Shown here piece by piece: positions 1-64,000 of a stretch of DNA of 64,000 nucleotides. The notes below the pieces were generated by a model, which did no database searches, was not told the origin of the DNA, and was given only the letters and a program-made list of their open reading frames with translations. A program made the position numbers and the translations under genes. How positions within the stretch are numbered: position 1 is the first letter of the stretch; each line of letters begins with the position of its first letter. Origin of the DNA: Fulvivirga maritima (GTDB lineage Bacteria > Bacteroidota > Bacteroidia > Cytophagales > Cyclobacteriaceae); contig NZ_CP089980.1 of the NCBI RefSeq assembly GCF_021389955.1, positions 6,257,001 to 6,321,000 of the forward strand, given 5' to 3'.

Positions 1-1
1 A

Positions 2-526
2 AAGAAGCCTATTTTCTTATTGAATAATGGCCAAATACAGATGGTAAAAGATTTGTTTGGTAAGATTGAATATCAAAACAATACAGATTACCCTTATAAA
101 TATGACCTTATTCGCAACTATACCAATGAGCTGATGCATTACGCTAATAACCTGCAACCTGCTTCAGAACGGCACCATCAGTTTACAGCAAAAGAACGCC
201 TGTTAAATGTATTTTATGAATTACTTGATAGGCAATTTCCAGCAGATGAAAATCATGCGCAGGAGTTACGTTCTCCCAGCTATTTTGCTGATAGCTTAAG
301 TGTTCATGTCAATTACCTCAATCGAGTTTTGAAAGAGCTAACCGGAAAATCCACCAGTGAATTATTGTATGATCGCCTATTGAAAGAGTCTATCATTTTA
401 CTTAAGCATACTGACTGGAGTATATCTGAAGTGGCATATAAGCTTGGATTCAACGACACTTCTCATTTCAATCATTTTTTCAAAAAACAAACTAACCAGA
501 TACCGTCGTCTTATAGAAGCTTATGA
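2..526 (+). CDS. AraC-family transcriptional regulator, C-terminal part (gene starts before the window)
   Basis: The reading frame is open from the window edge, so this is the 3' part of a longer gene. The last ~90 residues carry the paired helix-turn-helix of AraC regulators: LSVHVNYLNRVLKELTG, then WSISEVAYKLGFNDTSHFNH and a short tail ending IPSSYRSL. The visible upstream part is probably the end of the sensory or dimerisation domain. It acts as a cytoplasmic DNA-binding regulator. Its target cannot be read from here because the neighbour to the right is convergent. A TTG at 20 is the first possible in-window start, but nothing supports it as the real one. Confidence 0.85.
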   Translation, partial: KKPIFLLNNGQIQMVKDLFGKIEYQNNTDYPYKYDLIRNYTNELMHYANNLQPASERHHQFTAKERLLNVFYELLDRQFPADENHAQELRSPSYFADSLSVHVNYLNRVLKELTGKSTSELLYDRLLKESIILLKHTDWSISEVAYKLGFNDTSHFNHFFKKQTNQIPSSYRSL

Positions 527-631
527 TCCAATTTAATATCTTAATTTAGAAGATTTTGAGTTTAAATTATTTTACCACTCATAAATTAATCTATCATAAT
601 CTCTTAACTCCTTATAATCTCTGCTTATCTC

Positions 632-1357
632 TCAGCATTGCAATAAATCCAACCATTGATTTTTATTGATCCTGCTTAAAATTATAATTCTGTTAAAATT
701 AAATTTAATAGCTGTATATCTATGTAAATCCATTATCGTATATTTATCCACTCTCGTGGAAATATAGTCAATCAAAATCAACCAAAATTCACTAAATCTG
801 TCTTTCAGACTCGAGATCTTTTGATTTTTTTCGTTAATAACCACCAACATTGCCTCATACCGACTTTTAGTAACCTCTCCACCTAAATCATAATCATGTA
901 TAATATTAAGTTCATAGGCATAGTCTGTAGTGTCCTTACCTTCAAATAGCACTACAGAAACTCCCGGGACGATTTGTACGCTATTCTGAAAATTCCTGGA
1001 TAAGGTAGTTTTAATTATCTGTCTTTTTAATTCCTTTTTGAAATGTTTCTTTGCTTTTTTATCTAGCTTAAATAAACGCTTATATCGTAGAGTGACAGAA
1101 ATTGAGTTTGGTATTAAGAATTCATATCTTTCTAACTCATCCCTCACGATTTTTGTTATTATACTTTTGTCACATTCTGGCAATTGTACTCTATCACCAT
1201 CTATTACTTTCTGCTTATTTAACCTACGTACTTCAATTGCAATGTTATCCTTGGCTGAAAAATCAGGAAAAGAAGAATCACCCAAAGGTTCACGCTCCAA
1301 CTCCTTCAAACCCAAAGTGCTAAGGAAATTAAGCGCATAGAGTTCATCTTTATTCAT
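632..1357 (-). CDS. Hypothetical protein, possible PD-(D/E)XK-like nuclease
   Basis: A 241-residue soluble protein that I do not recognise. Near residues 30-45 it has FPDF followed seven residues later by AIEVRR, a spacing reminiscent of the P-D...E-x-K active site of restriction-like nucleases, though Arg takes the place of Lys. The middle is very lysine-rich (KKAKKHFKKELKRQ), which could suit nucleic-acid binding. It starts 6 bp after the stop of the upstream gene at 1364-2068, so the two are probably co-transcribed. The nuclease idea is an inference from a short motif only. Confidence 0.6.
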   Translation of the reverse strand: MNKDELYALNFLSTLGLKELEREPLGDSSFPDFSAKDNIAIEVRRLNKQKVIDGDRVQLPECDKSIITKIVRDELERYEFLIPNSISVTLRYKRLFKLDKKAKKHFKKELKRQIIKTTLSRNFQNSVQIVPGVSVVLFEGKDTTDYAYELNIIHDYDLGGEVTKSRYEAMLVVINEKNQKISSLKDRFSEFWLILIDYISTRVDKYTIMDLHRYTAIKFNFNRIIILSRINKNQWLDLLQC

Positions 1358-1363
1358 ATTATC

Positions 1364-2068
1364 CTAATTATTAAGAAAATCGATTTTATTATCACTTAAA
1401 AACTTAAGCCCATCTTCTACTTCAGCCCTAATATCTTCAATATCATTCCCATTGTATTTACCCAGAAGTAATAAATATTTATCACGAATGGATTCAACAT
1501 TTGAAGGTTGGAAACGCCTAGCTAAAATGAGCCCATTAATTATTCGCTTTTCTAACCTTGACATGGGTAGATATTCAATAAACTCATCAGGCTTGGAATT
1601 ATAAATTTCATTTAAGGTCTGGTAATCATTAATTCTTGAAAAAGTGAAGTCAATTTTTGGTTTGATTTCACTGAAAAACTCTTCTGCCAATTTATTTATA
1701 GATCTATCTGTATAGTCGTTTTTCGTTTCATCATACAAAGAACTCTGAGTCCAATGCAGGTTCTCGTGGATGGTCCAATTAGTCCACCCATAGTTAGGAT
1801 AAACTTTTTTAAAGGCCTTTTCTAAATCTTCAAACACTATTTTGATGAAGTATTGAACCATTGATATATAACCAAACGAATTAATATATGACAGACTTAT
1901 AATTCGTTTTCCATAATCAAAATCCTGCACAAACTCATGTTTGGATTTAAGATGTCTAAATCCTTCTTTTTCCAGTGTATGCAATAATAGTTTTTCAAAT
2001 CTTTCACTAGGTTTAAGAGTGGGATCAGTTGGAATAATCTTTTTTCTTCTACCAAAAAGCTTCATCAT
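1364..2068 (-). CDS. Hypothetical protein, first gene of a two-gene operon
   Basis: A 234-residue soluble protein of unknown family. The N-terminus is basic (KLFGRRKKI) and without a signal peptide. The middle is rich in aromatic residues (YPNYGWTNWTIHENLHW). The C-terminal third looks helical and charged. It is followed after 6 bp by the gene at 632-1357, so the pair looks like one transcription unit. No catalytic motif was recognised. Confidence 0.6.
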   Translation of the reverse strand: MMKLFGRRKKIIPTDPTLKPSERFEKLLLHTLEKEGFRHLKSKHEFVQDFDYGKRIISLSYINSFGYISMVQYFIKIVFEDLEKAFKKVYPNYGWTNWTIHENLHWTQSSLYDETKNDYTDRSINKLAEEFFSEIKPKIDFTFSRINDYQTLNEIYNSKPDEFIEYLPMSRLEKRIINGLILARRFQPSNVESIRDKYLLLLGKYNGNDIEDIRAEVEDGLKFLSDNKIDFLNN

Positions 2069-2653
2069 TTTATATTAATAGCTCAGTTATATTAGATATG
2101 CCTCTTAAGATAGCGCATTTCCTCATACCCTCACATAATTTTACGGGGTAATGACACTGGCAAGAAAGTGGCATTCGGCCTTACAGACACAAAAATCCTA
2201 AAAGAAAGCAAACACCTATCTGTAGCATCTTTGGTAAGATAAACTTAAATCACACATGACTGCACAGAAAACAGGCCATTTTTCAATATTAGACTTATAT
2301 GACAATTCTCTTATTCAAAGCTCTATAACTCCTAGTTACCCCTCAGCATTGCAACAATTCTACCATTTCATTAATCTGTTTCCGAGCCGCATATGCCTAT
2401 ATACCAGTCCTTCTCTAGTCATTTGATATAAGTTTAAATATAACAGAAAAAGAATTAGTTACGTGATCAATCTCAAACTCCATGAGTAGTTAGTGTGTTT
2501 ACACGAAATCATTAAATACTTATAACTAAGACCTGTTTTCCTTTTTAAATATGATTTGTACAAGTATATTGGACGTTTCTATCTAAATGGCATTGATTAT
2601 AATTTATAATAAAGCGGCATTTTTTACTCAATTAACTGAAACCAGAATAGCAG
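2069..2653. other. Intergenic region between divergent genes
   Basis: 585 bp with no convincing gene. A 35-codon open stretch around 2140-2245 (plus strand) has no start codon and may be a gene remnant. At 2345-2396 the minus strand can be read as a short tail ending LLQC, which is also how the gene at 632-1357 ends, so a decayed copy of something related may lie here. Promoters for both flanking genes are expected here, but no clear TAnnTTTG box was found. Confidence 0.4.
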
Positions 2654-3055
2654 ATGAAAATTAGTTCGATCAAGTTAGAACACACCAACCCTTCATTAGG
2701 ACCTCATGAAAAAATAACATCAATACAACTAGTTGCTGCAGAAAAACATGCAAGCAAAATTGATAGCTTCTTACAAAGCTCTAAAATCAATAACACTACC
2801 TCACTATTTGAATATTTGGAGGCTGTAGAAACTAATAATAAGCAACTGATTGACTCCGTATTAAATAACGCTCCTAAGAATGTGACTAATGAAGGTCAAG
2901 AAATATCTAACCTGTTTTTTAGTCTTGAAAGTGGAGTGACTGTAACGCTTGCCGATGTATATCGTAGGTTTGAATTGAGCCATTTTTATCCTGACTTCAC
3001 TAGTTATATGATGGAAAACGGAGAAGTAAACGATGACCTATCTCCATTTGATTGA
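2654..3055 (+). CDS. Hypothetical protein
   Basis: A 133-residue protein starting at ATG 2654 with no signal peptide or membrane segment. It is acidic towards the C-terminus (GEVNDDLSPFD) and has a serine/asparagine-rich middle. No family was recognised. It stands alone: a divergent pair lies upstream and a convergent 81-residue gene downstream. It is the only plausible long frame in the segment, and its size and composition are consistent with a real orphan gene. Confidence 0.5.
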   Translation: MKISSIKLEHTNPSLGPHEKITSIQLVAAEKHASKIDSFLQSSKINNTTSLFEYLEAVETNNKQLIDSVLNNAPKNVTNEGQEISNLFFSLESGVTVTLADVYRRFELSHFYPDFTSYMMENGEVNDDLSPFD

Positions 3056-3419
3056 TAGTGGATTTTAATGGTATTTTTCTGACCTAACAAGTTATGTGCT
3101 AAACCCTTAGTGAAATTAATGAGTCTATTAACTCAACCCATTTCAACTGAAGTGAAATATTCAAAAAGCTGATAATAGACTGTATTTATAACCTTACAAA
3201 TTAGAATAAGCTGAGGTAGTGCAAACTAAGATACAGCACAGATATGTGCCACTAAGGCCCCTCTAAATTGGCTCGGGAGTTTTAGCTCATCTGAGCTTTT
3301 CATTTTAATAACTTATAAAAAACAACTATCCTCCACAAAGTGTCTCTAATATCATTCAAAATAGCTTTAACACCTCATGGATGATAGTTTGTTAATATAA
3401 TTAAAGAAGAAGTATAACC
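3056..3419. other. Intergenic region between convergent genes
   Basis: 364 bp in which I see no gene, RNA or clear terminator. It is AT-rich with a few GC-richer patches (for example around 3255-3290) and no obvious repeat shared with the rest of the window. Confidence 0.35.
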
Positions 3420-3665
3420 TTAAATCCCCTTAAATAACTCATCAAAAAGTTTAGCAGAAGCGTCTGTAAACTCAAAATTTCCTCTAATGTACTCCAATGT
3501 ACGCTTTTCAGTTTCAGTTACAGAATGACCATCTTTTGCGGACTTAAATAAATCTTCCACCTCATCTTTTGAAAGCTTACCTTCGCCTTTTCCTGTGGTA
3601 TGTGCTTTTGCTAATTCTAGTAACTCCTTTTCGTAGCTAACACCGTCTATTGATACGTATGCCAT
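3420..3665 (-). CDS. Small acidic protein with an EF-hand-like loop
   Basis: 81 residues. The segment GEGKLSKDEVEDLF resembles a calcium-binding loop followed by a helix, and the second half (EKRTLEYIRGNFEFTDASAK) resembles a short module seen appended to other bacterial proteins. I cannot name the family with certainty. It is monocistronic: the next minus-strand gene upstream ends about 100 bp away, with an AT-rich stretch between. A small cytoplasmic protein, possibly metal-binding, is the most that can be said. Confidence 0.6.
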   Translation of the reverse strand: MAYVSIDGVSYEKELLELAKAHTTGKGEGKLSKDEVEDLFKSAKDGHSVTETEKRTLEYIRGNFEFTDASAKLFDELFKGI

Positions 3666-3761
3666 GATTTAAAAATTTTTAATGTTTATCGATAACTAAA
3701 TTTAATTAAATAGTTTATACAAATAACATCACACTAATAATATTTCATTTGAATATTAAAA

Positions 3762-4832
3762 TCAAGCAGTAATTATGTTCTCCTTTTTAAGTTGATCAAA
3801 TAAATCAAAGAAAGAATCTCTGGTATCCTGATACTCCGTAAACCCTAGCTTGCGGCTTTTTGACATGTCTGTCATTACTTCAATAGGTCGGCCTAAATCC
3901 AGATCACTATGCCAGGGTGAGGCCAGCCGGCTAAGCTCAGATTCAGCCAAATTATACTTAGCAGCTATTTCTTTCCAGACTGCTTCATCGCCTTGCATTA
4001 TTTCTTCCAGACTGCTATTGTTTTCTTCATACCCTTGGTATTCCACTCCAAAGTACTCTGCCAATTGTTTCCACAGCCAACTCCAACGAAACACGTCGCC
4101 ATTTACAATATTAAAGGCTTCATTTTTAGCTTCAGGCGTAGTGGCTGCCCATACAAATTGCTTAGCCAATATTCTGGCATCAGTAACATCAGAGATGCCA
4201 TTCCACTGCGCAGCTGATCCGGGCCATGTAAAAGGCTTACCCGTTTCTTTACAAATGCTGGCATACACAGCCAAAGTAGTACCCATATTCATGAGGTTGC
4301 CTACCGCTTTTCCTATTACGGTGTGTGAACGATGCACGCTCCAGGTAAAGCCATCTCGCTCAGCGGCCTCAAAAACCTCGTCTTCCTGCGTATAATAAAA
4401 ATTATCTATAGCCAGCCTGGGGTGCTCTTCCCTTACCGGCGTTTCGGGCAAAAATCCCTCTTGCGCATAAGCCTCAAAGGGCCCCAGATAGTGCTTTAAA
4501 CCTGTAACTAAGGCCACATGCTCAACTGATTTCTTTGGAGACAATACTTGCAAAAGGTTACGCACCAAAGCACCGTTCACCTTAATATTTTCGGCCTCGG
4601 TGTCTTTCCTCATCCATGCAGTGAAGAACACATGAGTTGGTTTTACATCTTTCAAGGCCACTTCCAATGAGCTCGGATCTAACAAATCGGCCTTGATGTT
4701 TTTTAATCCTGGGAGCAACGTATCAGAACTTCTGGTAATTCCATAAGTCTCCCAACCATTGGAAAGAAGCTCTCTGGCCAGATTGTTACCGGAAATTCCA
4801 CTTGCCCCTACTATTAATGCTATTTTATCCAT
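3762..4832 (-). CDS. SDR-family oxidoreductase, PRISE (progesterone 5-beta-reductase/iridoid synthase-like) type
   Basis: A 356-residue NAD(P)-dependent reductase. The Rossmann motif GASGISG lies at residues 9-15. Further markers of the PRISE subgroup of extended SDRs are VTGLKHYLGPFE, a YY pair before an acidic stretch (NFYYTQEDE), WSVHRSHTVIG and WNGISDVTDA. The family reduces C=C bonds of enones, but the natural bacterial substrate is unknown. A Crp/Fnr regulator lies 86 bp upstream in the same direction and may control it. The length is normal for the family and the gene looks intact. Confidence 0.85.
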   Translation of the reverse strand: MDKIALIVGASGISGNNLARELLSNGWETYGITRSSDTLLPGLKNIKADLLDPSSLEVALKDVKPTHVFFTAWMRKDTEAENIKVNGALVRNLLQVLSPKKSVEHVALVTGLKHYLGPFEAYAQEGFLPETPVREEHPRLAIDNFYYTQEDEVFEAAERDGFTWSVHRSHTVIGKAVGNLMNMGTTLAVYASICKETGKPFTWPGSAAQWNGISDVTDARILAKQFVWAATTPEAKNEAFNIVNGDVFRWSWLWKQLAEYFGVEYQGYEENNSSLEEIMQGDEAVWKEIAAKYNLAESELSRLASPWHSDLDLGRPIEVMTDMSKSRKLGFTEYQDTRDSFFDLFDQLKKENIITA

Positions 4833-4918
4833 ATCTCTATTCGTTTATTAGAAAGAACAAAGCTAGGAGACCGCCACCTGCGATGCCTTGATCTAGATCA
4901 AGGTTATGAGATACCTCC

Positions 4919-5488
4919 TTACAGGTTCTTCTTTATCCGGCTTATGGTTTCCGGTGTTACTCCCAAATAAGAGGCAATAAGATGTTGAGGCACTTTTTGC
5001 TGTATAAACGGGTAGGTATTAATAAGTTCTTTGTACTTCTCCTCTGCGGTGTAGGTGTTAGAACTGATCAGTCTTCTATCTTTAGTAACCAGGCTATTTT
5101 GGTACAATATTCTGAAATATCGCTCCATAATGGGTACGGCTTCCAAGAGCTGCTCATACTTGTCTTTTGAAATGAGCAAAAGCTCACTATCTTCAATGGC
5201 ATCTATAGACAGAATAGCCTTTTCATTACAAATGAAACTTCTAAAATCAGACACCCACCAGCCTTCCCAACCAAATAAATTGATATGATCATTCCCTTTA
5301 TCATCAGTAGTATATGATTTTACAATGCCCTTAGAAACAAAGGCCAATTGCTTACAATAATCCCCCTCTTGAAACAAAAATTGTCTCTTCTTAAGTTTTT
5401 TAGTCTTGAAAAAAACAGGAATCAAGGCTTTCTCCTGTTCTTCTAACTTTACCTTTTGCTCCAGATGCTTAAAAAGAGTGTCAAACAT
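4919..5488 (-). CDS. Crp/Fnr-family transcriptional regulator
   Basis: 189 residues with a cyclic-nucleotide-binding-like beta barrel at about 25-115 (RQFLFQEGDYCKQLAFVSKG) and a short C-terminal winged helix ending HLIASYLGVTPETISRIKKNL. That architecture is typical of the Bacteroidota Crp/Fnr proteins that lack cAMP-binding residues. It lies immediately upstream of the PRISE reductase gene on the same strand. The tail motif is nearly the same as in the second Crp/Fnr gene at 29990-30547, which also sits next to oxidoreductases. Confidence 0.88.
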   Translation of the reverse strand: MFDTLFKHLEQKVKLEEQEKALIPVFFKTKKLKKRQFLFQEGDYCKQLAFVSKGIVKSYTTDDKGNDHINLFGWEGWWVSDFRSFICNEKAILSIDAIEDSELLLISKDKYEQLLEAVPIMERYFRILYQNSLVTKDRRLISSNTYTAEEKYKELINTYPFIQQKVPQHLIASYLGVTPETISRIKKNL

Positions 5489-5578
5489 AGAATTTCAATT
5501 CAACAGGAGCAAAGTTATGAAAGAAAACGAACACCAGAATAAGTGAAGGAAAGGCTGCCGAAGTGAGCTTATGAAAAC

Positions 5579-5722
5579 TATTTCATTTTGATAGTGCTGC
5601 TTAATTCTCTAATTATCTCCGGTTCTACAGTAGCTCCATTTTGAACAGCCTGTATGATTACCTGATTTTCTCCTTTAACAATGGTCTGGACGAAAATACT
5701 GGTAAGAGAATTATTATTAAAT
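5579..5722 (-). pseudogene. Possible 3' gene fragment cut by the IS4 element
   Basis: Minus-strand frame of about 45 codons ending at 5579 (...VQNGATVEPEIIRELSST...), running into the left end of the IS4-family insertion. Joining across the insertion using one target-site copy gives a stop codon in this frame just upstream, so the gene was already broken or the frame is chance. It is reported because the amino-acid composition looks like real coding sequence. Confidence 0.25.
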
Positions 5723-7118
5723 ATCACTAGTGTCCGACTAAACTCTGGTCTAAGAAATTTTAGCGATTCTAAGCAAAAATAAAGTGGTTTTCTTCTAATC
5801 TGGAAAAGTGAGCCCTCTATGGACTAAATAAAGGGTATTGATTGGTTTTATATATTGTTTTTTGAAGTTCTAGGTCTGGATTGTTTAGAAAGCGGGTAAG
5901 GTGAACATAGGCCATCAAGTGAAACCTTACCAATGAGACCATATTAGAAAAGGCCCATCTTTTTTTGATCTGTTTTCGGACTACTTCCATCAATAATAGA
6001 CAGATCAGGGCACTCCAAATTTGGATCTCAATAGCATTTTGGTTGTCCCCCAGAAAATATTTGAGAGGAAAGTTCTGCTTCAGCTTTTTAAATAAAAGCT
6101 CTATCTGCCATCGGTATTTATAAATGGCCGCTATTGTGGCTGCTTCCAACTCCATATTATTGGTCATAAACACTAATAATTTATTATTGAGGTCATCATA
6201 ATAGGCTATTCTTCTATTTTGAAGCTCTTGCACTTGTCCATCAGTCTTGAAACTGATAACAACTTTTTCATCCTTAAGTACACAAAAGTCTTTATCTTCA
6301 GGCAGTTCTAGCTCATCTATTGATTGATATCTGGCATTTTCTTTCATTCTGGTAATGTAAAATATCCCTTGATGACTCCACTGTGCGTATTGTCTATAAT
6401 CGATATACCCTTTATCCATCACCACATAGGATCCTTCTGGGAGTTGTAATTGCTTTAAAAATGTATGATCATGCTGACTTCCCTTGGTCAACCGTACTAA
6501 ACATGGCATTAATTCTGCCGCATGAATCATTACATGAGCTTTAATGCCTCCCTTGCTTTTGCCATCTTTTCTAGGGCGTCCTGCTACCTTGAGAATATCT
6601 TTAAACAGACTAATAATCGTTGAATCAACAATATAAAGTTTATTGAGAACTTCCATTCTCAAGCGGCTGTCCGGCAAAAGGTGCCGATACTTTTTAAACA
6701 ATTTCATGTAAATGTCTGCAAAGACTATACTACTGCGTTTTTTGTTGCTATCTGATAAAGTGGAACGTCTGGGTATAAATTGAATACCTAAATGGATCAG
6801 TTTGTTTTGGCAGGCCAAAAGCCCCGTAGTAAGCTCTCTGAGAGCACTTGCCCCACTGAAACAGCAGTATAACATGCTTACTAGGTGATGCCAAGTATTC
6901 AATTTCTTGTAATATCTGTCAGATTGGTGTTTTGATATTATTTGATTTAACACCGATTTATCTATCAGCGATAATAGTTGAGAAAAGATTGGCTGTCCGT
7001 AGAAATATGTATTTTTACTCATGTGTGATTTTTTGTTGTGGTAAACCGAAAATACACATTATGGGGCACTCTTGAAATTATTCAGAGGCCCCTATCTTTT
7101 TTCTCGGACACTAGTGAT
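5723..7118 (-). mobile_element. Complete IS4-family insertion sequence with 5-bp target-site duplication
   Basis: 1396 bp bounded by perfect 15-bp terminal inverted repeats, ATCACTAGTGTCCGA at 5723-5737 and its reverse complement at 7104-7118. The flanks carry the direct 5-bp repeat TAAAT at 5718-5722 and 7119-7123. One intact transposase gene fills the element. Matching ends and an intact duplication indicate a fairly recent insertion of a probably functional copy. Confidence 0.9.
5817..7022 (-). CDS. IS4-family transposase (DUF4372 type)
   Basis: 401 residues. The N-terminal ~70 residues match the DUF4372 DNA-binding region found in this IS4 subgroup (YFYGQPIFSQLLSLIDK...WHHLVSMLYC). The RNase-H-like DDE core has Asp in YIVDST (~133), Asp in VVMDKGYIDY (~203) and Glu in YRWQIELLFKKLK (~308), the YREK-like signature of IS4 transposases. 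It is full length and uninterrupted. It lies inside the inverted repeats and reads towards the left end. Confidence 0.95.
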   Translation of the reverse strand: MSKNTYFYGQPIFSQLLSLIDKSVLNQIISKHQSDRYYKKLNTWHHLVSMLYCCFSGASALRELTTGLLACQNKLIHLGIQFIPRRSTLSDSNKKRSSIVFADIYMKLFKKYRHLLPDSRLRMEVLNKLYIVDSTIISLFKDILKVAGRPRKDGKSKGGIKAHVMIHAAELMPCLVRLTKGSQHDHTFLKQLQLPEGSYVVMDKGYIDYRQYAQWSHQGIFYITRMKENARYQSIDELELPEDKDFCVLKDEKVVISFKTDGQVQELQNRRIAYYDDLNNKLLVFMTNNMELEAATIAAIYKYRWQIELLFKKLKQNFPLKYFLGDNQNAIEIQIWSALICLLLMEVVRKQIKKRWAFSNMVSLVRFHLMAYVHLTRFLNNPDLELQKTIYKTNQYPLFSP

Positions 7119-7220
7119 TAAATATTTAAAAACAGATCAATATTTCATTTCGGAGGGATTAGAATAGTGAGAGAAGAGCATTTAGTGAGACTTTTAAAGG
7201 TCAATATTTTAGATACCTAT

Positions 7221-7838
7221 TTAATTAAGTTCATCAATGTGCTGGAAATTTATTTGGCCGATATTGTTTATATGATCTTCCAGATTAATTAATTTTTGTT
7301 GAATTTCTATATCCTCATTTAGAAGCCCTATTATTACTCCAATTTGCTGATAAGCTTTTTTCAAATACGACATTTGTCTCAAGAGATTCTCAAGTTCATC
7401 AATTTGGTATATTCGAGATCTTTTTTGAAAGCCCTTTTTTGTAGATTTAGAGTGACGTAAACTGAAGGTATTTTTATTCAAATTTCCATCAAAATCTGAC
7501 CATCCTAGTCTGTATGAACCGTGAGCAAATGAATTTCGTATTTCAGTGATTGATGCATTTATATTTGATAACTTACAGTTCAGTTTAATTAGCAATTCTT
7601 GACTCCTATAATTGTCTGCAATTAAGGCATCAAATTTCGTCCGTAAAGATGAAGATGTTAAGCCTTCTAAAAGAATTTCTATGTTTCTTTTGTTCTTTCC
7701 AAAATTATTATCTGAGAAAATAATCTTCGGAATTAAAAATGGAATAATAGATATTGTCTCTTCATATTGAACAAAGAATTTTCCGATCAACTGATGCTGA
7801 GTATCTATCTCTTCCTCCGAAGGCATATCATTTTTCAT
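7221..7838 (-). CDS. HEPN-like protein
   Basis: A 205-residue, largely alpha-helical soluble protein. The segment RNSFAHGSYRLGW (R101 to H106) matches the Rx4-6H motif of HEPN domains, many of which are RNases in toxin-antitoxin or phage-defence systems. The motif is preceded by a helix (SNINASITEI), as expected for the fold. No partner nucleotidyltransferase is adjacent. The gene is followed within 25 bp by a GTGAGACTTTTAAAG repeat motif and then the IS4 element. The HEPN assignment rests on this motif and the helical context. The biological role is not known. Confidence 0.6.
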   Translation of the reverse strand: MKNDMPSEEEIDTQHQLIGKFFVQYEETISIIPFLIPKIIFSDNNFGKNKRNIEILLEGLTSSSLRTKFDALIADNYRSQELLIKLNCKLSNINASITEIRNSFAHGSYRLGWSDFDGNLNKNTFSLRHSKSTKKGFQKRSRIYQIDELENLLRQMSYLKKAYQQIGVIIGLLNEDIEIQQKLINLEDHINNIGQINFQHIDELN

Positions 7839-7970
7839 AAGTACACTACACCTTTTTTTGTTTTACAAACATTCACTTGTTGCTTTTATTAAATTCAATC
7901 TACTCATTTCACTTTAAAACTCCTAAATAATTACTTGAGGCTTTTAGTGATGCTTTTTCATTATCTAGTA

Positions 7971-7978
7971 TACTTTTG
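7971..7978 (+). promoter_or_regulatory. Bacteroidota-type promoter -7 box for the nuclease gene
   Basis: TACTTTTG matches the Bacteroidota consensus TAnnTTTG and lies 41 bp before the start codon at 8020, giving a short leader. A clear -33 TTG element was not identified. Confidence 0.5.
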
Positions 7979-8019
7979 CATGCCGTTTTAGCGTACTATT
8001 TTTTATCATCAATATTTAA

Positions 8020-8832
8020 ATGAAATACTTTTATCTGTTACTGCTCTTCCTTTTCCTACCATTCCCGGGGCTTTCTCAGGATCATAGGGCTGAGATCCAC
8101 TGCAAGCATTGGCTGGGAGGATACCCTTATGGAACTCCACCAACCAATGATTTAATTATTCGGGATATCTATGCCTTAAGCAATAATGATGATACTAAGT
8201 TTGCCGACTGGGTAGCTTATAGATTAGATCCTGAAATAATTTCTGGCAGTAACAAAAACCGAAACTGGAAAGCCGACCCTTGGTTAGATCCTACTGAGAC
8301 CCTTGAACCAGACCCCGACCATGGCGATTATAAAGGGGCCTATGATTCTATTCATACTGATCGTGGACACCAAGCGCCCTTAGGCAGCTTAGACGGTTCA
8401 CCTTTTTGGTATGAGGCTAATTATCTTTCTAATATTACCCCGCAAAAATCTGACTTAAATCAAGGAGCCTGGGTGGCACTTGAAGAAAAAGTAAGAGAAA
8501 TGGTAAATAAATATAAGGTGGTTTATATTATGACCGGCCCTCTGTATGAGAGAGAAATGCCACCTCTACCCTTCGCTGATGAGCCCCATAAAGTCCCTAG
8601 TGGATACTGGAAGATAATTCTTGTAGAACTTCGCAATGGACATATTGAGCCCCTTGCTTTTATTTTCGATCAGGAGACTCCGAGGAATTCGTCACTACAG
8701 AATCATCTTTGTACTATTGATGAAGTAGAGCTGAGATCTAACCTTGACTTTCCGTGGGAGTTAAGTGACTATAAAGAGAAAGCCATAGAAGCTAATAAAA
8801 ATGAAGATTGGTTTGAGATTAATATAAAATAA
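8020..8832 (+). CDS. Secreted DNA/RNA non-specific endonuclease (NUC1 family)
   Basis: 270 residues with a signal peptide (MKYFYLLLLFLFLPFPGLSQ), so it is exported. The bba-metal active site is visible: DRGH (catalytic His near residue 117), followed about 18 residues later by NYLSNITPQKSDLNQGAW, which supplies the metal-binding Asn. The family cleaves single- and double-stranded nucleic acids with Mg2+. In this setting it probably scavenges extracellular DNA. The length is typical. It is monocistronic with its own promoter box at 7971. Confidence 0.9.
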   Translation: MKYFYLLLLFLFLPFPGLSQDHRAEIHCKHWLGGYPYGTPPTNDLIIRDIYALSNNDDTKFADWVAYRLDPEIISGSNKNRNWKADPWLDPTETLEPDPDHGDYKGAYDSIHTDRGHQAPLGSLDGSPFWYEANYLSNITPQKSDLNQGAWVALEEKVREMVNKYKVVYIMTGPLYEREMPPLPFADEPHKVPSGYWKIILVELRNGHIEPLAFIFDQETPRNSSLQNHLCTIDEVELRSNLDFPWELSDYKEKAIEANKNEDWFEINIK

Positions 8833-8867
8833 AAGATGGTACTCCGCTGGCAACAGTACTCAAACGG

Positions 8868-9023
8868 TTAATATACACAGTCGAATGTAGTACAGGTATC
8901 CATATTTGGAAATAACATCATAATTTCGCTCAAAAACTCATCTTGCATTTGCTCTAACGTTTGGCAAGAGTTTCCAAAGCATTTTCTCCCTGGTACAAGA
9001 GATATAATTTTAATCAAAGCCAC
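8868..9023 (-). CDS. Possible small cysteine-containing protein or gene remnant
   Basis: A 51-codon minus-strand frame from a GTG start, with four cysteines (RKCFGNSCQTLEQMQ...DTCTTFDCVY). It lies 17 bp downstream of the lipoprotein gene on the same strand. There is no ATG start, and the frame stays open upstream almost to the lipoprotein stop, so it could be a decayed gene end rather than a real small protein. Confidence 0.25.
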   Translation of the reverse strand: MALIKIISLVPGRKCFGNSCQTLEQMQDEFLSEIMMLFPNMDTCTTFDCVY

Positions 9024-9040
9024 ACCTCGATTGTAGCTCG

Positions 9041-9607
9041 CTAATAAAAGCTAATTGAGCTTGAAAAATAGTATCTTTCTTCTTGCTCATAAACTGATAT
9101 ATTAAAAGTATCCATAGTAATTTTATTAATAACATCGGCTTGATAAATATCATACGTTTTAGCCTTTTCTTCTAGAGAATATTTTTCCTTATCAATCAGA
9201 TCAAGGATTTTGAGGGTGTCAAATTTATCAATTTCAATTACCATATTTTTCAAAATAGGATAAGACTCATGACAGATATCGGGGGTTTCCTTAAGTGGCA
9301 CAAATTCTTTTTCCTCATTTTGAGAACTAACCTTTACTACATTCAAATTATTTAAGTGTCGGTAATCGAAATAGGCCAAGCCTGCATAATACTCCATTTG
9401 ATAATAATCTAAAGTATCTCCAAATCTTTTACCAATGATAATTACATCAACTCCTGGCATCCATTGATATCCTTCAAGAGTAAGATCTTCGCAAGTAACA
9501 TTTCTATTAATTGTAAAGGGGTTTCTTGGGACTTTTTGATGTTCGCTGCAAGAAGTCAGCATAGTGATTAGAAAGATTATAGAGGTTATTCTCATTTTCA
9601 TGTTCAA
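9041..9607 (-). CDS. Hypothetical lipoprotein
   Basis: 188 residues beginning with a lipoprotein signal whose lipobox is MLTSC (Cys ~20), so it is predicted to be lipid-anchored. The mature part has no recognised domain. It is a mixed alpha/beta sequence with GYQWMPGVDVIIIG and several YY/FDY aromatic stretches. A second Met (MKMRITSI) three residues in is an equally good start. It is an isolated minus-strand gene with the 9691-9967 repeat element upstream. Confidence 0.65.
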   Translation of the reverse strand: MNMKMRITSIIFLITMLTSCSEHQKVPRNPFTINRNVTCEDLTLEGYQWMPGVDVIIIGKRFGDTLDYYQMEYYAGLAYFDYRHLNNLNVVKVSSQNEEKEFVPLKETPDICHESYPILKNMVIEIDKFDTLKILDLIDKEKYSLEEKAKTYDIYQADVINKITMDTFNISVYEQEERYYFSSSISFY

Positions 9608-9690
9608 TCTGCTCTTAGCTACGACTCCTGCTCGGGTATATTTGAGCGTAGCGGTGACATGTCTGGCTTACATTTTAGGCACCTAGCTAT

Positions 9691-9967
9691 CCTTAATCTT
9701 ACCGAAGGGTGACTAAGGATTTATTAATGATTAGGAGTGTCTCTGACAAGGCGAAAGAAGCTTCTACTCTCATTTATTTCTAACACTCGTCATAATCCTG
9801 CATAGTATCTTGCAAAACATATATTCCTTATTTCTTTTGGTCATTCATGCGAACCTATAATAAATGTAAACAATGATTACTTAAAAACGATAAAGATTTG
9901 AGGCTAAATACCGTGTCTGAGACACAGATGATCATTGAAAGTTTGTAGTCGTAGACAACGAACTACG
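9691..9967. repeat. MITE-like repeat, copy 1 (left of the SusC/D locus)
   Basis: About 277 bp that recur in diverged form at 17119-17379, in the same orientation. The core is bounded by imperfect inverted repeats of about 26 bp: AATGATTAGGAGTGTCTCTG near 9726 and the reverse complement of AATGATCATCTGTGTCTCAG ending near 9938. To the right of the core is a small dyad around GTTTGTAGTCGTAGAC. It contains no open reading frame of note, so it would have to be mobilised in trans if it is a miniature transposable element. Confidence 0.7.
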
Positions 9968-10160
9968 AAGTTAATTAACCTCCACTTAATATCTGATGCC
10001 TCTGTCAGATCAATTGCTGCAAGAAGAGTCCACTACACCTATAACATCTTCATATTCAACGTTAATTATTCAATAATTTTCATCTGAGCTTTTAACAGAA
10101 TCATAATGATTAGCCTCTATAATTGTTGCTTAATATAATTTTCATTTGGGGCAAGAATTT

Positions 10161-10784
10161 ATGAAAGCTTACTTCGATCACTATAACGACACTCAGCTCA
10201 TGCGCCTCATTAAGAATGATAATGAGCTGGCTTTGCAAATACTCTTCGATCGATATTATGATTCTCTACTGGAGATTTCATTTCATTTCCTAACAAATGT
10301 GGCGCTCGCAGAAGAGGTAGTAGCAGATATCTTTATTAGGATATGGGAGAAACGCTACAACATTAACGTTGAAAATTTAAAGGGATATTTATATACAGCA
10401 GCCAAAAATCTTTCTATTAACAAATTAGATAAAGAAAAATATAGTTTTCATTCCAGCAAAAATATAGATACTCCTTATAGCACTGACCCAGAAAGAGATA
10501 TACAATTCGATGAAATGTTTCAGCAAATAGACTATCTCATTTCACAAATGCCCGGACAAAGACAATTGGTTTTCAGGCTAAATAAAATTGACGGGCTGGC
10601 CTATAAGGAAATAGCAAAGCTTTTGGAAATATCTGTAGAAACAGTACAAAAACACATGTCGCTGGCAGTTAAATATATGGCTTTGTATAAAGATCAGATT
10701 TACGGTATGGCACATTATCTTACCACTTTTATGGCTACATCAAGCTTATTATTAATTTTTTTAAAAAATCTTCTTTCCCACTAG
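10161..10784 (+). CDS. ECF RNA polymerase sigma factor (FecI/RpoE-like, Bacteroidota SusC/D-linked type)
   Basis: 207 residues. Sigma region 2 is at about 20-90 (LFDRYYDSLLEISFHF...ADIFIRIWEKR) and region 4 at about 120-175 (QMPGQRQLVFRLNKIDGLAYKEIAKLLEISVETVQKHM). A hydrophobic C-terminal tail (YLTTFMATSSLLLIFL) is common in this Bacteroidota subgroup. ATG 10161 is preferred because GGGG lies at a ribosome-binding distance; an upstream in-frame TTG at 10146 is possible. It is followed by FecR, SusC and SusD, the standard trans-envelope signalling set in which receptor occupancy releases the sigma factor. Confidence 0.9.
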   Translation: MKAYFDHYNDTQLMRLIKNDNELALQILFDRYYDSLLEISFHFLTNVALAEEVVADIFIRIWEKRYNINVENLKGYLYTAAKNLSINKLDKEKYSFHSSKNIDTPYSTDPERDIQFDEMFQQIDYLISQMPGQRQLVFRLNKIDGLAYKEIAKLLEISVETVQKHMSLAVKYMALYKDQIYGMAHYLTTFMATSSLLLIFLKNLLSH

Positions 10785-10830
10785 CAGATTTTTCTTTCGG
10801 CTCCTGTCATATAGTTGAAAAGCAAAAAGT

Positions 10831-11839
10831 ATGAATGAAGAAATCTTCTGGCAATTGGCAAGTAAGTTGCTTGCAGGTGAAGCTTCTCCAACTCAGGAAG
10901 AAGAACTTAAAAGCATAATAGCTTCCAATAAGGTTTTAAAAAAGAAATGGTTAATAGCAAAGGCTCAGTGGCAGGCTACTCCTCAACTACCTACGCATGA
11001 TAGATCACGAGCTCGCAAGCTTCTTCTTGAGGGATTAAAAAAAACGAAGGGCAGAAGAAACTCATACACCTAAGAAACAAAAAAGAACTAGGAAATGGTG
11101 GAACCTCGGTGCCGCTGCCATCATCATAGCTATAATATCCTCTTATATAATTTTTCAGGTTAAGCTACCTAAAAATGAAGAGCATCATATAGAGGCCTAC
11201 ACTAAAACTGTAACTGTACCGGCCGGTCAAATACAAAAAGTAGTACTACCAGACAGCTCACACGTGTGGATCAATGCCGGTAGCTCCTTATCCTACCAGG
11301 TACCCTTTTTCGATAGAAATATCCAGTTAAAAGGTGAAGCATTTTTTGAAGTAACAAGAAATGAAAAATCACCATTTACTATTACCTCGGCCGATCTGAA
11401 GGTAAGAGTGCTGGGTACCTCATTTAATGTTCGAAACTACTCAGAAGGGCTTCCACAAGTGAATGTATCCAAAGGTAAGGTACAAGTGGAAGTGAATCAA
11501 AACCCTGATCAAAAGGCCATTCTAATAAAATCTGAAATGGCCATAGTGAAAAAAAATCATCTAGTGAAGACACAAGGAAAATTTAAGGATATAGCTATAT
11601 GGAGAGAAGGTAAACTAGTCTTTGAAAATAAACCTATCAACGACATTATTCCTGAACTTCAGCGCTGGTACAAGGTCAAAATAGAGCTCACTGACAGCAA
11701 AATTGGCCAACAAAGATTCAGCGGTTCTTTTCATAAAGAAACATTAGAGAGTATTCTTAAAGTGATGCATCATGCCCTGTGCATAGACTATACTATTCAG
11801 GAAGAAACTGTGATATTATCTAAAAACAGCTGCTTCTGA
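10831..11839 (+). pseudogene. FecR-family anti-sigma factor, frameshifted
   Basis: The N-terminal frame (10831-11073) encodes a cytosolic sigma-binding part (WQLASKLLAGEASPTQEEEL). The frame then shifts by +1 at an A8 run (11037-11044). From there the shifted frame is open and encodes a membrane helix (NLGAAAIIIAIISSYIIF), the FecR domain (LPDSSHVWINAGSSLSY...GEAFFEVTRNEKSPF...VLGTSFNVRNY) and a C-terminal STN-like DUF4974 part. Removing one A gives exactly 336 codons, a normal FecR length. It sits between the sigma factor and SusC, as expected. If the shift is real, sigma-factor control would be altered. Confidence 0.88.
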
Positions 11840-11891
11840 CACCACAATAAGCTTAAAAACAAATACTATTCAATCTTTTAAAAACAAAAAT

Positions 11892-14800
11892 ATGAACACA
11901 AACTTTTACCTCTATCCGCGGCTGGCTTTGAGGGCCATGGCATGGGCTATGGTGCTCTTTGCATGGCTAACACTCCTGCCTCCTGCTATAGCAAACTCTC
12001 AGCAGAGCCTGAGTGATGTAAAACTGACACTTTCACTGAAAGAAGTTCCAGTAAAAAAAGTGCTGGACAAAATTGAAAATGAAACCGATTTTAATTTTTC
12101 TTTTGGTAACAGAAGAGTAAACCTGGATCAAAAGGTAACTATCCAGTCAAACAACAAATCACTAAAAGAAATACTCTATTCTATTGCACTGCAAACTGAT
12201 CTTAACTTTAAAAGAATCAGTCAGAATATAGTAGTAATGTTAAGAACCGGCAAGATGGAAATCATTGCCGAGGTAGCAGAAGTTACCGTGAGTGGAATAG
12301 TAAAAGACATGAATGGTGATCCATTGCCAGGTGTGAATGTAGTAATAAAAGGGACGAGTAAAGGATCCATTACGGATATCAATGGAGCCTTTACATTAAC
12401 AGTGCCGGACGATGCCACACTGATATTTTCCTATATTGGATTTAACACAGAAGAGATTTCAGTGAATGGAAGAACCAATATTGATGTAGCCTTAACTCCG
12501 TCATTAACTTCATTAGAAAATATTGTGGTTATCGGTTATGGAACCGCTAAAAAGAAAGATGTAACAGGAGCCATATCTGAAGTACAAAATGTGGAGCAAC
12601 TTAATACCAGACCCATTTTTAATGCTCAGGATGTAATGCAAGGAAAGGTAGCCGGTGTTACCGTGTTACAAAATGGCGGAGACCCTACTGCCCAGCCAAT
12701 GGTAAGAGTAAGAGGTATAGGAACGCTATCTAACGAAGAACCATTATACGTAGTAGATGGAGTGCCGGGAGCCCCTGTTCCAAATCCTGCTGACATTGAA
12801 ACTATGAACGTATTAAAAGACGCTTCCGCTTCATCAATTTATGGTGTAAGGGCTGCGGCTGGTGTAGTTATAATCACTACAAAAAAAGGACAATCGGGTA
12901 AAACTCAAGTTAATTTCAATACTTACTATGGAGTACAAAATGTCAGCAAAAAGTTAGATGCCTTAAACGCCCAAGAATATGCAGATGTAATGAACCTGGC
13001 TTTTAACAATGCTGGTTATGCGGCTGATTACCCGGGTAGGGAATACATTCAGCCACAAACAAATGCATATGGCCTTGTAACCCGTACCAATTGGATGGAT
13101 GAAATATTCAGAACTGCTACCATCCAAAATTATGATGTATCTATAAACGGCGGCAGTGAAAAAAGCCGATTCTATACCTCACTAGGTTACAAAAAAAGTG
13201 AAGGTACTTTAAGAAACACTTATGCGGACCGATACACTTTGAGATTGAATAGTGATTTTGATCTTGGCGAACACTTTAAGGTGGGTGAGAATTTCACAGT
13301 TTTATTTAACAATGGAAACTATGGCGTAAACACCACTTCCGGATATACGGGAGCGCTGATCACGGCCATATATTATCCTCCAAGTGCTGTTATCTGGGAA
13401 AACGAAGCTGAGGGCCTTTATGGAGGGGTTGCTCCACGAGGAAGCGATTATATAGGTTCATATGGAGATCTCATTAACCCTGTAGCGTATCTGAACAGAC
13501 TGAATGACAAAAGACCATCTACTACCCTTTCAGGTAATGTATTTGCAGAATATAATATTATTGAAGGTCTTACTTATAAATTTAATTTAGGTATAAATAG
13601 AACAAACACCACAATAAAGTCATTCACTTCAAAAATTACTGAACCAGGAAAAATATTCGATTACAATGAACTATATCAGGAGGATAATCTAAGGTTTTCC
13701 TGGGTAGCGGAAAATACTTTGAACTATAAAAAGATGGTTGGTGACCATTCTTTCGATATACTTCTAGGTTATATGTCGCAAAAGTATGAGTACTCATACT
13801 TTAATATGAGTGCCCAGGGCTTTCCAAGTGAAGACCCTTCTCAGCAATACTTTCCTAACGCGAATGGGCCTTTTGCAGCACCTGGCGGAGGTAGCACAGA
13901 AAATGCACTGGTTTCTGCTTTGGCCAGGTTAAACTATGACTACAAAGACAAATACTTATTAACGGCCACCATAAGAAGAGACGGATCTTCAAAATTAAGT
14001 AAGGACAACAGATGGGGATCATTCCCTTCAGCGTCTGTAGCGTGGAGACTTTCTAATGAAGATTTCATGCAGGATGTAAGCTGGTTAAATGACTTAAAAC
14101 TAAGAGCCAGCTGGGGAAAAATAGGTAATTTAGGTGCTCTCGGTGATTTTCCTACTACTGTATCCCTTAGCCGAACTGAAGGCTTACTAGGTAACCCAGC
14201 TTCCTATACGAACTACTATGGATATGCCATAGATGGTATTGCTAACTCTGATATTAAATGGGAAACCACCACCCAGACCGATATTGGATTGAATGCAACG
14301 GCTCTTGATAGTAAGATATACCTTAATGCAGATTACTTCTTCAAAGAAACTTCCGATATGCTGGTACAGGTGCCTTTAGTAGGAACTGCCGGAGTAAGCA
14401 ATGCTCCCTGGGAAAATGCAGGAACCGTTCAAAACAAAGGTTGGGAATTTTTGCTGGGCTATACTAATCAAATTGGAGACTTGACGTTTGACATTTCAGC
14501 CAATCTTACTACCATTAAAAATGAGGTAACAAGCCTGGGCAGTAATTACGATAATATTCAACACTCTGAAAATGTAAGAGGCATTTTGCAGCCGTTAAGA
14601 ACTGAAGTTGGTCATGCTATTTACTCTTACTATGTATATGAAAATGACGGTATTTTTCAGAATGATGAGGAAATTAACAACTACATAGGACCAAATGGAA
14701 AAAAAGTACAGCCTTATGCTCAGCCAGGTGATCTTAAATTTGTAGATCAAAATGGAGATGGAAAATTAAATGAAGAAGATAAGGTATTTAAAGGGGACAA

Positions 14801-15290
14801 CTTCCCTGATTTCACCTACGGTATAAACCTAAGCCTAAACTATAAAGCCTTTGATCTGACAATGCTTTTACAAGGGGTGAGCGGAATAAAAGTATTTAAC
14901 GGGCTTAAATTCAGCACATTAAAGCCAACACAAGGTTATAATATGTTAGCCGATGTTAAAGATGCCTGGTCTCCTGAAAACACTGGTTCTGATATACCAC
15001 GAGTATCTGTTGATGATCAAAACAATAACTTCGGAACTGTTTCAGACTGGTATTTGGAAGATGCCTCTTATATGCGTGTTAAAAATGTGACATTGGGATA
15101 TACACTACCCACATCTTTTGCTAATAGGCTTAAACTTTCTCAGCTAAGAATTTATGCCACAGCTACCAATCTACTCACTTTCACTGATTATTCAGGATTT
15201 GATCCTGAAGTAATATCTAATCATGGTATTGATATGGGCTACTATCCACAAGCAAGAAGCTTCATATTTGGCCTGAATCTAAAATTTTAA
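11892..15290 (+). CDS. SusC/RagA-family TonB-dependent outer-membrane receptor
   Basis: 1132 residues. In order: signal peptide (~1-36); an STN secretin/TonB N-terminal domain (~43-115, LSLKEVPVKKVLDKI), which is the signalling domain that talks to FecR; a CarboxypepD_reg-like domain (~132-210, VSGIVKDMNGDPLPGVNVVI); a plug beginning VVIGYGTAKKKDVTGAISEV; and a 22-strand barrel ending FIFGLNLKF. It imports an oligomeric ligand captured by the SusD partner. The STN domain fits the adjacent sigma/FecR pair. No carbohydrate-active enzyme remains next to it, so the substrate is unknown. Confidence 0.95.
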   Translation: MNTNFYLYPRLALRAMAWAMVLFAWLTLLPPAIANSQQSLSDVKLTLSLKEVPVKKVLDKIENETDFNFSFGNRRVNLDQKVTIQSNNKSLKEILYSIALQTDLNFKRISQNIVVMLRTGKMEIIAEVAEVTVSGIVKDMNGDPLPGVNVVIKGTSKGSITDINGAFTLTVPDDATLIFSYIGFNTEEISVNGRTNIDVALTPSLTSLENIVVIGYGTAKKKDVTGAISEVQNVEQLNTRPIFNAQDVMQGKVAGVTVLQNGGDPTAQPMVRVRGIGTLSNEEPLYVVDGVPGAPVPNPADIETMNVLKDASASSIYGVRAAAGVVIITTKKGQSGKTQVNFNTYYGVQNVSKKLDALNAQEYADVMNLAFNNAGYAADYPGREYIQPQTNAYGLVTRTNWMDEIFRTATIQNYDVSINGGSEKSRFYTSLGYKKSEGTLRNTYADRYTLRLNSDFDLGEHFKVGENFTVLFNNGNYGVNTTSGYTGALITAIYYPPSAVIWENEAEGLYGGVAPRGSDYIGSYGDLINPVAYLNRLNDKRPSTTLSGNVFAEYNIIEGLTYKFNLGINRTNTTIKSFTSKITEPGKIFDYNELYQEDNLRFSWVAENTLNYKKMVGDHSFDILLGYMSQKYEYSYFNMSAQGFPSEDPSQQYFPNANGPFAAPGGGSTENALVSALARLNYDYKDKYLLTATIRRDGSSKLSKDNRWGSFPSASVAWRLSNEDFMQDVSWLNDLKLRASWGKIGNLGALGDFPTTVSLSRTEGLLGNPASYTNYYGYAIDGIANSDIKWETTTQTDIGLNATALDSKIYLNADYFFKETSDMLVQVPLVGTAGVSNAPWENAGTVQNKGWEFLLGYTNQIGDLTFDISANLTTIKNEVTSLGSNYDNIQHSENVRGILQPLRTEVGHAIYSYYVYENDGIFQNDEEINNYIGPNGKKVQPYAQPGDLKFVDQNGDGKLNEEDKVFKGDNFPDFTYGINLSLNYKAFDLTMLLQGVSGIKVFNGLKFSTLKPTQGYNMLADVKDAWSPENTGSDIPRVSVDDQNNNFGTVSDWYLEDASYMRVKNVTLGYTLPTSFANRLKLSQLRIYATATNLLTFTDYSGFDPEVISNHGIDMGYYPQARSFIFGLNLKF

Positions 15291-15392
15291 TTTCTCAAAC
15301 TTTAGAAATACAATGAAATGAGCATAAACTATAGGATTTAAAGAAAGTTTATTGCGAATTACATTTGACAATTGAAAATTAACTAAATACAC

Positions 15393-16913
15393 ATGAAAAA
15401 TTTAAAATATTTATTAATCATCTGGATGGGCATGTTCGCTTCTTGTTCAGACGATTTTCTGGATATAAAACCTGAAGGCACACCTACTGACGCCAACTTC
15501 TGGTCTACAGAGGAAGATGCTATTGCAGCTTCTAATGCCCTATATTCATTGTTCACAGATGATGAAATGGTAGGACGCGGGTATTTTTGGTTCATAAACG
15601 CCAGTGACGACATGGTAACTGGTCGTGTAAAGGCGGACCCTGATAACATGAAAAATTTCATCTGTACTGGAGATGAAGATTACATCCGCAATATATGGTC
15701 TAAAAAATATCAGGTAATAAAAAGGGCTAATGATGTTATCAATCATCTGCCAGAAATGGATATTGATCAGAATCTTAAAAACAGAATAATGGGTGAAGCA
15801 TACTTTATGTCTGGGCTCATGTATTTCGATCTGGCTTATAGATTTGGAGACGACCGTGCTGGTATACCGATCATTGATAGAGAAAATATGCTTGATTATA
15901 ATATTCCAAGGACCTCTACCGTGGTAAACAATTATGCTTATATCATTAGTGAATTTGAAAAGGCAGCGGAGTTATTACCATTCTTTGATGAGTATACTTC
16001 CGAGGATTATGGCAGAGCCCATAAAACTGCAGCCTGGGCTTATATGTCCAAAACTTACCTATACTGGGCTCAATATGATGCATCTAAATACAGCAGTGCT
16101 GTAGAAGCCGCAGATAAAGTGATCAATTCCGGAAAGCATGCGTTAATAGATACTGGTGAACCTTCAAATGACTATAAAGCTGTATTCTCCGCTGCTAATA
16201 ACTGGAGCAAAGAATATATCTGGTCAGTAGTATCAAATGTACAAACAGGAAGTATTCTACCCGGCGTAATGTTTGAAAACAAAGGCTGGGGGCATTACAA
16301 TGGCTGGGGATATTTTCAACCTACTAAGGAACTATATGATAGTTATGAACAGGGAGATGCGAGAAGAGACGTAACAATTTTTAAAGAAGGCACTGTCTTT
16401 AATTATTTCGGAGAAGAATTCACCTGGTACCAGACAAGTAATAATGAAACCGGTTATATGTTTGGCAAATACACCGAACCCTTCTCAGATGTTTCAAGGG
16501 TTAATCCTAATGGAGATAAGCCTTCCACCGATCTGAATGTACCACTAATGAGATTTGCAGAGGTTTTATTAATTAAAGCAGAGGCCCTAATCGCAGACGG
16601 AAAAAATGGAGACGCTCCATTGAATGAAGTAAGAACACGTGCCGGTTTACCTGCTCTTAATGGTGCTACCATAACTGAACTGAAAAGAGAAAGAAGAAAT
16701 GAATTAGCTGGAGAATGGAGCGACCGCCACTTTGACCTGATAAGATGGGGCGATGCGGATGCCGCTTATGCACAGCCATTACATACTCACGATGGATCAA
16801 TTGCATGGCCTGCCAGACCACAATTCGACCCAACCATACACCATGTATGGCCTATTCCTCCTCATGAGGTTGCATCTAGTAATGGCATTCTAGAGCAAAA
16901 TGAAGGCTGGTAA
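15393..16913 (+). CDS. SusD/RagB-family nutrient-binding outer-membrane lipoprotein
   Basis: 506 residues with a lipoprotein signal (lipobox FASC, Cys ~19) followed by DDFLDIKPEGTPTDANFW, the characteristic SusD start. TPR-like helices run through the middle, and the C-terminus (RRNELAGEWSDRHFDLIRWG...HHVWPIPPHEVASSNGILEQ) matches the family. It forms the lid of the SusC barrel at the cell surface. It is about 100 bp downstream of SusC and co-transcribed with it. The gene appears intact. Confidence 0.95.
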   Translation: MKNLKYLLIIWMGMFASCSDDFLDIKPEGTPTDANFWSTEEDAIAASNALYSLFTDDEMVGRGYFWFINASDDMVTGRVKADPDNMKNFICTGDEDYIRNIWSKKYQVIKRANDVINHLPEMDIDQNLKNRIMGEAYFMSGLMYFDLAYRFGDDRAGIPIIDRENMLDYNIPRTSTVVNNYAYIISEFEKAAELLPFFDEYTSEDYGRAHKTAAWAYMSKTYLYWAQYDASKYSSAVEAADKVINSGKHALIDTGEPSNDYKAVFSAANNWSKEYIWSVVSNVQTGSILPGVMFENKGWGHYNGWGYFQPTKELYDSYEQGDARRDVTIFKEGTVFNYFGEEFTWYQTSNNETGYMFGKYTEPFSDVSRVNPNGDKPSTDLNVPLMRFAEVLLIKAEALIADGKNGDAPLNEVRTRAGLPALNGATITELKRERRNELAGEWSDRHFDLIRWGDADAAYAQPLHTHDGSIAWPARPQFDPTIHHVWPIPPHEVASSNGILEQNEGW

Positions 16914-16939
16914 AATTAGTAATACTTTTGATTTGAAAA

Positions 16940-16972
16940 TGAAAAGGTCTCTCGTAATGGGTGGCCTTTTCT
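16940..16972 (+). terminator. Probable terminator hairpin after SusD
   Basis: The inverted repeat GAAAAGG ... CCTTTTC (16941-16947 with 16965-16971) lies 28 bp after the SusD stop and is followed by a T-rich stretch. The loop is fairly long (17 nt), so it may attenuate rather than fully terminate. Confidence 0.4.
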
Positions 16973-17062
16973 GTTTCTATTAAATAGAAAATAATCTATT
17001 TCATTCATTTATAAGGAATTTTTGAATTAAGATTGACCTCAAAAACCAAAGTCACCAGTTTT

Positions 17063-17143
17063 ATGAAAAATATCGCCCTTCTTATCACCCTGTTTTCATT
17101 ATCAAGCATCCCACCTTCCCTTAGTCTTACCGAAATTTATTAA
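17063..17143 (+). pseudogene. 5' remnant of an exported-protein gene downstream of SusD
   Basis: A start codon followed by a good signal peptide (MKNIALLITLFSLSSIP) runs for about 18 codons and then enters the repeat element at ~17119, where the frame stops at 17143. It looks like the beginning of the third gene of the SusC/D operon, normally a secreted enzyme or binding protein, cut off by the repeat or by a deletion ending there. Confidence 0.5.
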
Positions 17144-17379
17144 TGATAAGGAGTGTCTCTGACACGGTAAAGTAGCTTCTACTCTCATTTTTTTTACCAC
17201 TCCTCATAATCCTGGATAGTATTTTGCAAAATATATTTTCCTTATTTCTTTTGGTCGTTCCTACGAACCTAATAAATGTAAGCCATGATTACGTAAAAAC
17301 GATAAGGATTTGAGGTTAAACACCATGTCTGAGACACTGATGATCATTGAAAGTTTGTAGTCGCAGACTACGAACAACG
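17119..17379. repeat. MITE-like repeat, copy 2 (right of the SusC/D locus)
   Basis: A direct, diverged copy of 9691-9967 sharing long identical blocks such as CCTTATTTCTTTTGGTC and TGATCATTGAAAGTTTGTAG. The inverted-repeat ends (AATGATAAGGAGTGTCTCTG, and the complement of the block ending ATGATCATT) and the terminal dyad GTAGTC-GCA-GACTAC are preserved. It interrupts a signal-peptide ORF at its left edge. Confidence 0.7.
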
Positions 17380-17592
17380 AGGGGGATTACAAAACCGCGA
17401 AAAAATAAAAAACAATACGTCAAATGAGGAATCTTCCAAGTTCTGAAAAGCAATATTTAAATTGCGATTCCATGTGATAAAATCATTTAACTTATAAGAC
17501 CTAAAGTGAACAACCAGCAGCTTTTGGTTTGACCATTAAAAACCAGGAACAGCTGATTTAGCCTTAACAAATAACCACTGGTAATTTTACCA

Positions 17593-17692
17593 CCATGCCG
17601 GGCAACGGAGGAGACTTTTTAAAGTTCGATGCGGATAGCTTGCCCAGTCTGTAGTGAGCACGCGTATTGCTTCGCTACGCGAGCTAGATGGG
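17593..17692. repeat. Composite intergenic repeat (modules C-A-B)
   Basis: Three modules that recur elsewhere in the window. Module C (ATGCCGGGCAACGGAGG) is at 17594. Module A (GAGACTTTTTAAAGTTCGAT, then AGCTTGCCCAGTCT) is at 17611-17650. Module B (CACGCGTATTGCTTCGCTAC and the following GCG) forms a hairpin with arms CGCGTA/TACGCG. It lies just downstream of the minus-strand HxlR gene. Related copies are at 22405-22492 and 23040-23260. Confidence 0.65.
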
Positions 17693-17733
17693 AAGTTAAA
17701 TTTCACTGCCCTCAGTCCCTTCCATTTTTATTA

Positions 17734-18084
17734 TTACTGCTCATTAGGAGTGACAAATTTCAATCCCCACTTACTCATTTCTTCTATAATAGGATTTAAA
17801 CTAAAACCTAATTCCGTGATAAGATACTCTACTTTAGGGGGAATTTCAGCATAAACAACCCGATCCAAAATTCCATCATCTTCCAACTCACGGAGTTTAT
17901 TGGTTAATGTCTGTCTGCTAATATCAGGGATTATTTTTTGCAGAGCACTATAACGATTATGCCCTTGTTTGATGTAATGAATGATTATCAATTTCCATCT
18001 ATCTCCAATCTTGCTGAGGCTGTATACTACAGGGCAATTGTTAGGATTATAGTCCTTTAGCTTTCTATTGTGGTTTTTAGCCAT
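17734..18084 (-). CDS. HxlR-family transcriptional regulator
   Basis: 116 residues forming a winged helix: NCPVVYSLSKIGDRWKLIII at the N-terminus with the conserved Cys, then FSALQ-type recognition helix residues (YSALQKIIPDISRQTLTNKL) and the wing (ELEDDGILDRVVYAEIPPKV). HxlR proteins often sense electrophiles or quinones through the N-terminal Cys. It is transcribed divergently from a quinone-oxidoreductase-like gene, the usual regulator-target arrangement, across 92 bp. Confidence 0.92.
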   Translation of the reverse strand: MAKNHNRKLKDYNPNNCPVVYSLSKIGDRWKLIIIHYIKQGHNRYSALQKIIPDISRQTLTNKLRELEDDGILDRVVYAEIPPKVEYLITELGFSLNPIIEEMSKWGLKFVTPNEQ

Positions 18085-18176
18085 TAGTCTAAAAAGTTAG
18101 CGTATGTCAATTAATTAGGATTAAACTAATTTATAGACAAAGCTAACCTAATTTTGACAAACAAAACAATAAAAAA
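18085..18176 (+). promoter_or_regulatory. Divergent promoter region of the HxlR/oxidoreductase pair
   Basis: TAATTTTG at 18149-18156 fits the TAnnTTTG -7 consensus, 20 bp before the oxidoreductase ATG at 18177. The inverted pair GTTAGC (~18096) and GCTAAC (~18142) flanks the promoter and is a candidate HxlR operator. The operator is an inference from symmetry only. Confidence 0.45.
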
Positions 18177-19103
18177 ATGCAAGCAATACAAATTAATGAA
18201 TACGGGGATAACTCTGTTTTAAAAAGTGTGCAAATCCAAGATCCGAAGCCAACCGCCAATCAGGTACTGGTAAAGTTGAAGGCTTCCTCTGTGAATCCGG
18301 TTGATTATAAAATTCGTTCCGGTTTTATGGCTGGTATGCTAAAGAAAGAATTCCCTTTCACCTTAGGCTGGGAAGGTGCCGGTATAATAACAGAAGTAGG
18401 TAGCGATGTAAGTTCTTTTCATGCAGGTGATGAAGTAATGGTAATGCCCAATTTTATGGAAGGTGGAACCTATGCAGAATATGTGGCGGTAAATGAGTCA
18501 GAAGTTGTTCCAAAACCCAAAGCCTTGAGTTTCAGCGAAGCCTCTACAATTCCCTACTCAATAGGAACAGCTTACATTTCACTTATAGAAGATGCTCAAA
18601 TAACGCAAGGTCAAAAGATATTGATCCACGGAGCAGGTGGTGCAGTAGGTCAAATGGCCGTTCAGATTGCAAAAAACAATGGCCTTTATGTAATTGGCAC
18701 GGCTAGCGGAGAAAAGATCAAAGAATTGCAAGAATTAGGGATAAACCAAGTGATTGATTACCGAACCACTGACTTTTCTGAGGAATTACAAAATCTGGAT
18801 GTGATTTTAGATTTGGTTGGAGGTGAAACATTGGCAAAATCATATGCCTTACTTAATAAAGGTGGAACTATAATATCTACCACCCAACCTCTGGAGAAAT
18901 CAGAATTAAGTAAACACGGAGTTTCAGGTAAAATGACTTTTTTTAGTAACAATGGAGATAAATTCAAGCATATCAACAAGTGGCTTAACGAGGGTTTAAT
19001 AAAGGTTAAAGCACCTCAAATATTTAAATTATCTCATGCCATGGAGGCATTGTCTCTAGTGGAAAACAGAAAAGCTGAATCAAAAGTTGTTTTTGAATTT
19101 TAA
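18177..19103 (+). CDS. Zinc-independent MDR oxidoreductase (quinone oxidoreductase-like)
   Basis: 308 residues. The N-terminal GroES-like catalytic domain (KASSVNPVDYKIRSG) is followed by a Rossmann domain with ILIHGAGGAVGQMAVQIAK. The structural-zinc cysteines of classical alcohol dehydrogenases are absent, placing it in the NADPH:quinone/enone reductase branch of the medium-chain dehydrogenases. The divergent HxlR gene probably regulates it. Full length for the family. Confidence 0.9.
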   Translation: MQAIQINEYGDNSVLKSVQIQDPKPTANQVLVKLKASSVNPVDYKIRSGFMAGMLKKEFPFTLGWEGAGIITEVGSDVSSFHAGDEVMVMPNFMEGGTYAEYVAVNESEVVPKPKALSFSEASTIPYSIGTAYISLIEDAQITQGQKILIHGAGGAVGQMAVQIAKNNGLYVIGTASGEKIKELQELGINQVIDYRTTDFSEELQNLDVILDLVGGETLAKSYALLNKGGTIISTTQPLEKSELSKHGVSGKMTFFSNNGDKFKHINKWLNEGLIKVKAPQIFKLSHAMEALSLVENRKAESKVVFEF

Positions 19104-19309
19104 AAGCATGATAGCCTGTAATTAATATCAAATAAGAGAAGTAGATCAATCGCTCACTATTCCTACTGAGCATTATTGAATAGTCGCCTCTAATACTACA
19201 ATGTAATGGGGTGACTACACTTTGACCTGTCCTGACGAAGGCAAACTAAATATTATGAAAGGTGTAATCAGACTCTATTTGAGTCAGAGTTATGGACTAG
19301 ACATTTCAT

Positions 19310-19705
19310 TTAGGAGTATTGCAGCCGACCAACAATATTGTTCTGAATCCATCGAAAAAAGACTGGTATTAAAGCCAGAGGTATAACAAACACTAGAACA
19401 GGAAGAAGTTCAGATGGGCGATGAATGGCCAAAAAGGCTAATAGCCCAATGTAAACAGCCAAAAATATTCCGTAAACTATATATGCAAATACAGTTCCGA
19501 TGAATCTAATAGTTACAGATGTCCCCGAATTATTCGGGTTGAAGACCACTTCTGCTCTTGGCCAATAGAAGATATCTTTACTTTTTATGATCACTTTATG
19601 CTCGTAAGGAATGGTGTACCAAAGAGGTTCAGTGTTTTTTATTGAGTTGTTCAGCTCAGAAAAATAGGTGAAATCATTTCCTGAAAAGCGCGGTTCAGGG
19701 CTCAT
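19310..19705 (-). CDS. Hypothetical membrane protein
   Basis: 131 residues with two predicted transmembrane helices in the second half (TVFAYIVYGIFLAVYIGLLA and ELLPVLVFVIPLALIPVFF) and a soluble N-terminal part of about 70 residues. No family was recognised. Downstream of its stop is a small hairpin (GACTC TATTT GAGTC at ~19274-19288) that shares 11 bases with the domain VI stem of the group II intron remnant at 33.1 kb. It is an isolated gene among repeat-bearing spacers. Confidence 0.55.
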   Translation of the reverse strand: MSPEPRFSGNDFTYFSELNNSIKNTEPLWYTIPYEHKVIIKSKDIFYWPRAEVVFNPNNSGTSVTIRFIGTVFAYIVYGIFLAVYIGLLAFLAIHRPSELLPVLVFVIPLALIPVFFRWIQNNIVGRLQYS

Positions 19706-20182
19706 GTTCCGTCTGATATTCCTATACAGATCTTCAGTGGTTAAAGTTGTTCGATATGTTCTCTTGAGTCTCTCCTAGTGAATATTAAGGCCGTCGGAAA
19801 AAATATACGCCCCACGAGGCTATAAGAAATTAAACGTAGCGTTTTTTGATAACTTTCTCAACCTACATAAGCTCATAAAATATTTTACATTATACACGGT
19901 GCCTGAGTGTGGCACTATACGAAAAGATTATTAACTTCAGAAAACACAAAAGTGGAGCTAGTAAAACAAGTAAATAGATCTTAAGATATTTTGACTATGC
20001 CTCATATTTAGAAATGCCTGTGGATTGCACGCATATTAGTTCGCTACGCACCCTACGAAAAGTGAGCATAACCATTGATATACAGTAATTTGCAAAGCTT
20101 TGATTATCTAAAAATAATTCATTGATTGCAGATCAAATCATTCATTTAGAGAGCTGATTTTCAACTATAAAAAAATAAATAT
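19706..20182. other. Intergenic region with a module-B-like hairpin remnant
   Basis: 477 bp without a gene. Around 20028-20054 the sequence GCACGCATATTAGTTCGCTA followed by CGCAC is a diverged copy of module B of the composite repeats. The rest is AT-rich and shows nothing I can name. Confidence 0.4.
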
Positions 20183-20355
20183 GTTCAGTTTTTTCAAAAA
20201 AAAAATCGAAAGTAGAAAAATTAGAAATTCAGTATAAAAAGCTACTAGAAGAATCATATAAGCTTTCTCATAGTAACAGAAAAGAAAGTGATAAAAAAAG
20301 AGCTGAAGCTGAAGAAATATTAAATCAGATAGAGTCGCTTACAAAGAATGATTAA
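20183..20355 (+). pseudogene. Lacal_2735-family (DUF6435-like) small protein, frameshifted
   Basis: MFSFFKKK opens at ATG 20183. After an A10 run and an A-rich stretch to about 20220, the continuation lies in another frame: LEIQYKKLLEESYKLSHSNR followed by a charged helix ending ESLTKND. This pattern (FKKK start, YKKLLEE.YKLS.SNR.SD, short helical tail) matches the Lacal_2735 family of small Bacteroidota proteins. Adding one base gives exactly 58 codons, the usual size. Function unknown. The shift is net -1 between 20198 and 20221. Confidence 0.6.
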
Positions 20356-20522
20356 CGTGAGTTTTTATTAAAATTAGCATTACCTTTTTTATAAAGTTAT
20401 ATAACCTTGGCAAGCTATGGCTAGTTTAGTTTAGAAGACGCTAAACTATCAAGATCATCACCTTTTTAAATAGATTTCTCCACCCTAAACGATAAATATT
20501 CATTCATAGCATTTATCTCCTT

Positions 20523-21308
20523 TCAATAATTCTTTATTTCAACGATGAAAGTTGAGGTATCCAATTCAGTATTACCGTTTTCAATTAAATACGCTACCGC
20601 TTCATATTTATAGGTTCCAATATCTGAAAGTGAATCATTCCACCTTGTTACGAGTGAATCAGGGTGGATGTATACAGTATCTTTGGTATTAGGGCCATAT
20701 ATAACAAAGTGCTGCTCAACATCTATTTGTTTGGTCCTTGAGGGTGCAGGAATTAGCCAAGCTTGCTCAAACGGTTCATTTGGATGTAGAGTAATTTTGT
20801 TAAAGAATTGAGCTAAAAATATACGGCCTCTTTTGCTAATCAAATCCCCTTTTTCATCATAACTCCTTTGATACATAATCTTGCCACGCAGGTCCCTATA
20901 ATTATATTCTTTAAGGTTAGTAGCGTATGGAGCGATGAACCATTTTCCTTCAATTTGAACTGCCATGGAGTCCTGATATCCATCATAGAATACAAGCTCC
21001 TCACCATAGGGAAGCCCATTGACATAATATGCGTCAGACTTTACAATGCCGGAAGGATAATATTCTTTATAGTACCCACTAAGAGTGTCGTTTACATAGT
21101 TGGCATTTGAATGAATGTTTCCCAATGAGTCAAATGCATCAAATTTACCATTTTTCATTGAGTTAACTATCGGACCTTTAAGACGTAAAATATTGTTTAC
21201 ATCGTAAGCATATAATGTATCGGATTTTACAACTTCCCTAAGTCCATGATTCTGTTCTTGGCAGGAAATTATAACAAATAATAATATACAAAATTCAAGT
21301 GGTTTCAT
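20523..21308 (-). CDS. MORN-repeat lipoprotein
   Basis: 261 residues. The lipoprotein signal has lipobox IISC (Cys ~16). Residues ~45-120 are MORN_2-type repeats (KNGKFDAFDSLGNIHSNANY, SGYYKEYYPSGIVKSDAYYV, GEELVFYDG), as in YwqK-type proteins. The C-terminal part looks like a beta domain (DSLVTRWNDSLSDIGTYKYE). It is presumably lipid-anchored at the envelope. The role is unknown. Its upstream side carries the 68-bp repeat at 21341-21408. Confidence 0.75.
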   Translation of the reverse strand: MKPLEFCILLFVIISCQEQNHGLREVVKSDTLYAYDVNNILRLKGPIVNSMKNGKFDAFDSLGNIHSNANYVNDTLSGYYKEYYPSGIVKSDAYYVNGLPYGEELVFYDGYQDSMAVQIEGKWFIAPYATNLKEYNYRDLRGKIMYQRSYDEKGDLISKRGRIFLAQFFNKITLHPNEPFEQAWLIPAPSRTKQIDVEQHFVIYGPNTKDTVYIHPDSLVTRWNDSLSDIGTYKYEAVAYLIENGNTELDTSTFIVEIKNY

Positions 21309-21340
21309 TCTTATCCGAAAGTAAAATCCGTATATAGGAC

Positions 21341-21408
21341 CAAAACATTCCTTTATACATTTTATGGCACCAATCTAAACATTTTGATATACAACTCATA
21401 GTGCATGG
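21341..21408. repeat. 68-bp direct repeat, copy 1
   Basis: Nearly the same as 22306-22373, sharing for example CCTTTATACATTTTATGG and CAATCTAAACATTTTGA, then CAACTCATAGTGCATGG. It sits between two minus-strand lipoprotein genes; the second copy lies beyond the next gene, so the gene at 21416-22270 is bracketed by the repeats. Confidence 0.8.
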
Positions 21409-21415
21409 GGCGTTT

Positions 21416-22270
21416 CTAAAGACTTGGATCAGCCACTGATAAATTAGTTGATATATCAGGATGTTCACCTTTAATTTCTTTATAAGCTTGCTGTATAATA
21501 TCTAGAGTTGAAATAAATATATCATAACTTGCTTTCCTAGAATAATTCAGTGTCAATAAATGAGTCTCACCATGACGGATAACAAAGTCCTTAATAATTC
21601 CTTTGGCTTTGCTTATGTCAGTTTGTCTATTATTTAAATATAAAAGTTCATCAGCCGTAATTAGAATGTTCAAAGAATCATATTTTTCTAATAGTCTTGG
21701 CTTCACACTTTCTGGCTTTAAACCTAGTTGACTGTTAAAATTAGATTTTATCAAGTTGGATATCATCAAAGTGCCTATATGATTATAGAGGTCATGATTA
21801 AGATCTGTAGGCTCAAATACTTTAAGTAATTCTTTGGCTACAATTGATGGAGTAATATTTCCCTTTGAGCCTATTGAATCAAACACCGCTATTAGTAAGC
21901 TATATTTGGAATTATAGTATTCGGAAGATTCAAGTTGAATCAGTGTAGAATCACGACAATTAATGCTTGTTGGCAAATACTTAATATTATTCAATTCATA
22001 CTGAATATCCTCATTAGCAAGCACTGGAAGGTCATTTGTTTCTGCAATTACCAAAAGAAAATGATAATAACTTTGCCCTGTTGGTTCATGTATAATTCCG
22101 TGTCTTAAAAGTATATTTTGAGCCGAATCAATAGAGGCTTTCACGTCAATTCCATAGCCCCGATATTGATCATAGAAGCAATTCAATATTTTATCCTCAA
22201 AAGTATAGTTATAAGATTTTTCACAACTAATACAGATTAGAGCTAATATTATTCCTGATAAATATTTCAA
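21416..22270 (-). CDS. Hypothetical lipoprotein bracketed by direct repeats
   Basis: 284 residues with a lipoprotein signal (MKYLSGIILALICISC, Cys 16). The mature part is alpha-helical (for example SQLGLKPESVKPRLLEKYDS and a helix ending IKDFVIRHG). No family was recognised. The 68-bp repeats lie immediately downstream of its stop and upstream of its start. This repeat-gene-repeat structure suggests duplication, insertion or cassette-like gain. Confidence 0.6.
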   Translation of the reverse strand: MKYLSGIILALICISCEKSYNYTFEDKILNCFYDQYRGYGIDVKASIDSAQNILLRHGIIHEPTGQSYYHFLLVIAETNDLPVLANEDIQYELNNIKYLPTSINCRDSTLIQLESSEYYNSKYSLLIAVFDSIGSKGNITPSIVAKELLKVFEPTDLNHDLYNHIGTLMISNLIKSNFNSQLGLKPESVKPRLLEKYDSLNILITADELLYLNNRQTDISKAKGIIKDFVIRHGETHLLTLNYSRKASYDIFISTLDIIQQAYKEIKGEHPDISTNLSVADPSL

Positions 22271-22305
22271 GTTAATGGGTTTATAAATAATGCACGGAAT
22301 CCAGG

Positions 22306-22373
22306 CAAAAACAATCCTTTATACATTTTATGGTGCCAATCTAAACATTTTGACATACAACTCATAGTGCATG
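22306..22373. repeat. 68-bp direct repeat, copy 2
   Basis: Second copy of the repeat at 21341-21408, about 90% alike by eye, same orientation. It is followed directly by a composite module A-B repeat at 22405. Confidence 0.8.
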
Positions 22374-22404
22374 GCTGGCTATCCAGTTCTAATATTGCTA
22401 CCAG

Positions 22405-22492
22405 CGTTTTGTAAGTCTTTTAAAGTTCTATAAGAATAGCTTGCCCAGCCTAGTTATCACGCGTATTGCTCCGCTACGCGCGCTAGTTGGAG
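22405..22492. repeat. Composite intergenic repeat (modules A-B)
   Basis: CAGCGTTTTG, then module A in diverged form (GTAAGTCTTTTAAAGTTC, ATAGCTTGCCCAGCCTAG) and module B (CACGCGTATTGCTCCGCTAC and GCGCGCTAG, arms CGCGTA/TACGCG). It ends 15 bp from the stop of the minus-strand gene at 22507, the same placement as the copy next to the HxlR gene. Confidence 0.65.
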
Positions 22493-22506
22493 CTTCATTT
22501 ATACTC

Positions 22507-22893
22507 TTAGTAATCAAAATCCTGAGCATTGTCATTCCAACTTATATTTTCTACCCCTTTCTGGATTATATCTTCAACCATTTTTCCATTGGGTAAATCA
22601 TCGAACCAGATTACCACTAATTCAGAGCCATCAAAATTTGGGTTTATTGGTTCAAATGAATTTAACCAAACAATATAATAGGTAGGCTTTAATTTCGTTT
22701 TGAAATCATTATTGTCTGGCTGGATTTTGATAACTTTTCTTCCACCCCAATCTGAAGGATAAGTAGTCCTTTCAAAAATGCTTTTATTCATTCTTTCATT
22801 CGGAGAACCTTCTAACAACCCTCCATACGTATATCCAAATTGAAATCCATTAACTTTAACATCTCTTCCACAATTCAATCTTATTCTAATCAT
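22507..22893 (-). CDS. Hypothetical small protein
   Basis: 128 residues, soluble, beta-rich, with FGYTYGGLLEGSPNERMN and PTYYIVWLNSFEP. I have a loose impression of a family carrying a TYGGLLEG motif but cannot name it. No signal peptide. It is an isolated minus-strand gene flanked by composite repeats on both sides, a setting typical of accessory or recently acquired genes. Confidence 0.55.
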   Translation of the reverse strand: MIRIRLNCGRDVKVNGFQFGYTYGGLLEGSPNERMNKSIFERTTYPSDWGGRKVIKIQPDNNDFKTKLKPTYYIVWLNSFEPINPNFDGSELVVIWFDDLPNGKMVEDIIQKGVENISWNDNAQDFDY

Positions 22894-23301
22894 ATTTTAT
22901 TAATACCTACAAACAAGCCCTTTAGCTATCTTCAAAATTAAGTGAATATTATCTTTCTGTCTACCATTTTGAATCACTCAAAGTCATATTTATAGTTGGT
23001 AATTTTTTGTTATTTTATTCTTTATTAATGTAACGGTTGGTGAGACTTTTAAAGTTCGATGTGATTAGCTATGCTCGCCTATATCAATAATCTATAGTAA
23101 CCATACTACCATTACGAGCATGGCGGCAACAGGGGAAGAGCAGCGTTTTGTGAGACTTTTAAAGTTCGATGTAAACAGCTCGGCCAGTCTATGCAAAAGA
23201 GTTTTAGTAATCAGGCCTCCATGCCGAGCATGGCGGCAACGAGGGCGTAAGCATCAGGCCGCATATGAACTTAATAGCTATGGTGCAGGTTATACCAACA
23301 C
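22894..23301. repeat. Spacer containing two tandem composite repeat units (23040-23260)
   Basis: A 408-bp gap. Two imperfect ~110-bp units lie in tandem at 23040-23149 and 23151-23260. Each begins TGAGACTTTTAAAGTTCGAT (module A) and ends with GAGCATGGCGGCAAC followed by a G-rich end (module C). The second unit is preceded by CAGCGTTTTG, as at 22402. A frame of 61 codons can be read across them but consists of repeat sequence only. Confidence 0.7.
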
Positions 23302-24396
23302 ATGACAAAGAACCCTAAATTCTCAACAGATAAAAACTTTGAATTTTCAGAACAACTGAAGTTAAGAGTTAATGATTATTTCAAAGTAAATGATCTAAGT
23401 AAGCAAGGCAAAGGAGGCATGATTTTTAAAGCTATATGCATGCTGATTTTGTTTTTAGCGCCATTAATACTCATTAATACTGGAATTATTACGAGTTCAT
23501 TGTTGCTTTTTGTTTTCTACATTTTAAGTGGCTTAGGAATGGCTGGCATTGGTATGGGAGTTATGCATGATGCCATCCATGGCTCTTTCTCTAAAAAAAA
23601 GAAAGTCAATCAATGGATGGGCTATACCATGAATTTAATAGGAGCTAATGCCTCCGTTTGGAAGATTCAACATAATGTATTACATCATACATATACTAAC
23701 ATTAGTGAATCAGATGACGATATTAATACCCCTATCTTCCTGCGTTTTTCACCTCACAGCAAGAAATACTGGATACATCGTTTCCAACATATATATATCT
23801 GGCTTTTTTACGGCTTATCAACTATCTCATGGATCACGGCCAAGGATTTCGTTAGAACAAGTCGGTACAATAAAATGGGCTTTTTCAATGGCAAGAAGGA
23901 ACTAAAACGCACTATGTTAAAGATAAGTGCTTGGAAGCTGTTATATTATTCTTATACACTGATATTACCACTAATTATGGTACCACTCGCATGGTGGGTA
24001 ATATTACTGGCATTTTTGAGTATGCATTTTGTTACAGGCCTGCTTATTAGCATCGTTTTTCAGACCGCCCATATTATGCCTAATAATGACTATCCGCTGC
24101 CCAATAATAAAGGACTTATTGACAACAACTGGTCAGTGCACCAATTGGCAACCACTAGTAATTATTCACCAAGAAGCAAATTCTTTTCATGGATGATAGG
24201 TGGCTTAAACTATCAGATTGAACATCATTTATTTCCAAATATCTGCCATATGCATTATCGCAAATTGTCAGGTATTGTAGCCGCAACAGCTAAAGAATAT
24301 GGCATTCCCTACCATTCTAAAAAAACCTTTCTATCTGCCATTATTGCTCACATCAAAATGCTAAGAATATTAGGGAAAATGGAATTGAAACTTTAG
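23302..24396 (+). CDS. Membrane fatty-acid desaturase (linoleoyl-CoA/delta-6-like)
   Basis: 364 residues with the three histidine boxes of membrane di-iron desaturases: HDAIH (~89-93), HNVLHH (~124-129) and QIEHH near residue 307. Four hydrophobic segments lie between them. No N-terminal cytochrome b5 domain is present. The Q in the third box is typical of front-end desaturases. It would insert a double bond into acyl chains in the inner membrane, probably adjusting fluidity. It is transcribed alone out of the repeat spacer. Confidence 0.92.
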   Translation: MTKNPKFSTDKNFEFSEQLKLRVNDYFKVNDLSKQGKGGMIFKAICMLILFLAPLILINTGIITSSLLLFVFYILSGLGMAGIGMGVMHDAIHGSFSKKKKVNQWMGYTMNLIGANASVWKIQHNVLHHTYTNISESDDDINTPIFLRFSPHSKKYWIHRFQHIYIWLFYGLSTISWITAKDFVRTSRYNKMGFFNGKKELKRTMLKISAWKLLYYSYTLILPLIMVPLAWWVILLAFLSMHFVTGLLISIVFQTAHIMPNNDYPLPNNKGLIDNNWSVHQLATTSNYSPRSKFFSWMIGGLNYQIEHHLFPNICHMHYRKLSGIVAATAKEYGIPYHSKKTFLSAIIAHIKMLRILGKMELKL

Positions 24397-24564
24397 AGAT
24401 TCCGCCAACCCTATCTGTTATCATCTATTCATGGAATATCAGATAATTCCTGTAGTTAATTAAGGTGAATCACAAAGTATTATAGCACAGGCATTCTAAC
24501 CCCATTAATGATAGCATTATTTAAGTTCTACAATACTTTTACTACTTACAACAATTTTAATATA

Positions 24565-25465
24565 ATGATCCTAAAGAAAAATATTCCTATATCCTACATC
24601 ATCAGTGAACTTAAAACCCCTTTAATCTCAGTTACCCTAATTGCTATCGCCTCAGCTATTCTTCCTCTTATTTTCGGTTCATTTTTTTCTGAAATACCTA
24701 TCAATATTGCCACTACACTAGGCGTAGCTATATCCATACTTCTTTCCTACATGATTAATCAGTCATATGAAAGATGGTGGGAGGCGCGAAAAATATGGGG
24801 GGGAAATTGTGAATGATAGCAGAACATTAATTTTGCAATTACAGATGTACTTGAATACTGGAAATAAAGAAATACAAATTATGGGTCTCAGGCAAATAAG
24901 CTGGTGTTACTGCTTGGGAAGATACCTCAGAAAAACCGAATCCGAAAAGACGCTACAAGAATCACTATCAGAACATGATTTTAAGCTACTCAAAGACCAT
25001 AAGCACATACCATTAAATATTCTATCGTTACAAAGTGTTAGCATCAAAAGACTATTTGAGAAAAAAGAGCTTGATAAATTTTCACAAATTAAAATTGAAG
25101 AGACAATAGCAAGGCTGACAGCATCTATGGGTAAATGTGAAAGAATAAAAAACACGGTATTTCCAACTATTTATAGATATGGTCTGCATGCAACCATTTA
25201 TTTGTTTGTAGTCTTTTTATCATTATCGGTGGCCTTTGAATTACAACACTTTATACTTCAGTTTTTTATCCTATTAATCGTATCTACTGTCTTTTTCTTT
25301 TTAGAAAAAGCTGCATTTAGAATGCAGGATCCCTTTGAAAATATCGCTACAGACACACCTATGACTTCTATTGCAGAAGCAATTGAAAATAATATTATGG
25401 AATTGCTTAATAAAGAAGTAATTTCAGCCGTTGAGCAGGAAAATAACAAATTTTATGTTTTATAA
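24565..25465 (+). pseudogene. Bestrophin-family (RFP-TM) anion channel, frameshifted
   Basis: The N-terminal frame from ATG 24565 carries KNIPISYIISELKTPLISV, two membrane helices and SYERWWEARKIWG. It runs into a stop just after a G7 run (24797-24803). In the +1 frame the protein continues EIVNDSRTLILQLQ, with the expected bestrophin core, two more hydrophobic helices and the hallmark DPFENIATDTPM near the C-terminus. Removing one G gives exactly 300 codons, a normal bacterial bestrophin length. An in-frame ATG at 24508 is possible, but the homologous start motif favours 24565. Confidence 0.85.
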
Positions 25466-25618
25466 AATATCCATTTCAATACGACTTAATTATCATCTGA
25501 TCTCTCAAATCTTATTGACAAATTGACATGTGACTGTTAAAAATCGGAACATCAATTTTTCTTTAAAAATTATATTTAAGAGGATCTTAAAATCAACTAT
25601 AAAACAGATAACACCAAA

Positions 25619-25807
25619 ATGACGAAAATAACAAGAAGCTGGAGAGAACAGAAGATCATGCTGAAGAGGAGATTCTCAAATTTATGTGATCAGGATTTCG
25701 AATTTGAAGAATCCCAGAAGGAATCTATGCTCGACAATCTGGCTCTTAAACTTAACAAAACCAGACTAGAGCTTCAGAAGCTATTCGCAGAACTTCAGAC
25801 TTACTAG
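25619..25807 (+). CDS. CsbD-like small stress protein
   Basis: 62 residues: RSWREQKIMLKRRFSNLCDQ followed by DFEFEESQKE, a helix with LDNLALKLNKTRLELQKLF. The order W..K..LK..F..L.D.D....G/S..E...L...LGKT resembles the CsbD-like proteins of Bacteroidota, small cytoplasmic proteins of unknown mechanism induced by general stress. It ends 1 bp before the dead isoaspartyl peptidase gene begins. Confidence 0.65.
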   Translation: MTKITRSWREQKIMLKRRFSNLCDQDFEFEESQKESMLDNLALKLNKTRLELQKLFAELQTY

Positions 25808-25808
25808 T

Positions 25809-26511
25809 ATGCCCGATATCGCATTGGCTCTTCATGGTAAAGCAGGAACTATTCTAAAAAAAATCCTATAAAGCCTACCAGACTGGTTGTGGAAAAATCA
25901 GAGCCTTTATTTTTGTCAGGTAAGGGTGCTGAAGAATTTGCTCGTGAAATGGCTGCAATTTTGAAGACGCCTCTTATTTTTTTGATGAATTTTGATATAA
26001 ACAGTGGCCGACTTTAAAAAAAAACCGACCAGTTTCAATTGGAGCATTCGTCTAATATAAATGAAAAATTCGACGCCGTAGGGGATGTAACCTTAGATCA
26101 ATATGGCAACCTGACTGCAGCCACCTCTACCAGGGCATGACTAATAAGAAATTGGGGCGGATTGGTGATAGTCCAATGATCGGAGCTGACAACTACGCGA
26201 ACAATCTCTCCTGCGCAGTATCATGCACCGGCAGTGGTGAGTTCTTTATCCGTGGTGTTGTAGCCTATGATTTCAGCTGCCTGATAGAATTTAAAGGCTT
26301 AAGCCTCACTGAAGCATGTCAGAAAGTTATTCATCAATGTTTGTCCAAAATTGGCGACGATGGTGGCCTAATAGCCGTTGACAGGTAAGAAAACACCTCC
26401 TTATCTTTTAATATAGAAGGCTTGTATCGTGGTCACAGAAATTCTCAAGGTCTGAACGAAGTGGCCATTTACTTTGCCGACTGTGAACAGAAACCAGGTT
26501 TCATATCATAA
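25809..26511 (+). pseudogene. Isoaspartyl peptidase/L-asparaginase (Ntn-hydrolase), decayed
   Basis: Fragments of the family are readable in order in different frames: MPDIALALHGKAGTI at the start, an alpha-subunit end (GAEEFAREM), the autoprocessing site KFDAVGDVTLDQYGNL, the block TNKKLGRIGDSPMIGADNYA and GTGEFFIRGVVAYD-like sequence, and an end GLYRGHRNSQGLNEVAIY. Several frameshifts and stops break it. At the cleavage site the catalytic Thr (normally DTVG) is Ala, so even a repaired protein would be inactive. A large part of the alpha subunit is missing. A longest surviving frame at 26137-26388 is not a gene by itself. Confidence 0.85.
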
Positions 26512-26592
26512 TATTGTGGTGTCACTGTACACAATCGGAAAGTAGTCATAGCTAAGTTGATCCTATAATTTTACTAGTGAAAATTATTATTT

Positions 26593-27675
26593 TCATTCAC
26601 TAAGAAAAGGGTAATCTATATAGCCTCCTGCATCGCCACCAAACATGGTATCTCTATCTGGTTCATTGAGTTCTGTCTGCAATTCAAAACGCTTTGGCAA
26701 ATCAGGGTTTGCTAAAAATAATGTTCCAAATGAAACCACGCTGGCAATACCTTTTTCTAATTCTGCTTCGGCCGTATCTCTTCCATAACCAGCATTAGCA
26801 ATCACCTTTTTATTGATCATTTTACCAAAAAGTTCAATCTCGTCATCTGCAGGGTAGTGATCCGGACCAGGGAAGTAAGGGCTACGCTTCATAATTTCGA
26901 CATAGGCAAAATCTAATTTATTCAATTCCTCTATGAGATAAGTATAGGTTTCCTGAGGATTATCTAATATCATATGACCGTACGGATGGAAGGGTGAGAT
27001 TTTAATGCCGACCTTTTCTCCTCCAATAGCACTTATCAATTCCTGCATCGTTTCCAATACAAATCTGGCTTTATTTGGTATACTCCCCCCATATTCATCC
27101 GTGCGCCGGTTAGCACTCTCTGCCAGGAACTGATTGGGCAAATAACCATTAGCAGCATGAAGTTCTACGCCGTCAAAGCCTGCTTCCATAGCGTTTTTGG
27201 CGGCTTGTCCGTAGTCTTTGATTGTTTGCTTAATCTCTTCCACAGAGATTTCCCGTGGCGTTTCATAATCTCTCATTCCTTGCGAAGTGAAATGCTGTAC
27301 TCCTGGTATTGCAATGGCCGAAGGAGCTAAAGGTAGTTGCCCCTTACGATCAATAGAGTGCCCTACCCTACCTGTGTGCCATAATTGAGCTACTACCTTT
27401 CCGCCTTGAGCATGAACGGCATCAGTAACTTTTTTCCAGGCTTCTATTTGCTCTATTGTATAAATACCGGGCGTAAAAGGACTGCCAATAGCTTGTTCAC
27501 TAATATTAATTGCCTCTGTAAAAATGAGGCCGGCACTTGCTCTTTGGGTATAGTATTGTACTGTAATATCCTCTACTACTCCATTTTGATTGGCACGGCT
27601 TCTTGTCATAGCAGACATAGCCATTTTATTTTTTAATGTTAGATCTCCTAACTGTGTTGGTGCTAATAATTTCAT
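26593..27675 (-). CDS. Old-yellow-enzyme-family alkene reductase (NemA-like)
   Basis: 360 residues forming an FMN-binding TIM barrel. Visible landmarks are AMSAMTRSRA near the start, VAQLWHTGR, and the substrate-binding HAANGY (H173, N176, Y178), followed by LPNQFLAESANRRTDEYGGS. It reduces activated C=C bonds of enones, maleimides or nitro compounds with NAD(P)H. It lies 97 bp downstream of the NmrA-like gene on the same strand and is probably its operon partner, in a neighbourhood full of electrophile-handling reductases. Full length. Confidence 0.93.
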   Translation of the reverse strand: MKLLAPTQLGDLTLKNKMAMSAMTRSRANQNGVVEDITVQYYTQRASAGLIFTEAINISEQAIGSPFTPGIYTIEQIEAWKKVTDAVHAQGGKVVAQLWHTGRVGHSIDRKGQLPLAPSAIAIPGVQHFTSQGMRDYETPREISVEEIKQTIKDYGQAAKNAMEAGFDGVELHAANGYLPNQFLAESANRRTDEYGGSIPNKARFVLETMQELISAIGGEKVGIKISPFHPYGHMILDNPQETYTYLIEELNKLDFAYVEIMKRSPYFPGPDHYPADDEIELFGKMINKKVIANAGYGRDTAEAELEKGIASVVSFGTLFLANPDLPKRFELQTELNEPDRDTMFGGDAGGYIDYPFLSE

Positions 27676-27772
27676 TGCTTTTCTATCTCAATTGTTAATT
27701 TATTATGGAAAAAGGGAATCGGTTGAGTCTGTAGACCGTTATCCTACCTTGTTACCCCTTTATTATTTATAA

Positions 27773-28666
27773 TTAGTTATTATAAATCGGCTTATAGACT
27801 TCCTGTACAAAGTCTTCCGCTGTAGTAGTGGTTATTGTAGATTGATTTCTCTGCTGGTAGTTCATGAATCCGGTTTTAACTGCAGTGCCCATTTCAATTA
27901 GGTTATCAACAAAATCTTCAGAAAACCCATTGCCTATAAAGATTTCCTTTGCTTTCTCTACCGGTATCTGAACATAAGGTAATTCGGGCTTTTCAATAGC
28001 TTGCCCAATTATGGTGGTAAACTCACGGTAGGTATAATCCTTAGGGCCCATCACGGGTTCTATGCTTTTACCCTTGAAATCAAGATTCATCAAATGGGCT
28101 GCTATTACTTTAGCCACATCCTTAGTGGCAATCATAGGGATGGCATGGTCTCCATCGGCAACAGTACCGTTAATCCCTTGATGTTTCACTAAGCCAATAG
28201 TCCTTAAGAAATTATCCATAAAATAGGCCGAGCGAATATGCAATACATTAACTTCGTTCAACTGATTGAGTCGGACTTCTTGTTCACCAGTTCCGCCCAT
28301 CATTCCATTGCCTTCATGCATGTGAGACCCCAAGCTGCTCATATTAACAATGTGTTTAATTCCTGATTGCTCAATGGCTTTAATCAGGTTACTCGTTACC
28401 TGCCTTTGATAGTGTCGGGTATTTTCCGCTTTTACATTATCAGGTAAAATAAGGAAGGCACTATCAGCATTTTTAAAGGCATTCACTAAGGTTTCAACAT
28501 CGTTTACATCGCCCGCTATGATATTTGCACCCAACCTACGAAACCTTTCCAATGGCTCCGTATTTCTTGCAATTAAAGTGACATGCTGCCCTTGGTTTAC
28601 CAATATTTCTGAAACTTTACTGCCTACCGTTCCGGTGGCTCCTAGTACTACTATATTCTTTTTCAT
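27773..28666 (-). CDS. NmrA-family NAD(P)H-binding protein
   Basis: 297 residues with the Rossmann motif VLGATGTVGSKV at the start and the NmrA/HSCARG pattern (IVNMSSLGSHMHEGNG, LHIRSAYFMDNFLRTI, ATKDVAKVIAAHL). Members sense or use NAD(P)H, and some act as quinone reductases. It begins an operon with the OYE gene. A 25-bp motif (28728-28752) shared with the next oxidoreductase gene lies about 62 bp before its start. Confidence 0.88.
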   Translation of the reverse strand: MKKNIVVLGATGTVGSKVSEILVNQGQHVTLIARNTEPLERFRRLGANIIAGDVNDVETLVNAFKNADSAFLILPDNVKAENTRHYQRQVTSNLIKAIEQSGIKHIVNMSSLGSHMHEGNGMMGGTGEQEVRLNQLNEVNVLHIRSAYFMDNFLRTIGLVKHQGINGTVADGDHAIPMIATKDVAKVIAAHLMNLDFKGKSIEPVMGPKDYTYREFTTIIGQAIEKPELPYVQIPVEKAKEIFIGNGFSEDFVDNLIEMGTAVKTGFMNYQQRNQSTITTTTAEDFVQEVYKPIYNN

Positions 28667-28727
28667 TTCGATTAATTTTAATGTTTTATAAATGTTTGAT
28701 GATGTAAAGGTGAATAATACGATGACG

Positions 28728-28752
28728 ACAAACTTGTATCAGATCACTGTTC
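28728..28752 (-). promoter_or_regulatory. Shared upstream motif, copy 1
   Basis: On the minus strand the sequence is AACAGTGATCTGATACAAGT followed by TTG, 62-86 bp before the NmrA-like start. A near-identical block precedes the MDR gene at 29786 at the same distance. Two copies at equal spacing before two same-strand reductase genes suggest an activator site. No factor is assigned. Confidence 0.5.
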
Positions 28753-28841
28753 ATGTATTGATGAGCGTTTCAATTAGAATTATAGATGGCTGTCATCTTT
28801 TAATAAATAGGCATATCTCTATGGCCTCAACCCAGAAATAA

Positions 28842-29786
28842 TTAACTGACCTCTATGGCCGCTTTACCAATAACGCCGCCTTTTTCAGCGTACTTATACG
28901 CTTCAACGGACTGATCAAATGGAAATACTTTGCTCACCTCTATCTGCAAACCATCGTTGATTGCATTGATCAGCTTGTTCATATACTTTATTGATGGACT
29001 TGAGAGTACCATGACCTGTTTTTTACCCGTAAACAGGTTCTTTAATAGAGAGGTTGGGATTTCAATCGGCTGAGGAGCCACATTAAGAAACCGGGCTTTA
29101 GGCTTCATGATCTTCTTAGCTTGGGCATACTCCATTTTCCCTGACAGATCCACTATGATATCGTAGGTTTGATTCTGTGTCAGGATATTTTCTTTCGTAT
29201 AATCTACTACTACGTCAGCTCCCCATTTTTTAGCATACTCTATGGCTTTTGTGCTGGCTACCGCCGTTACATGAGTGCCTTTTTCTCTGAGTAATTGCAG
29301 CAGAAACATTCCGAATCCGCCGGTGGCACCATTGACTAGAATTTTTGTCTGTGAAGTGATCTTCCCCATCTTCTCTAAAGCAGTTAACGCTGCAGAACCC
29401 ACAATAGGAATAGAAGCTGCTTGATTAAAGTTGATACCAGCAGGCTTTTTCCAAACCAAGTTAAAAGGCACCGCAACATACTCAGACAAGGCACCGTCTT
29501 TCATATTGTTTTTCACTACCCCGAAAACCTCATCGCCTGGTTTGAAATCAGTGACGGCGCTACCGGTAGCTTCCACAATACCTGCAAAATCAACTCCGGT
29601 ATGCCTTGGGAATTTAGATCCGGACATCAGTTTCATTTCGCCTTTCCTGATCTTCCAGTCCATAGGATTGATAGAAACGGCTTTAACTTTTATGAGAACC
29701 TGATTGGACTCAACAGAAGGTTTTGATTCTTCTATCATTTGTAAAACATCGGTATTTCCAAAATGGTGATATGATATCGCTTTCAT
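28842..29786 (-). CDS. MDR-family NAD(P)-dependent alcohol dehydrogenase/enone reductase
   Basis: 314 residues. GroES-like N-terminal domain (KAVSINPMDWKIRKGEMK, HTGVDFAGIVEATG) and Rossmann domain (ILVNGATGGFGMFLLQLL). No zinc ligands are evident, so it belongs with the quinone/enone reductases. It is transcribed divergently from the Crp/Fnr regulator at 29990 across 203 bp and has its own upstream motif at 29843. It is a different sequence from the 18177-19103 paralogue, although both have the same fold. Confidence 0.9.
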   Translation of the reverse strand: MKAISYHHFGNTDVLQMIEESKPSVESNQVLIKVKAVSINPMDWKIRKGEMKLMSGSKFPRHTGVDFAGIVEATGSAVTDFKPGDEVFGVVKNNMKDGALSEYVAVPFNLVWKKPAGINFNQAASIPIVGSAALTALEKMGKITSQTKILVNGATGGFGMFLLQLLREKGTHVTAVASTKAIEYAKKWGADVVVDYTKENILTQNQTYDIIVDLSGKMEYAQAKKIMKPKARFLNVAPQPIEIPTSLLKNLFTGKKQVMVLSSPSIKYMNKLINAINDGLQIEVSKVFPFDQSVEAYKYAEKGGVIGKAAIEVS

Positions 29787-29842
29787 TATGCTCTTATTTA
29801 AATGTTTAAATTAATAGCACAAAGGTGTAGAATGCCAGACCC

Positions 29843-29868
29843 GCAAACTTGTATCAAATCACTGTTGT
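29843..29868 (-). promoter_or_regulatory. Shared upstream motif, copy 2
   Basis: On the minus strand the sequence is AACAGTGATTTGATACAAGT then TTGC, about 57-81 bp before the MDR start. It is partly palindromic with its neighbour (ATCACT ... AGTGAT around 29859-29877). The same string, slightly changed, also forms the last codons of the AraC remnant near 31626. Confidence 0.5.
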
Positions 29869-29989
29869 AGTGATACTCACAATTTCATTAGTGCTCTCTT
29901 CCTTAATATCATAGTAGTAGTCACCTGGTGAAGCTCACATTTTACCAAATGGTAAGGAAAGCATATTAATAATTAACTACTTTCGATAC

Positions 29990-30547
29990 ATGGAAGAGTT
30001 TATAGAATACATATTACAGTTCGGCGACTTGAACAGGCAGCAAATTGACCTCATTAATAATAAAGCCAAAGAAGTAGTGCTCAATAAAAACGAGTATTTT
30101 GCAGAAGCTGGCAAAGTGTTAAAGCAGGTAGGCTTCATAGTGGATGGTATACTTCGTATTTGCTACTACAATAACAAAGGCGAAGAAATCACCAAGATTT
30201 TTATGGAAGAAAACCATTTACTCTATAATCTGAATAATACGCCTTCCACAGAATACATCCAGGCGGCTACAGATTGTAAACTACTGGTATTTTCCAACAA
30301 GGACTGGAAAGAAATCTCAGATACCATCATAGCCTGGGATAGCATAATCCAAAAAATTGCCAATAAAGCACTTGTTCAAAAACTGCAAAGAGTGAGTCCG
30401 CTTATATCTCAGGATGCCACTACCCGTTATCTGGAGTTTATGGAAAAATACCCCACACTGGCCAACCGAATACCTCTTTCATACATCGCCTCCTATTTAG
30501 GTGTCACCCAGCAATCTTTGAGTAGAATAAGAAAAAATATACGGTAA
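29990..30547 (+). CDS. Crp/Fnr-family transcriptional regulator
   Basis: 185 residues. The beta-barrel sensor is at ~20-110 (EYFAEAGKVLKQVGFIVDGI, NNKGEEITKIFMEENHL) and the C-terminal helix-turn-helix ends PLSYIASYLGVTQQSLSRIR. It is divergent from the MDR dehydrogenase and 80 bp upstream of an SDR gene on its own strand, so both are candidate targets. TACTTTCG at ~29970, close to TAnnTTTG, could be its -7 box. Confidence 0.9.
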   Translation: MEEFIEYILQFGDLNRQQIDLINNKAKEVVLNKNEYFAEAGKVLKQVGFIVDGILRICYYNNKGEEITKIFMEENHLLYNLNNTPSTEYIQAATDCKLLVFSNKDWKEISDTIIAWDSIIQKIANKALVQKLQRVSPLISQDATTRYLEFMEKYPTLANRIPLSYIASYLGVTQQSLSRIRKNIR

Positions 30548-30627
30548 ATTGCTATTTAACATATGGTAAACAGTTTCACTTGTTGATTGTAGAGTTTTGT
30601 TGCTTAACTAATAAAAAAATTAAACTT

Positions 30628-31440
30628 ATGAACAAGACTATTTTTATCACAGGTGCTTCATCAGGTTTAGGAAAGGCTTGCGCTAAATTATTCGCTTCAA
30701 AAGGCTGGACCGTTATTGCTACTATGAGGCAAACGGAAAAAGAAACTGAACTTATAGATCTGCCAAACATACATCTTTTAAAGTTAGATCTCAACGACGC
30801 GCAACAAGTAGCCGGGATAGCTGCAAAAGCAGAAAAAATAAGTCCGGTAGATGTAGTATTGAATAATGCGGGATATGGATTGATGGGACCTTTTGAAGGA
30901 ACCACCGAAGAACAAATAGCTCAACAAATCAATACTAATTTTTTAGGAACCATACTGATTACAAAATCCTTTCTTCCCTATCTAAGAAAACGAAAAAAGG
31001 GTTCCGTTATTAGCGTAACCTCTTCCACGGCCAATATTCCTTATCCGTTCGTAGCTGTTTATGCAGCCACAAAGTCTGCCTTGGAAACTTGGACAGAGGG
31101 CATGAGTTATGAATTAAGCCACTTCGGAATAGCCATTAAAACGATAGTACCTGCTTACATGCAGACAAGTTTTGGCAGCAATGCACAACTTGTTTCTCAC
31201 CCCAATTATCAAGATATCTTTGATCATTACATGAAGGCTATGCGTGCAGATGCATCTACTAAACGTGATAGCCCAGAAAGCATTGCTGAAGTCATTTATG
31301 AAGCAGCTCTAAATAATGACGGCCAATTGCATCACACAGCAGGCGATCTTTCTAATACAGAATATGAGTGGCTCAGAAAGGACGGAGTAGAAAATGTAAT
31401 GGAAGCCATGAAAGAGCGCTTTTTCGGAAAATTGGCTTAA
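30628..31440 (+). CDS. Short-chain dehydrogenase/reductase (classical SDR)
   Basis: 270 residues from ATG 30628, where the sequence MNKTIFITGASSGLGK has the TGxxxGxG cofactor motif at residues 8-15. An in-frame ATG at 30580 would add 16 residues with no match to the fold and is rejected. NNAGYGLMG and the catalytic YAATK are present. Substrate unknown. It follows the Crp/Fnr gene and ends before a strong hairpin terminator at 31519. Confidence 0.92.
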   Translation: MNKTIFITGASSGLGKACAKLFASKGWTVIATMRQTEKETELIDLPNIHLLKLDLNDAQQVAGIAAKAEKISPVDVVLNNAGYGLMGPFEGTTEEQIAQQINTNFLGTILITKSFLPYLRKRKKGSVISVTSSTANIPYPFVAVYAATKSALETWTEGMSYELSHFGIAIKTIVPAYMQTSFGSNAQLVSHPNYQDIFDHYMKAMRADASTKRDSPESIAEVIYEAALNNDGQLHHTAGDLSNTEYEWLRKDGVENVMEAMKERFFGKLA

Positions 31441-31518
31441 TAGCAATTTCAAGGATTACTCATTATAGCCGATTAATCCAATCGATGGTTCAAATATGAA
31501 TGATCTATCACTAATAAT

Positions 31519-31557
31519 AAAACCCTAAAATAGACTTACGCTCAATTTTGGGGTTTT
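31519..31557. terminator. Strong hairpin terminator
   Basis: AAAACCCTAAAAT (31519-31531) pairs with ATTTTGGGGTTTT (31545-31557), with a 13-nt loop and a following ATTTAT. It lies 78 bp beyond the SDR stop and, being flanked by A and T runs on both sides, could also stop transcription from the right. Confidence 0.75.
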
Positions 31558-31622
31558 ATTTATCATTTTGCCGTTTTTTGAGTTTCTCATCACACTCCTT
31601 AAAATTGAGGGATGCATTTTGA

Positions 31623-31735
31623 CTAATAAATTTGTATCAAATCGCTGTTCTGTTTTAACGCTTTAGGGGGCATTCCAAACATTTCATACATATACTTATT
31701 TAATTGTGGAAGATCATAAAAGCCAGTGTCGTAAG
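31623..31735 (-). pseudogene. AraC-family regulator, C-terminal remnant cut by an IS3 element
   Basis: The minus strand encodes the last ~36 residues of an AraC regulator (TGFYDLPQLNKYMYEMFGMP followed by PKALKQNSDL) with a proper stop at 31623. Upstream it runs directly into the left end of the IS3 element at 31736. The rest of the gene is not found on the other side of the element, where a group II intron remnant lies instead. Confidence 0.7.
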
Positions 31736-31799
31736 TGTAAGCACCCCAAAATTAGGACTGTTTAAATGTATAGATTTCTAACAATTATTATTATTGAAA

Positions 31800-32669
31800 T
31801 CAGGTGTTAATTGTGGGTAACTCGATAGAGTTATCCACTGTTAACGCCCTCTGTGCATACAGCACCGGACTCAAGTCATTCAGACTTTCATGAGGCCTGA
31901 AAAAGTTATAGTCATTCATCCACTTTTCAGTAGCTTCACGCACTTCATTTATATCATCAAAAAGATACACATCCAATACATTTCTTCTGAAGGTGCCATT
32001 CAGCCTTTCTATGTAGGCATTTTGAGTGGGCTTACCTGGTTGTATATAAATGAAGTCGATTTCGTGCATTTGGCTCCATTCCTTAGTTAATGTTGCAATA
32101 AATTCAGGGCCATTATCCATCCTGATCCGCTCAGGTTTGCCTCGACGTTTAATTAAATGGTTTAAAACCCATACTATTTTATTGCTCTTAAGAGAATAGT
32201 CAATCTCTATATGTAACGCTTCCCTGTTAAAATCATCCATTACATTGAAAGATCTAAACTTTCTGCCGTTAAATAAAGCATCACTCATAAAGTCAATAGA
32301 CCAGGTATGATTGATTACAGGCGGTATCTCCAAAGGCTCTTTCACTCTTGCGGGCAGTCTTTTTTTGTCTTTCTACGCATACTTAATCCCATGGATTTAT
32401 AGACTCTATGTACTTTCTTATGATTCCATTTATGCCCCTCATTTCGAAGTCTACTGAAAGCTTTCCAAAAACCTTCTCTGGGAAACTGCTCTGCTTTTTC
32501 TTTTAAAGCAGCCATAATAGGCTCATCATTTTTAATAGATGAATAATAATAGACGGATTTGGCAAGATTTAAAACCCGGCACGCCCTGCTGATGCTGATC
32601 GCGTAATTAAATTCCCTTTTTATTTCCGTAACTAGCTGCTTTTTCTGGCAGGGCTTTAAAGCTTTTTTT
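31800..32669 (-). pseudogene. IS3-family transposase orfB, frameshifted
   Basis: The frame begins by the usual -1 slippage at an A7 run (32663-32669) at the end of orfA. It encodes the HTH_21-like region (ISISRACRVLNLAKSVYYYS...), then breaks at a second A7 run (32360-32366), where one extra A would restore the frame. The downstream part has the rve integrase core with D (WSIDFM), D (RMDNGPEF) and E ([13 protein letters not shown]). If the base count is right, the element cannot make a full transposase. Confidence 0.85.
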
Positions 32670-32922
32670 CGATGATCTCTTTAGCAAGCTTAAGATCAAG
32701 GGCTAATTCCGCATACATGTGTTTAAGCCTGCGATTTTCCTCTTCAAGTTCTTTTAGCTTCCGTAACTCTGAAGCATCCATGCCTCCAAATCGCTGGCGC
32801 CACTTGTAGAAGGCTGCCTGACTAACGCCATGCTCACGGCTGATCTCAGCCGCGGTCTTACCTGCATCAAATTCCTTCAAGATGCTGGCAATCTGTTGGG
32901 GTGAAAATTTCTTTCGTTTCAT
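32656..32922 (-). CDS. IS3-family transposase orfA
   Basis: 88 residues: helix-turn-helix (FSPQQIASILKEFDAGKTAA, EHGVSQAAFYKWRQRFGG) followed by a leucine-zipper coiled coil (ASELRKLKELEEENRRLKHM). It ends LAKEIIEKKL in the A7 slippery stretch, from which orfB is read in the -1 frame. Length and layout are typical. Confidence 0.92.
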   Translation of the reverse strand: MKRKKFSPQQIASILKEFDAGKTAAEISREHGVSQAAFYKWRQRFGGMDASELRKLKELEEENRRLKHMYAELALDLKLAKEIIEKKL

Positions 32923-32989
32923 AGTGAACAGTTTAAATTTAATTAAATTTTTCTACTTTTAAACTGTCCTATTTTTAGGGGGGCTTACA

Positions 32990-33180
32990 AAAGCCCCATC
33001 CTGAGGACTACTATCACCATATCACGACTAAGAAAGAAAGGGTATCAAAGCATGCTGGATTATTACCTAAAACTTCAACCAGAGATTCAATGAACCGCCG
33101 TATACCAGACCGGTACGTACGGTGGTGTGAGAGGCGAACCCTGGCTCAATTTGAGTCAGAGCCGTCTACTCAATTGGGCA
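32990..33180 (+). mobile_element. 3' remnant of a group II intron (RT tail plus domains V and VI)
   Basis: 32990-33093 reads ILRTTITISRLRKKGYQSML then DYYLKLQPEIQ and stop, like the C-terminus of a group II intron reverse transcriptase. Directly overlapping the stop is a domain V-like hairpin (33095-33125): CCGCCGTA pairs with TACGGTGG, a 2-nt CG bulge, then TACC with GGTA and a small loop. GTGTGAGAGG follows, then a domain VI-like stem (TGGCTC AATTT GAGTCA) ending near CTACTCAATT. The 5' part and most of the RT gene are missing, replaced at the left by the IS3 element. Confidence 0.7.
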
Positions 33181-33188
33181 TAGTTTTT

Positions 33189-34220
33189 TTATTCATTCAA
33201 TGCAAGGAATTCGTCATCATTTTTATAACTGCCAAATTCGTCATCAAGCATAATTTTCTCTGTAACTCTTTCTTTGTCAATATCCTTTGCCTTTTTTAGA
33301 TGTCTAATCATTGATTCTTTGTCATTATTCAAAGCAAAGTAATGAGCCTTAGTATAGTTGAATATCATTTCATCGGTTTCACCTTTTATTAATTTTTCAG
33401 CTATGTTATACTCAATAATGGCTTTTTCCATTTGGCCATTTCGAGCATATGCTCTCGCTAGATTCGAATGAATAGCTGACGATTCAGGATGTAAATACTT
33501 TCCTTTTAATAATACCTTCATTGATTCTTCACTCATCCCCATATCACAGTAATCAACCCCTTGTGTTAAGATGTCTGCGACTTTTCTGTCTTCAATTTCA
33601 GATTCTTCATTTAATCTCTTTCTAAAGAATTTAAATGCCTTTGTTGCTTTTCTAGCTGTTGATATTAAAACGATTAAAAGAATAATGAAAATAATAACTA
33701 GAACGAGCGTTATGTAAAGAACAACAGGTGATATATTCTTTTCGTTATTATCGTTTAACGTTCCGACACTATTATTTCCTCGAACTTCAATTTTTATATC
33801 ATTTTTATTTGTTAGGTTTTCAACTAAAAGTGAAAGGTTTAAATTGTCAAATTGGTATAGCGAGTTAACCTGATAGATAATTAAGTTTTTTTCCTGTTTG
33901 ACAATGTTAAATTCAACAAGAGGATTGTTTGATTCAATTTTGGGTTCTTTAATTCTGCTAGTTGGAGGTAGCTCGATATAAAGCTTAACATTTTCAGCTT
34001 TTTTTTGACCTCTATTCTTAATTGTATAATTCACTATTGACAATTCAGTTTCATTACTTTGAAATGTCGAAATAGGAAATTCTTCATAAGTAAGCTCCGT
34101 TTTTTCAGTAGTGTAGAAAAACACTACAATCGCAACTGCTAGGGAAACGAGTCCTGTAATTATTGAGGTAATTACAATTTGTTTCCAATTAATTTCTTGA
34201 CTAGCTTTTTCTTTTGTCAT
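33189..34220 (-). CDS. Membrane protein with C-terminal TPR repeats
   Basis: 343 residues. Membrane helix 1 is at ~13-34 (IVITSIITGLVSLAVAIVVF). A beta-rich periplasmic part follows (~35-160), then helix 2 at ~165-190 (VVLYITLVLVIIFIILLIVL), and a cytoplasmic part with TPR-like repeats at ~210-330 (GVDYCDMGMSEESMKVLLKG, SAIHSNLARAYARNGQMEKA). Probably an inner-membrane scaffold. No family name. Its stop lies 9 bp beyond the end of the intron remnant, suggesting the intron once sat downstream of this gene. Confidence 0.65.
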   Translation of the reverse strand: MTKEKASQEINWKQIVITSIITGLVSLAVAIVVFFYTTEKTELTYEEFPISTFQSNETELSIVNYTIKNRGQKKAENVKLYIELPPTSRIKEPKIESNNPLVEFNIVKQEKNLIIYQVNSLYQFDNLNLSLLVENLTNKNDIKIEVRGNNSVGTLNDNNEKNISPVVLYITLVLVIIFIILLIVLISTARKATKAFKFFRKRLNEESEIEDRKVADILTQGVDYCDMGMSEESMKVLLKGKYLHPESSAIHSNLARAYARNGQMEKAIIEYNIAEKLIKGETDEMIFNYTKAHYFALNNDKESMIRHLKKAKDIDKERVTEKIMLDDEFGSYKNDDEFLALNE

Positions 34221-34647
34221 CAGGTGTTTTTAAATTATGCCCAACATCCGTGTAAGGGAAACACATTCCCTTATTTTTATTATGGGGATCAATCTAAAGG
34301 ATTTCTGATTAATTTCATAGAGGTGTTAGCTATATGTGTGTATACCTCTGTGGTCTTGGTTGAGTTATGCCCCAAGAGCAACTGTATTTGACACCATCTT
34401 CTAATAAGTGAGTGGCCAAGCTATCCCCGCTGGCGCGCGTTTTTAAAACGCGTGACCAGTCTAATATAAACATATGCGGAACAACAAGGAATTTGATCAC
34501 TAGATGGCACGCCTTGAAAACAGCGCGCCAACGGCTACGGACATACGCGGAACAACAGGTCACATACGCGGACGAACGGGAAAGTCGTAGGACCACTGCG
34601 CTTAACCTACGACCAGTTGGGGCTTGTTATTCATAGTAAATGGCACA
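34221..34647. repeat. Spacer with GC-richer short repeats and palindromes
   Basis: A 427-bp gap, clearly richer in GC in its right half than its surroundings. It contains the palindrome CGCGTTTTTAAAACGCG (34436-34452). Three copies of a 15-20 bp unit follow: ACATATGCGGAACAACAAGG at 34470, ACATACGCGGAACAACAGGT at 34541 and ACATACGCGGACGAACGGG at 34562. A hairpin GTCGTAGG...CCTACGAC spans 34584-34613. CCAGTCTAAT and GCGGAACAACAAGG echo modules A and C of the composite repeats. Frames that can be read through it consist of repeat sequence. Confidence 0.6.
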
Positions 34648-34677
34648 TGGATTTGCAACAAAAAACTGGACAATAAG

Positions 34678-35502
34678 TTAAGCACATTTTGAATAGTTAT
34701 GGTTATTAAATTGTTCAGGCGTCTTATATCCTAAGTGCGAATGTTTTCTTTTTCTATTATACCATATTTCTATAAATTCGAACAGGTCATTCTTGGCCTG
34801 AAGAATACTATAGAAATTGGTATGTTTGACCAGTTCTGACTTCAGTATCTTAAAGAAGTTTTCTGCCACAGCATTATCCCAGCAATTACCTTTTCTACTC
34901 ATGCTTTGTTGTATACCCTTACTTTTGAGGTGATCTGAAAAAGAATAGGTGGCATACTGCACTCCCCGGTCGGAATGAAATATTAATTGGTTTGTTATTG
35001 GCCTATTAATTAAAGCCATTCTCCAGGCTGGCCATATTGTATCATGGCACGCCATAGACCTACTCAATGACCATCCTATAATCTTTCGATCGTACAAATC
35101 CATAATGATGGTTAAATACATCCAACCTTGACCAGTGGGGATGTATGTAATATCAGAGACCCATTTATGCCCCGGAAGGTTTGCCTGAAAATCTCTGTTT
35201 AATAGGTTTTTAGCTACTGGATAGTTGTGTCTTGATTGGGTGGTAGTTCCTCTGAACTTTCTGCAAATAATACTTCTAATGCCCTGGTTACGCATGATCC
35301 TGGCCACTCTGGGGCGAGAGATACGCCAACCCAGGTCTCGTAACTCCTCGGTGATCTTCGGGCTACCATACCTTCCTCTGCTATTGCTGTGTATAGTCCT
35401 GATACATGCGGATACCTTTTCATTCTCCAACTTTCTCATTGATGGCCTTCTGTTGCTCCAATTATAGAAACCACTTCTACTGACTTTAAGTACTTTACAC
35501 AT
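34678..35502 (-). CDS. IS3-family transposase orfB (expressed as orfA-orfB fusion)
   Basis: 274 residues: HTH_21 region (CKVLKVSRSGFYNWSNRRPS), then the rve core with D (WVSDITYIPTG), D (FHSDRGVQYA) and E (NCWDNAVAENFF), and the C-terminal YNRKRKHSHLGYKTPEQF. The frame is open further upstream through FIKEYNHRFGVERM to the slippery AAAAAAG at 35583-35589, so the active protein is a -1 frameshift fusion with orfA. No defect seen. Confidence 0.93.
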   Translation of the reverse strand: MCKVLKVSRSGFYNWSNRRPSMRKLENEKVSACIRTIHSNSRGRYGSPKITEELRDLGWRISRPRVARIMRNQGIRSIICRKFRGTTTQSRHNYPVAKNLLNRDFQANLPGHKWVSDITYIPTGQGWMYLTIIMDLYDRKIIGWSLSRSMACHDTIWPAWRMALINRPITNQLIFHSDRGVQYATYSFSDHLKSKGIQQSMSRKGNCWDNAVAENFFKILKSELVKHTNFYSILQAKNDLFEFIEIWYNRKRKHSHLGYKTPEQFNNHNYSKCA

Positions 35503-35534
35503 CCTCTCAACACCAAATCTGTGGTTGTATTCCT

Positions 35535-35849
35535 TTATGAACCGGAATATTTGTTGTCTCCCTTGGAGAAGATGCTTACTGCCTTTTTTAAAATATCCCT
35601 TTCTAGTTGGGCTTCACGCAGTTCTCGTTTTAAACGGGCTATCTCCTTTTGTTCTGAGGTTAAATTCTGATTACCATGACCTGAAAAACTACCTTCTTTG
35701 TACTCATTGTATTCACGTTTCCATCGGGTAACCAGCTCAGTCCTTAAACCAAGCTCATCAGCTACTTCTCTTGTACTTTTTCCTGACAGGCACAGGTTCA
35801 CTGCCATCTGTTTAAACTCCTTGTCAAACTCTCTTCTTGCTCTTTTCAT
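35535..35849 (-). CDS. IS3-family transposase orfA
   Basis: 104 residues from the ATG at 35849 (MKRARREFDKEFKQMAVNLC), preferred over the ATG 14 codons upstream, which lies in the terminal repeat. Helix-turn-helix (REVADELGLRTELVTRWKRE) and a coiled coil (SEQKEIARLKRELREAQLER). The A6G slippery heptamer near the end gives the -1 shift into orfB. Confidence 0.92.
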   Translation of the reverse strand: MKRARREFDKEFKQMAVNLCLSGKSTREVADELGLRTELVTRWKREYNEYKEGSFSGHGNQNLTSEQKEIARLKRELREAQLERDILKKAVSIFSKGDNKYSGS

Positions 35850-35953
35850 ATTTAGTAAATTTAACTCAAAAGCGCTTAACTTACTGTCCAATCAAATGTA
35901 GCAGGTCCAGATCCGTTTGTCGGACGGATACGTTGAATCGTATTACTTGTAGT

Positions 35954-36451
35954 CTATTCAGGTGCGATTATAACATTACGAATTTCATTTGTTAACACCT
36001 TAATACCCTTTTGTTTATATGTAAAACCAAGTGTTGGTAGTGCTTTTATAATTTCTGTAGTGTAATCTTCTTTTGATACAGAAAATATGGGAGTACCATA
36101 AAAAATATCATCTTTCACTGAAAACCTCACTTCCTGATGAGGTCTTATATCAACCATCTTATTATCCATAAATCCAAGGGGAAAAAGTTCCTTTTCATGC
36201 TTCTCTCCTTCAAAATTGTAACTCAAATAGTAAGAGGCGCTTACAGGACTAATAGTAATCGTTTCACCTGACTTATTGCAAATAACTACTTTCATTTCCA
36301 CATAAGGTCCATTTTCATGGATATTAACAATATCTGGGTTAGTATTTTTTTTTATTCTGTTGACGCTAACACTGTCAATGTAAATACTGAGATCTTGTCC
36401 AAAAACTTGAGCACACAAAATTGTAGCAAATATTAACAAATAACTTCTCAT
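35954..36451 (-). CDS. Small exported protein following the RHS gene; candidate immunity protein
   Basis: 165 residues with a signal peptide (MRSYLLIFATILCAQVFGQ), so it is exported to the periplasm or beyond. The mature part is beta-rich (YVEMKVVICNKSGETITISP). No family was recognised. Its ATG overlaps the stop of the RHS gene by 4 bp, so the two are translationally coupled. In polymorphic-toxin loci the small gene directly after the toxin C-terminus usually encodes its antidote. Here that role is an inference from position only. An IS3 element begins 45 bp downstream. Confidence 0.65.
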   Translation of the reverse strand: MRSYLLIFATILCAQVFGQDLSIYIDSVSVNRIKKNTNPDIVNIHENGPYVEMKVVICNKSGETITISPVSASYYLSYNFEGEKHEKELFPLGFMDNKMVDIRPHQEVRFSVKDDIFYGTPIFSVSKEDYTTEIIKALPTLGFTYKQKGIKVLTNEIRNVIIAPE

Positions 36452-39400
36452 AACCCTTTTGGTTTAATTTTGGGAGGTACAGGTATATATCCATTATCAA
36501 CACCATACTTAACAACACCTTTTTGATAAGCTTTTCTAGTTTTTGCAAAAGATGGGTCATTAACCTGTGTATTAACGGCTCTTCGTTCCATGGCTTTATG
36601 ACCTGCATCAGTTTTACCTGCCATATTAAAATCAGCTGCACCTGTCTCTTGATAGTCTGAATAGTGTTTCCCTTCATGCACAAAATTGCTTTTTATTTCT
36701 TCAGCATGATCTGATATTTTTGAGTCTTTCATATTATCAAGATCAACTCGCATTCTTTCGCTTCCTTCTACTGGTACTCCATCACGTACTTTATAAGCAA
36801 AAGACATTTCCGCTGTTCCTAAATCAGCACTCTCCATAGGTAAATCTGTTGTATTATAATGATCATAGATTTTCACGCTGGCCTCATCACTAATTCCTGA
36901 TTTTGAATGATCAACTGATGAATAAGAGCCAATATCATGATCAACTGTCTCGCTTCCATCTTCGTTTGTTGTCTTTAGCATGTCCCAGTTACTTCTAGCT
37001 ATCACTTTTACATTATCCGTATCAGCATTATCAGAGCCTAAATAATTGCCATTTTGATCAAAATAGTCGTCAAGTGGCGCCATCCCATCAGGATCAATAA
37101 ACCTAATCGGATTATCAAAAGCATAATTATATGGCGAGTGCCTTCGCATCTGATCAGCCAATGGGTCTATCATTCCCCATCTCCCAACATCAGCCATGTA
37201 CATCCTAGCTCCATAATCATACCATCCTAAATCAAGATCACTGATTCTTTCTTTACCGTTATATAAGTACTTATTCTCTTTCGCCGTGACCCTCTGATAG
37301 GAGTTAAAAGCCAGACCAAAGGGATAGTAATCATCCGCCTGAATTATAGGGGATTCTTTTAATGTCAGCTGCATATCATCGAAGTAGGCTTCTAATTGGG
37401 TGTTGCTTTCGTTGCTGACATAGATCATCACTGTACCGGATGAGGGGGCGGTGAACTCTGGCAAGGTAAGTAATTCCCAATTATCATTGGCATCTGATAC
37501 TTGTTTATATTTTAGTTCGCTATTGGTTATTGTGCTTACCCCGTCTTCTGGTATAAACAACATATTAAGAAATACCATGGGTTGAGCATCCTCTATCGAA
37601 AATCCATTTGTGCCTAGCAAGCCTCCTGTACTCCCATAACCATTACTAATACTACTGGATGCTTCAGTGCCTCCTGGTATAAGATGAGAAGTAAGTAATG
37701 CACTTAAAATTACTCCTATACCTTCTGGGGCATTTACCTCATTACTGGTTATGTTTAAGAGTTTTACATTTACAGATACCTTTACCTTATCTCCTGCACC
37801 TACGCTTACAGGCACCAAGGAACCTGCACGTGAACTATTGTTACCATTAAGTACATAGGCATTCTGGTAAGTACCACCTTCATCAGTATGATCGAAAACA
37901 TTGTTAGTATAAATATTCCCCGCATCTTCTTCTGACAGCAAATCGGTATCATCTACCTTATCTTGTCCTGCTACGTTTACAGTACCTCCTGTGGTGCTTT
38001 CATAGAATAGATTAAACTCGTGTGTCTTTGGCTTAGTAGTAAATGACACCCTGGTATTACCCAAATGATCTTTTAAATGGTATTGATATTCCCATCCTCC
38101 ATTGATTTCATCTTCCACTATCCTGCCTTCCTCATGTTGAATGAGCTGTAGTTTTGGCGTGCCATCTTCTCCCAGAGTTTCATAAATGAATTCTCCTATA
38201 TAGTCGGTGCGCTTTACCCTTACCCCTTCTGAGTCATACACCTCTTGAGCCAGCTTAATACCCGCTGCACCGTAGGTATATTCTATATACTGACCATCAT
38301 CTTTTAATACTTTAGCTGGTAGGTTAAGATGGTTATAGGTGATCTCTACAATGCCCTTATTCAGATCTTGAGTCATATTACCATTAGCGTCGTAGGTGTA
38401 GTCATCAGTAGTGTTGATGCCGTCTGTAAAACCGCCTTCTGTCGTCGCGGCATCATGGACATTTAATAATTTATTCCCTTCATAATTATAAGATAGTAAA
38501 TCAATAGCTACAGGTTCATTTCTTTTCCCTCCATATCTTTTTAGGTTTAAAATATTTCCATTTAAATCATATCCTGAAGGATCATTGCCTAATGGAAGGA
38601 TCTCCAAATTATACAAACCTTCATCCTCAAAATGTCCATCAGGGTAACGTTTCCCCTTAACAAAATGAGCAGAAACAATTCTATTCATATCATCATATTG
38701 ATACCCATAAGCATACCTCTCAGCATCTTTTTTTGTTTTCCATTTAACACCTGATAAGTTACCATTGAAACATGGTATTTCGAATCCGTTTTTTGTATAA
38801 TTATAAAAAAGATTCATACCCCAAAAGTCATCACTCTCATCATTAGTATCATCCATTGCAAGCTCTGAATTGTTAATAGAGGTCAACCATCCTCTAATGT
38901 TGTAGCGGTAATCAATTGATTGCTTAAAATTTAAGCCGTTATCGTCAGAATGCAATCTTTTATCCACCAACTCTCCAAGTTCGTTATACTCATTTTTAAC
39001 AAGTAAAATAGCTGGCTCATTATCTATTGCATGCGATATTTCATTTAAACGTCCAATATGATCGTAAAAATATAATTTTTCAATTTTGATACTATTGAAA
39101 TCAGTTGAATGGCTTATTGCTGTCTTTATAGACTTCCCTGAAAAATCATAAATACTACTTGAAACATCAAACCCTTGCATCAGATTATTCTTTATAGTTT
39201 GAATAATACGGTATCTGGCATCATAATAAGTAATAGATTTAACCCATTCGTTTTCCTCTCCTCCTAATAATCGACTCATACCTCCTGTTAACTTTCCTTT
39301 AACCCGACGGAACTCTTCTTCTGGAAAAGAATAGGTTCTTTGAGCACTTAAGGCATTGATTAATTGTTCTGGATCATAGTCAAAATCACTACCAAAATAA

Positions 39401-41295
39401 TATAAAGATTTAAATTCATAGTTATCATAATAGGTAATAGTCAAATAATCTGAAGCTGATACATTGGTTGGAAAGGAATTATTTGTATAACCATAAATTG
39501 TCCCTCCAAAGACCTCATACCAATCATAAGTACTTCCTATTGAAATATTTAATGATGCTTGCATCATTGCTTGGCTTGTATTTTCTATATCTTCATAAAT
39601 TCCTGTAGCTATTGGCCTATTAATTGCATCATATTTAGTAAAAGACCATTGGTTGTTTTTATTAATATCTTGATTATGTAGACGCTGATTTCCATCCTGG
39701 GTTAGCACTAATCGATCTCTCTGATCATACACCATATAAACCCAATCCGATCCTGGCATTTTTTTACCCACCATCCTATTACGTTTATCATAATTGTACA
39801 AAAAGCACCATTTATCCAGAAAATCTTTATCAGGAATACGCAAATTCTCTCTAAACAACCTATTAACACCTTCAGGCTGTATCACAACTCTTAAGTTCCC
39901 GAAATCATCATATACATAAAAAGTATGTGCTAACCCAGTTCTTTTTAACACAATCTGCCCCTGCTTATTTTTATACTCAATTGTTTGGTGCAAATCAGCG
40001 TCAAACACTTTCTTTATAAACAATTGATTTTCATCATAAAACAAATCAGCACCTTCTTGACCACGTGCCATTATACTTCCAAATTCACCAATATTACCTT
40101 CTAAATAATCCCACCTCCAGACTTCATTCGCCTTATTCGTCTCATATTCCATTTTGTCGGCATGGATATTATTGACCACGGGATAATGATCAAAAGACAT
40201 CAAACTTCCTGTTGTTTGCCACGCCTCCCCGGGACTTCCTTGCTCCATTATTAAATTTAGTGGTGATTTATCAAATTTTGTCATAGCAAAAGGGTATTCC
40301 GAATGGGCAACTTTGTCTTGTACTAAGTAAAAATCATAAAGATCCCCACCTCCACCAATTGGATCAGTTCTATCTAAATCATTTATATTGTAATAACCAT
40401 TACTCTCACTGGTATAAGGAAGCAGTTTTATTGCTTCCCTCCCGAATTCGTCATATACCATTGATTGAACAATATCTTTTAACATAGGAGAGGCCTCTTT
40501 TGAGACAGTCTGAATAGGCCTTCCTAGACCATCAAAATAATTGATTAAAACCTGATTTTCATTAACAGATAATATTTTCATGCTATCTGACTCTGGAGCC
40601 GTCACTCCCTCTACTTGAATATTATTAGTTACGATGTAATTCATCCCCTCCTGAATAGTAGATCGATCTACTACAGTTTTTATTTGTGACGTAAAGTTTT
40701 GATCTCCTTTAATGACATTAACACTATATTTACCTGGCTGCTTTGTTTTAAAGGTAGATCCATTAGCTCCAACCAGTGGATTCCCATAATAATCCATCCA
40801 TTGATACGAGTCATAAGTATAATTATCCACTGACAATATTACATCATCTTCATTAGACACTACACCGCCATTTGAAACATGCACTATAGGCTTAGGAACA
40901 CCTCCTTCCACATTAACTTTTAACCTGACTATTTCCTCAATATTTCCATATACAAGATCATTATCCATTCTAATATCAAACTCCAATTCATATAAACCTG
41001 GAGATCCCCATATAACCTCACATTTAAAGTTTGATGTATTTACCACTTGAGGGTACACATCATAACTCAAATTAGGCTCTTCCCAAATAGTCCAGTCCCA
41101 ATAGTCATTAAGTGGAGACTCCACATCACGTCCTTCATAGTCTTTAAACACTACTCTATAACTTACGTGATCACCCTGAGACACCTTAGTAGGTCCTAAA
41201 ATTTGAACCGTAGTAATTTGAGCTAAAATTTCAGACTGAAAAATTATTACAATAAACAATCCGAACACAAATTTCCTATATAGTTTTAATTTCAT
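36448..41295 (-). CDS. RHS-repeat protein with DUF6443 domain and HExxH-bearing C-terminus
   Basis: About 1615 residues. Signal peptide (MKLKLYRKFVFGLFIVIIFQ); ATG 41295 is preferred because it starts at this peptide and 8 bp after the previous gene. An in-frame ATG at 41316 is also possible. A PKD/Ig-like N-terminal part is followed by a DUF6443 domain (INYFDGLGRPIQTVSKEASP), then YD/RHS repeats (YVYDDFGNLRVVIQPEG, YTYDANGNMTQDLN). The RHS-associated core is at ~1360-1410 (WYDYGARMYMADVGRWGMID, YNYAFDNPIRFIDPDG). The variable C-terminus holds NFVHEGKHYSDY, an HExxH zinc-peptidase-like motif (~75 residues from the end), with a possible third ligand Glu in AMERRA. The architecture is that of secreted polymorphic toxins. 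Confidence 0.88.
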   Translation of the reverse strand: MKLKLYRKFVFGLFIVIIFQSEILAQITTVQILGPTKVSQGDHVSYRVVFKDYEGRDVESPLNDYWDWTIWEEPNLSYDVYPQVVNTSNFKCEVIWGSPGLYELEFDIRMDNDLVYGNIEEIVRLKVNVEGGVPKPIVHVSNGGVVSNEDDVILSVDNYTYDSYQWMDYYGNPLVGANGSTFKTKQPGKYSVNVIKGDQNFTSQIKTVVDRSTIQEGMNYIVTNNIQVEGVTAPESDSMKILSVNENQVLINYFDGLGRPIQTVSKEASPMLKDIVQSMVYDEFGREAIKLLPYTSESNGYYNINDLDRTDPIGGGGDLYDFYLVQDKVAHSEYPFAMTKFDKSPLNLIMEQGSPGEAWQTTGSLMSFDHYPVVNNIHADKMEYETNKANEVWRWDYLEGNIGEFGSIMARGQEGADLFYDENQLFIKKVFDADLHQTIEYKNKQGQIVLKRTGLAHTFYVYDDFGNLRVVIQPEGVNRLFRENLRIPDKDFLDKWCFLYNYDKRNRMVGKKMPGSDWVYMVYDQRDRLVLTQDGNQRLHNQDINKNNQWSFTKYDAINRPIATGIYEDIENTSQAMMQASLNISIGSTYDWYEVFGGTIYGYTNNSFPTNVSASDYLTITYYDNYEFKSLYYFGSDFDYDPEQLINALSAQRTYSFPEEEFRRVKGKLTGGMSRLLGGEENEWVKSITYYDARYRIIQTIKNNLMQGFDVSSSIYDFSGKSIKTAISHSTDFNSIKIEKLYFYDHIGRLNEISHAIDNEPAILLVKNEYNELGELVDKRLHSDDNGLNFKQSIDYRYNIRGWLTSINNSELAMDDTNDESDDFWGMNLFYNYTKNGFEIPCFNGNLSGVKWKTKKDAERYAYGYQYDDMNRIVSAHFVKGKRYPDGHFEDEGLYNLEILPLGNDPSGYDLNGNILNLKRYGGKRNEPVAIDLLSYNYEGNKLLNVHDAATTEGGFTDGINTTDDYTYDANGNMTQDLNKGIVEITYNHLNLPAKVLKDDGQYIEYTYGAAGIKLAQEVYDSEGVRVKRTDYIGEFIYETLGEDGTPKLQLIQHEEGRIVEDEINGGWEYQYHLKDHLGNTRVSFTTKPKTHEFNLFYESTTGGTVNVAGQDKVDDTDLLSEEDAGNIYTNNVFDHTDEGGTYQNAYVLNGNNSSRAGSLVPVSVGAGDKVKVSVNVKLLNITSNEVNAPEGIGVILSALLTSHLIPGGTEASSSISNGYGSTGGLLGTNGFSIEDAQPMVFLNMLFIPEDGVSTITNSELKYKQVSDANDNWELLTLPEFTAPSSGTVMIYVSNESNTQLEAYFDDMQLTLKESPIIQADDYYPFGLAFNSYQRVTAKENKYLYNGKERISDLDLGWYDYGARMYMADVGRWGMIDPLADQMRRHSPYNYAFDNPIRFIDPDGMAPLDDYFDQNGNYLGSDNADTDNVKVIARSNWDMLKTTNEDGSETVDHDIGSYSSVDHSKSGISDEASVKIYDHYNTTDLPMESADLGTAEMSFAYKVRDGVPVEGSERMRVDLDNMKDSKISDHAEEIKSNFVHEGKHYSDYQETGAADFNMAGKTDAGHKAMERRAVNTQVNDPSFAKTRKAYQKGVVKYGVDNGYIPVPPKIKPKGL

Positions 41296-41303
41296 TATAG
41301 TAA

Positions 41304-44300
41304 CTATTCGGACCATATAGGCTGTCCTTTATAATGATACTCATAGTTCGATAAAATATTATATTGATAATCTCTAACTGATAATAATCTATCTCCCTCA
41401 TATTGATAAAATGTTGTTATGCCATTTGCATCTGTCCTGCTTGTAGCTCCGATTAAAGGCTTATAAGTGTAAGTTTCAACAAAAGCCTGATTATCGAGCT
41501 GATCCCTTATTGCTATATTAAACTCAAACCAGTCAAATCTTTGATTATAGTTATCAAAGTTATTGAGCGTCCTCAAAAAATTATCTAGGTCATCAATTCC
41601 GTTAATGTAACCTGATCGCTTCAACACTAGATCCACTACATCCTCAAGATTATCATGAGATATATTCACACCTTTCACTATAGGATAAGCTCCATTATAA
41701 CCCCAGAGATAAGAAGTTTTTTTATCTTCGTTTTTAGATATGCTAAGCACATTTCCAGAAACATCATAATCATGATAAATAACTCTTGGCACATATGGAT
41801 CATTTTTAAATCTTGAATAAATTGCTTGAATATTAATTAAATTGTTTTCCCATAGGGCAAAATCTGTTTTTGTAGTATTTAGCAGAACACCATCTATCAT
41901 TGTCTTTTTTTCAATTACCGGCGTAATCATATACTTTTCACTAACCATCAAGCTATATGGCTCTGTAGATGCATAATCATGTGGATAAGAAAACTGTGTC
42001 TTAATTAACCGCCCATCTGAATCTTCTGTCTCTATACTTGTAACTAGTTTATGATCCATATTTTCATAAGAATATTTTTCTTTTACCCCAACTTCTTCTC
42101 CATCATAAAATTTTATCACCTCTTTTGAATCTTGAACCCACCACTCTGAAACATTGTCATAATAAAGGACATCCCTATCCTCATATAAAAAAAATTGATT
42201 AGGTTCCATTGGTGGTTTAAAAACCTTTACCCCTTTCAATACATTCCTCCTTTTCAGCAAATAGCTATATTTCTCTTTTAATTTTAATTTGTTTTTATTA
42301 TCGTATACTTCTTTTTCTATTAACTTGCCATTTCGGCGATCAAGTGAAAATGGTAATTCTGGAATTAAGTCATATGTCTGTGGGGGTAAATTGAAATAAT
42401 TCAATACAGTAGAGCCTCCTTCGCCTTCATGCCCATTATACACATAGACTTTACTATAACCAACAGGAGCCGTGGAAGCCCCAAAACCCATAGGAAAAAG
42501 TGAAGAAGAAGCTCTCACTAAATAAAGAGCCGTAGAACCTAAGCCTACTCCTCCTTCCTCAACCCCTAACTTTACGGTTTTCATGTATCTATTTAAAGGC
42601 TTATGTATTAATTGTCCTGATGTTGCTCCCTCCTCAGTACCATCCAGAGTATAGATAAATTTCTGATATTTCAATTCTCTCCCATTGTCATCCTCATCCT
42701 TAATTGATTTCACCCTTATACCTCCTCCTTTTTCAGCAAAAACAGTCTTGATATCATAAGTATACACATGGAGATTTATACTATAATCGACAATTCCATC
42801 TACTTCAATATAATATTGACCAGGTAGCAAATCCGTGAACACTTGAGTATTAGCCATGCTTAATCTACTGATAACACTATCATCCTGCTTGTTCTTTAGA
42901 TAGCCTATGAATTGATCTACAGGTATTAAATCATCTTCATGTGCGTATGTAGGGAATGCATAAAGTCTTAAACCTATTGATGCAGTTTCTTGCAATGAAA
43001 AGTCATCTTGCAATTCATTGCCAAAATCATTTGAATAAGCATAACCCAAGTAACTCTCAACTGTATCAATTTTAGGAGTTGAGCTATAATATTCATTTGG
43101 TTCATAGCTGAAAATAGTTTTACCACCTGTTGGGTAAACAATAGATGATAGTGCTCCTCTCTCTGCACTTGTACCTAATTGATCACCTCTTCGATCTACA
43201 CCTTCATATGTTCTCGGCCCCCAATATGAATCTGCAACATATACTTCAGGCAAAAGAGTAGGTCTTGTCTCATCATTAATAGTTTTATTATTAATTGCAT
43301 AATTGTAAAAACCCCAATGATCAACTTTTCGCGAGTATTTACTCGGAAGCTGATCCATGTTTTGATAAGTAAACTTATACGGTGGCTTTGACTTTTCTTG
43401 AATTGCATCAAGTTTTAATCGACAAAACTCTGTTGATCCTAATCGATCATCATTAAAATAACTACATGTAAATTGAAACTCCTTAACAATCTCATTAGTG
43501 GGGCCATAAACTGTAATTGCAGACAATCGTTGCGGATTATTAGATGAGTACATATCATCAACTTCAATATCACTACGGTCTACCCTATCAAATCTAATAC
43601 GACCATTTTTATAATTAATTTCTTTTAAATATACATCCTCCATTACCTGCCTAGAGGTTGAATGATAAACATAACGATCTGCGGCTGGCGCACCTTGTGT
43701 AGAACCCACAGGACTTACTAAATCATACCTGCAATGTCTCCTGGATGGAACGCTCAAACTACGCACCCCATATGTATCATGATCATCATACACAAATTCA
43801 ATTCTTTCCCCATTAGGAGCTTCAATATAGTCTAAGTACCAAGATGATACAGATACCTTATATGATCTAACATAATGATCCAACCCTTCTAAACTATTAT
43901 CAGGTAAGTCTGAAGATGTAGAGTAATTTTCAACCAACTCTTCTGTATTAAAACTATAAATATATCCTTCCGGTGTGGTTATCTTCCACCTATCTGAACC
44001 TGTTTCATTGTATTCAATCTTTAAATTATTGTCATCAGCAATAAATTTCGGAGTACCATCAAGCTTCTTACCCATAACAAACTTACCTGAATACATACCA
44101 AAGTTATAAATATATATATCAGGGGCTCCATCGTAATTTCCATAAAGTATCCCCAAATAATAATTGCGCGTTTCAAGAGCATTATCATCTGTTATATAAG
44201 GTGTGTTATAATTTTCATCACCTTCAATAGTATGCATAGGAGGCAAATTTGGACTATAGTAATAGCCTCCACTATTATAAATATCATCCTCTCCTTGAAC

Positions 44301-44624
44301 ACTACGCGTAATCAGTCCTCCTGCATTTAAAGACCACCCCAATCCAACCCAACTAGCATCTTGAGCTACCTTTAACCCTGTGAAATTGTAAGATAGATAA
44401 ATTGGCAGTGTATTATTATTAGTCTTTATTGTGTATAATGGTATTGATACATTCGGCGTCCCTGTATAATACCCAACTGGAACATCTCCATAAACCCCCA
44501 AAGATGCAGCTGTAGGAGAAGGTGGTATAATCTTACCGGGTTTGTAATGGTCTTGATCTTGCCCATATACCTCAAGCACTATCAGTAAAATGAAACTTAA
44601 TTTTAAAATAAACTTGGTAAACAT
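41304..44624 (-). CDS. Large secreted RHS-associated protein
   Basis: 1106 residues with a signal peptide (FILKLSFILLIVLEVYGQ). The N-terminus has the pattern found in large Bacteroidota proteins next to RHS genes: PSPTAASLGVYGDVPVGYYT, SIPLYTIKTNNNTLPIYLSY, then WVGLGWSLNAGGLITRSVQG, a SpvB-like start. The rest is beta-rich with YD-like segments (KFIYTLDGTEEG, TDANGITTFYQYEGDRLLSV). It probably forms part of a secreted shell or surface filament with the following RHS protein. It sits 6 bp after the Ig-domain gene and just before the RHS gene: one operon. Confidence 0.8.
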   Translation of the reverse strand: MFTKFILKLSFILLIVLEVYGQDQDHYKPGKIIPPSPTAASLGVYGDVPVGYYTGTPNVSIPLYTIKTNNNTLPIYLSYNFTGLKVAQDASWVGLGWSLNAGGLITRSVQGEDDIYNSGGYYYSPNLPPMHTIEGDENYNTPYITDDNALETRNYYLGILYGNYDGAPDIYIYNFGMYSGKFVMGKKLDGTPKFIADDNNLKIEYNETGSDRWKITTPEGYIYSFNTEELVENYSTSSDLPDNSLEGLDHYVRSYKVSVSSWYLDYIEAPNGERIEFVYDDHDTYGVRSLSVPSRRHCRYDLVSPVGSTQGAPAADRYVYHSTSRQVMEDVYLKEINYKNGRIRFDRVDRSDIEVDDMYSSNNPQRLSAITVYGPTNEIVKEFQFTCSYFNDDRLGSTEFCRLKLDAIQEKSKPPYKFTYQNMDQLPSKYSRKVDHWGFYNYAINNKTINDETRPTLLPEVYVADSYWGPRTYEGVDRRGDQLGTSAERGALSSIVYPTGGKTIFSYEPNEYYSSTPKIDTVESYLGYAYSNDFGNELQDDFSLQETASIGLRLYAFPTYAHEDDLIPVDQFIGYLKNKQDDSVISRLSMANTQVFTDLLPGQYYIEVDGIVDYSINLHVYTYDIKTVFAEKGGGIRVKSIKDEDDNGRELKYQKFIYTLDGTEEGATSGQLIHKPLNRYMKTVKLGVEEGGVGLGSTALYLVRASSSLFPMGFGASTAPVGYSKVYVYNGHEGEGGSTVLNYFNLPPQTYDLIPELPFSLDRRNGKLIEKEVYDNKNKLKLKEKYSYLLKRRNVLKGVKVFKPPMEPNQFFLYEDRDVLYYDNVSEWWVQDSKEVIKFYDGEEVGVKEKYSYENMDHKLVTSIETEDSDGRLIKTQFSYPHDYASTEPYSLMVSEKYMITPVIEKKTMIDGVLLNTTKTDFALWENNLINIQAIYSRFKNDPYVPRVIYHDYDVSGNVLSISKNEDKKTSYLWGYNGAYPIVKGVNISHDNLEDVVDLVLKRSGYINGIDDLDNFLRTLNNFDNYNQRFDWFEFNIAIRDQLDNQAFVETYTYKPLIGATSRTDANGITTFYQYEGDRLLSVRDYQYNILSNYEYHYKGQPIWSE

Positions 44625-44630
44625 ATTTAT

Positions 44631-46259
44631 CTAATTATTTCCTAAAGGCTCATTTACAATAGACCCATCGTAGCCATTTTCAGTAGCTATAAAAACATCA
44701 ATAATTGTTGGATCACTCCAACAACTTGTCTCTATGTTTTGGGCTCTCAAATAATATTGTGCAGTTCCATTAGCAATGTATTCATTATTAACATTGGTAA
44801 TATCCCTTGCTTCTAAGTCTGAACCTTGCCAACACCACCTTTCATTAATTGGAGATTCAGATTTAATAAGCTTCCATTCACTCCAATAATTTTTAAATAC
44901 TTTAGGATAAGCTGGTTTTTCTGGGGCTTCTAAGCTAACATCAAAATGAATTGTATCTTTTCCTGTGCAATATCCGATATCATAATTTTCTGTATATGCA
45001 TATGCCACTTCATACACACCCACTCCTGAATTAATAGCACTAAACACATTATTATCAACAAAGAGGCCAGACCAAATTCCTCCTGATGGACTACCTACTA
45101 AGTTTACAATTTCATTTGTACAAAGTTCTTTATCTTCACCAGCATCTACCATAGGAACAGCGTTAACAGCAGCAACAATCGGCACACGAAGGCTTTCACA
45201 CCCCTCTTCCTCAGAAGAATAACTTGAAATATAATAAGTAGTTGTTTTACTAATTGAAGGTGTTTTATATAAGGTTCCCGTATGTAATAATGATGTATCA
45301 TTGTTAGATGAATACCATCTAATCGTATTTGCTCCATTTCCTGCATCTGCTTTAAGTTCAATATATCCTTCATCCCCACATAAGTAATCACTATCTGGGT
45401 CGGGTTCATTAGGGAGTACGTCTTTCACTATGGCAGAGATTGATTCTCTATAATCACATTCACACCCCCATTCTTCATTAAAACTCGCAGCATAAAAAGT
45501 AGTAGAACTTGACAAATTGTCTGTTTTAAACGTCAATCCGATATGAACGGGAGAACCTCCTACGGCGGCAGCATACCATTTAATTGTTGTTCCACTTCCT
45601 CCCGGAGATGCTTTAAGGCTTACTGAACCCGGCAAACATCTGGAAGCAGCAATTCCTGTGGCTTGCATAGGCTTTTCATTAACCTCTACCCAAATACTAC
45701 TTGAGTAGTTACTCCATATCCCTGTATTGTTATTTTTAGCCCTCAAATAATACCAGCCAGACTGCCCTACTTCAAATGTGGAACCAGATCCATAAGTAGT
45801 TACTTTCGAATGATCAAGTATCTGCCAAAACCAAGTCTCACCCTCAGGAACATCTCCCCGAGTTAGAACTGCTTTTTCGCAATTACTTATTATTATTGGG
45901 ATTGTTGGCGTTTCTGGAGCTTGAGGAGGATCATATACTATAACATCTTTCCAAACCAAATCTGAACCATAGTTCTCTGAATCATATTCAAATTCTATTT
46001 CTTTAGTTCCCAATTGATCAAATGTATACCTAGCACGAAATAAGTGATAACTAACACTACATCCATTACATGAATGTGCATTAGCATACCACTGAGAAGT
46101 TAAAACATCCCCATGTTCATCTGGAATTACTACATTATAGGTTGCACTGCCTCCCAAAACTACTGAATCAGGCCCTGTAATATAAGCATATTGGCTTAAA
46201 CAAATATTGGAAATAGATAATAGTACTATAGTAATAAGACTGTTTTTACAGGAATACAT
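44631..46259 (-). CDS. Secreted protein with Ig-like/PKD domains, first gene of the RHS operon
   Basis: 542 residues. Signal peptide (LITIVLLSISNICLSQ). At least two copies of the Ig_7-type domain common in Bacteroidota adhesins: PGSVSLKASPGGSGTTIKWY with SSSTTFYAASFNEEWGC, and GYIELKADAGNGANTIRWYS with KTTTYYISSYSSEEEGC. A further PKD-like segment follows (DAGEDKELCTNEIVNLVGSP). There is no obvious T9SS sorting tail. It is likely a surface-exposed partner of the two RHS-type proteins encoded immediately downstream. Confidence 0.8.
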   Translation of the reverse strand: MYSCKNSLITIVLLSISNICLSQYAYITGPDSVVLGGSATYNVVIPDEHGDVLTSQWYANAHSCNGCSVSYHLFRARYTFDQLGTKEIEFEYDSENYGSDLVWKDVIVYDPPQAPETPTIPIIISNCEKAVLTRGDVPEGETWFWQILDHSKVTTYGSGSTFEVGQSGWYYLRAKNNNTGIWSNYSSSIWVEVNEKPMQATGIAASRCLPGSVSLKASPGGSGTTIKWYAAAVGGSPVHIGLTFKTDNLSSSTTFYAASFNEEWGCECDYRESISAIVKDVLPNEPDPDSDYLCGDEGYIELKADAGNGANTIRWYSSNNDTSLLHTGTLYKTPSISKTTTYYISSYSSEEEGCESLRVPIVAAVNAVPMVDAGEDKELCTNEIVNLVGSPSGGIWSGLFVDNNVFSAINSGVGVYEVAYAYTENYDIGYCTGKDTIHFDVSLEAPEKPAYPKVFKNYWSEWKLIKSESPINERWCWQGSDLEARDITNVNNEYIANGTAQYYLRAQNIETSCWSDPTIIDVFIATENGYDGSIVNEPLGNN

Positions 46260-47479
46260 TTACAAGACACCTTTGTGAGATGTGAATATCCATACTTTAC
46301 TTTCCTGTAAATAATATATTTATTACACAATATTACTCATGTAATATTTACATAATATTAAAATATCATATAAATATAAACAATAGAAAAAATTTAATTT
46401 ATACAATAAAAGAAATACTCTCCCAGTACTTCATCGACTACCTTATCACTACAATACCTCACCAACTAGTCAAATATCGAAATGGGCTGATCTTATCATA
46501 ACTTCAAATACTACTCCAGTAGCCCATTTCCCTTATTCAAGCATTGTCAATAAATTGCCTAACACTTTGGAAATAATCGCCCCATTTCTCAAAGCTGCCT
46601 CACTACGACACTTCGTTCACCACCTTCTCAAAACGCATAATAAGATTAAGCCAGAATGTCTCACTACCTAAGCCACAGGGCATACTGGCTTAACCTTATT
46701 TTTATCCCTCGCTTTTTAATAAAACCTACAGGCTGAATAAGACTCTTTCCGTTCCTGCAATCGCCCCATTCAACCTCGCACAACAAGCCTTTTTACTTAC
46801 CCGCCCACTCCCCTGGGTAAGTCAATACACTTATTCTTTCCTCGCTCAGTTTCTATACAGTGATTCGGAACCTGCTCACATTTCTAACCGCAAAAATATA
46901 TCACAATACAAAGCCTGTAAAGGGTATATAAACAGTGCCAAGCTCAGCCCTTCCCTACTGCCCTTGACATACTTTGTATATTAATATGAACTGGCATTTA
47001 AGAAATGATGACTGATTCTCTGGAGCAGGTAAAAGATATGATTATACGACTTATATATACCCTCCCTTTTTATGTGTGAGTGGCCTGTTGGGGTGGCCAC
47101 AGCAAGATGTACAAATGTATACATTTGAATCTTGACCTAACGGTAAGTGGCCATGCTCGCAACTCGCACGGAATTTGAATTTCATTTGCATCAGAAATTA
47201 ATATGAGACGGTAATAGAATGGAATTACTGCCGGTTGGATACTCCTCCTGTCGATATAATTAAATATTACTAACTACAATCAGAACTTAAAATATATTTA
47301 AAAACCAGCTAGTAGATAACGTTTCCTGCTCCCCCTATAGGAATCATTAAACCTCAAACCTATTGTATTCATTAATTTATCTTATAGCCATTAATTCTTT
47401 TCTAGCCCCCATGAAGAGGGGATAGAATTTCTTTGGAATAAGTGGATTAGTGCGTATGAAGAAAAGTCCACTTTGCTTC
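46260..47479. other. 1.2-kb intergenic region upstream of the RHS operon
   Basis: No gene found. The first ~130 bp are extremely AT-rich and probably hold the RHS-operon promoter, although no exact TAnnTTTG box was seen. A large inverted repeat lies at 46642-46697 (listed separately). The stretch around 47100-47200 is GC-richer. The right end lies downstream of the ABC permease gene stop at 47480. Confidence 0.4.
46642..46703 (+). terminator. Long hairpin, terminator-like
   Basis: AAGATTAAGCCAGAATG (46642-46658) pairs with CATACTGGCTTAACCTT (46681-46697), 15 of 17 positions complementary with a 22-nt loop, followed by ATTTTTA. No annotated gene reads into it from the left, so it may be a relic of a lost gene, an RNA element or a mobile-element end. 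Confidence 0.35.
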
Positions 47480-48838
47480 TTAGCTGCTATAACGTCTAAA
47501 ACTAATAAAGCTAGCAACTCCTAGAAGTAAAATAGCTCCTATAAACGGCGATAGCAGCCTACCCCAGCTAACATCTTCCTCAAAATCAATATGTTCAGGT
47601 TTAAAACGGGACCAATCAACTTGTTCGGCCGTCTGATTTGAAAAGATTTTTGGGTATAAATACAGTCTGGTTTTTTCATGAAACCTTTCGGTATATCTCA
47701 AAAATTTGAAATGATTTTCCATACTTGAGCCCGCTAATGAATTAAATACGAGTTGCGCGTGTAGTGACGGAACCAAAAGAGACCAGTTTCTACTTACTTG
47801 TTCTCTGGTAATCACTTTACTTTCTAGCATTTCACTCTCTTGTCTAGATTCTACATCCCCCAAATTTTGCATAGCATAGTACCACAACCAATCACTCTTT
47901 ACATCTTCAGATGGATAACCATACTTGGTAAATTGAGGATATTGTTGGTAGAATTTCTCTACTGTTTTATGCTTATTGGTGTCCCACTTTTCATGATATC
48001 CGTCACGCTGCTTTATCATGGTGGTAAAGGCCTCAGGTATTGGATATTTATTTACAATAATATTATTAAGCACAGCAGGAACAAGAATTAAGAATATTAG
48101 CCAACAAAAAAGTAATGTAAGGGCATTAAAATTAGAGCTACGTCTCAAAGAGATGATTAAAGCGACTATAGCAAACCAGAAAGTGATGTAAAGTATAGCA
48201 GTTAATACAGTTTTGCTAAAAGCCAAATTATAAGGAATATCTAACACTAATGCCGCAATTAGGAATAGCATTAGGGCAACCGCATACAGTAAAAATGCCC
48301 GTACCGACATTTTAGAAAATAAATATCTCCACTTGTAAGCAGACATCACACTCACCATTCTCCATGTGCCCCCCTCTTCTTCCTCAGATAAAAGATTGTA
48401 GTTAAATGCAATAACCAACAGCGGAAATACATAGACAATAATAAAGCTTAAATCTAAATTCCCGTATAATAAGGTGGCAGGGTTAACTAGATCTGTATCG
48501 TACTTCTGACCTTCTAAGGCAAGAATAGTTACATTCTGAACACTAGGATTCACATCTTTTTGCCCAATAGAAAGTGCTGCCAAAGGATTGGTTTTATTTA
48601 CGATGGCAAACTTTAAATAATAGAGTAGCAAGCCTAAATTATCATTATGCAGCTCTACATTTCTTTCAATATGATCATACTGCTGTTGTACCACCTGCTC
48701 AGCTATTTCTTGTTGGCCCTCAAGAAATTGCTTTCCTATCAAAATACTGATAATGCCTAAAACCAATACCATAGACAACCCCAATTGACAAATTCTGGTT
48801 CTAATAAATTGTCTGAATATTAATACATATAATTTCAT
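47480..48838 (-). CDS. ABC-2-type transporter permease (DUF3526-like), second subunit
   Basis: 452 residues. An N-terminal helix (~15-35) is followed by an extracytoplasmic loop of about 100 residues. A helical bundle comes next (LSFIIVYVFPLLVIAFNYNL, then LFSEEEGG-like EEEEGGTWRMV, then further helices), then a second large loop and a final helix (LLSPFIGAILLLGVASFISF). The permease pair shares this architecture. Its ATG overlaps the stop of the preceding permease by 4 bp. With the ATPase at 50333-51028 it forms an inner-membrane export or extraction ABC complex of unknown substrate. Confidence 0.82.
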   Translation of the reverse strand: MKLYVLIFRQFIRTRICQLGLSMVLVLGIISILIGKQFLEGQQEIAEQVVQQQYDHIERNVELHNDNLGLLLYYLKFAIVNKTNPLAALSIGQKDVNPSVQNVTILALEGQKYDTDLVNPATLLYGNLDLSFIIVYVFPLLVIAFNYNLLSEEEEGGTWRMVSVMSAYKWRYLFSKMSVRAFLLYAVALMLFLIAALVLDIPYNLAFSKTVLTAILYITFWFAIVALIISLRRSSNFNALTLLFCWLIFLILVPAVLNNIIVNKYPIPEAFTTMIKQRDGYHEKWDTNKHKTVEKFYQQYPQFTKYGYPSEDVKSDWLWYYAMQNLGDVESRQESEMLESKVITREQVSRNWSLLVPSLHAQLVFNSLAGSSMENHFKFLRYTERFHEKTRLYLYPKIFSNQTAEQVDWSRFKPEHIDFEEDVSWGRLLSPFIGAILLLGVASFISFRRYSS

Positions 48839-50271
48839 ATTGCTGTAGCTTTTTTAGCTCCGTAAACTAAAAGAGTAATTGATAGTAATAACCAACCTAA
48901 AATAGATACGATAGAGACATTTACATTAGAAAGGGCTTCTGTGGTAGAGAGCTTCGTATACTGAAAATCAGAAAATGCCTTCCACTGATCCCTGCTTACA
49001 ATAGTGCCTTTTTCAGTATCTGTAGACTTAGAGCGTATGTATTTCATTTGGAGGGCATTCATTTTCTGAGCTAATTGATAACGATAGTCTTCTGCCTGCT
49101 GCTGAAAATGAACATAAGATTCAAAATCAGTTCCTGAAAGTGACATAGAGAGGTTTTTGAGTGCCAGAAAAGGATTAATAATAGAAAACCATTGTGTCAA
49201 TTGATTCTGCCTCCTATATTGATTCAATAAACTCTTATGGTGTTTACTATATATGTCAGCACTAATTTTCTCCCCCTGCCCCATTACAAAACCCCCATAA
49301 TTAAATGGTAGCTCTTCTACTGTTTTCACATGATTAGCCTTAAGCACCGAATCTTTCAAAGCTGAAAAATGAGGATCATTTGGATCATGGCTATCTCCAA
49401 ATTTCAGTACATCTTGCTCTATGGCGGCTCTAAACTCAAGTTTAGATGGAGTTGCATATACATAAGCTCCGATGGCCTGTGAGGTTTTTGGTACCAGAAT
49501 AACCATTAATAACCATAACCCTAATAACTTTACCAGAGCGTTTTTTGAGGAAGCACTTTTTAACGATATGTATATCGTAATGAAAGATAAAATAAAACAA
49601 AAGATTGTATAAGTGATGGTTATAACCCCCAGCCTTACCCAATCATCATGTGCTACATGTTCTTCAGTAAAGAATATCAAACAAATAGTGATTAAAAAGG
49701 GCAACCAAAATACCAAGGCTATACTTGCCAAGCCTAGTGCCCTACCGAATAAGATCTCCTCCCATTTGGCTCCCTGGGTAAGTAAAATTTTGAGAGTACC
49801 ATTTTCTCTATCAGCTACAATAGCCGAATACCCAATAAAGAAAATAACGAGAGGCAAAAGGGTTTGCAATACCATGGCCATACTCAGCTCACCAAAGCGC
49901 AATAGACCTGTGGAAAAGCTAGCTTCTGAAAAATTGACCACATTTTGCTTGTGAGCTTCCAGAAATACGGCATTACCTGTGAAACTTTCAACTCCAAAAT
50001 CAAAAATACTCAAAGGGTGTTTCAGCCTGAAGGCAAAAGTGCCAAAATGAGCCATTCTATGAGGATGCTTATCTGGGTTGTTTTCCCAACTTTCACGAGC
50101 CATTTGTTGATGATCAATCCTATAATGGTTTTGATCATAATAATCAACACCACTTCGGGCTGCTATTACCAACAATACTAACAACGTAAGTATTAACAGA
50201 TAAATGGTTTTTGACTTAAATACACCCAGACAAAACTGTTTTGCTATAATAAGCAATGTACCTTTATTCAT
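48835..50271 (-). CDS. ABC-2-type transporter permease (DUF3526), first subunit
   Basis: 478 residues, same architecture as the following permease: helix 1 (IYLLILTLLVLLVIAA), a periplasmic loop, then a bundle from ~130 (VLQTLLPLVIFFIGYSAIVA, DRENGTLKILLTQG as the cytoplasmic coupling segment). A second loop of ~150 residues follows, and a last helix (IVSILGWLLLSITLLVYG). DRENGT/EEEGGT motifs are typical of ABC-2 permeases. It lies 61 bp after the ATPase gene. Lantibiotic-immunity (LanFEG) transporters have the same ATPase plus two-permease make-up, but so do many others. Confidence 0.85.
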   Translation of the reverse strand: MNKGTLLIIAKQFCLGVFKSKTIYLLILTLLVLLVIAARSGVDYYDQNHYRIDHQQMARESWENNPDKHPHRMAHFGTFAFRLKHPLSIFDFGVESFTGNAVFLEAHKQNVVNFSEASFSTGLLRFGELSMAMVLQTLLPLVIFFIGYSAIVADRENGTLKILLTQGAKWEEILFGRALGLASIALVFWLPFLITICLIFFTEEHVAHDDWVRLGVITITYTIFCFILSFITIYISLKSASSKNALVKLLGLWLLMVILVPKTSQAIGAYVYATPSKLEFRAAIEQDVLKFGDSHDPNDPHFSALKDSVLKANHVKTVEELPFNYGGFVMGQGEKISADIYSKHHKSLLNQYRRQNQLTQWFSIINPFLALKNLSMSLSGTDFESYVHFQQQAEDYRYQLAQKMNALQMKYIRSKSTDTEKGTIVSRDQWKAFSDFQYTKLSTTEALSNVNVSIVSILGWLLLSITLLVYGAKKATAI

Positions 50272-50332
50272 ATTTGAAATATTACATGACTAGTGACAAT
50301 ATCACCTACTATTTACCTTAATAATGCTTTTA

Positions 50333-51028
50333 TTATATAGTTTTGAGGTACATGTCTTGTAACTGACTAGCACTTAGCCTCGCAGTTTCTCCAGAATGAA
50401 TAAGCTCCCCCTCTTTCATGATACCAATTTTGGAACCCACGTTTACAGCATTGAATATGTCATGAGTAGCCATAAAGATAGTTTTACCTTCAGATACCAG
50501 CTCCTTACAAATGGCTGTAAACTCAGCTGTGGCCTGAGGATCTAAACCTGAGGTAGGCTCATCCATAAATATTACCTGAGCATTTTTTGACAGTGCTATC
50601 GCTACTCCTACTTTTTGCCGCATGCCTTTAGAATAACCAGATAACTTTTTAGTATGATGATGCTCCTGAAGACCTGCTTTAGAAAGCAATGCAGATAACC
50701 ACCTTCTATTATGTTTATGACCTGACAGCCTGCTAAAAAATTCCAAATTTTCTAAGCCATTCAAATTACCATAAAGCTGTACCACTTCAGGAATATAAGC
50801 GATCATGCTATTGGTACTGCTATTTCTCATATTCACCTCTTCGCCATTTATTAAGACATTACCTCCTGAAGGCTTTAATAGGCCTAAAAAAAGATTAATA
50901 GTAGTAGTTTTACCAGCTCCATTTTGACCCAACAAACAATAAGTTTCTCCGGCAGACACCTTTAGGTTTAAGCCTTTAAGAGCATGATGCTCTCTATATT
51001 TCTTTGATAAATTGATTGCTTCTAGCAT
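50333..51028 (-). CDS. ABC transporter ATP-binding protein
   Basis: 231 residues. Walker A GQNGAGKTTT (34-43), Q-loop region YIPEVVQLYG, signature LSGYSKGMRQKVGVAIAL, Walker B VIFMDEPTSGLDP and a switch His in ATHD. It resembles the CcmA/NosF-type ATPases that pair with ABC-2 permeases. It is the first of three overlapping or close ABC genes, downstream of the TonB receptor on the same strand with a 224-bp gap that could hold an internal promoter. Confidence 0.92.
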   Translation of the reverse strand: MLEAINLSKKYREHHALKGLNLKVSAGETYCLLGQNGAGKTTTINLFLGLLKPSGGNVLINGEEVNMRNSSTNSMIAYIPEVVQLYGNLNGLENLEFFSRLSGHKHNRRWLSALLSKAGLQEHHHTKKLSGYSKGMRQKVGVAIALSKNAQVIFMDEPTSGLDPQATAEFTAICKELVSEGKTIFMATHDIFNAVNVGSKIGIMKEGELIHSGETARLSASQLQDMYLKTI

Positions 51029-51252
51029 AAGCCTTAACAGTTTAATATCTATATGTGGAAACTACCTAAAGACTTATCTATTGGATATTTCCCATTTGAA
51101 AAATTCATATTAGGACAATGTTAATGTTAGAAAGCATTAAATGCAACACATTTGCATTTAATATTAAAAAAGGTGAGATGGTCTTATGAGCGGTAAGGGC
51201 TATATCGGTATTTAACAGGTAGCAATCAATATACGCCTTTTTTTAACTCATT

Positions 51253-53644
51253 TTAAAGTGAACACTTTATAGATACCTGAATATTCCTTCCTTGTTCGGG
51301 TAGATTAAGGATTCTATACCTACTCATGTTATTGAGATAATACTTATTAGTAAGATTTTTAACATGAAGCTGGCATTCAAACAGCTGATTAAACAGCTGA
51401 AATTCAACACCTAAAGCCATATGAACCAGATAATGTCCAGGCGTTCTTTTTTCATTTTGATCAACTCTGTTTTGATCCGAAAATGTTTCAGCTGATAACC
51501 TTATCCATGGTTTGGCTCTTTCACTTCTTACATTAAATTGGTATTCCCAGTCACTAAGAATATGAAAGGGTGGAGTAAATGGCAATGGATAATTGAGATC
51601 CAAATTCTTATTCCAAACATACTCCATGGTAAGCATCCAAGTGAGGTTGTTAAACACCAAACTGGTGGCACTTAGCTCCCCTCCAGTAATGTTTACCCTT
51701 CCCTGAGAATACTCATAAACCTGCCCTGCTTCTGGTAAGGTGGAAAAATTAGAAGAGGGCCTCAAGTAAATGTAGTTACTGAAATTATAATAAAACACGG
51801 CTAATGTAAGGTCAATCCTTTTTTGATGATTATGCCAGGAAATATCCTGCAGCACTCCTTTTTCCACATCCAATTCAGAGTCTCCCACTTCGTGTCTGAA
51901 AGTACCATGATGCACTCCATTAGAAGCCAACTCAGGGACTGAAGGGAATCTAAAAGCAGTACCAACATTATACTTAAAACTGTTCTTAGGTGAGGCTTGA
52001 AAACCCACCCCTGATGATAACGTAGGAATGCTATATGATTTACTAATATGCGTATTTCTTATAGAATAATCGGTTATGGAAGCATCATCATTGTATATGG
52101 GCAACCTTGTTTCCTGTGCCTCTTGTCTGGCTAAATCCCACCTTGCTCCCAATTGCCAGTAGAGTTTTTTTGCTATTCTGAGATCCTGTAGTACATAAAT
52201 ACCTGTCTGCTTCACTTCGTATTCAGGAATAAGCGACTCAAAGCCATCTATGGTGTTGGTTTTTACTTGCCCGTTACTGCCTACAAAAAGATGCCAATTT
52301 TCTAAAATATCATAGTTCCATCGGAGATTATAGGAATAGGTTTTTAAGCTTAACTGTAATGCTAAAGTTCCCTGTGGCGTAGGCCCCTGACCATGAGAAT
52401 GTGGATAAGAATGTTCTTCTCTTAAGTTATGTTGATAACCAATATCTATCATCCAGGTACTTTTATTGTTAAAAATAACTGTGTTAGATATCAACTTCCA
52501 ATGATCTATATTTTGATAAGGTAGCTGAATATCCCTATTATTACCGTCATCCTGCAGTTGATAACTTCGAGGCATACCAAAAGCTCCCGAAAAAAAGCCT
52601 ACCTTCTGTCCATAACGTGACAAATACATAGTAGTATAACCCCATTTTCTTTTGATGCCTGTATGAACTGAATAATCTAACTCATTCCCCGCCGTATTTT
52701 TTAATTTTTGATCAATAATGGGTAGTGTATATGAATTATAAAGAAATTCATTAGCCGGAACCTGGTAGTCGGCAAAATCCTGCCACGTTACTCTTCCCTT
52801 GAGCCAAAGACCATTTTTTACGGTTTCTACTGAGGCAGATGAACCTATCAAGCTATTATTAGATTTATAGTTCACCATGATGTCTCCTCTTAATGTATCA
52901 TGAGGGGAAATGGTTGGTTTCTTAATATTAATCACCCCTCCTACACCATCAGATCCATAAATTACTGATGATGGCCCTTTGATAACCTCTAACTCTTCAA
53001 CTCCAAACTGATCTAACTCCAAGCCGTGATCTACACCCCATTGCTGCCCTTCCTGCTTAATGCCGTATTCATTAACAATTACTCTATTAAAGCTCATTCC
53101 TCTTATTACGGGCTTAGAAATACCAGTTCCCGTATTTATAGAACTTACACCAGGTAGCTTCTCTATAGTGTTCATTAAAGTATTACCCTGGTTTTTCATT
53201 AAAAACTGTCTGTCTACCTGATCTGATGTAAGCGTGAATACCAAAGGAGCATGAGTATGCACCCCATGAGCATCTGCAGTAATTTCTACAGCTTGTAATG
53301 TTTCTGTTTTTTCAATCAGTATAAAATCTTTTTTTGGTGGAATAACTGACTATATCTACAGTATCACTTTGACTCTCATACCCTAGCAATCTCACTACAA
53401 GAGTATGCCTTCCTGAAGATAAATTATGAATAGCATATGCCCCTGATTGATCAGTAATTACAGTTTTACCACTAGTAAGATCTTGAACCACAGCATTTTC
53501 TAATTTCTGATTAGAACTATTCAATACCACTCCATTAATCATAAATTCGGTTTGACTAAATGCTGGTTTGAAGACCATCAGAAAAATGACAATAATATTA
53601 GCCGAAAAACAGACTTTAAGTTTAGAGCGACTCACTTTAATCAC
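51253..53644 (-). pseudogene. TonB-dependent outer-membrane receptor, frameshifted near the N-terminus
   Basis: The first frame (53312-53644) has a signal peptide and a CarboxypepD_reg-like domain (INGVVLNSSNQKLENAVVQD). At a T7 run (53329-53335, plus-strand view) the frame shifts. Past the shift the sequence reads DFILIEKTETLQAVEITADA, then HGVHTHAPLVFTLTSDQVDR, a plug (SSVIYGSDGVGGVINIKKP) and a barrel to the C-terminus (NIQVSIKCSL). Removing one base gives exactly 797 codons, a normal receptor. The N-terminal region and neighbouring DUF4625 protein are rich in His-x-His, suggesting a metal-related ligand. The gene lies 8 bp into the end of the DUF4625 gene. Confidence 0.88.
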
Positions 53645-54434
53645 TAATAATCACCTCTAAACTCTCTTCAGTTACATTACCTGTGGCATCATACACTTTT
53701 ACCATAAATGTATATTCACCACTAGTGGGTAACGTAGGAAAATCAAAATTGAAGTTATAGGTAAATTCCTCTCCATCTGCTTGAGTGAAATAATATTGAG
53801 CAGCTGTATATGTTTGTCCAGAAGGGCTTATATAAGTTACATCTACTCTGCCTCCGTATAGAAGCTCATTATCTGATATTGCATAGGAAAATTCTACTGG
53901 CTCAGTTTTTACTAACTGGAGTGGAGGCTCTGATGGGTTTATCAATTGCATATTAGGAGCTTGAATATCTCCTACATTTTTTACCTGTAGGCTATAAAGT
54001 ACTGCTTCAGCTTCATTTCCCTTCTGATCTAATAGCTGAAGCATAAAATGATAATTACCCGCCTGCACATCCTGAGGCACGATTAACCTTTCATCTACAG
54101 TAGCTTCTGAGCCTTCTACTTCCTCCACTTTTAAGACATACCAGGGAGCTTGGTTAATTCTCCCATGTGTGTGGCAATCAAAATTGCTATGCAAATCTAT
54201 TTTATATTGAGAAAGACCATTTTGTCCTTTTAGATTAAAAGTTATGGCTAAAGTATCTGCAGAGGTTAGAGCTATAGACCGAGGATCATTCTCTCCACAT
54301 ATCTCAAGGGTTTCCACATGAGGATGAACTTGTACAACGTTAATCTCCGGCTGTTCAGGTAAAGGGGTTTCAGAATCACCACATGAAAAAATAATAGCAG
54401 TAGATAGAATGCAAAGGATAACTATATTTCTCAT
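53637..54434 (-). CDS. DUF4625-type lipoprotein
   Basis: 265 residues with lipobox IFSC (Cys 18). Two Ig-like/beta-sandwich halves: the first contains QYKIDLHSNFDCHTHGRINQ with a CHTHG cluster, the second ends GEYTFMVKVYDATGNVTEES. The pattern matches DUF4625 lipoproteins of Bacteroidota, which typically sit beside TonB receptors. The function is unknown. The His and Cys cluster could bind a metal, which is inference. It is 1 bp from the preceding gene and overlaps the receptor by 8 bp, so the genes are tightly coupled. Confidence 0.8.
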   Translation of the reverse strand: MRNIVILCILSTAIIFSCGDSETPLPEQPEINVVQVHPHVETLEICGENDPRSIALTSADTLAITFNLKGQNGLSQYKIDLHSNFDCHTHGRINQAPWYVLKVEEVEGSEATVDERLIVPQDVQAGNYHFMLQLLDQKGNEAEAVLYSLQVKNVGDIQAPNMQLINPSEPPLQLVKTEPVEFSYAISDNELLYGGRVDVTYISPSGQTYTAAQYYFTQADGEEFTYNFNFDFPTLPTSGEYTFMVKVYDATGNVTEESLEVIISD

Positions 54435-54435
54435 A

Positions 54436-55347
54436 TTATTTTATGATTATTTTGTTCATATAAATTCGATCTGTTTGAGTAATAGCACGCACTATGTAAC
54501 TGCCCTGAGGCCAATCATTAGTATTCACACACTCCTTTACTCCATTCTTTGAGACTTGATAAAATAACTTTCCTCTCAAGTCATAAATTTCTAACTGAAT
54601 AATTTCCGTATCTGACGCTATGCAAAAGTGTTCTCTTGCTGGATTTGGGAATAACTTTATATCCACATTATTCACCAGGGGATCTATTGCTGTAATGGTG
54701 TTAAATTCTACTATTGGATATAGTGCAAAATGAGTAGCAATAGGAGTGAAATTCTGAGTATAAAAATCTTTCCAATCTTCTTTAGTATGGTTATGTGCCT
54801 GTACAGCGTTTCTACCAAAACTATTTAGATCCTGTTCTGAGCGAGACCCTTCTTCTCCCATCATTAGACCGAGCGTATCTCCATCATAGCCGCCGTGCAA
54901 ATAATCTAAGACATTGAAAGTAACAAAAAAGGAATCCTTTACAGCTATGGCAGTATTAAAAGCTACATGCATGGCTTTTCCGCTAAGGTCAAGGTCTTTA
55001 TAGAGAACTTGTTTACCTCCCAGTCTATTACCGGGAAGGGCATTAGCCGCCACATTGTAAACATTGAATTCCACGTAATTATTAGGGTGGTTATAGTTGC
55101 CAGAAAGGTGTACAACCATTCCTTTTACTACACCTGAGCCTTCTATATAATACTTCTCCGCAAATTGTTGACGGTAAGACGAGTTTTGCCCTAATATATA
55201 CCCCCATTCTCCGGGGTTAGAATACTGTGGAGCATATAGCTCCACAGTATCAGAAAGGTTAGTTAATGTATCTAAGTCTTGAGCATTTACTAAGGACGTC
55301 AAGCTTATAGCCAATACTACAAACAGCAATTTAATGGTTCTATTCAT
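54436..55347 (-). CDS. T9SS-sorted secreted protein of unknown function
   Basis: 303 residues. Signal peptide (LLFVVLAISLTSLVNAQ), a beta-rich body (~25-215), then a type IX secretion C-terminal sorting domain beginning IKLFPNPAREHFCI and ending YMNKIIIK, so it is destined for the cell surface or medium. The body has several His-containing segments (VQAHNHTKEDW). No enzymatic motif. Tightly packed between the propeller gene (4 bp) and the DUF4625 gene. Confidence 0.8.
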   Translation of the reverse strand: MNRTIKLLFVVLAISLTSLVNAQDLDTLTNLSDTVELYAPQYSNPGEWGYILGQNSSYRQQFAEKYYIEGSGVVKGMVVHLSGNYNHPNNYVEFNVYNVAANALPGNRLGGKQVLYKDLDLSGKAMHVAFNTAIAVKDSFFVTFNVLDYLHGGYDGDTLGLMMGEEGSRSEQDLNSFGRNAVQAHNHTKEDWKDFYTQNFTPIATHFALYPIVEFNTITAIDPLVNNVDIKLFPNPAREHFCIASDTEIIQLEIYDLRGKLFYQVSKNGVKECVNTNDWPQGSYIVRAITQTDRIYMNKIIIK

Positions 55348-55351
55348 AGCT

Positions 55352-57490
55352 TTATCTGTTAATGATTAATTTGCTACTCTGCACCTCGCCTGCCAACCTC
55401 AGTTGTATTACATACACTCCATTTTCTAGCTCTGGCGTGATATCCCATAGGTACTCTCCATCCTGAAAATTAATATTAGTATTCACTACTTTATTTCCAT
55501 TAAGACTATTTACTATCAGCACAGCAGGCCCACTGTAAGAAGTCTGCAACTTAAAATGAATTCTGCTTTTAGCTGGATTAGGATATATTACTGTTTCCAA
55601 CGTAGTCACACCTCGGCCTAAGTCTTCTACACCAGTAATGTGCTCACCGTAGAAAAGAATGTTGCCTGCAGTACCTACTGCCCAACCTTGTCCCTGATCA
55701 TTAAAATAAATATCTAAAAGTGTATTTCCTGAAGGTGTGGGTTGGATATTCCAGTTTTTCCCGCCATCATCAGTTGCAAGTACATTCCCTGAAGTAGTAA
55801 TATAACCATGGTTAGCATCTGAAAAGTATACAGAATTAAGCGTAGCAGATACTCCGCTTACCTGAGGAATCCATAGACCTCCTCCATTTTCTGTATAGGA
55901 AATAATACCTGACCTTCCTACCGCATATCCAGTTGAGCTGCTTACAAAGAATACATCATTCAAATGAGAAAGAACACCTGGATCTTGCAATTCCCAATTA
56001 TATCCGCCATCGGTAGACATGGCTAATAGCCCAGTGTTACCCACTACATAACCAGTATCTGCACTTACAAAATGGACAGCATTAAGGTTGTCTTCTGCAG
56101 AAATATTACCAACACTCCAGTTAGCACCTGCGTCAGAAGTTTTTATGATAGTACCTGTAGCTCCTGTTAAAATAAGTTCTTCTCTAGACCATAAATACAT
56201 ATCGCTAAAATTGCCCTCATAACCTACTTCCACTTGTTGCCAATTATTGCCTCCATCTTCCGTTTTTAGTACTATTCCATCATTTCCTGCAGCCCAACCG
56301 TGGTTGTCATCCACAAATTGTACGCAATGTAAGGCGCTATTCACTGGAGTACTCATCACCTGCCATTGCTGACCTTTATCTGTGCTATGAAAAATTTCGC
56401 CTGCACTGGCCGCTATATATAAATGATCATTAGCATTGCTGATGCTATACAAATCATTAATGGAGTCAATAGGCAAAACCTTCTCAAAATCATTTCCATT
56501 ATGCGTTACTAATATATCGTAGGAAGCCACTGCAATTCCATTACCCTCAGTATCAAATTGAATGAAAGACTTTCGGCTGCCACCATAATCACTTTCACAA
56601 TTACTACTCCAAGTGGCTCCACCATCTTCAGTAGTGTACAGACACTCAAAGCTGCTGACCCATCCTCTCATATTATCATAAAAATACGCTTCAGTGAAAT
56701 AATCTGAAGACTCTGCGCTTCCCATAAGTACAGACCAAGTGGCGCCTGAATCCGTAGTTTTTATAATATATCCGCTAGGGCCAACTATAAACCCTGTACT
56801 TTCATTAACAAAATAAGCTCCTTCATAAAAACCACCTGCAGTAGCTGGTAAAGAGATGGTGTTCCATGTAGTTCCTCCGTCATAACTCCTAAAAAAGGTA
56901 TTGTCCCAGCCTGCTGCATAAACAGTATCCTGGCTTACCGCTTTACAGAAAAAGAGGCCATAAAAAGAGGCTCCTGCAGTTAATGGAAGTGTAATTTTAG
57001 ACCAATCTTCCCCTCCGTTTTCCGTTTTAAATAACACATTCTCTACATAGCCTGCATCACCCACAGCGTAGCCTATTTGTTCGTTATAAAAATAAATATC
57101 ACGCAAGGTTGGGCTTTCTGCATTTTCGTACTGTAAAGTCCAATTAGTTCCTGCATCTTCTGTAACCCAGATTTGGCCATTGTCAGTAACAGCCCAACCC
57201 TTAGATTCATTAATAAAATCTATCTCTCTTACCGTAGCTTCTGTAGGCAGATGAGACACTTCCCAAGACCCTCCAAAATCAGAGGTTTTTATAAACTGTC
57301 CTTTTGTTCCAGAAACATAAAAAGTCTCTTCACTGATCCAAGCTACATCAAAATGACTATTTCCTACGGGAAATGGATGCTGCCATTTCCAACTGTTATC
57401 CTGCGCTTGAATATGATTCCAGTGAATAAATAGAAAGGCGGTTAAAAAAGATAGCTTAAGGTATTTATTAAAGAGTAGAGTTTTCATCAT
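55352..57490 (-). CDS. T9SS-sorted Ycf48/BNR-repeat beta-propeller protein
   Basis: 712 residues. Signal peptide, then about a dozen repeats of the type GWAVTDNGQIWVTEDAGTNW, GYAVGDAGYVENVLFKTENG and GWAAGNDGIVLKTEDGGNNW, the Ycf48-like/BNR signature of six- to eight-bladed propellers; the count suggests two propellers. The C-terminus is a T9SS sorting domain (TVIYPNPAKSRIHFKLQTSY ... SSKLIINR). Such proteins are surface-exposed binding scaffolds. Its ligand is unknown. It is the second gene of the operon after the small lipoprotein. Confidence 0.88.
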   Translation of the reverse strand: MMKTLLFNKYLKLSFLTAFLFIHWNHIQAQDNSWKWQHPFPVGNSHFDVAWISEETFYVSGTKGQFIKTSDFGGSWEVSHLPTEATVREIDFINESKGWAVTDNGQIWVTEDAGTNWTLQYENAESPTLRDIYFYNEQIGYAVGDAGYVENVLFKTENGGEDWSKITLPLTAGASFYGLFFCKAVSQDTVYAAGWDNTFFRSYDGGTTWNTISLPATAGGFYEGAYFVNESTGFIVGPSGYIIKTTDSGATWSVLMGSAESSDYFTEAYFYDNMRGWVSSFECLYTTEDGGATWSSNCESDYGGSRKSFIQFDTEGNGIAVASYDILVTHNGNDFEKVLPIDSINDLYSISNANDHLYIAASAGEIFHSTDKGQQWQVMSTPVNSALHCVQFVDDNHGWAAGNDGIVLKTEDGGNNWQQVEVGYEGNFSDMYLWSREELILTGATGTIIKTSDAGANWSVGNISAEDNLNAVHFVSADTGYVVGNTGLLAMSTDGGYNWELQDPGVLSHLNDVFFVSSSTGYAVGRSGIISYTENGGGLWIPQVSGVSATLNSVYFSDANHGYITTSGNVLATDDGGKNWNIQPTPSGNTLLDIYFNDQGQGWAVGTAGNILFYGEHITGVEDLGRGVTTLETVIYPNPAKSRIHFKLQTSYSGPAVLIVNSLNGNKVVNTNINFQDGEYLWDITPELENGVYVIQLRLAGEVQSSKLIINR

Positions 57491-57507
57491 ATCAATTCGT
57501 TATATTT

Positions 57508-57933
57508 TTATTGCTTTTGAAACTGAAAGGCATAAACACCGTCTAGTCCATTTAACTTGCCACTTGAATGAGTGCTACTAAACATAAACGTCATTGTTAA
57601 AGCGCTTCCGGTCACTTGAAAATCAATGACGATACCATCTCCCCTTTCCATCTGATTAAGACTACCTTCGACAAAGTGCCATGATCCGCTTTCTGGCCAA
57701 ATTTGAGTTTGAGTATTTGTAGTTATGTATGTTTCTTCGGTAAATTCAATTTCAAAATCATCCCAGCCATCCTGATCGGTTTCATTAAGCGTCACTTGTG
57801 TTGCTCTCCAAGAGCCTTTAAGCAATTCTATTTGCACCTCTTCAGGATTGGGAGTTCCCGAATCATCATTGCTACATGATGTAACAAAAAACACAAAAAC
57901 AACAAGAAAATAGAGTAAGTAAGGGTTTTTCAT
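57508..57933 (-). CDS. Lipocalin-like small lipoprotein, first gene of the TonB/ABC operon
   Basis: 141 residues with lipobox FVTSC (Cys 20) followed by an Asp/Ser-rich linker. The body starts LLKGSWRATQVTLNETDQDG and is a beta-barrel-like sequence typical of lipocalin-like Bacteroidota lipoproteins. The start codon lies 18 bp from the first palindromic operator. The operon continues for seven further genes on this strand. Confidence 0.75.
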   Translation of the reverse strand: MKNPYLLYFLVVFVFFVTSCSNDDSGTPNPEEVQIELLKGSWRATQVTLNETDQDGWDDFEIEFTEETYITTNTQTQIWPESGSWHFVEGSLNQMERGDGIVIDFQVTGSALTMTFMFSSTHSSGKLNGLDGVYAFQFQKQ

Positions 57934-57951
57934 ATTTTTAGATTAATTTTA

Positions 57952-58022
57952 ATTGCAACATTATTGCAATTATATAAATGATTTATCATTATTGCAACAA
58001 TGTTGCAGTTATATTGATGATT
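57952..58022. promoter_or_regulatory. Two tandem 7-1-7 palindromes between divergent operons
   Basis: Two 32-bp copies, 27 of 32 positions identical, start at 57952 and 57991 (period 39 bp). Each contains a 7-1-7 inverted repeat: TGCAACA-T-TATTGCA centred on 57961, and TGCAACA-A-TGTTGCA centred on 58000; the second is perfect. The 7-1-7 geometry is that of Fur-family (Fur, Zur, PerR) operators. They fill the 89 bp between the lipoprotein start (57933) and the exporter start (58023), so one repressor could control both operons. The regulator identity is inference. Confidence 0.7.
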
Positions 58023-60197
58023 ATGAAATTCCCCTTTGTAAGACAGCTAGACGTAATGGATTGCGGCGCAGCATGCCTCAGCATGGTAGCCAAATACCAT
58101 GGAAGGTCTGTACCATTACAAAAGCTGCGACAAATGTCAGACATAGATAGGGATGGTGCTTCACTAGCCGGAATAATGCAAGCGGCAGAAAAAATACACT
58201 TCAGGTCTTTCGCAGCTTACCTTACAGAAGAACAGCTCGTAAAAGCTCCACTACCTATTATTATTCACTGGGATCAGGTACATTATGTAATACTTTATAA
58301 AACCAAGAACCAACATTTTTATATTGCCGACCCCGGTAAAGGAAAGGTTAAGCTTAAAAGAGATTCATTCATGAAGCACTGGAAGATAACTGAGAAAGAC
58401 TCAGGGGTCGCTCTTCTTCTTGAACCGCTACCTTCATTTTATAAGCAACCTTATAACCAAGAGAAAAATAACATAGGTTCTTTATTTCATTACTTAAGAG
58501 GATATAAAAAACTCTTTACACAAGTATTTTTAGGTCTGTTTTTAGCTACCCTGCTTGGAATGGCTTTACCTTTTCTTACTCAAGCGATTGTAGACACGGG
58601 CATACAAACAGAAAATCTCAACTTTATATACCTTATCTGCTTGGCACAACTCATGGTATTCTCCGGTCGAATGGTGGTGGAGATGATACGAACCAGGGTA
58701 TTACTTCATATTGGTAGTCGCTTAAGCATATCTTTATTGGCGGATTTTTTAGAGAAACTCATGGCACTTCCCGCCTCATTTTTTGATGCCCGCAAAACAG
58801 CGGATATTATGCAAAGGATGCAAGACCATAAACGAATTGAAATTTTCTTTACAAAATCTGTAATAGCCGCCATTTTTTCATCTATCAATCTGATTGTCTT
58901 CTCTATAGTCTTAGTGATTTACAGTTTCAAAATAGCGCTTATATTTTTCATAGGTACAATATTAAGCACCATTTGGATTTTTGGTTTCATGAGCCGCAGA
59001 AAGCAAGTTGATTATGGAAAGTTCTTACAACAATCGGAGAATCAAAATGCACTTATTGAAATAGTGCAGGGCATGTTCGAAATTAAACTCAATGGAGCTG
59101 AGAAAGAAAAAAGCTGGGACTGGCAAGAAAAACAAGCTCGTTTATTTAAACTCAACTTTTCAAGTTTAAACATAGAACAATCACAACAAGGTGGCACTCT
59201 TTTTTTAGGAGAAATAAAAAACATCCTGATTATAGCTGTATCCGCCAGTCTGGTACTTAAAGGTGAACTTACCTTAGGAATGATGTTATCCATTTCATAC
59301 ATCACTGGACAGCTAAATAACCCCGTGGTGCAATTCATTGATTTTTTCAGAAATTGGCAAGATGCTCAAATAAGTTTCAAAAGGATCAATGAGATTTTTT
59401 TGATGGAAACAGAGGATAGAGAAAAGCCTTCTCTGGCTGATTTTAACTCTATATCTAATTCTTCTCTAAGTGTATCTAACATCACTTTTAAATATAATAA
59501 AGCACAAAATAAAGCCGCGCTAAGAAATATTTCTCTCAATATCCCTTCAGGAAAAGTTACTGCCATTGTAGGAGCAAGTGGCAGTGGTAAAACCACATTA
59601 ATAAAGCTATTACTCAAATTTATAGAACCCGATAATGGCAGCATCCACCTGGGCAATATTCCCTTAGCCGGTATAACCGCTTCTTCCTGGAGAAAGAAAT
59701 GTGGAGCCGTTCTACAAGGGGGCTACATTTTCTCTGATACAGTAGCCAATAATATCACCTTCGGCTCCGATCTGGTAGATCATGCACGACTACAAAAAGC
59801 GGCCCAGCTAGCCAATGTTGACTCCTTCATATCATCATTGCCTTCGGGCTATCAAAGTGTAATAGGCATTGATGGAATTGGGCTTAGTGAAGGTCAAAAA
59901 CAGAGAATACTTATTGCCAGGGCTGCTTATAGAGATCCTGAATTCATTTTCTTTGATGAAGCCACCAATTCTTTGGATGCTAATAATGAGAAAGAAATAA
60001 CTGAAAACCTAAGCGATTTTTTTAAAGGAAAGACAGTAGTTATAGTAGCACACAGACTAAGCACAGTGAGGCATGCGGATCAAATAATTATGTTAGACAA
60101 GGGCCATATCATAGAACAAGGCTCTCATGATGACTTGATTAGGCTGGAAGGTGGGTATTATCATTTGATTAAAAACCAATTGGAGCTAGGGCTATGA
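58023..60197 (+). CDS. C39-peptidase ABC exporter for a double-glycine-type peptide
   Basis: 724 residues from ATG 58023 (MKFPFVRQLDVMDCGAACLS). An ATG 15 codons upstream would put the operator inside the gene and is rejected. C39 protease domain: Cys14 in MDCG, His87 in DQVHY, Asp103 in ADPGKG. The six-helix ABC membrane domain spans ~155-440. The ATPase has Walker A GASGSGKTT, signature LSEGQKQR, Walker B FIFFDEATNSLDA and H-loop VAHRLST. This class cleaves leader peptides behind a GG-type site and exports the core. It overlaps the HlyD gene by 4 bp. Confidence 0.93.
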   Translation: MKFPFVRQLDVMDCGAACLSMVAKYHGRSVPLQKLRQMSDIDRDGASLAGIMQAAEKIHFRSFAAYLTEEQLVKAPLPIIIHWDQVHYVILYKTKNQHFYIADPGKGKVKLKRDSFMKHWKITEKDSGVALLLEPLPSFYKQPYNQEKNNIGSLFHYLRGYKKLFTQVFLGLFLATLLGMALPFLTQAIVDTGIQTENLNFIYLICLAQLMVFSGRMVVEMIRTRVLLHIGSRLSISLLADFLEKLMALPASFFDARKTADIMQRMQDHKRIEIFFTKSVIAAIFSSINLIVFSIVLVIYSFKIALIFFIGTILSTIWIFGFMSRRKQVDYGKFLQQSENQNALIEIVQGMFEIKLNGAEKEKSWDWQEKQARLFKLNFSSLNIEQSQQGGTLFLGEIKNILIIAVSASLVLKGELTLGMMLSISYITGQLNNPVVQFIDFFRNWQDAQISFKRINEIFLMETEDREKPSLADFNSISNSSLSVSNITFKYNKAQNKAALRNISLNIPSGKVTAIVGASGSGKTTLIKLLLKFIEPDNGSIHLGNIPLAGITASSWRKKCGAVLQGGYIFSDTVANNITFGSDLVDHARLQKAAQLANVDSFISSLPSGYQSVIGIDGIGLSEGQKQRILIARAAYRDPEFIFFDEATNSLDANNEKEITENLSDFFKGKTVVIVAHRLSTVRHADQIIMLDKGHIIEQGSHDDLIRLEGGYYHLIKNQLELGL

Positions 60198-61473
60198 AAG
60201 AGAAAGCTAAAATCCACCCACTTGAAGACATGGTAGAAATTATTCCAACATGGTACGAGAGCTACGGTATAAGTATTCTCTTCGTGGTTGTCATCTTTTT
60301 TATTTCAATGGCTGCCATAATTAGATACCCTACCGTGTTAAAGTCTGATATAGATATTGCGACCATAACACCTCCCGTTAAAGTTTTCTCAAGAGTGCCT
60401 GGTAATTACATACCTCTTGTAACAGAAGGATCTGCCGTACAACTTCATGAACCGTTAGGAATAATAGACAATAATATATCTTACAACGATTTGCAAGGTG
60501 TCAAAATCATATTGCAGCAAACATTAAAAGATAGTTCCTATGCTCGACTGCAACACTTGAATTCTATACTAATCCTAGAAGACATGCAGGACCTGTATTC
60601 ACAAATATTTACATCTTTACCAAAACTATCAATACCTGATTCAGTCTCCCTATCAGAAACAACTTCAGTCTAATATAAAGGCTCAAATGCAACAGGCAGC
60701 TGAAATTGAAAAAATACTCTCTTCTCAAAAAGACCTTCTATACAAGCAGCAAGAAATTTATAACAGCAAAAGGCAAAGAGACTCACTTATTCTCACCTTC
60801 CAGGCCATTAGTGAGCAGACCATGGAACTATCTGAAGTAGAATGGATTGCTAAAAAAAAATAACGTCAGAGATCTTGATTTAAAAATATCACAGAACGTA
60901 CTAAAAAAGACAGAATTGCATGAAACATTTCTAGCCAATGAAAAAGATATGGCTTCTGCTCTTTTTCAAAACCATATCAACCTTCAGCAAGCAATTAAAA
61001 AAATGCTTGCGGCCATTTCAGAATGGGAAAGAAAATACATTATAAAAGCTCCTATTGCCGGAAGCGTTACTTATTTAAAGAAATTTGCCACCAATCAATT
61101 CATTACCCCAGATGAGGCTATTGCATCAGTAGTACCTGACCATGGCACGTACACTGGCAAAGTGAGCCTCCCAGTAAATGGATCTGGTAAGGTAAAACCA
61201 GGCCAGACCGTAATTATTCACCTTTATCATTACCCGTCTCAAGAATATGGCACATTAAAAGGCAAAGTTGAAGAGCTTTCACTTGTTCCTAATGAAGGAG
61301 ATTACCTAATATCCGTTTCACTAGACCATCAATTACGCACTAGCTACTTGATAGATATTCCTTTTAAACAGCACTTAAGCGGCTCTGCCCATATTATCAC
61401 AGAGGACATGAGCTTGCTTGCCCGGCTTTTTGGACACATAAGATCATTATTTGACAACAAAATCAACCTTTAA
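60194..61473 (+). pseudogene. HlyD-family membrane-fusion adaptor, doubly frameshifted
   Basis: The first frame (60194-60673) has a cytoplasmic tail, a membrane helix (GISILFVVVIFFISMAAIIR) and the barrel start (TPPVKVFSRVPGNYIPLVTE). A +1 shift between about 60630 and 60665 leads into a coiled-coil frame (KAQMQQAAEIEKILSSQKDL). A second +1 shift at an A9 run (60852-60860) leads into the remainder (KNNVRDLDLK..., lipoyl-like KAPIAGSVTYLKKFATNQFI, barrel ...GTLKGKVEELSLVP). Deleting one base at each site gives exactly 426 codons. It would bridge the C39 exporter to an outer-membrane channel. Confidence 0.85.
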
Positions 61474-61478
61474 AACCT

Positions 61479-64000
61479 ATGTATCTTTATTCCTCTTTAC
61501 TTCACAGAGTTTCACCTTTAAAAATTAATGATATTGAAAGTTTTAAATCAAAATCCTTACATACTTTCTCAGCTAAAATTAAATCTCAAGAGGATGCTCT
61601 CCTGTATTGTAGCGAACGACTTACCGATATTCTTTTTGAAAAAATTCAAAACTGCCAAGATTCAAAAAAGAGAAATAAACTTCTGAACTGCAAAAGGTCA
61701 ATATTCAATCAGAAATATCTTAAAAAGAAGGAAACGAATCTGCTTTTTAATTCATTACCTCCAGATGCTACTGATGTACTAGAACAATACATAAAGCTTC
61801 AGCAAAATATTGATCACTTGATACAACAAGGTCATGGGTTGTATAAAGATGAGCTATTAAAATCCAGGGCAGCAATTCAAAATATGATAAAAAAAAATGA
61901 AGCTTTTCACCAATCTTTACAGCTATCTTCCCAAAGTCTATTTACTCAATTAAATCCCTATCTAGCATCTCCTGTAGATAGGCTGAGTAAAAAGCAGTCA
62001 AATGCAGAGCTATCATTTTTAAAATACCTGACAAGACAATACACTAAAACGTCTCCATTTAGCCGCTTCACATGCCTAGCCATTGGAGATTCTACACTAA
62101 CTACTAACAACCAAATTAAGGCATCTGCAAGACTCAATAATTATATATATGCTTATGTGTTAGGTTTATGCATGCAAGTTACTGACGTGGCTGCACACAT
62201 TCCCATTAAACTGAACCCCTCTTTAACCCCTGAAGCTACCCATTATACCTTTCTTGTCAATTTTAACAATGTCGAAATTTTTCAAACAATAGAGAGAAAT
62301 AGCGCTATCGATCTTATCATTACTTGTGTAGATGACTTGGTTGACATCAGTTCAATAAGCCAAAAGTTAATATCCTTTTTTCCTGATTCTACAGCAAATC
62401 AACTGCAGAACTACCTGACAGGATTATTGGAGGTTGGTATATTAGAAACCAATTTAAATATATCCGGTATTGATCCTGACTGGCCTTCAAAATTCATATC
62501 ATTCCTTACCAAGCTAAGTCATAAAACCTCTAAGATTGAGGGATTATTAAATGGCATGCTCTTTCTACAACAAGCAGCCAATCAACTGAGTGATATTAGT
62601 ACTTCTGATAGGCAAATTCTTCTGAGCAAAGCCCTGGAAATATTTAAAGGTGCAGCCAAGTCATTCTGTCAAATGAATCACCTTCCATTCTCAGAGGGTG
62701 AAGATAACCGAATAGCCAAAAAGCAGTTTTTAGAAACATTAGAAAATGACATCTCTTTCAAAAAGAGATACTTTAATGGATTTTACTTTACAGAAGAAAA
62801 TTTATTTTACGAAGATGCCTCCATCACTATAAATTCTGCCTTAGGCATAGATGAGATTAGGCCCCTAGTCAAGAACCTTGATCTACTCTTACAAGAATTA
62901 TCGCCACTTGCATTTGAGAATATTAATCAAGAAAAAATGACAGCCTTTTTTAATCACTATTATGAAAATTATGAGAGTGTACCATTAATAAAATTCTATG
63001 AGAGTTATTACAAAAATTATGTAAAGCCGAACAAGAAAGGTGAGATTTCGGCCATTTCTAGCTCTATTGATCTTTTGCAAAAAGAACAATTTGCTATAGA
63101 AAAGGACTATAAAGATAAACTAAAAGAATTACTGCTAAATAAGAAGGAAGTGGAAGGTGTTATTAATTTCACTTTAGATGAAATTAAAGGGTTAAACCTC
63201 CAAAAATCAGAACCAATAGCATATTCTAAAGCGGCACATATCCAATTTTATAAAAATAATAAGGGAGATATACAAGGAGTAGTAAACAGTGTATTTACAG
63301 GATATGGAAGAGGTTATGGTCGCTTTTTACACCTTTTCCCTAAACAAATAACGGAAGAACTTAATCGCATCAACAAAGAGATTCTCTCTGATTATACACC
63401 TGCAGAAGTAAGAGACGCCTCATCTTTTAATGCCAACCTACATCCTTCTCTTTTACCTCATGAAATTATTATTCCAGGTGGTAATCCTAGCCTCTCTTCT
63501 GAGCAACAAATTTCCATTGAAAATATCATTGTGAAGCATAACCATGGTAAAGTCTCTCTAGCTCATGCACTTACTGGTAAAACTATACTCCCATTTGATC
63601 TTTGCTTGCAGACCTCCAGAACGAGATCAGAACTTTATCAGCTACTCACCTCATTTTCACAAAAAACTGCTAATTCCATTTATTCATTTGTTAACCACAT
63701 ACATAATATCATAGGAGAACAGGATATTAACCATGTTATTATGATACCTAGAATAGCTTTTGAAAATGACTTGGTACTATCGAGAAAATGCTGGAAAATA
63801 CCCAACCAATCACTTCCTGAAAATAGCCATTTAGTAAGCGAATTTGATTATTATCATGCATTGAATAAATGGAGAGGTCAATATGGCATTCCGAAAGCAT
63901 GCTTCTTATTCATTACTCCTACTCATAATCTTGCCTCCAAAAATTCCACTTTCGATGATTATAAGCCCCAATATATTGACTTTGAATCTCCTTTATTAGT
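61479..64000 (+). CDS. Lantibiotic-dehydratase-family protein (LanB-like, glutamylation domain), truncated by window end
   Basis: An 840-codon open frame from ATG 61479 (YLYSSLLHRVSPLKIND), 5 bp after the HlyD stop and still open at the edge. Around residues 190-200 is TKTSPFSRFTCLAIGD, the R/K-T-SPF-x-x-F-T landmark of the lantibiotic dehydratase N-terminal domain, followed by a long helical/beta region (TGYGRGYGRFLHLFPKQI, LHPSLLPHEIIIPGGNPSLS). LanB enzymes glutamylate Ser/Thr from Glu-tRNA and then eliminate to dehydroamino acids. Whether the elimination domain is fused or separate cannot be seen. Placement after the exporter genes marks a ribosomal-peptide modification cluster. Confidence 0.88.
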   Translation, partial: MYLYSSLLHRVSPLKINDIESFKSKSLHTFSAKIKSQEDALLYCSERLTDILFEKIQNCQDSKKRNKLLNCKRSIFNQKYLKKKETNLLFNSLPPDATDVLEQYIKLQQNIDHLIQQGHGLYKDELLKSRAAIQNMIKKNEAFHQSLQLSSQSLFTQLNPYLASPVDRLSKKQSNAELSFLKYLTRQYTKTSPFSRFTCLAIGDSTLTTNNQIKASARLNNYIYAYVLGLCMQVTDVAAHIPIKLNPSLTPEATHYTFLVNFNNVEIFQTIERNSAIDLIITCVDDLVDISSISQKLISFFPDSTANQLQNYLTGLLEVGILETNLNISGIDPDWPSKFISFLTKLSHKTSKIEGLLNGMLFLQQAANQLSDISTSDRQILLSKALEIFKGAAKSFCQMNHLPFSEGEDNRIAKKQFLETLENDISFKKRYFNGFYFTEENLFYEDASITINSALGIDEIRPLVKNLDLLLQELSPLAFENINQEKMTAFFNHYYENYESVPLIKFYESYYKNYVKPNKKGEISAISSSIDLLQKEQFAIEKDYKDKLKELLLNKKEVEGVINFTLDEIKGLNLQKSEPIAYSKAAHIQFYKNNKGDIQGVVNSVFTGYGRGYGRFLHLFPKQITEELNRINKEILSDYTPAEVRDASSFNANLHPSLLPHEIIIPGGNPSLSSEQQISIENIIVKHNHGKVSLAHALTGKTILPFDLCLQTSRTRSELYQLLTSFSQKTANSIYSFVNHIHNIIGEQDINHVIMIPRIAFENDLVLSRKCWKIPNQSLPENSHLVSEFDYYHALNKWRGQYGIPKACFLFITPTHNLASKNSTFDDYKPQYIDFESPLL

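Follow-up and report, generated by a model that had tools for sequence, protein, structure and literature searches.

The window analyzed here is a stretch of 64,000 nucleotides from Fulvivirga maritima, and its part from 47,480 to 64,000 encodes two divergent operons. The original prediction placed eight genes on the minus strand and three on the plus strand, and our ORF calls and Pfam/NCBIfam searches recovered all eleven in these places. The minus-strand genes encode two DUF3526/ABC2 permeases resembling ZnuH/I (47480..48838, PF12040 at 8.6e-23; 48835..50271, PF12040 at 7.3e-34), a ZnuG-like ABC ATPase (50333..51028, PF00005), a TonB-dependent receptor (51253..53644, PF00593/PF07715), a DUF4625 lipoprotein (53637..54434, PF15418 at 4.9e-31), a T9SS-tailed surface protein (Por_Secre_tail; 54436..55347, PF18962), a T9SS-tailed YCF48-type propeller (55352..57490, PF14870 and PF18962, for which an alignment was made) and a small lipoprotein-like ORF of no family (57508..57933, an ORF call). 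The ATPase and permeases had been predicted as a general ABC unit, which can now be refined to the DUF3526 kind. The label "lipocalin-like" for the small ORF has no Pfam support at 0.001; its single match, to DUF4969, is below the threshold (0.024). The plus-strand genes encode a C39 peptidase/ABC exporter (58023..60197, start inferred; PF03412, PF00664 and PF00005), an HlyD-type accessory protein (60194..61473, PF13437 in its last part) and LanBn, the glutamylating half of a split LanB (61479..64000, PF04738 (Lant_dehydr_N) at 4.1e-33), which is cut by the window edge. The 89 bp reported between the operons holds with the exporter ATG at 58023, while the first ATG of the frame, at 57978, would leave 44 bp.

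Two of the predicted genes are present but not as single ORFs. The TonB receptor is split over two frames (53312-53644 and 51253-53262), the reading frame breaking at a 7-base run somewhere between 53329 and 53348. The HlyD gene is split over three (60194-60673, a middle frame and 60847-61473), broken near 60626 and again close to a run of nine A bases at 60852. In relatives the receptor is in one frame (794 aa in G016), and so is HlyD (427 aa in G016, 426 aa in Fulvivirga M361 and 452 aa in G130). Sequencing error is a likelier cause of the three breaks than real decay, since two of them lie at the 7- and 9-base runs and a GH2-like gene elsewhere in the genome is likewise split, as judged by eye. 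The broken receptor and HlyD frames are counted against the zincophore reading proposed below.

A precursor with a GG leader, a LanC and a SpaB_C-type protein, which the original prediction suggested might lie to the right of position 64000, are all encoded just beyond the edge, in the locus L002 (window position = L002 + 56999). The full LanBn has 905 aa and ends at L002 7197. It is followed on the plus strand by LanBc (SpaB_C-type; L002 7187-8011, PF14028 at 1.9e-37) and LanC (L002 7995-9851, PF05147 at 3.1e-47), and a convergent minus-strand gene encodes the precursor peptide of 63 aa (L002 9871-10062, NF038180 at 8.6e-12). The split of LanB is confirmed, with PF04738 and PF14028 on two separate genes. 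The precursor leader matches the pinensin family NF038180 with 44.8 bits against a cut-off of 24 and has the GG site. An Rfam scan of L002 found two tRNAs, and PADLOC gave no match for the four proteins tested.

The LanC of this locus has lost its zinc ligands, the positions expected to be Cys, Cys and His reading Ala, Ala and Asn. All three ligands are lost in four of the five lanthipeptide clusters that bear the operator box described below, versus none of nine other LanCs; the ten LanCs keeping them are these nine and that of the box-bearing cluster G130 (L119 and L126 have no LanC ORF and are outside the comparison). The conserved LanBc residues are retained despite this loss. Judged from the sequences, the leader and the LanB place the locus in the pinensin family of class I lanthipeptides, and the LanC without zinc ligands suggests a variant cyclase. 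The core has three His and two Cys in 30 residues, and carries His, Asp/Glu and Cys in the segments PTHTExTDxH and HETCTC, the first of which is kept from our genome to another order. The box-bearing clusters have cores of 30-33 aa, versus 32-90 aa in 13 other parsed cores. The pinensin-type cores of L025 and L051 have an equal His count and no box, which counts against the zincophore reading.

The palindrome TTGCAACAwTRTTGCAr occurs twice in the divergent promoter, as putative Zur-type box 1 (TTGCAACATTATTGCAA, 57953..57969) and box 2 (TTGCAACAATGTTGCAG, 57992..58008, 39 bp from box 1), and a third time before the precursor gene (L002 10158-10174), so that both operons and the precursor have one common operator. 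The same box precedes TonB receptors, DUF4625 lipoproteins, other lipoproteins and a His-loop ABC permease, and relatives also have it before CobW-type GTPases and a ZnuG-like ATPase. We infer that it is a Zur (zinc) box because it stands by these zinc-type genes. Our genome has seven box sites; around one of them, C1:3514494, there is no ORF of 100 aa. The FUR-family protein encoded at C1:1650459 has E. coli Zur as its best solved match (6.8e-10); the second best is a Fur (2.8e-08), which counts against the assignment. In G016 and M361 the island itself includes a Zur-like gene.

The pattern has 43 matches in 30 loci of relatives versus 6 for a reversed-pattern control, but in G016 alone the numbers are 2 and 1. 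The flanks of 15 of these 30 loci were read by eye. Three are not beside evident zinc-type genes (L088, where the match is inside a gene, L092 and L097), and three others (L091, L100 and L103) contain the T9SS module that served to select those genomes. FolE, MerC-like, PurA, peroxiredoxin, integrase and FecCD, as well as the TonB receptors of M361 and G130, are names given by eye from translations, while the Pfam-tested ones are CobW, PRA-CH and FUR of G016, DUF3526 and ABC of UBA6059, DUF3526 of G1065 and one DUF4625 of M361. The strict dyad GCAAC-N3-GTTGC is upstream of all four precursors with the PTHTE core (our own, G016, M361 and G1065) and of one of 25 others (G130). These 25 are from 21 loci plus 4 loci, one of them without an examinable upstream region. 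The precursor of L050 is 41 bases from the contig end, too close for its upstream region to be read; the loci L024 and L051 are short. Five of the 19 precursor loci besides our own were read.

The five box-bearing lanthipeptide clusters (our own, G016, G130, M361 and G1065) span at least four GTDB families and two orders. As the original prediction would have it, the two operons are neighbors elsewhere, namely in G016, G130 and M361, and in a variant form in G1065, of another order. DUF4625, receptor and T9SS genes accompany our cluster and those of G016, G130 and M361. In the fifth, G1065, the partners are DUF3526 permeases and a receptor of the siderophore kind, PiuA/CntO-like; neither HlyD, DUF4625, the T9SS pair nor the ATPase was seen there in the 50 kb read. 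The complete ABC unit lies beside our own cluster only and is absent from the stretches of G016, G130 and M361 that were read, which counts against the zincophore reading. So does G130, where the core differs, the LanC is normal and the cluster does not join the other four. Lanthipeptide and zinc module may have been paired on two occasions, with G130 apart. The LanBn tree covers neither L122 (485 aa) nor L124 and L126 (no match), and G1065 is outside it.

The T9SS protein, DUF4625, receptor and box also occur together in UBA6059, Dawidia soli and a Cryomorphaceae MAG, and no pinensin-type precursor was found in these three genomes, so the receptor does not require the peptide. The T9SS profile matched 359 of the 390 genomes of the order, mostly through the common C-terminal sorting domain, and we count as real homologues those at 1.1e-49 or better, which are in 9 genomes; the next value listed is 2.6e-13. 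In five genomes, more distant relatives of the T9SS protein sit in 3.9-kb loci that lack a dyad-type box, another point against the zincophore reading.

The receptor adjoins the peptide genes behind the common promoter. Its best solved match is Neisseria ZnuD (4rdr, 3.9e-15, over residues 12-169). The NCBIfam ZnuD model NF038289 gives it 98 bits versus a cut-off of 950 and is outscored by heme-receptor models, all of them below cut-off, and this counts against a zinc assignment. The DUF4625 motif KxDxHxNFDCHxH is invariant in all six aligned sequences, and so are DYxH and HxH of the T9SS surface protein (6/6). The two permeases are the sole DUF3526 matches in our genome, and among 14 control genomes DUF3526 was found only in Caulobacter. 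Lantibiotic immunity (LanFEG) is not the preferred reading of the ABC unit. The ATPase matches the lantibiotic-protection model TIGR03740 at 2.6e-41, yet its 142 bits fall short of the 310-bit cut-off, and the drrA model scores higher. No such unit was seen beside the clusters of G016, G130 and M361, and a similar ATPase (L128:9992-10684) is beside DUF3526 permeases in a box-bearing zinc-type island of UBA6059. By these comparisons the unit resembles Caulobacter ZnuGHI, presumably under Zur control, rather than an immunity transporter.

Of the two leading readings in the original prediction, a peptide metallophore and a bacteriocin, we favor the metallophore with zinc as the metal, since the box stands beside zinc-type genes, and rank the bacteriocin behind. 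Building on the genes, the precursor, the common operator, the synteny and the LanC ligand loss seen in the sequences, we think it fairly probable that the locus specifies a lanthipeptide zincophore whose synthesis is under Zur control and uses a zinc-free cyclase. The locus would then be an island of the zinc-starvation (Zur) regulon. At low zinc, Zur would leave the operators, and the two divergent operons and the convergent precursor gene would be switched on. LanBn and LanBc would dehydrate Ser/Thr of the precursor, and the LanC that lost its own zinc would close the product or merely chaperone it. The C39/HlyD exporter would cleave after GG and secrete the peptide, which could bind scarce zinc outside the cell, probably via PTHTExTDxH. 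The T9SS surface proteins and the DUF4625 lipoprotein may help to pass zinc or the zinc-peptide to the TonB receptor, with the ZnuGHI-like unit acting at the inner membrane. The peptide may be a new zinc-fetching molecule, as its genes adjoin surface zinc-uptake machinery, and a zinc-free LanC would keep the whole route workable in a zinc-starved cell. In the boldest form of this proposal, LanC no longer cyclizes: Ser/Thr are dehydrated, but the HETCTC cysteines keep free thiols, zinc is bound by these thiols together with the PTHTExTDxH histidines, and a ZnuD- or CntO-like receptor takes the zinc-peptide back up. Iron, heme or copper are disfavored as the metal, given the CobW-type, DUF3526 and DUF4625 genes next to the box and a regulator that matches Zur best; in favor of iron or heme are the heme-receptor models, which score best on our receptor, and the siderophore-type receptor of G1065.

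An unlikely but serious alternative is that the peptide is a pinensin-like lantibiotic that kills neighbors under zinc starvation and frees their zinc, perhaps with the ABC unit as immunity, being co-regulated with uptake and not itself the carrier. Regulation alone cannot separate a carrier from a weapon, and the pinensins of Chitinophaga, class I lanthipeptides of the same family, are antifungal according to PMC7268733 and PMC9248904. The distribution of ABC units given above, with one in UBA6059 away from any pinensin-type precursor, argues against the weapon, as do the short cores and the conservation of PTHTExTDxH across orders. A surface buffer is rather improbable; here the peptide would stay on the cell, attached to DUF4625 or the T9SS proteins, instead of diffusing away, and would gather zinc for the receptor. 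The conserved His motifs of these partners beside four of the five clusters, and the secreted protein ZepA, which mediates zinc uptake under Zur (PMC10957091, in part), would suit such a buffer, but C39 exporters secrete and G1065 lacks both partners in the 50 kb read. That two unrelated neighbors merely share a box, the peptide being a signal, agrees with zinc modules occurring alone. This reading is very improbable, as the pairing recurs across families and orders, the precursor gene has a box of its own, and LanC has lost its zinc ligands.

We consider it close to an even chance that such loci define a new class of metallophores, lanthipeptide zincophores under Zur control made by a zinc-free LanC. 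Among the listed titles and abstract beginnings of the open-access literature we noticed no paper linking a lanthipeptide to zinc uptake. If true, a ribosomal and genetically programmable zinc carrier would join the metallophores, and a branch of orphan Bacteroidota lanthipeptides, with their DUF4625 and T9SS partners, would gain a function. LanC would be a biosynthetic enzyme shedding its own zinc within a zinc-starvation operon, for which zinc-sparing paralogues are a comparable case. The zincophore reading is testable in the named strain Fulvivirga sp. M361.

Pseudopaline, staphylopine and coelibactin are zincophores of Zur-regulated systems and are not lanthipeptides, unlike the ribosomal product predicted here. 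Methanobactin is a ribosomal modified peptide that fetches copper; our proposed peptide would resemble it as a ribosomal metal-fetching product, with a different metal and other enzymes. Zur-controlled biosynthesis with TonB-dependent return, as stated generally in PMC10957091, is the scheme proposed here. The same source describes ZepA as an Anabaena exoprotein, a secreted polypeptide like our predicted one, but a folded protein and not a modified peptide. In Caulobacter, Zur controls the TonB receptor gene znuK, an ABC-2 ATPase and two permeases (PMC4176598, in part). Our locus has the same types of genes under a putative Zur, with DUF3526 common to both; the Caulobacter operator sequence is different, and no peptide, DUF4625 or T9SS partners are named in that part of the source. 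Compared with the pinensins, our locus has the same GG leader family, C39 exporter, split LanB and a LanC related to LanM domains (PMC7268733, in part), and differs in its Zur-type box, short PTHTExTDxH core, zinc-type operon and LanC without zinc ligands.

Our data indicate that the Fulvivirga maritima locus is very probably a single zinc regulon, and we moderately favour the reading of its peptide as a zinc carrier. The window spans C1:6257001-6321000 of this genome, which is 6.39 Mb in a single contig; adding 56999 converts the L002 coordinates used below to window coordinates. All eleven genes named in the original prediction are present in the window based on ORF calls and Pfam/NCBIfam matches, and the partners it sought to the right of position 64000 were found in a 19 kb stretch (L002) that starts inside the window and runs past its right edge. 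These are a SpaB_C-type protein of 274 aa (L002:7187-8011; TIGR03891, PF14028), a LanC-like protein of 618 aa (L002:7995-9851; PF05147) and a GG-leader precursor; the rest of LanB, 905 aa at full length, ends at L002:7197. The precursor of 63 aa (L002:9871-10062, minus strand) is encoded opposite to the LanB, SpaB_C-type and LanC-like genes, its start being set at the ATG supported by alignment to related precursors. Its leader scores above the cut-off of NCBIfam NF038180 (pinensin family lanthipeptide) and ends in GG, followed by the 30-residue core AASHPTHTEDTDTHETCTCDASKTSLEINP with three His and two Cys. The peptide would be secreted, bind zinc and be recaptured.

The two divergent units and the precursor share an operator. 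Two palindromes, TTGCAACATTATTGCAA and TTGCAACAATGTTGCAG, lie 39 bp apart in the divergent gap of 89 bp, and a third (L002:10158-10174) is 95 bp upstream of the precursor ATG. With up to two mismatches, the whole window has four matches (two sites, each on both strands) versus 0.47 expected, a number reached in one of 100 shuffles. Searching this genome for the 16-base core with one mismatch gave nine matches, which fall at seven separate places; the reversed-pattern control gave none. Three of the seven places are in the locus itself; one is inside the stretch by which a TonB receptor ORF with a His-rich N-terminal part extends to its first start, one precedes a TonB receptor gene that has two DUF4625 lipoprotein genes after it, one precedes an ABC ATPase and an FtsX-type permease with a His-rich loop, and one has no gene nearby.

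In six relatives we observed 43 pattern matches versus 6 for the reversed control; G016 alone has 2 versus 1, as the sites in its cluster deviate at two or three bases. We inspected the flanks by eye at 15 of the 30 relatives' loci returned. Twelve of these sites adjoin zinc-type genes, i.e. TonB receptors, DUF4625 or other lipoproteins, the T9SS module (T9SS protein, DUF4625 and receptor), a ZnuG-like ATPase, CobW-type GTPases or a MerC-like gene, and the other three adjoin none of these kinds. The genome encodes three Fur-family proteins, two of whose genes adjoin, by eye, a peroxiredoxin gene and PurA, respectively. The third (C1:1650459, 136 aa) shares 22-28% identity with these two and 38-42% with Fur-family proteins encoded in the islands of three relatives. 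Among solved structures it matches E. coli Zur best (6.8e-10), followed by a Fur protein (2.8e-08). Because of the neighbouring gene kinds and this Zur-like protein, we infer from sequence that the palindrome is a Zur box, to which Zur would bind. Our literature search found no Bacteroidota Zur box. In another genome, the T9SS surface protein has three matches within 7 kb (G072:C20:12444-19334); after one of them comes a Fur-like ORF (by eye), and box-like sites lie close to the start of this ORF.

We find NF038180 precursors in 15 of 390 genomes of the order (17 precursors), 4 of 395 in a phylum sample, 6 of 19 in the family of G130 and 1 of 2 in that of G016, and a profile built from four precursors matches 5 of 395 genomes of the class; these sets overlap and include our genome, G130 or G016. 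Four box-bearing clusters were found besides our own: G016, G130, Fulvivirga sp. M361 (NZ_VKDC01000028.1) and G1065, the last from another order. In G016 the precursor has two dyads and neighbours a Fur-family gene, a CobW GTPase, a PRA-CH protein and FolE (the last by eye). On its other side come LanC, LanBc, LanBn, a one-frame HlyD, the C39 exporter and two boxes, across which the propeller, T9SS protein, DUF4625 and receptor diverge. M361 is laid out alike, with a small lipoprotein, a Fur-family gene and the receptor on the opposite strand. G130 has perfect boxes at both ends of its lanthipeptide unit, the propeller and T9SS protein beyond, and DUF4625 and the receptor behind a box on one flank. 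G1065 encodes the exporter, LanBn, LanBc and LanC, with a box at the exporter and two dyads upstream of the precursor. Its divergent side holds two DUF3526-type permeases (one of them checked with Pfam) and a TonB receptor; among solved structures this receptor matches siderophore receptors best (2.1e-36), then CntO (3.3e-27). We saw no HlyD, DUF4625, T9SS pair or ABC ATPase at this locus.

The T9SS module also stands with a box, and no adjoining lanthipeptide genes, in UBA6059, Dawidia soli and a Cryomorphaceae MAG; none of these three genomes gave an NF038180 match. UBA6059 carries a large zinc-type island (L127, L128, L043; G391:C18:208000-254656) with several ABC units, CobW-type GTPases, His-rich lipoproteins and a Fur-family gene. 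The loci of more distant T9SS relatives (G197, G142, G192, G103, G154) show no dyad-type box. Four of these genomes, from one genus (G142, G154, G103, G192; loci L030, L031, L032, L033), encode 57-aa pinensin-type leaders that end in KTAGG and a stop, a leader without a core.

We also compared the operator with the core type. Across 24 precursor loci the strict dyad GCAAC-N3-GTTGC is found only in our genome, G016, M361 and G130, and the first three have a PTHTE core in common. G1065, the fifth cluster, was found by the precursor profile; it shares PTHTExTDxH and carries two dyads. The dyad is thus present at 4/4 PTHTE precursors and at 1/25 others (G130); the 25 include four ordinary precursors beyond the 24-locus set and one whose upstream region is not examinable. 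It is by its box and neighbours alone, not by its core, that G130 belongs to this group. His content fails to separate the groups, as L025 and L051 lack a box despite their four His. The M361 site is weak against the stricter 17-base consensus (five mismatches at best within 300 bp, equalled in 21 of 200 shuffles); its dyad is exact.

Aligned to LicM2 (6st5), the cyclase of our genome, LanC, has Ala, Ala and Asn at the positions of the zinc ligands Cys, Cys and His. The loss was first noticed on a 13-row alignment; with 14 rows, it is seen in our genome, G016, M361 and G1065, and ten rows keep the ligands, one of them from G130 and nine from eight further genomes. The four ligand-less LanCs form one side of a branch in an unrooted tree (support 100/98) and may therefore have lost their ligands only once. 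G130 falls outside this group, a placement drawn from the LanC tree, where it groups with the ligand-keeping rows, and from a LanBn tree of 11 rows without G1065; despite this placement, it is possible that the box-bearing type has one origin. Dehydration should work, since across 11 rows the Arg, His, Tyr and Glu columns conserved in the eliminating LanBc are intact. Class III cyclases likewise lack these zinc ligands, as stated in an excerpt of PMC7268733, and by this analogy a zinc-free cyclase is possible. Alternatively, cyclisation may have been lost, in which case the precursor Cys would stay thiols.

On the uptake side, the best solved match of the receptor is ZnuD (3.9e-15, residues 12-169). 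Against NCBIfam, two heme-receptor models (8.7e-33, 1.2e-32) come ahead of ZnuD (5.3e-28), all far under cut-off. The ABC ATPase and two DUF3526 permeases resemble Caulobacter ZnuGHI, which an excerpt of PMC4176598 describes as repressed by Zur jointly with the receptor ZnuK. Among 14 control genomes DUF3526 occurs in Caulobacter only, in a gene that may be znuH or znuI; a similar ABC/DUF3526 unit is in the UBA6059 island. DUF4625, for which our literature search found no paper, has KxDxHxNFDCHxH in 6/6 aligned sequences, and the T9SS protein has DYxH and HxH in 6/6.

In this assembly the receptor is split over two frames and HlyD over three; one break falls at a 7-base run, another close to a 9-base A run and the third around position 60626. 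Both are in single frames in the relatives, on which the case for the system also rests. The copy of this strain would be crippled if the breaks were real. A GH2-like glycosidase gene of this genome (by eye) is split as well (L013:10024-11346 and 11353-11877), which suggests assembly indel errors.

Next to the precursor is a FolE-like ORF (by eye; L002:10671-11348) with a weak box-like site (three mismatches) upstream, and a FolE-like gene is also near the G016 precursor. About 6 kb past the precursor (L002:16383-17558 and 17839-18018), an integrase-like ORF (by eye) adjoins tRNA-Pro and tRNA-Ser genes and may mark where a mobile island ends. To the left of the zinc locus (window 36448-44624) are two very large minus-strand ORFs of 1622 and 1106 aa, the latter resembling RHS/YD-repeat proteins by eye.
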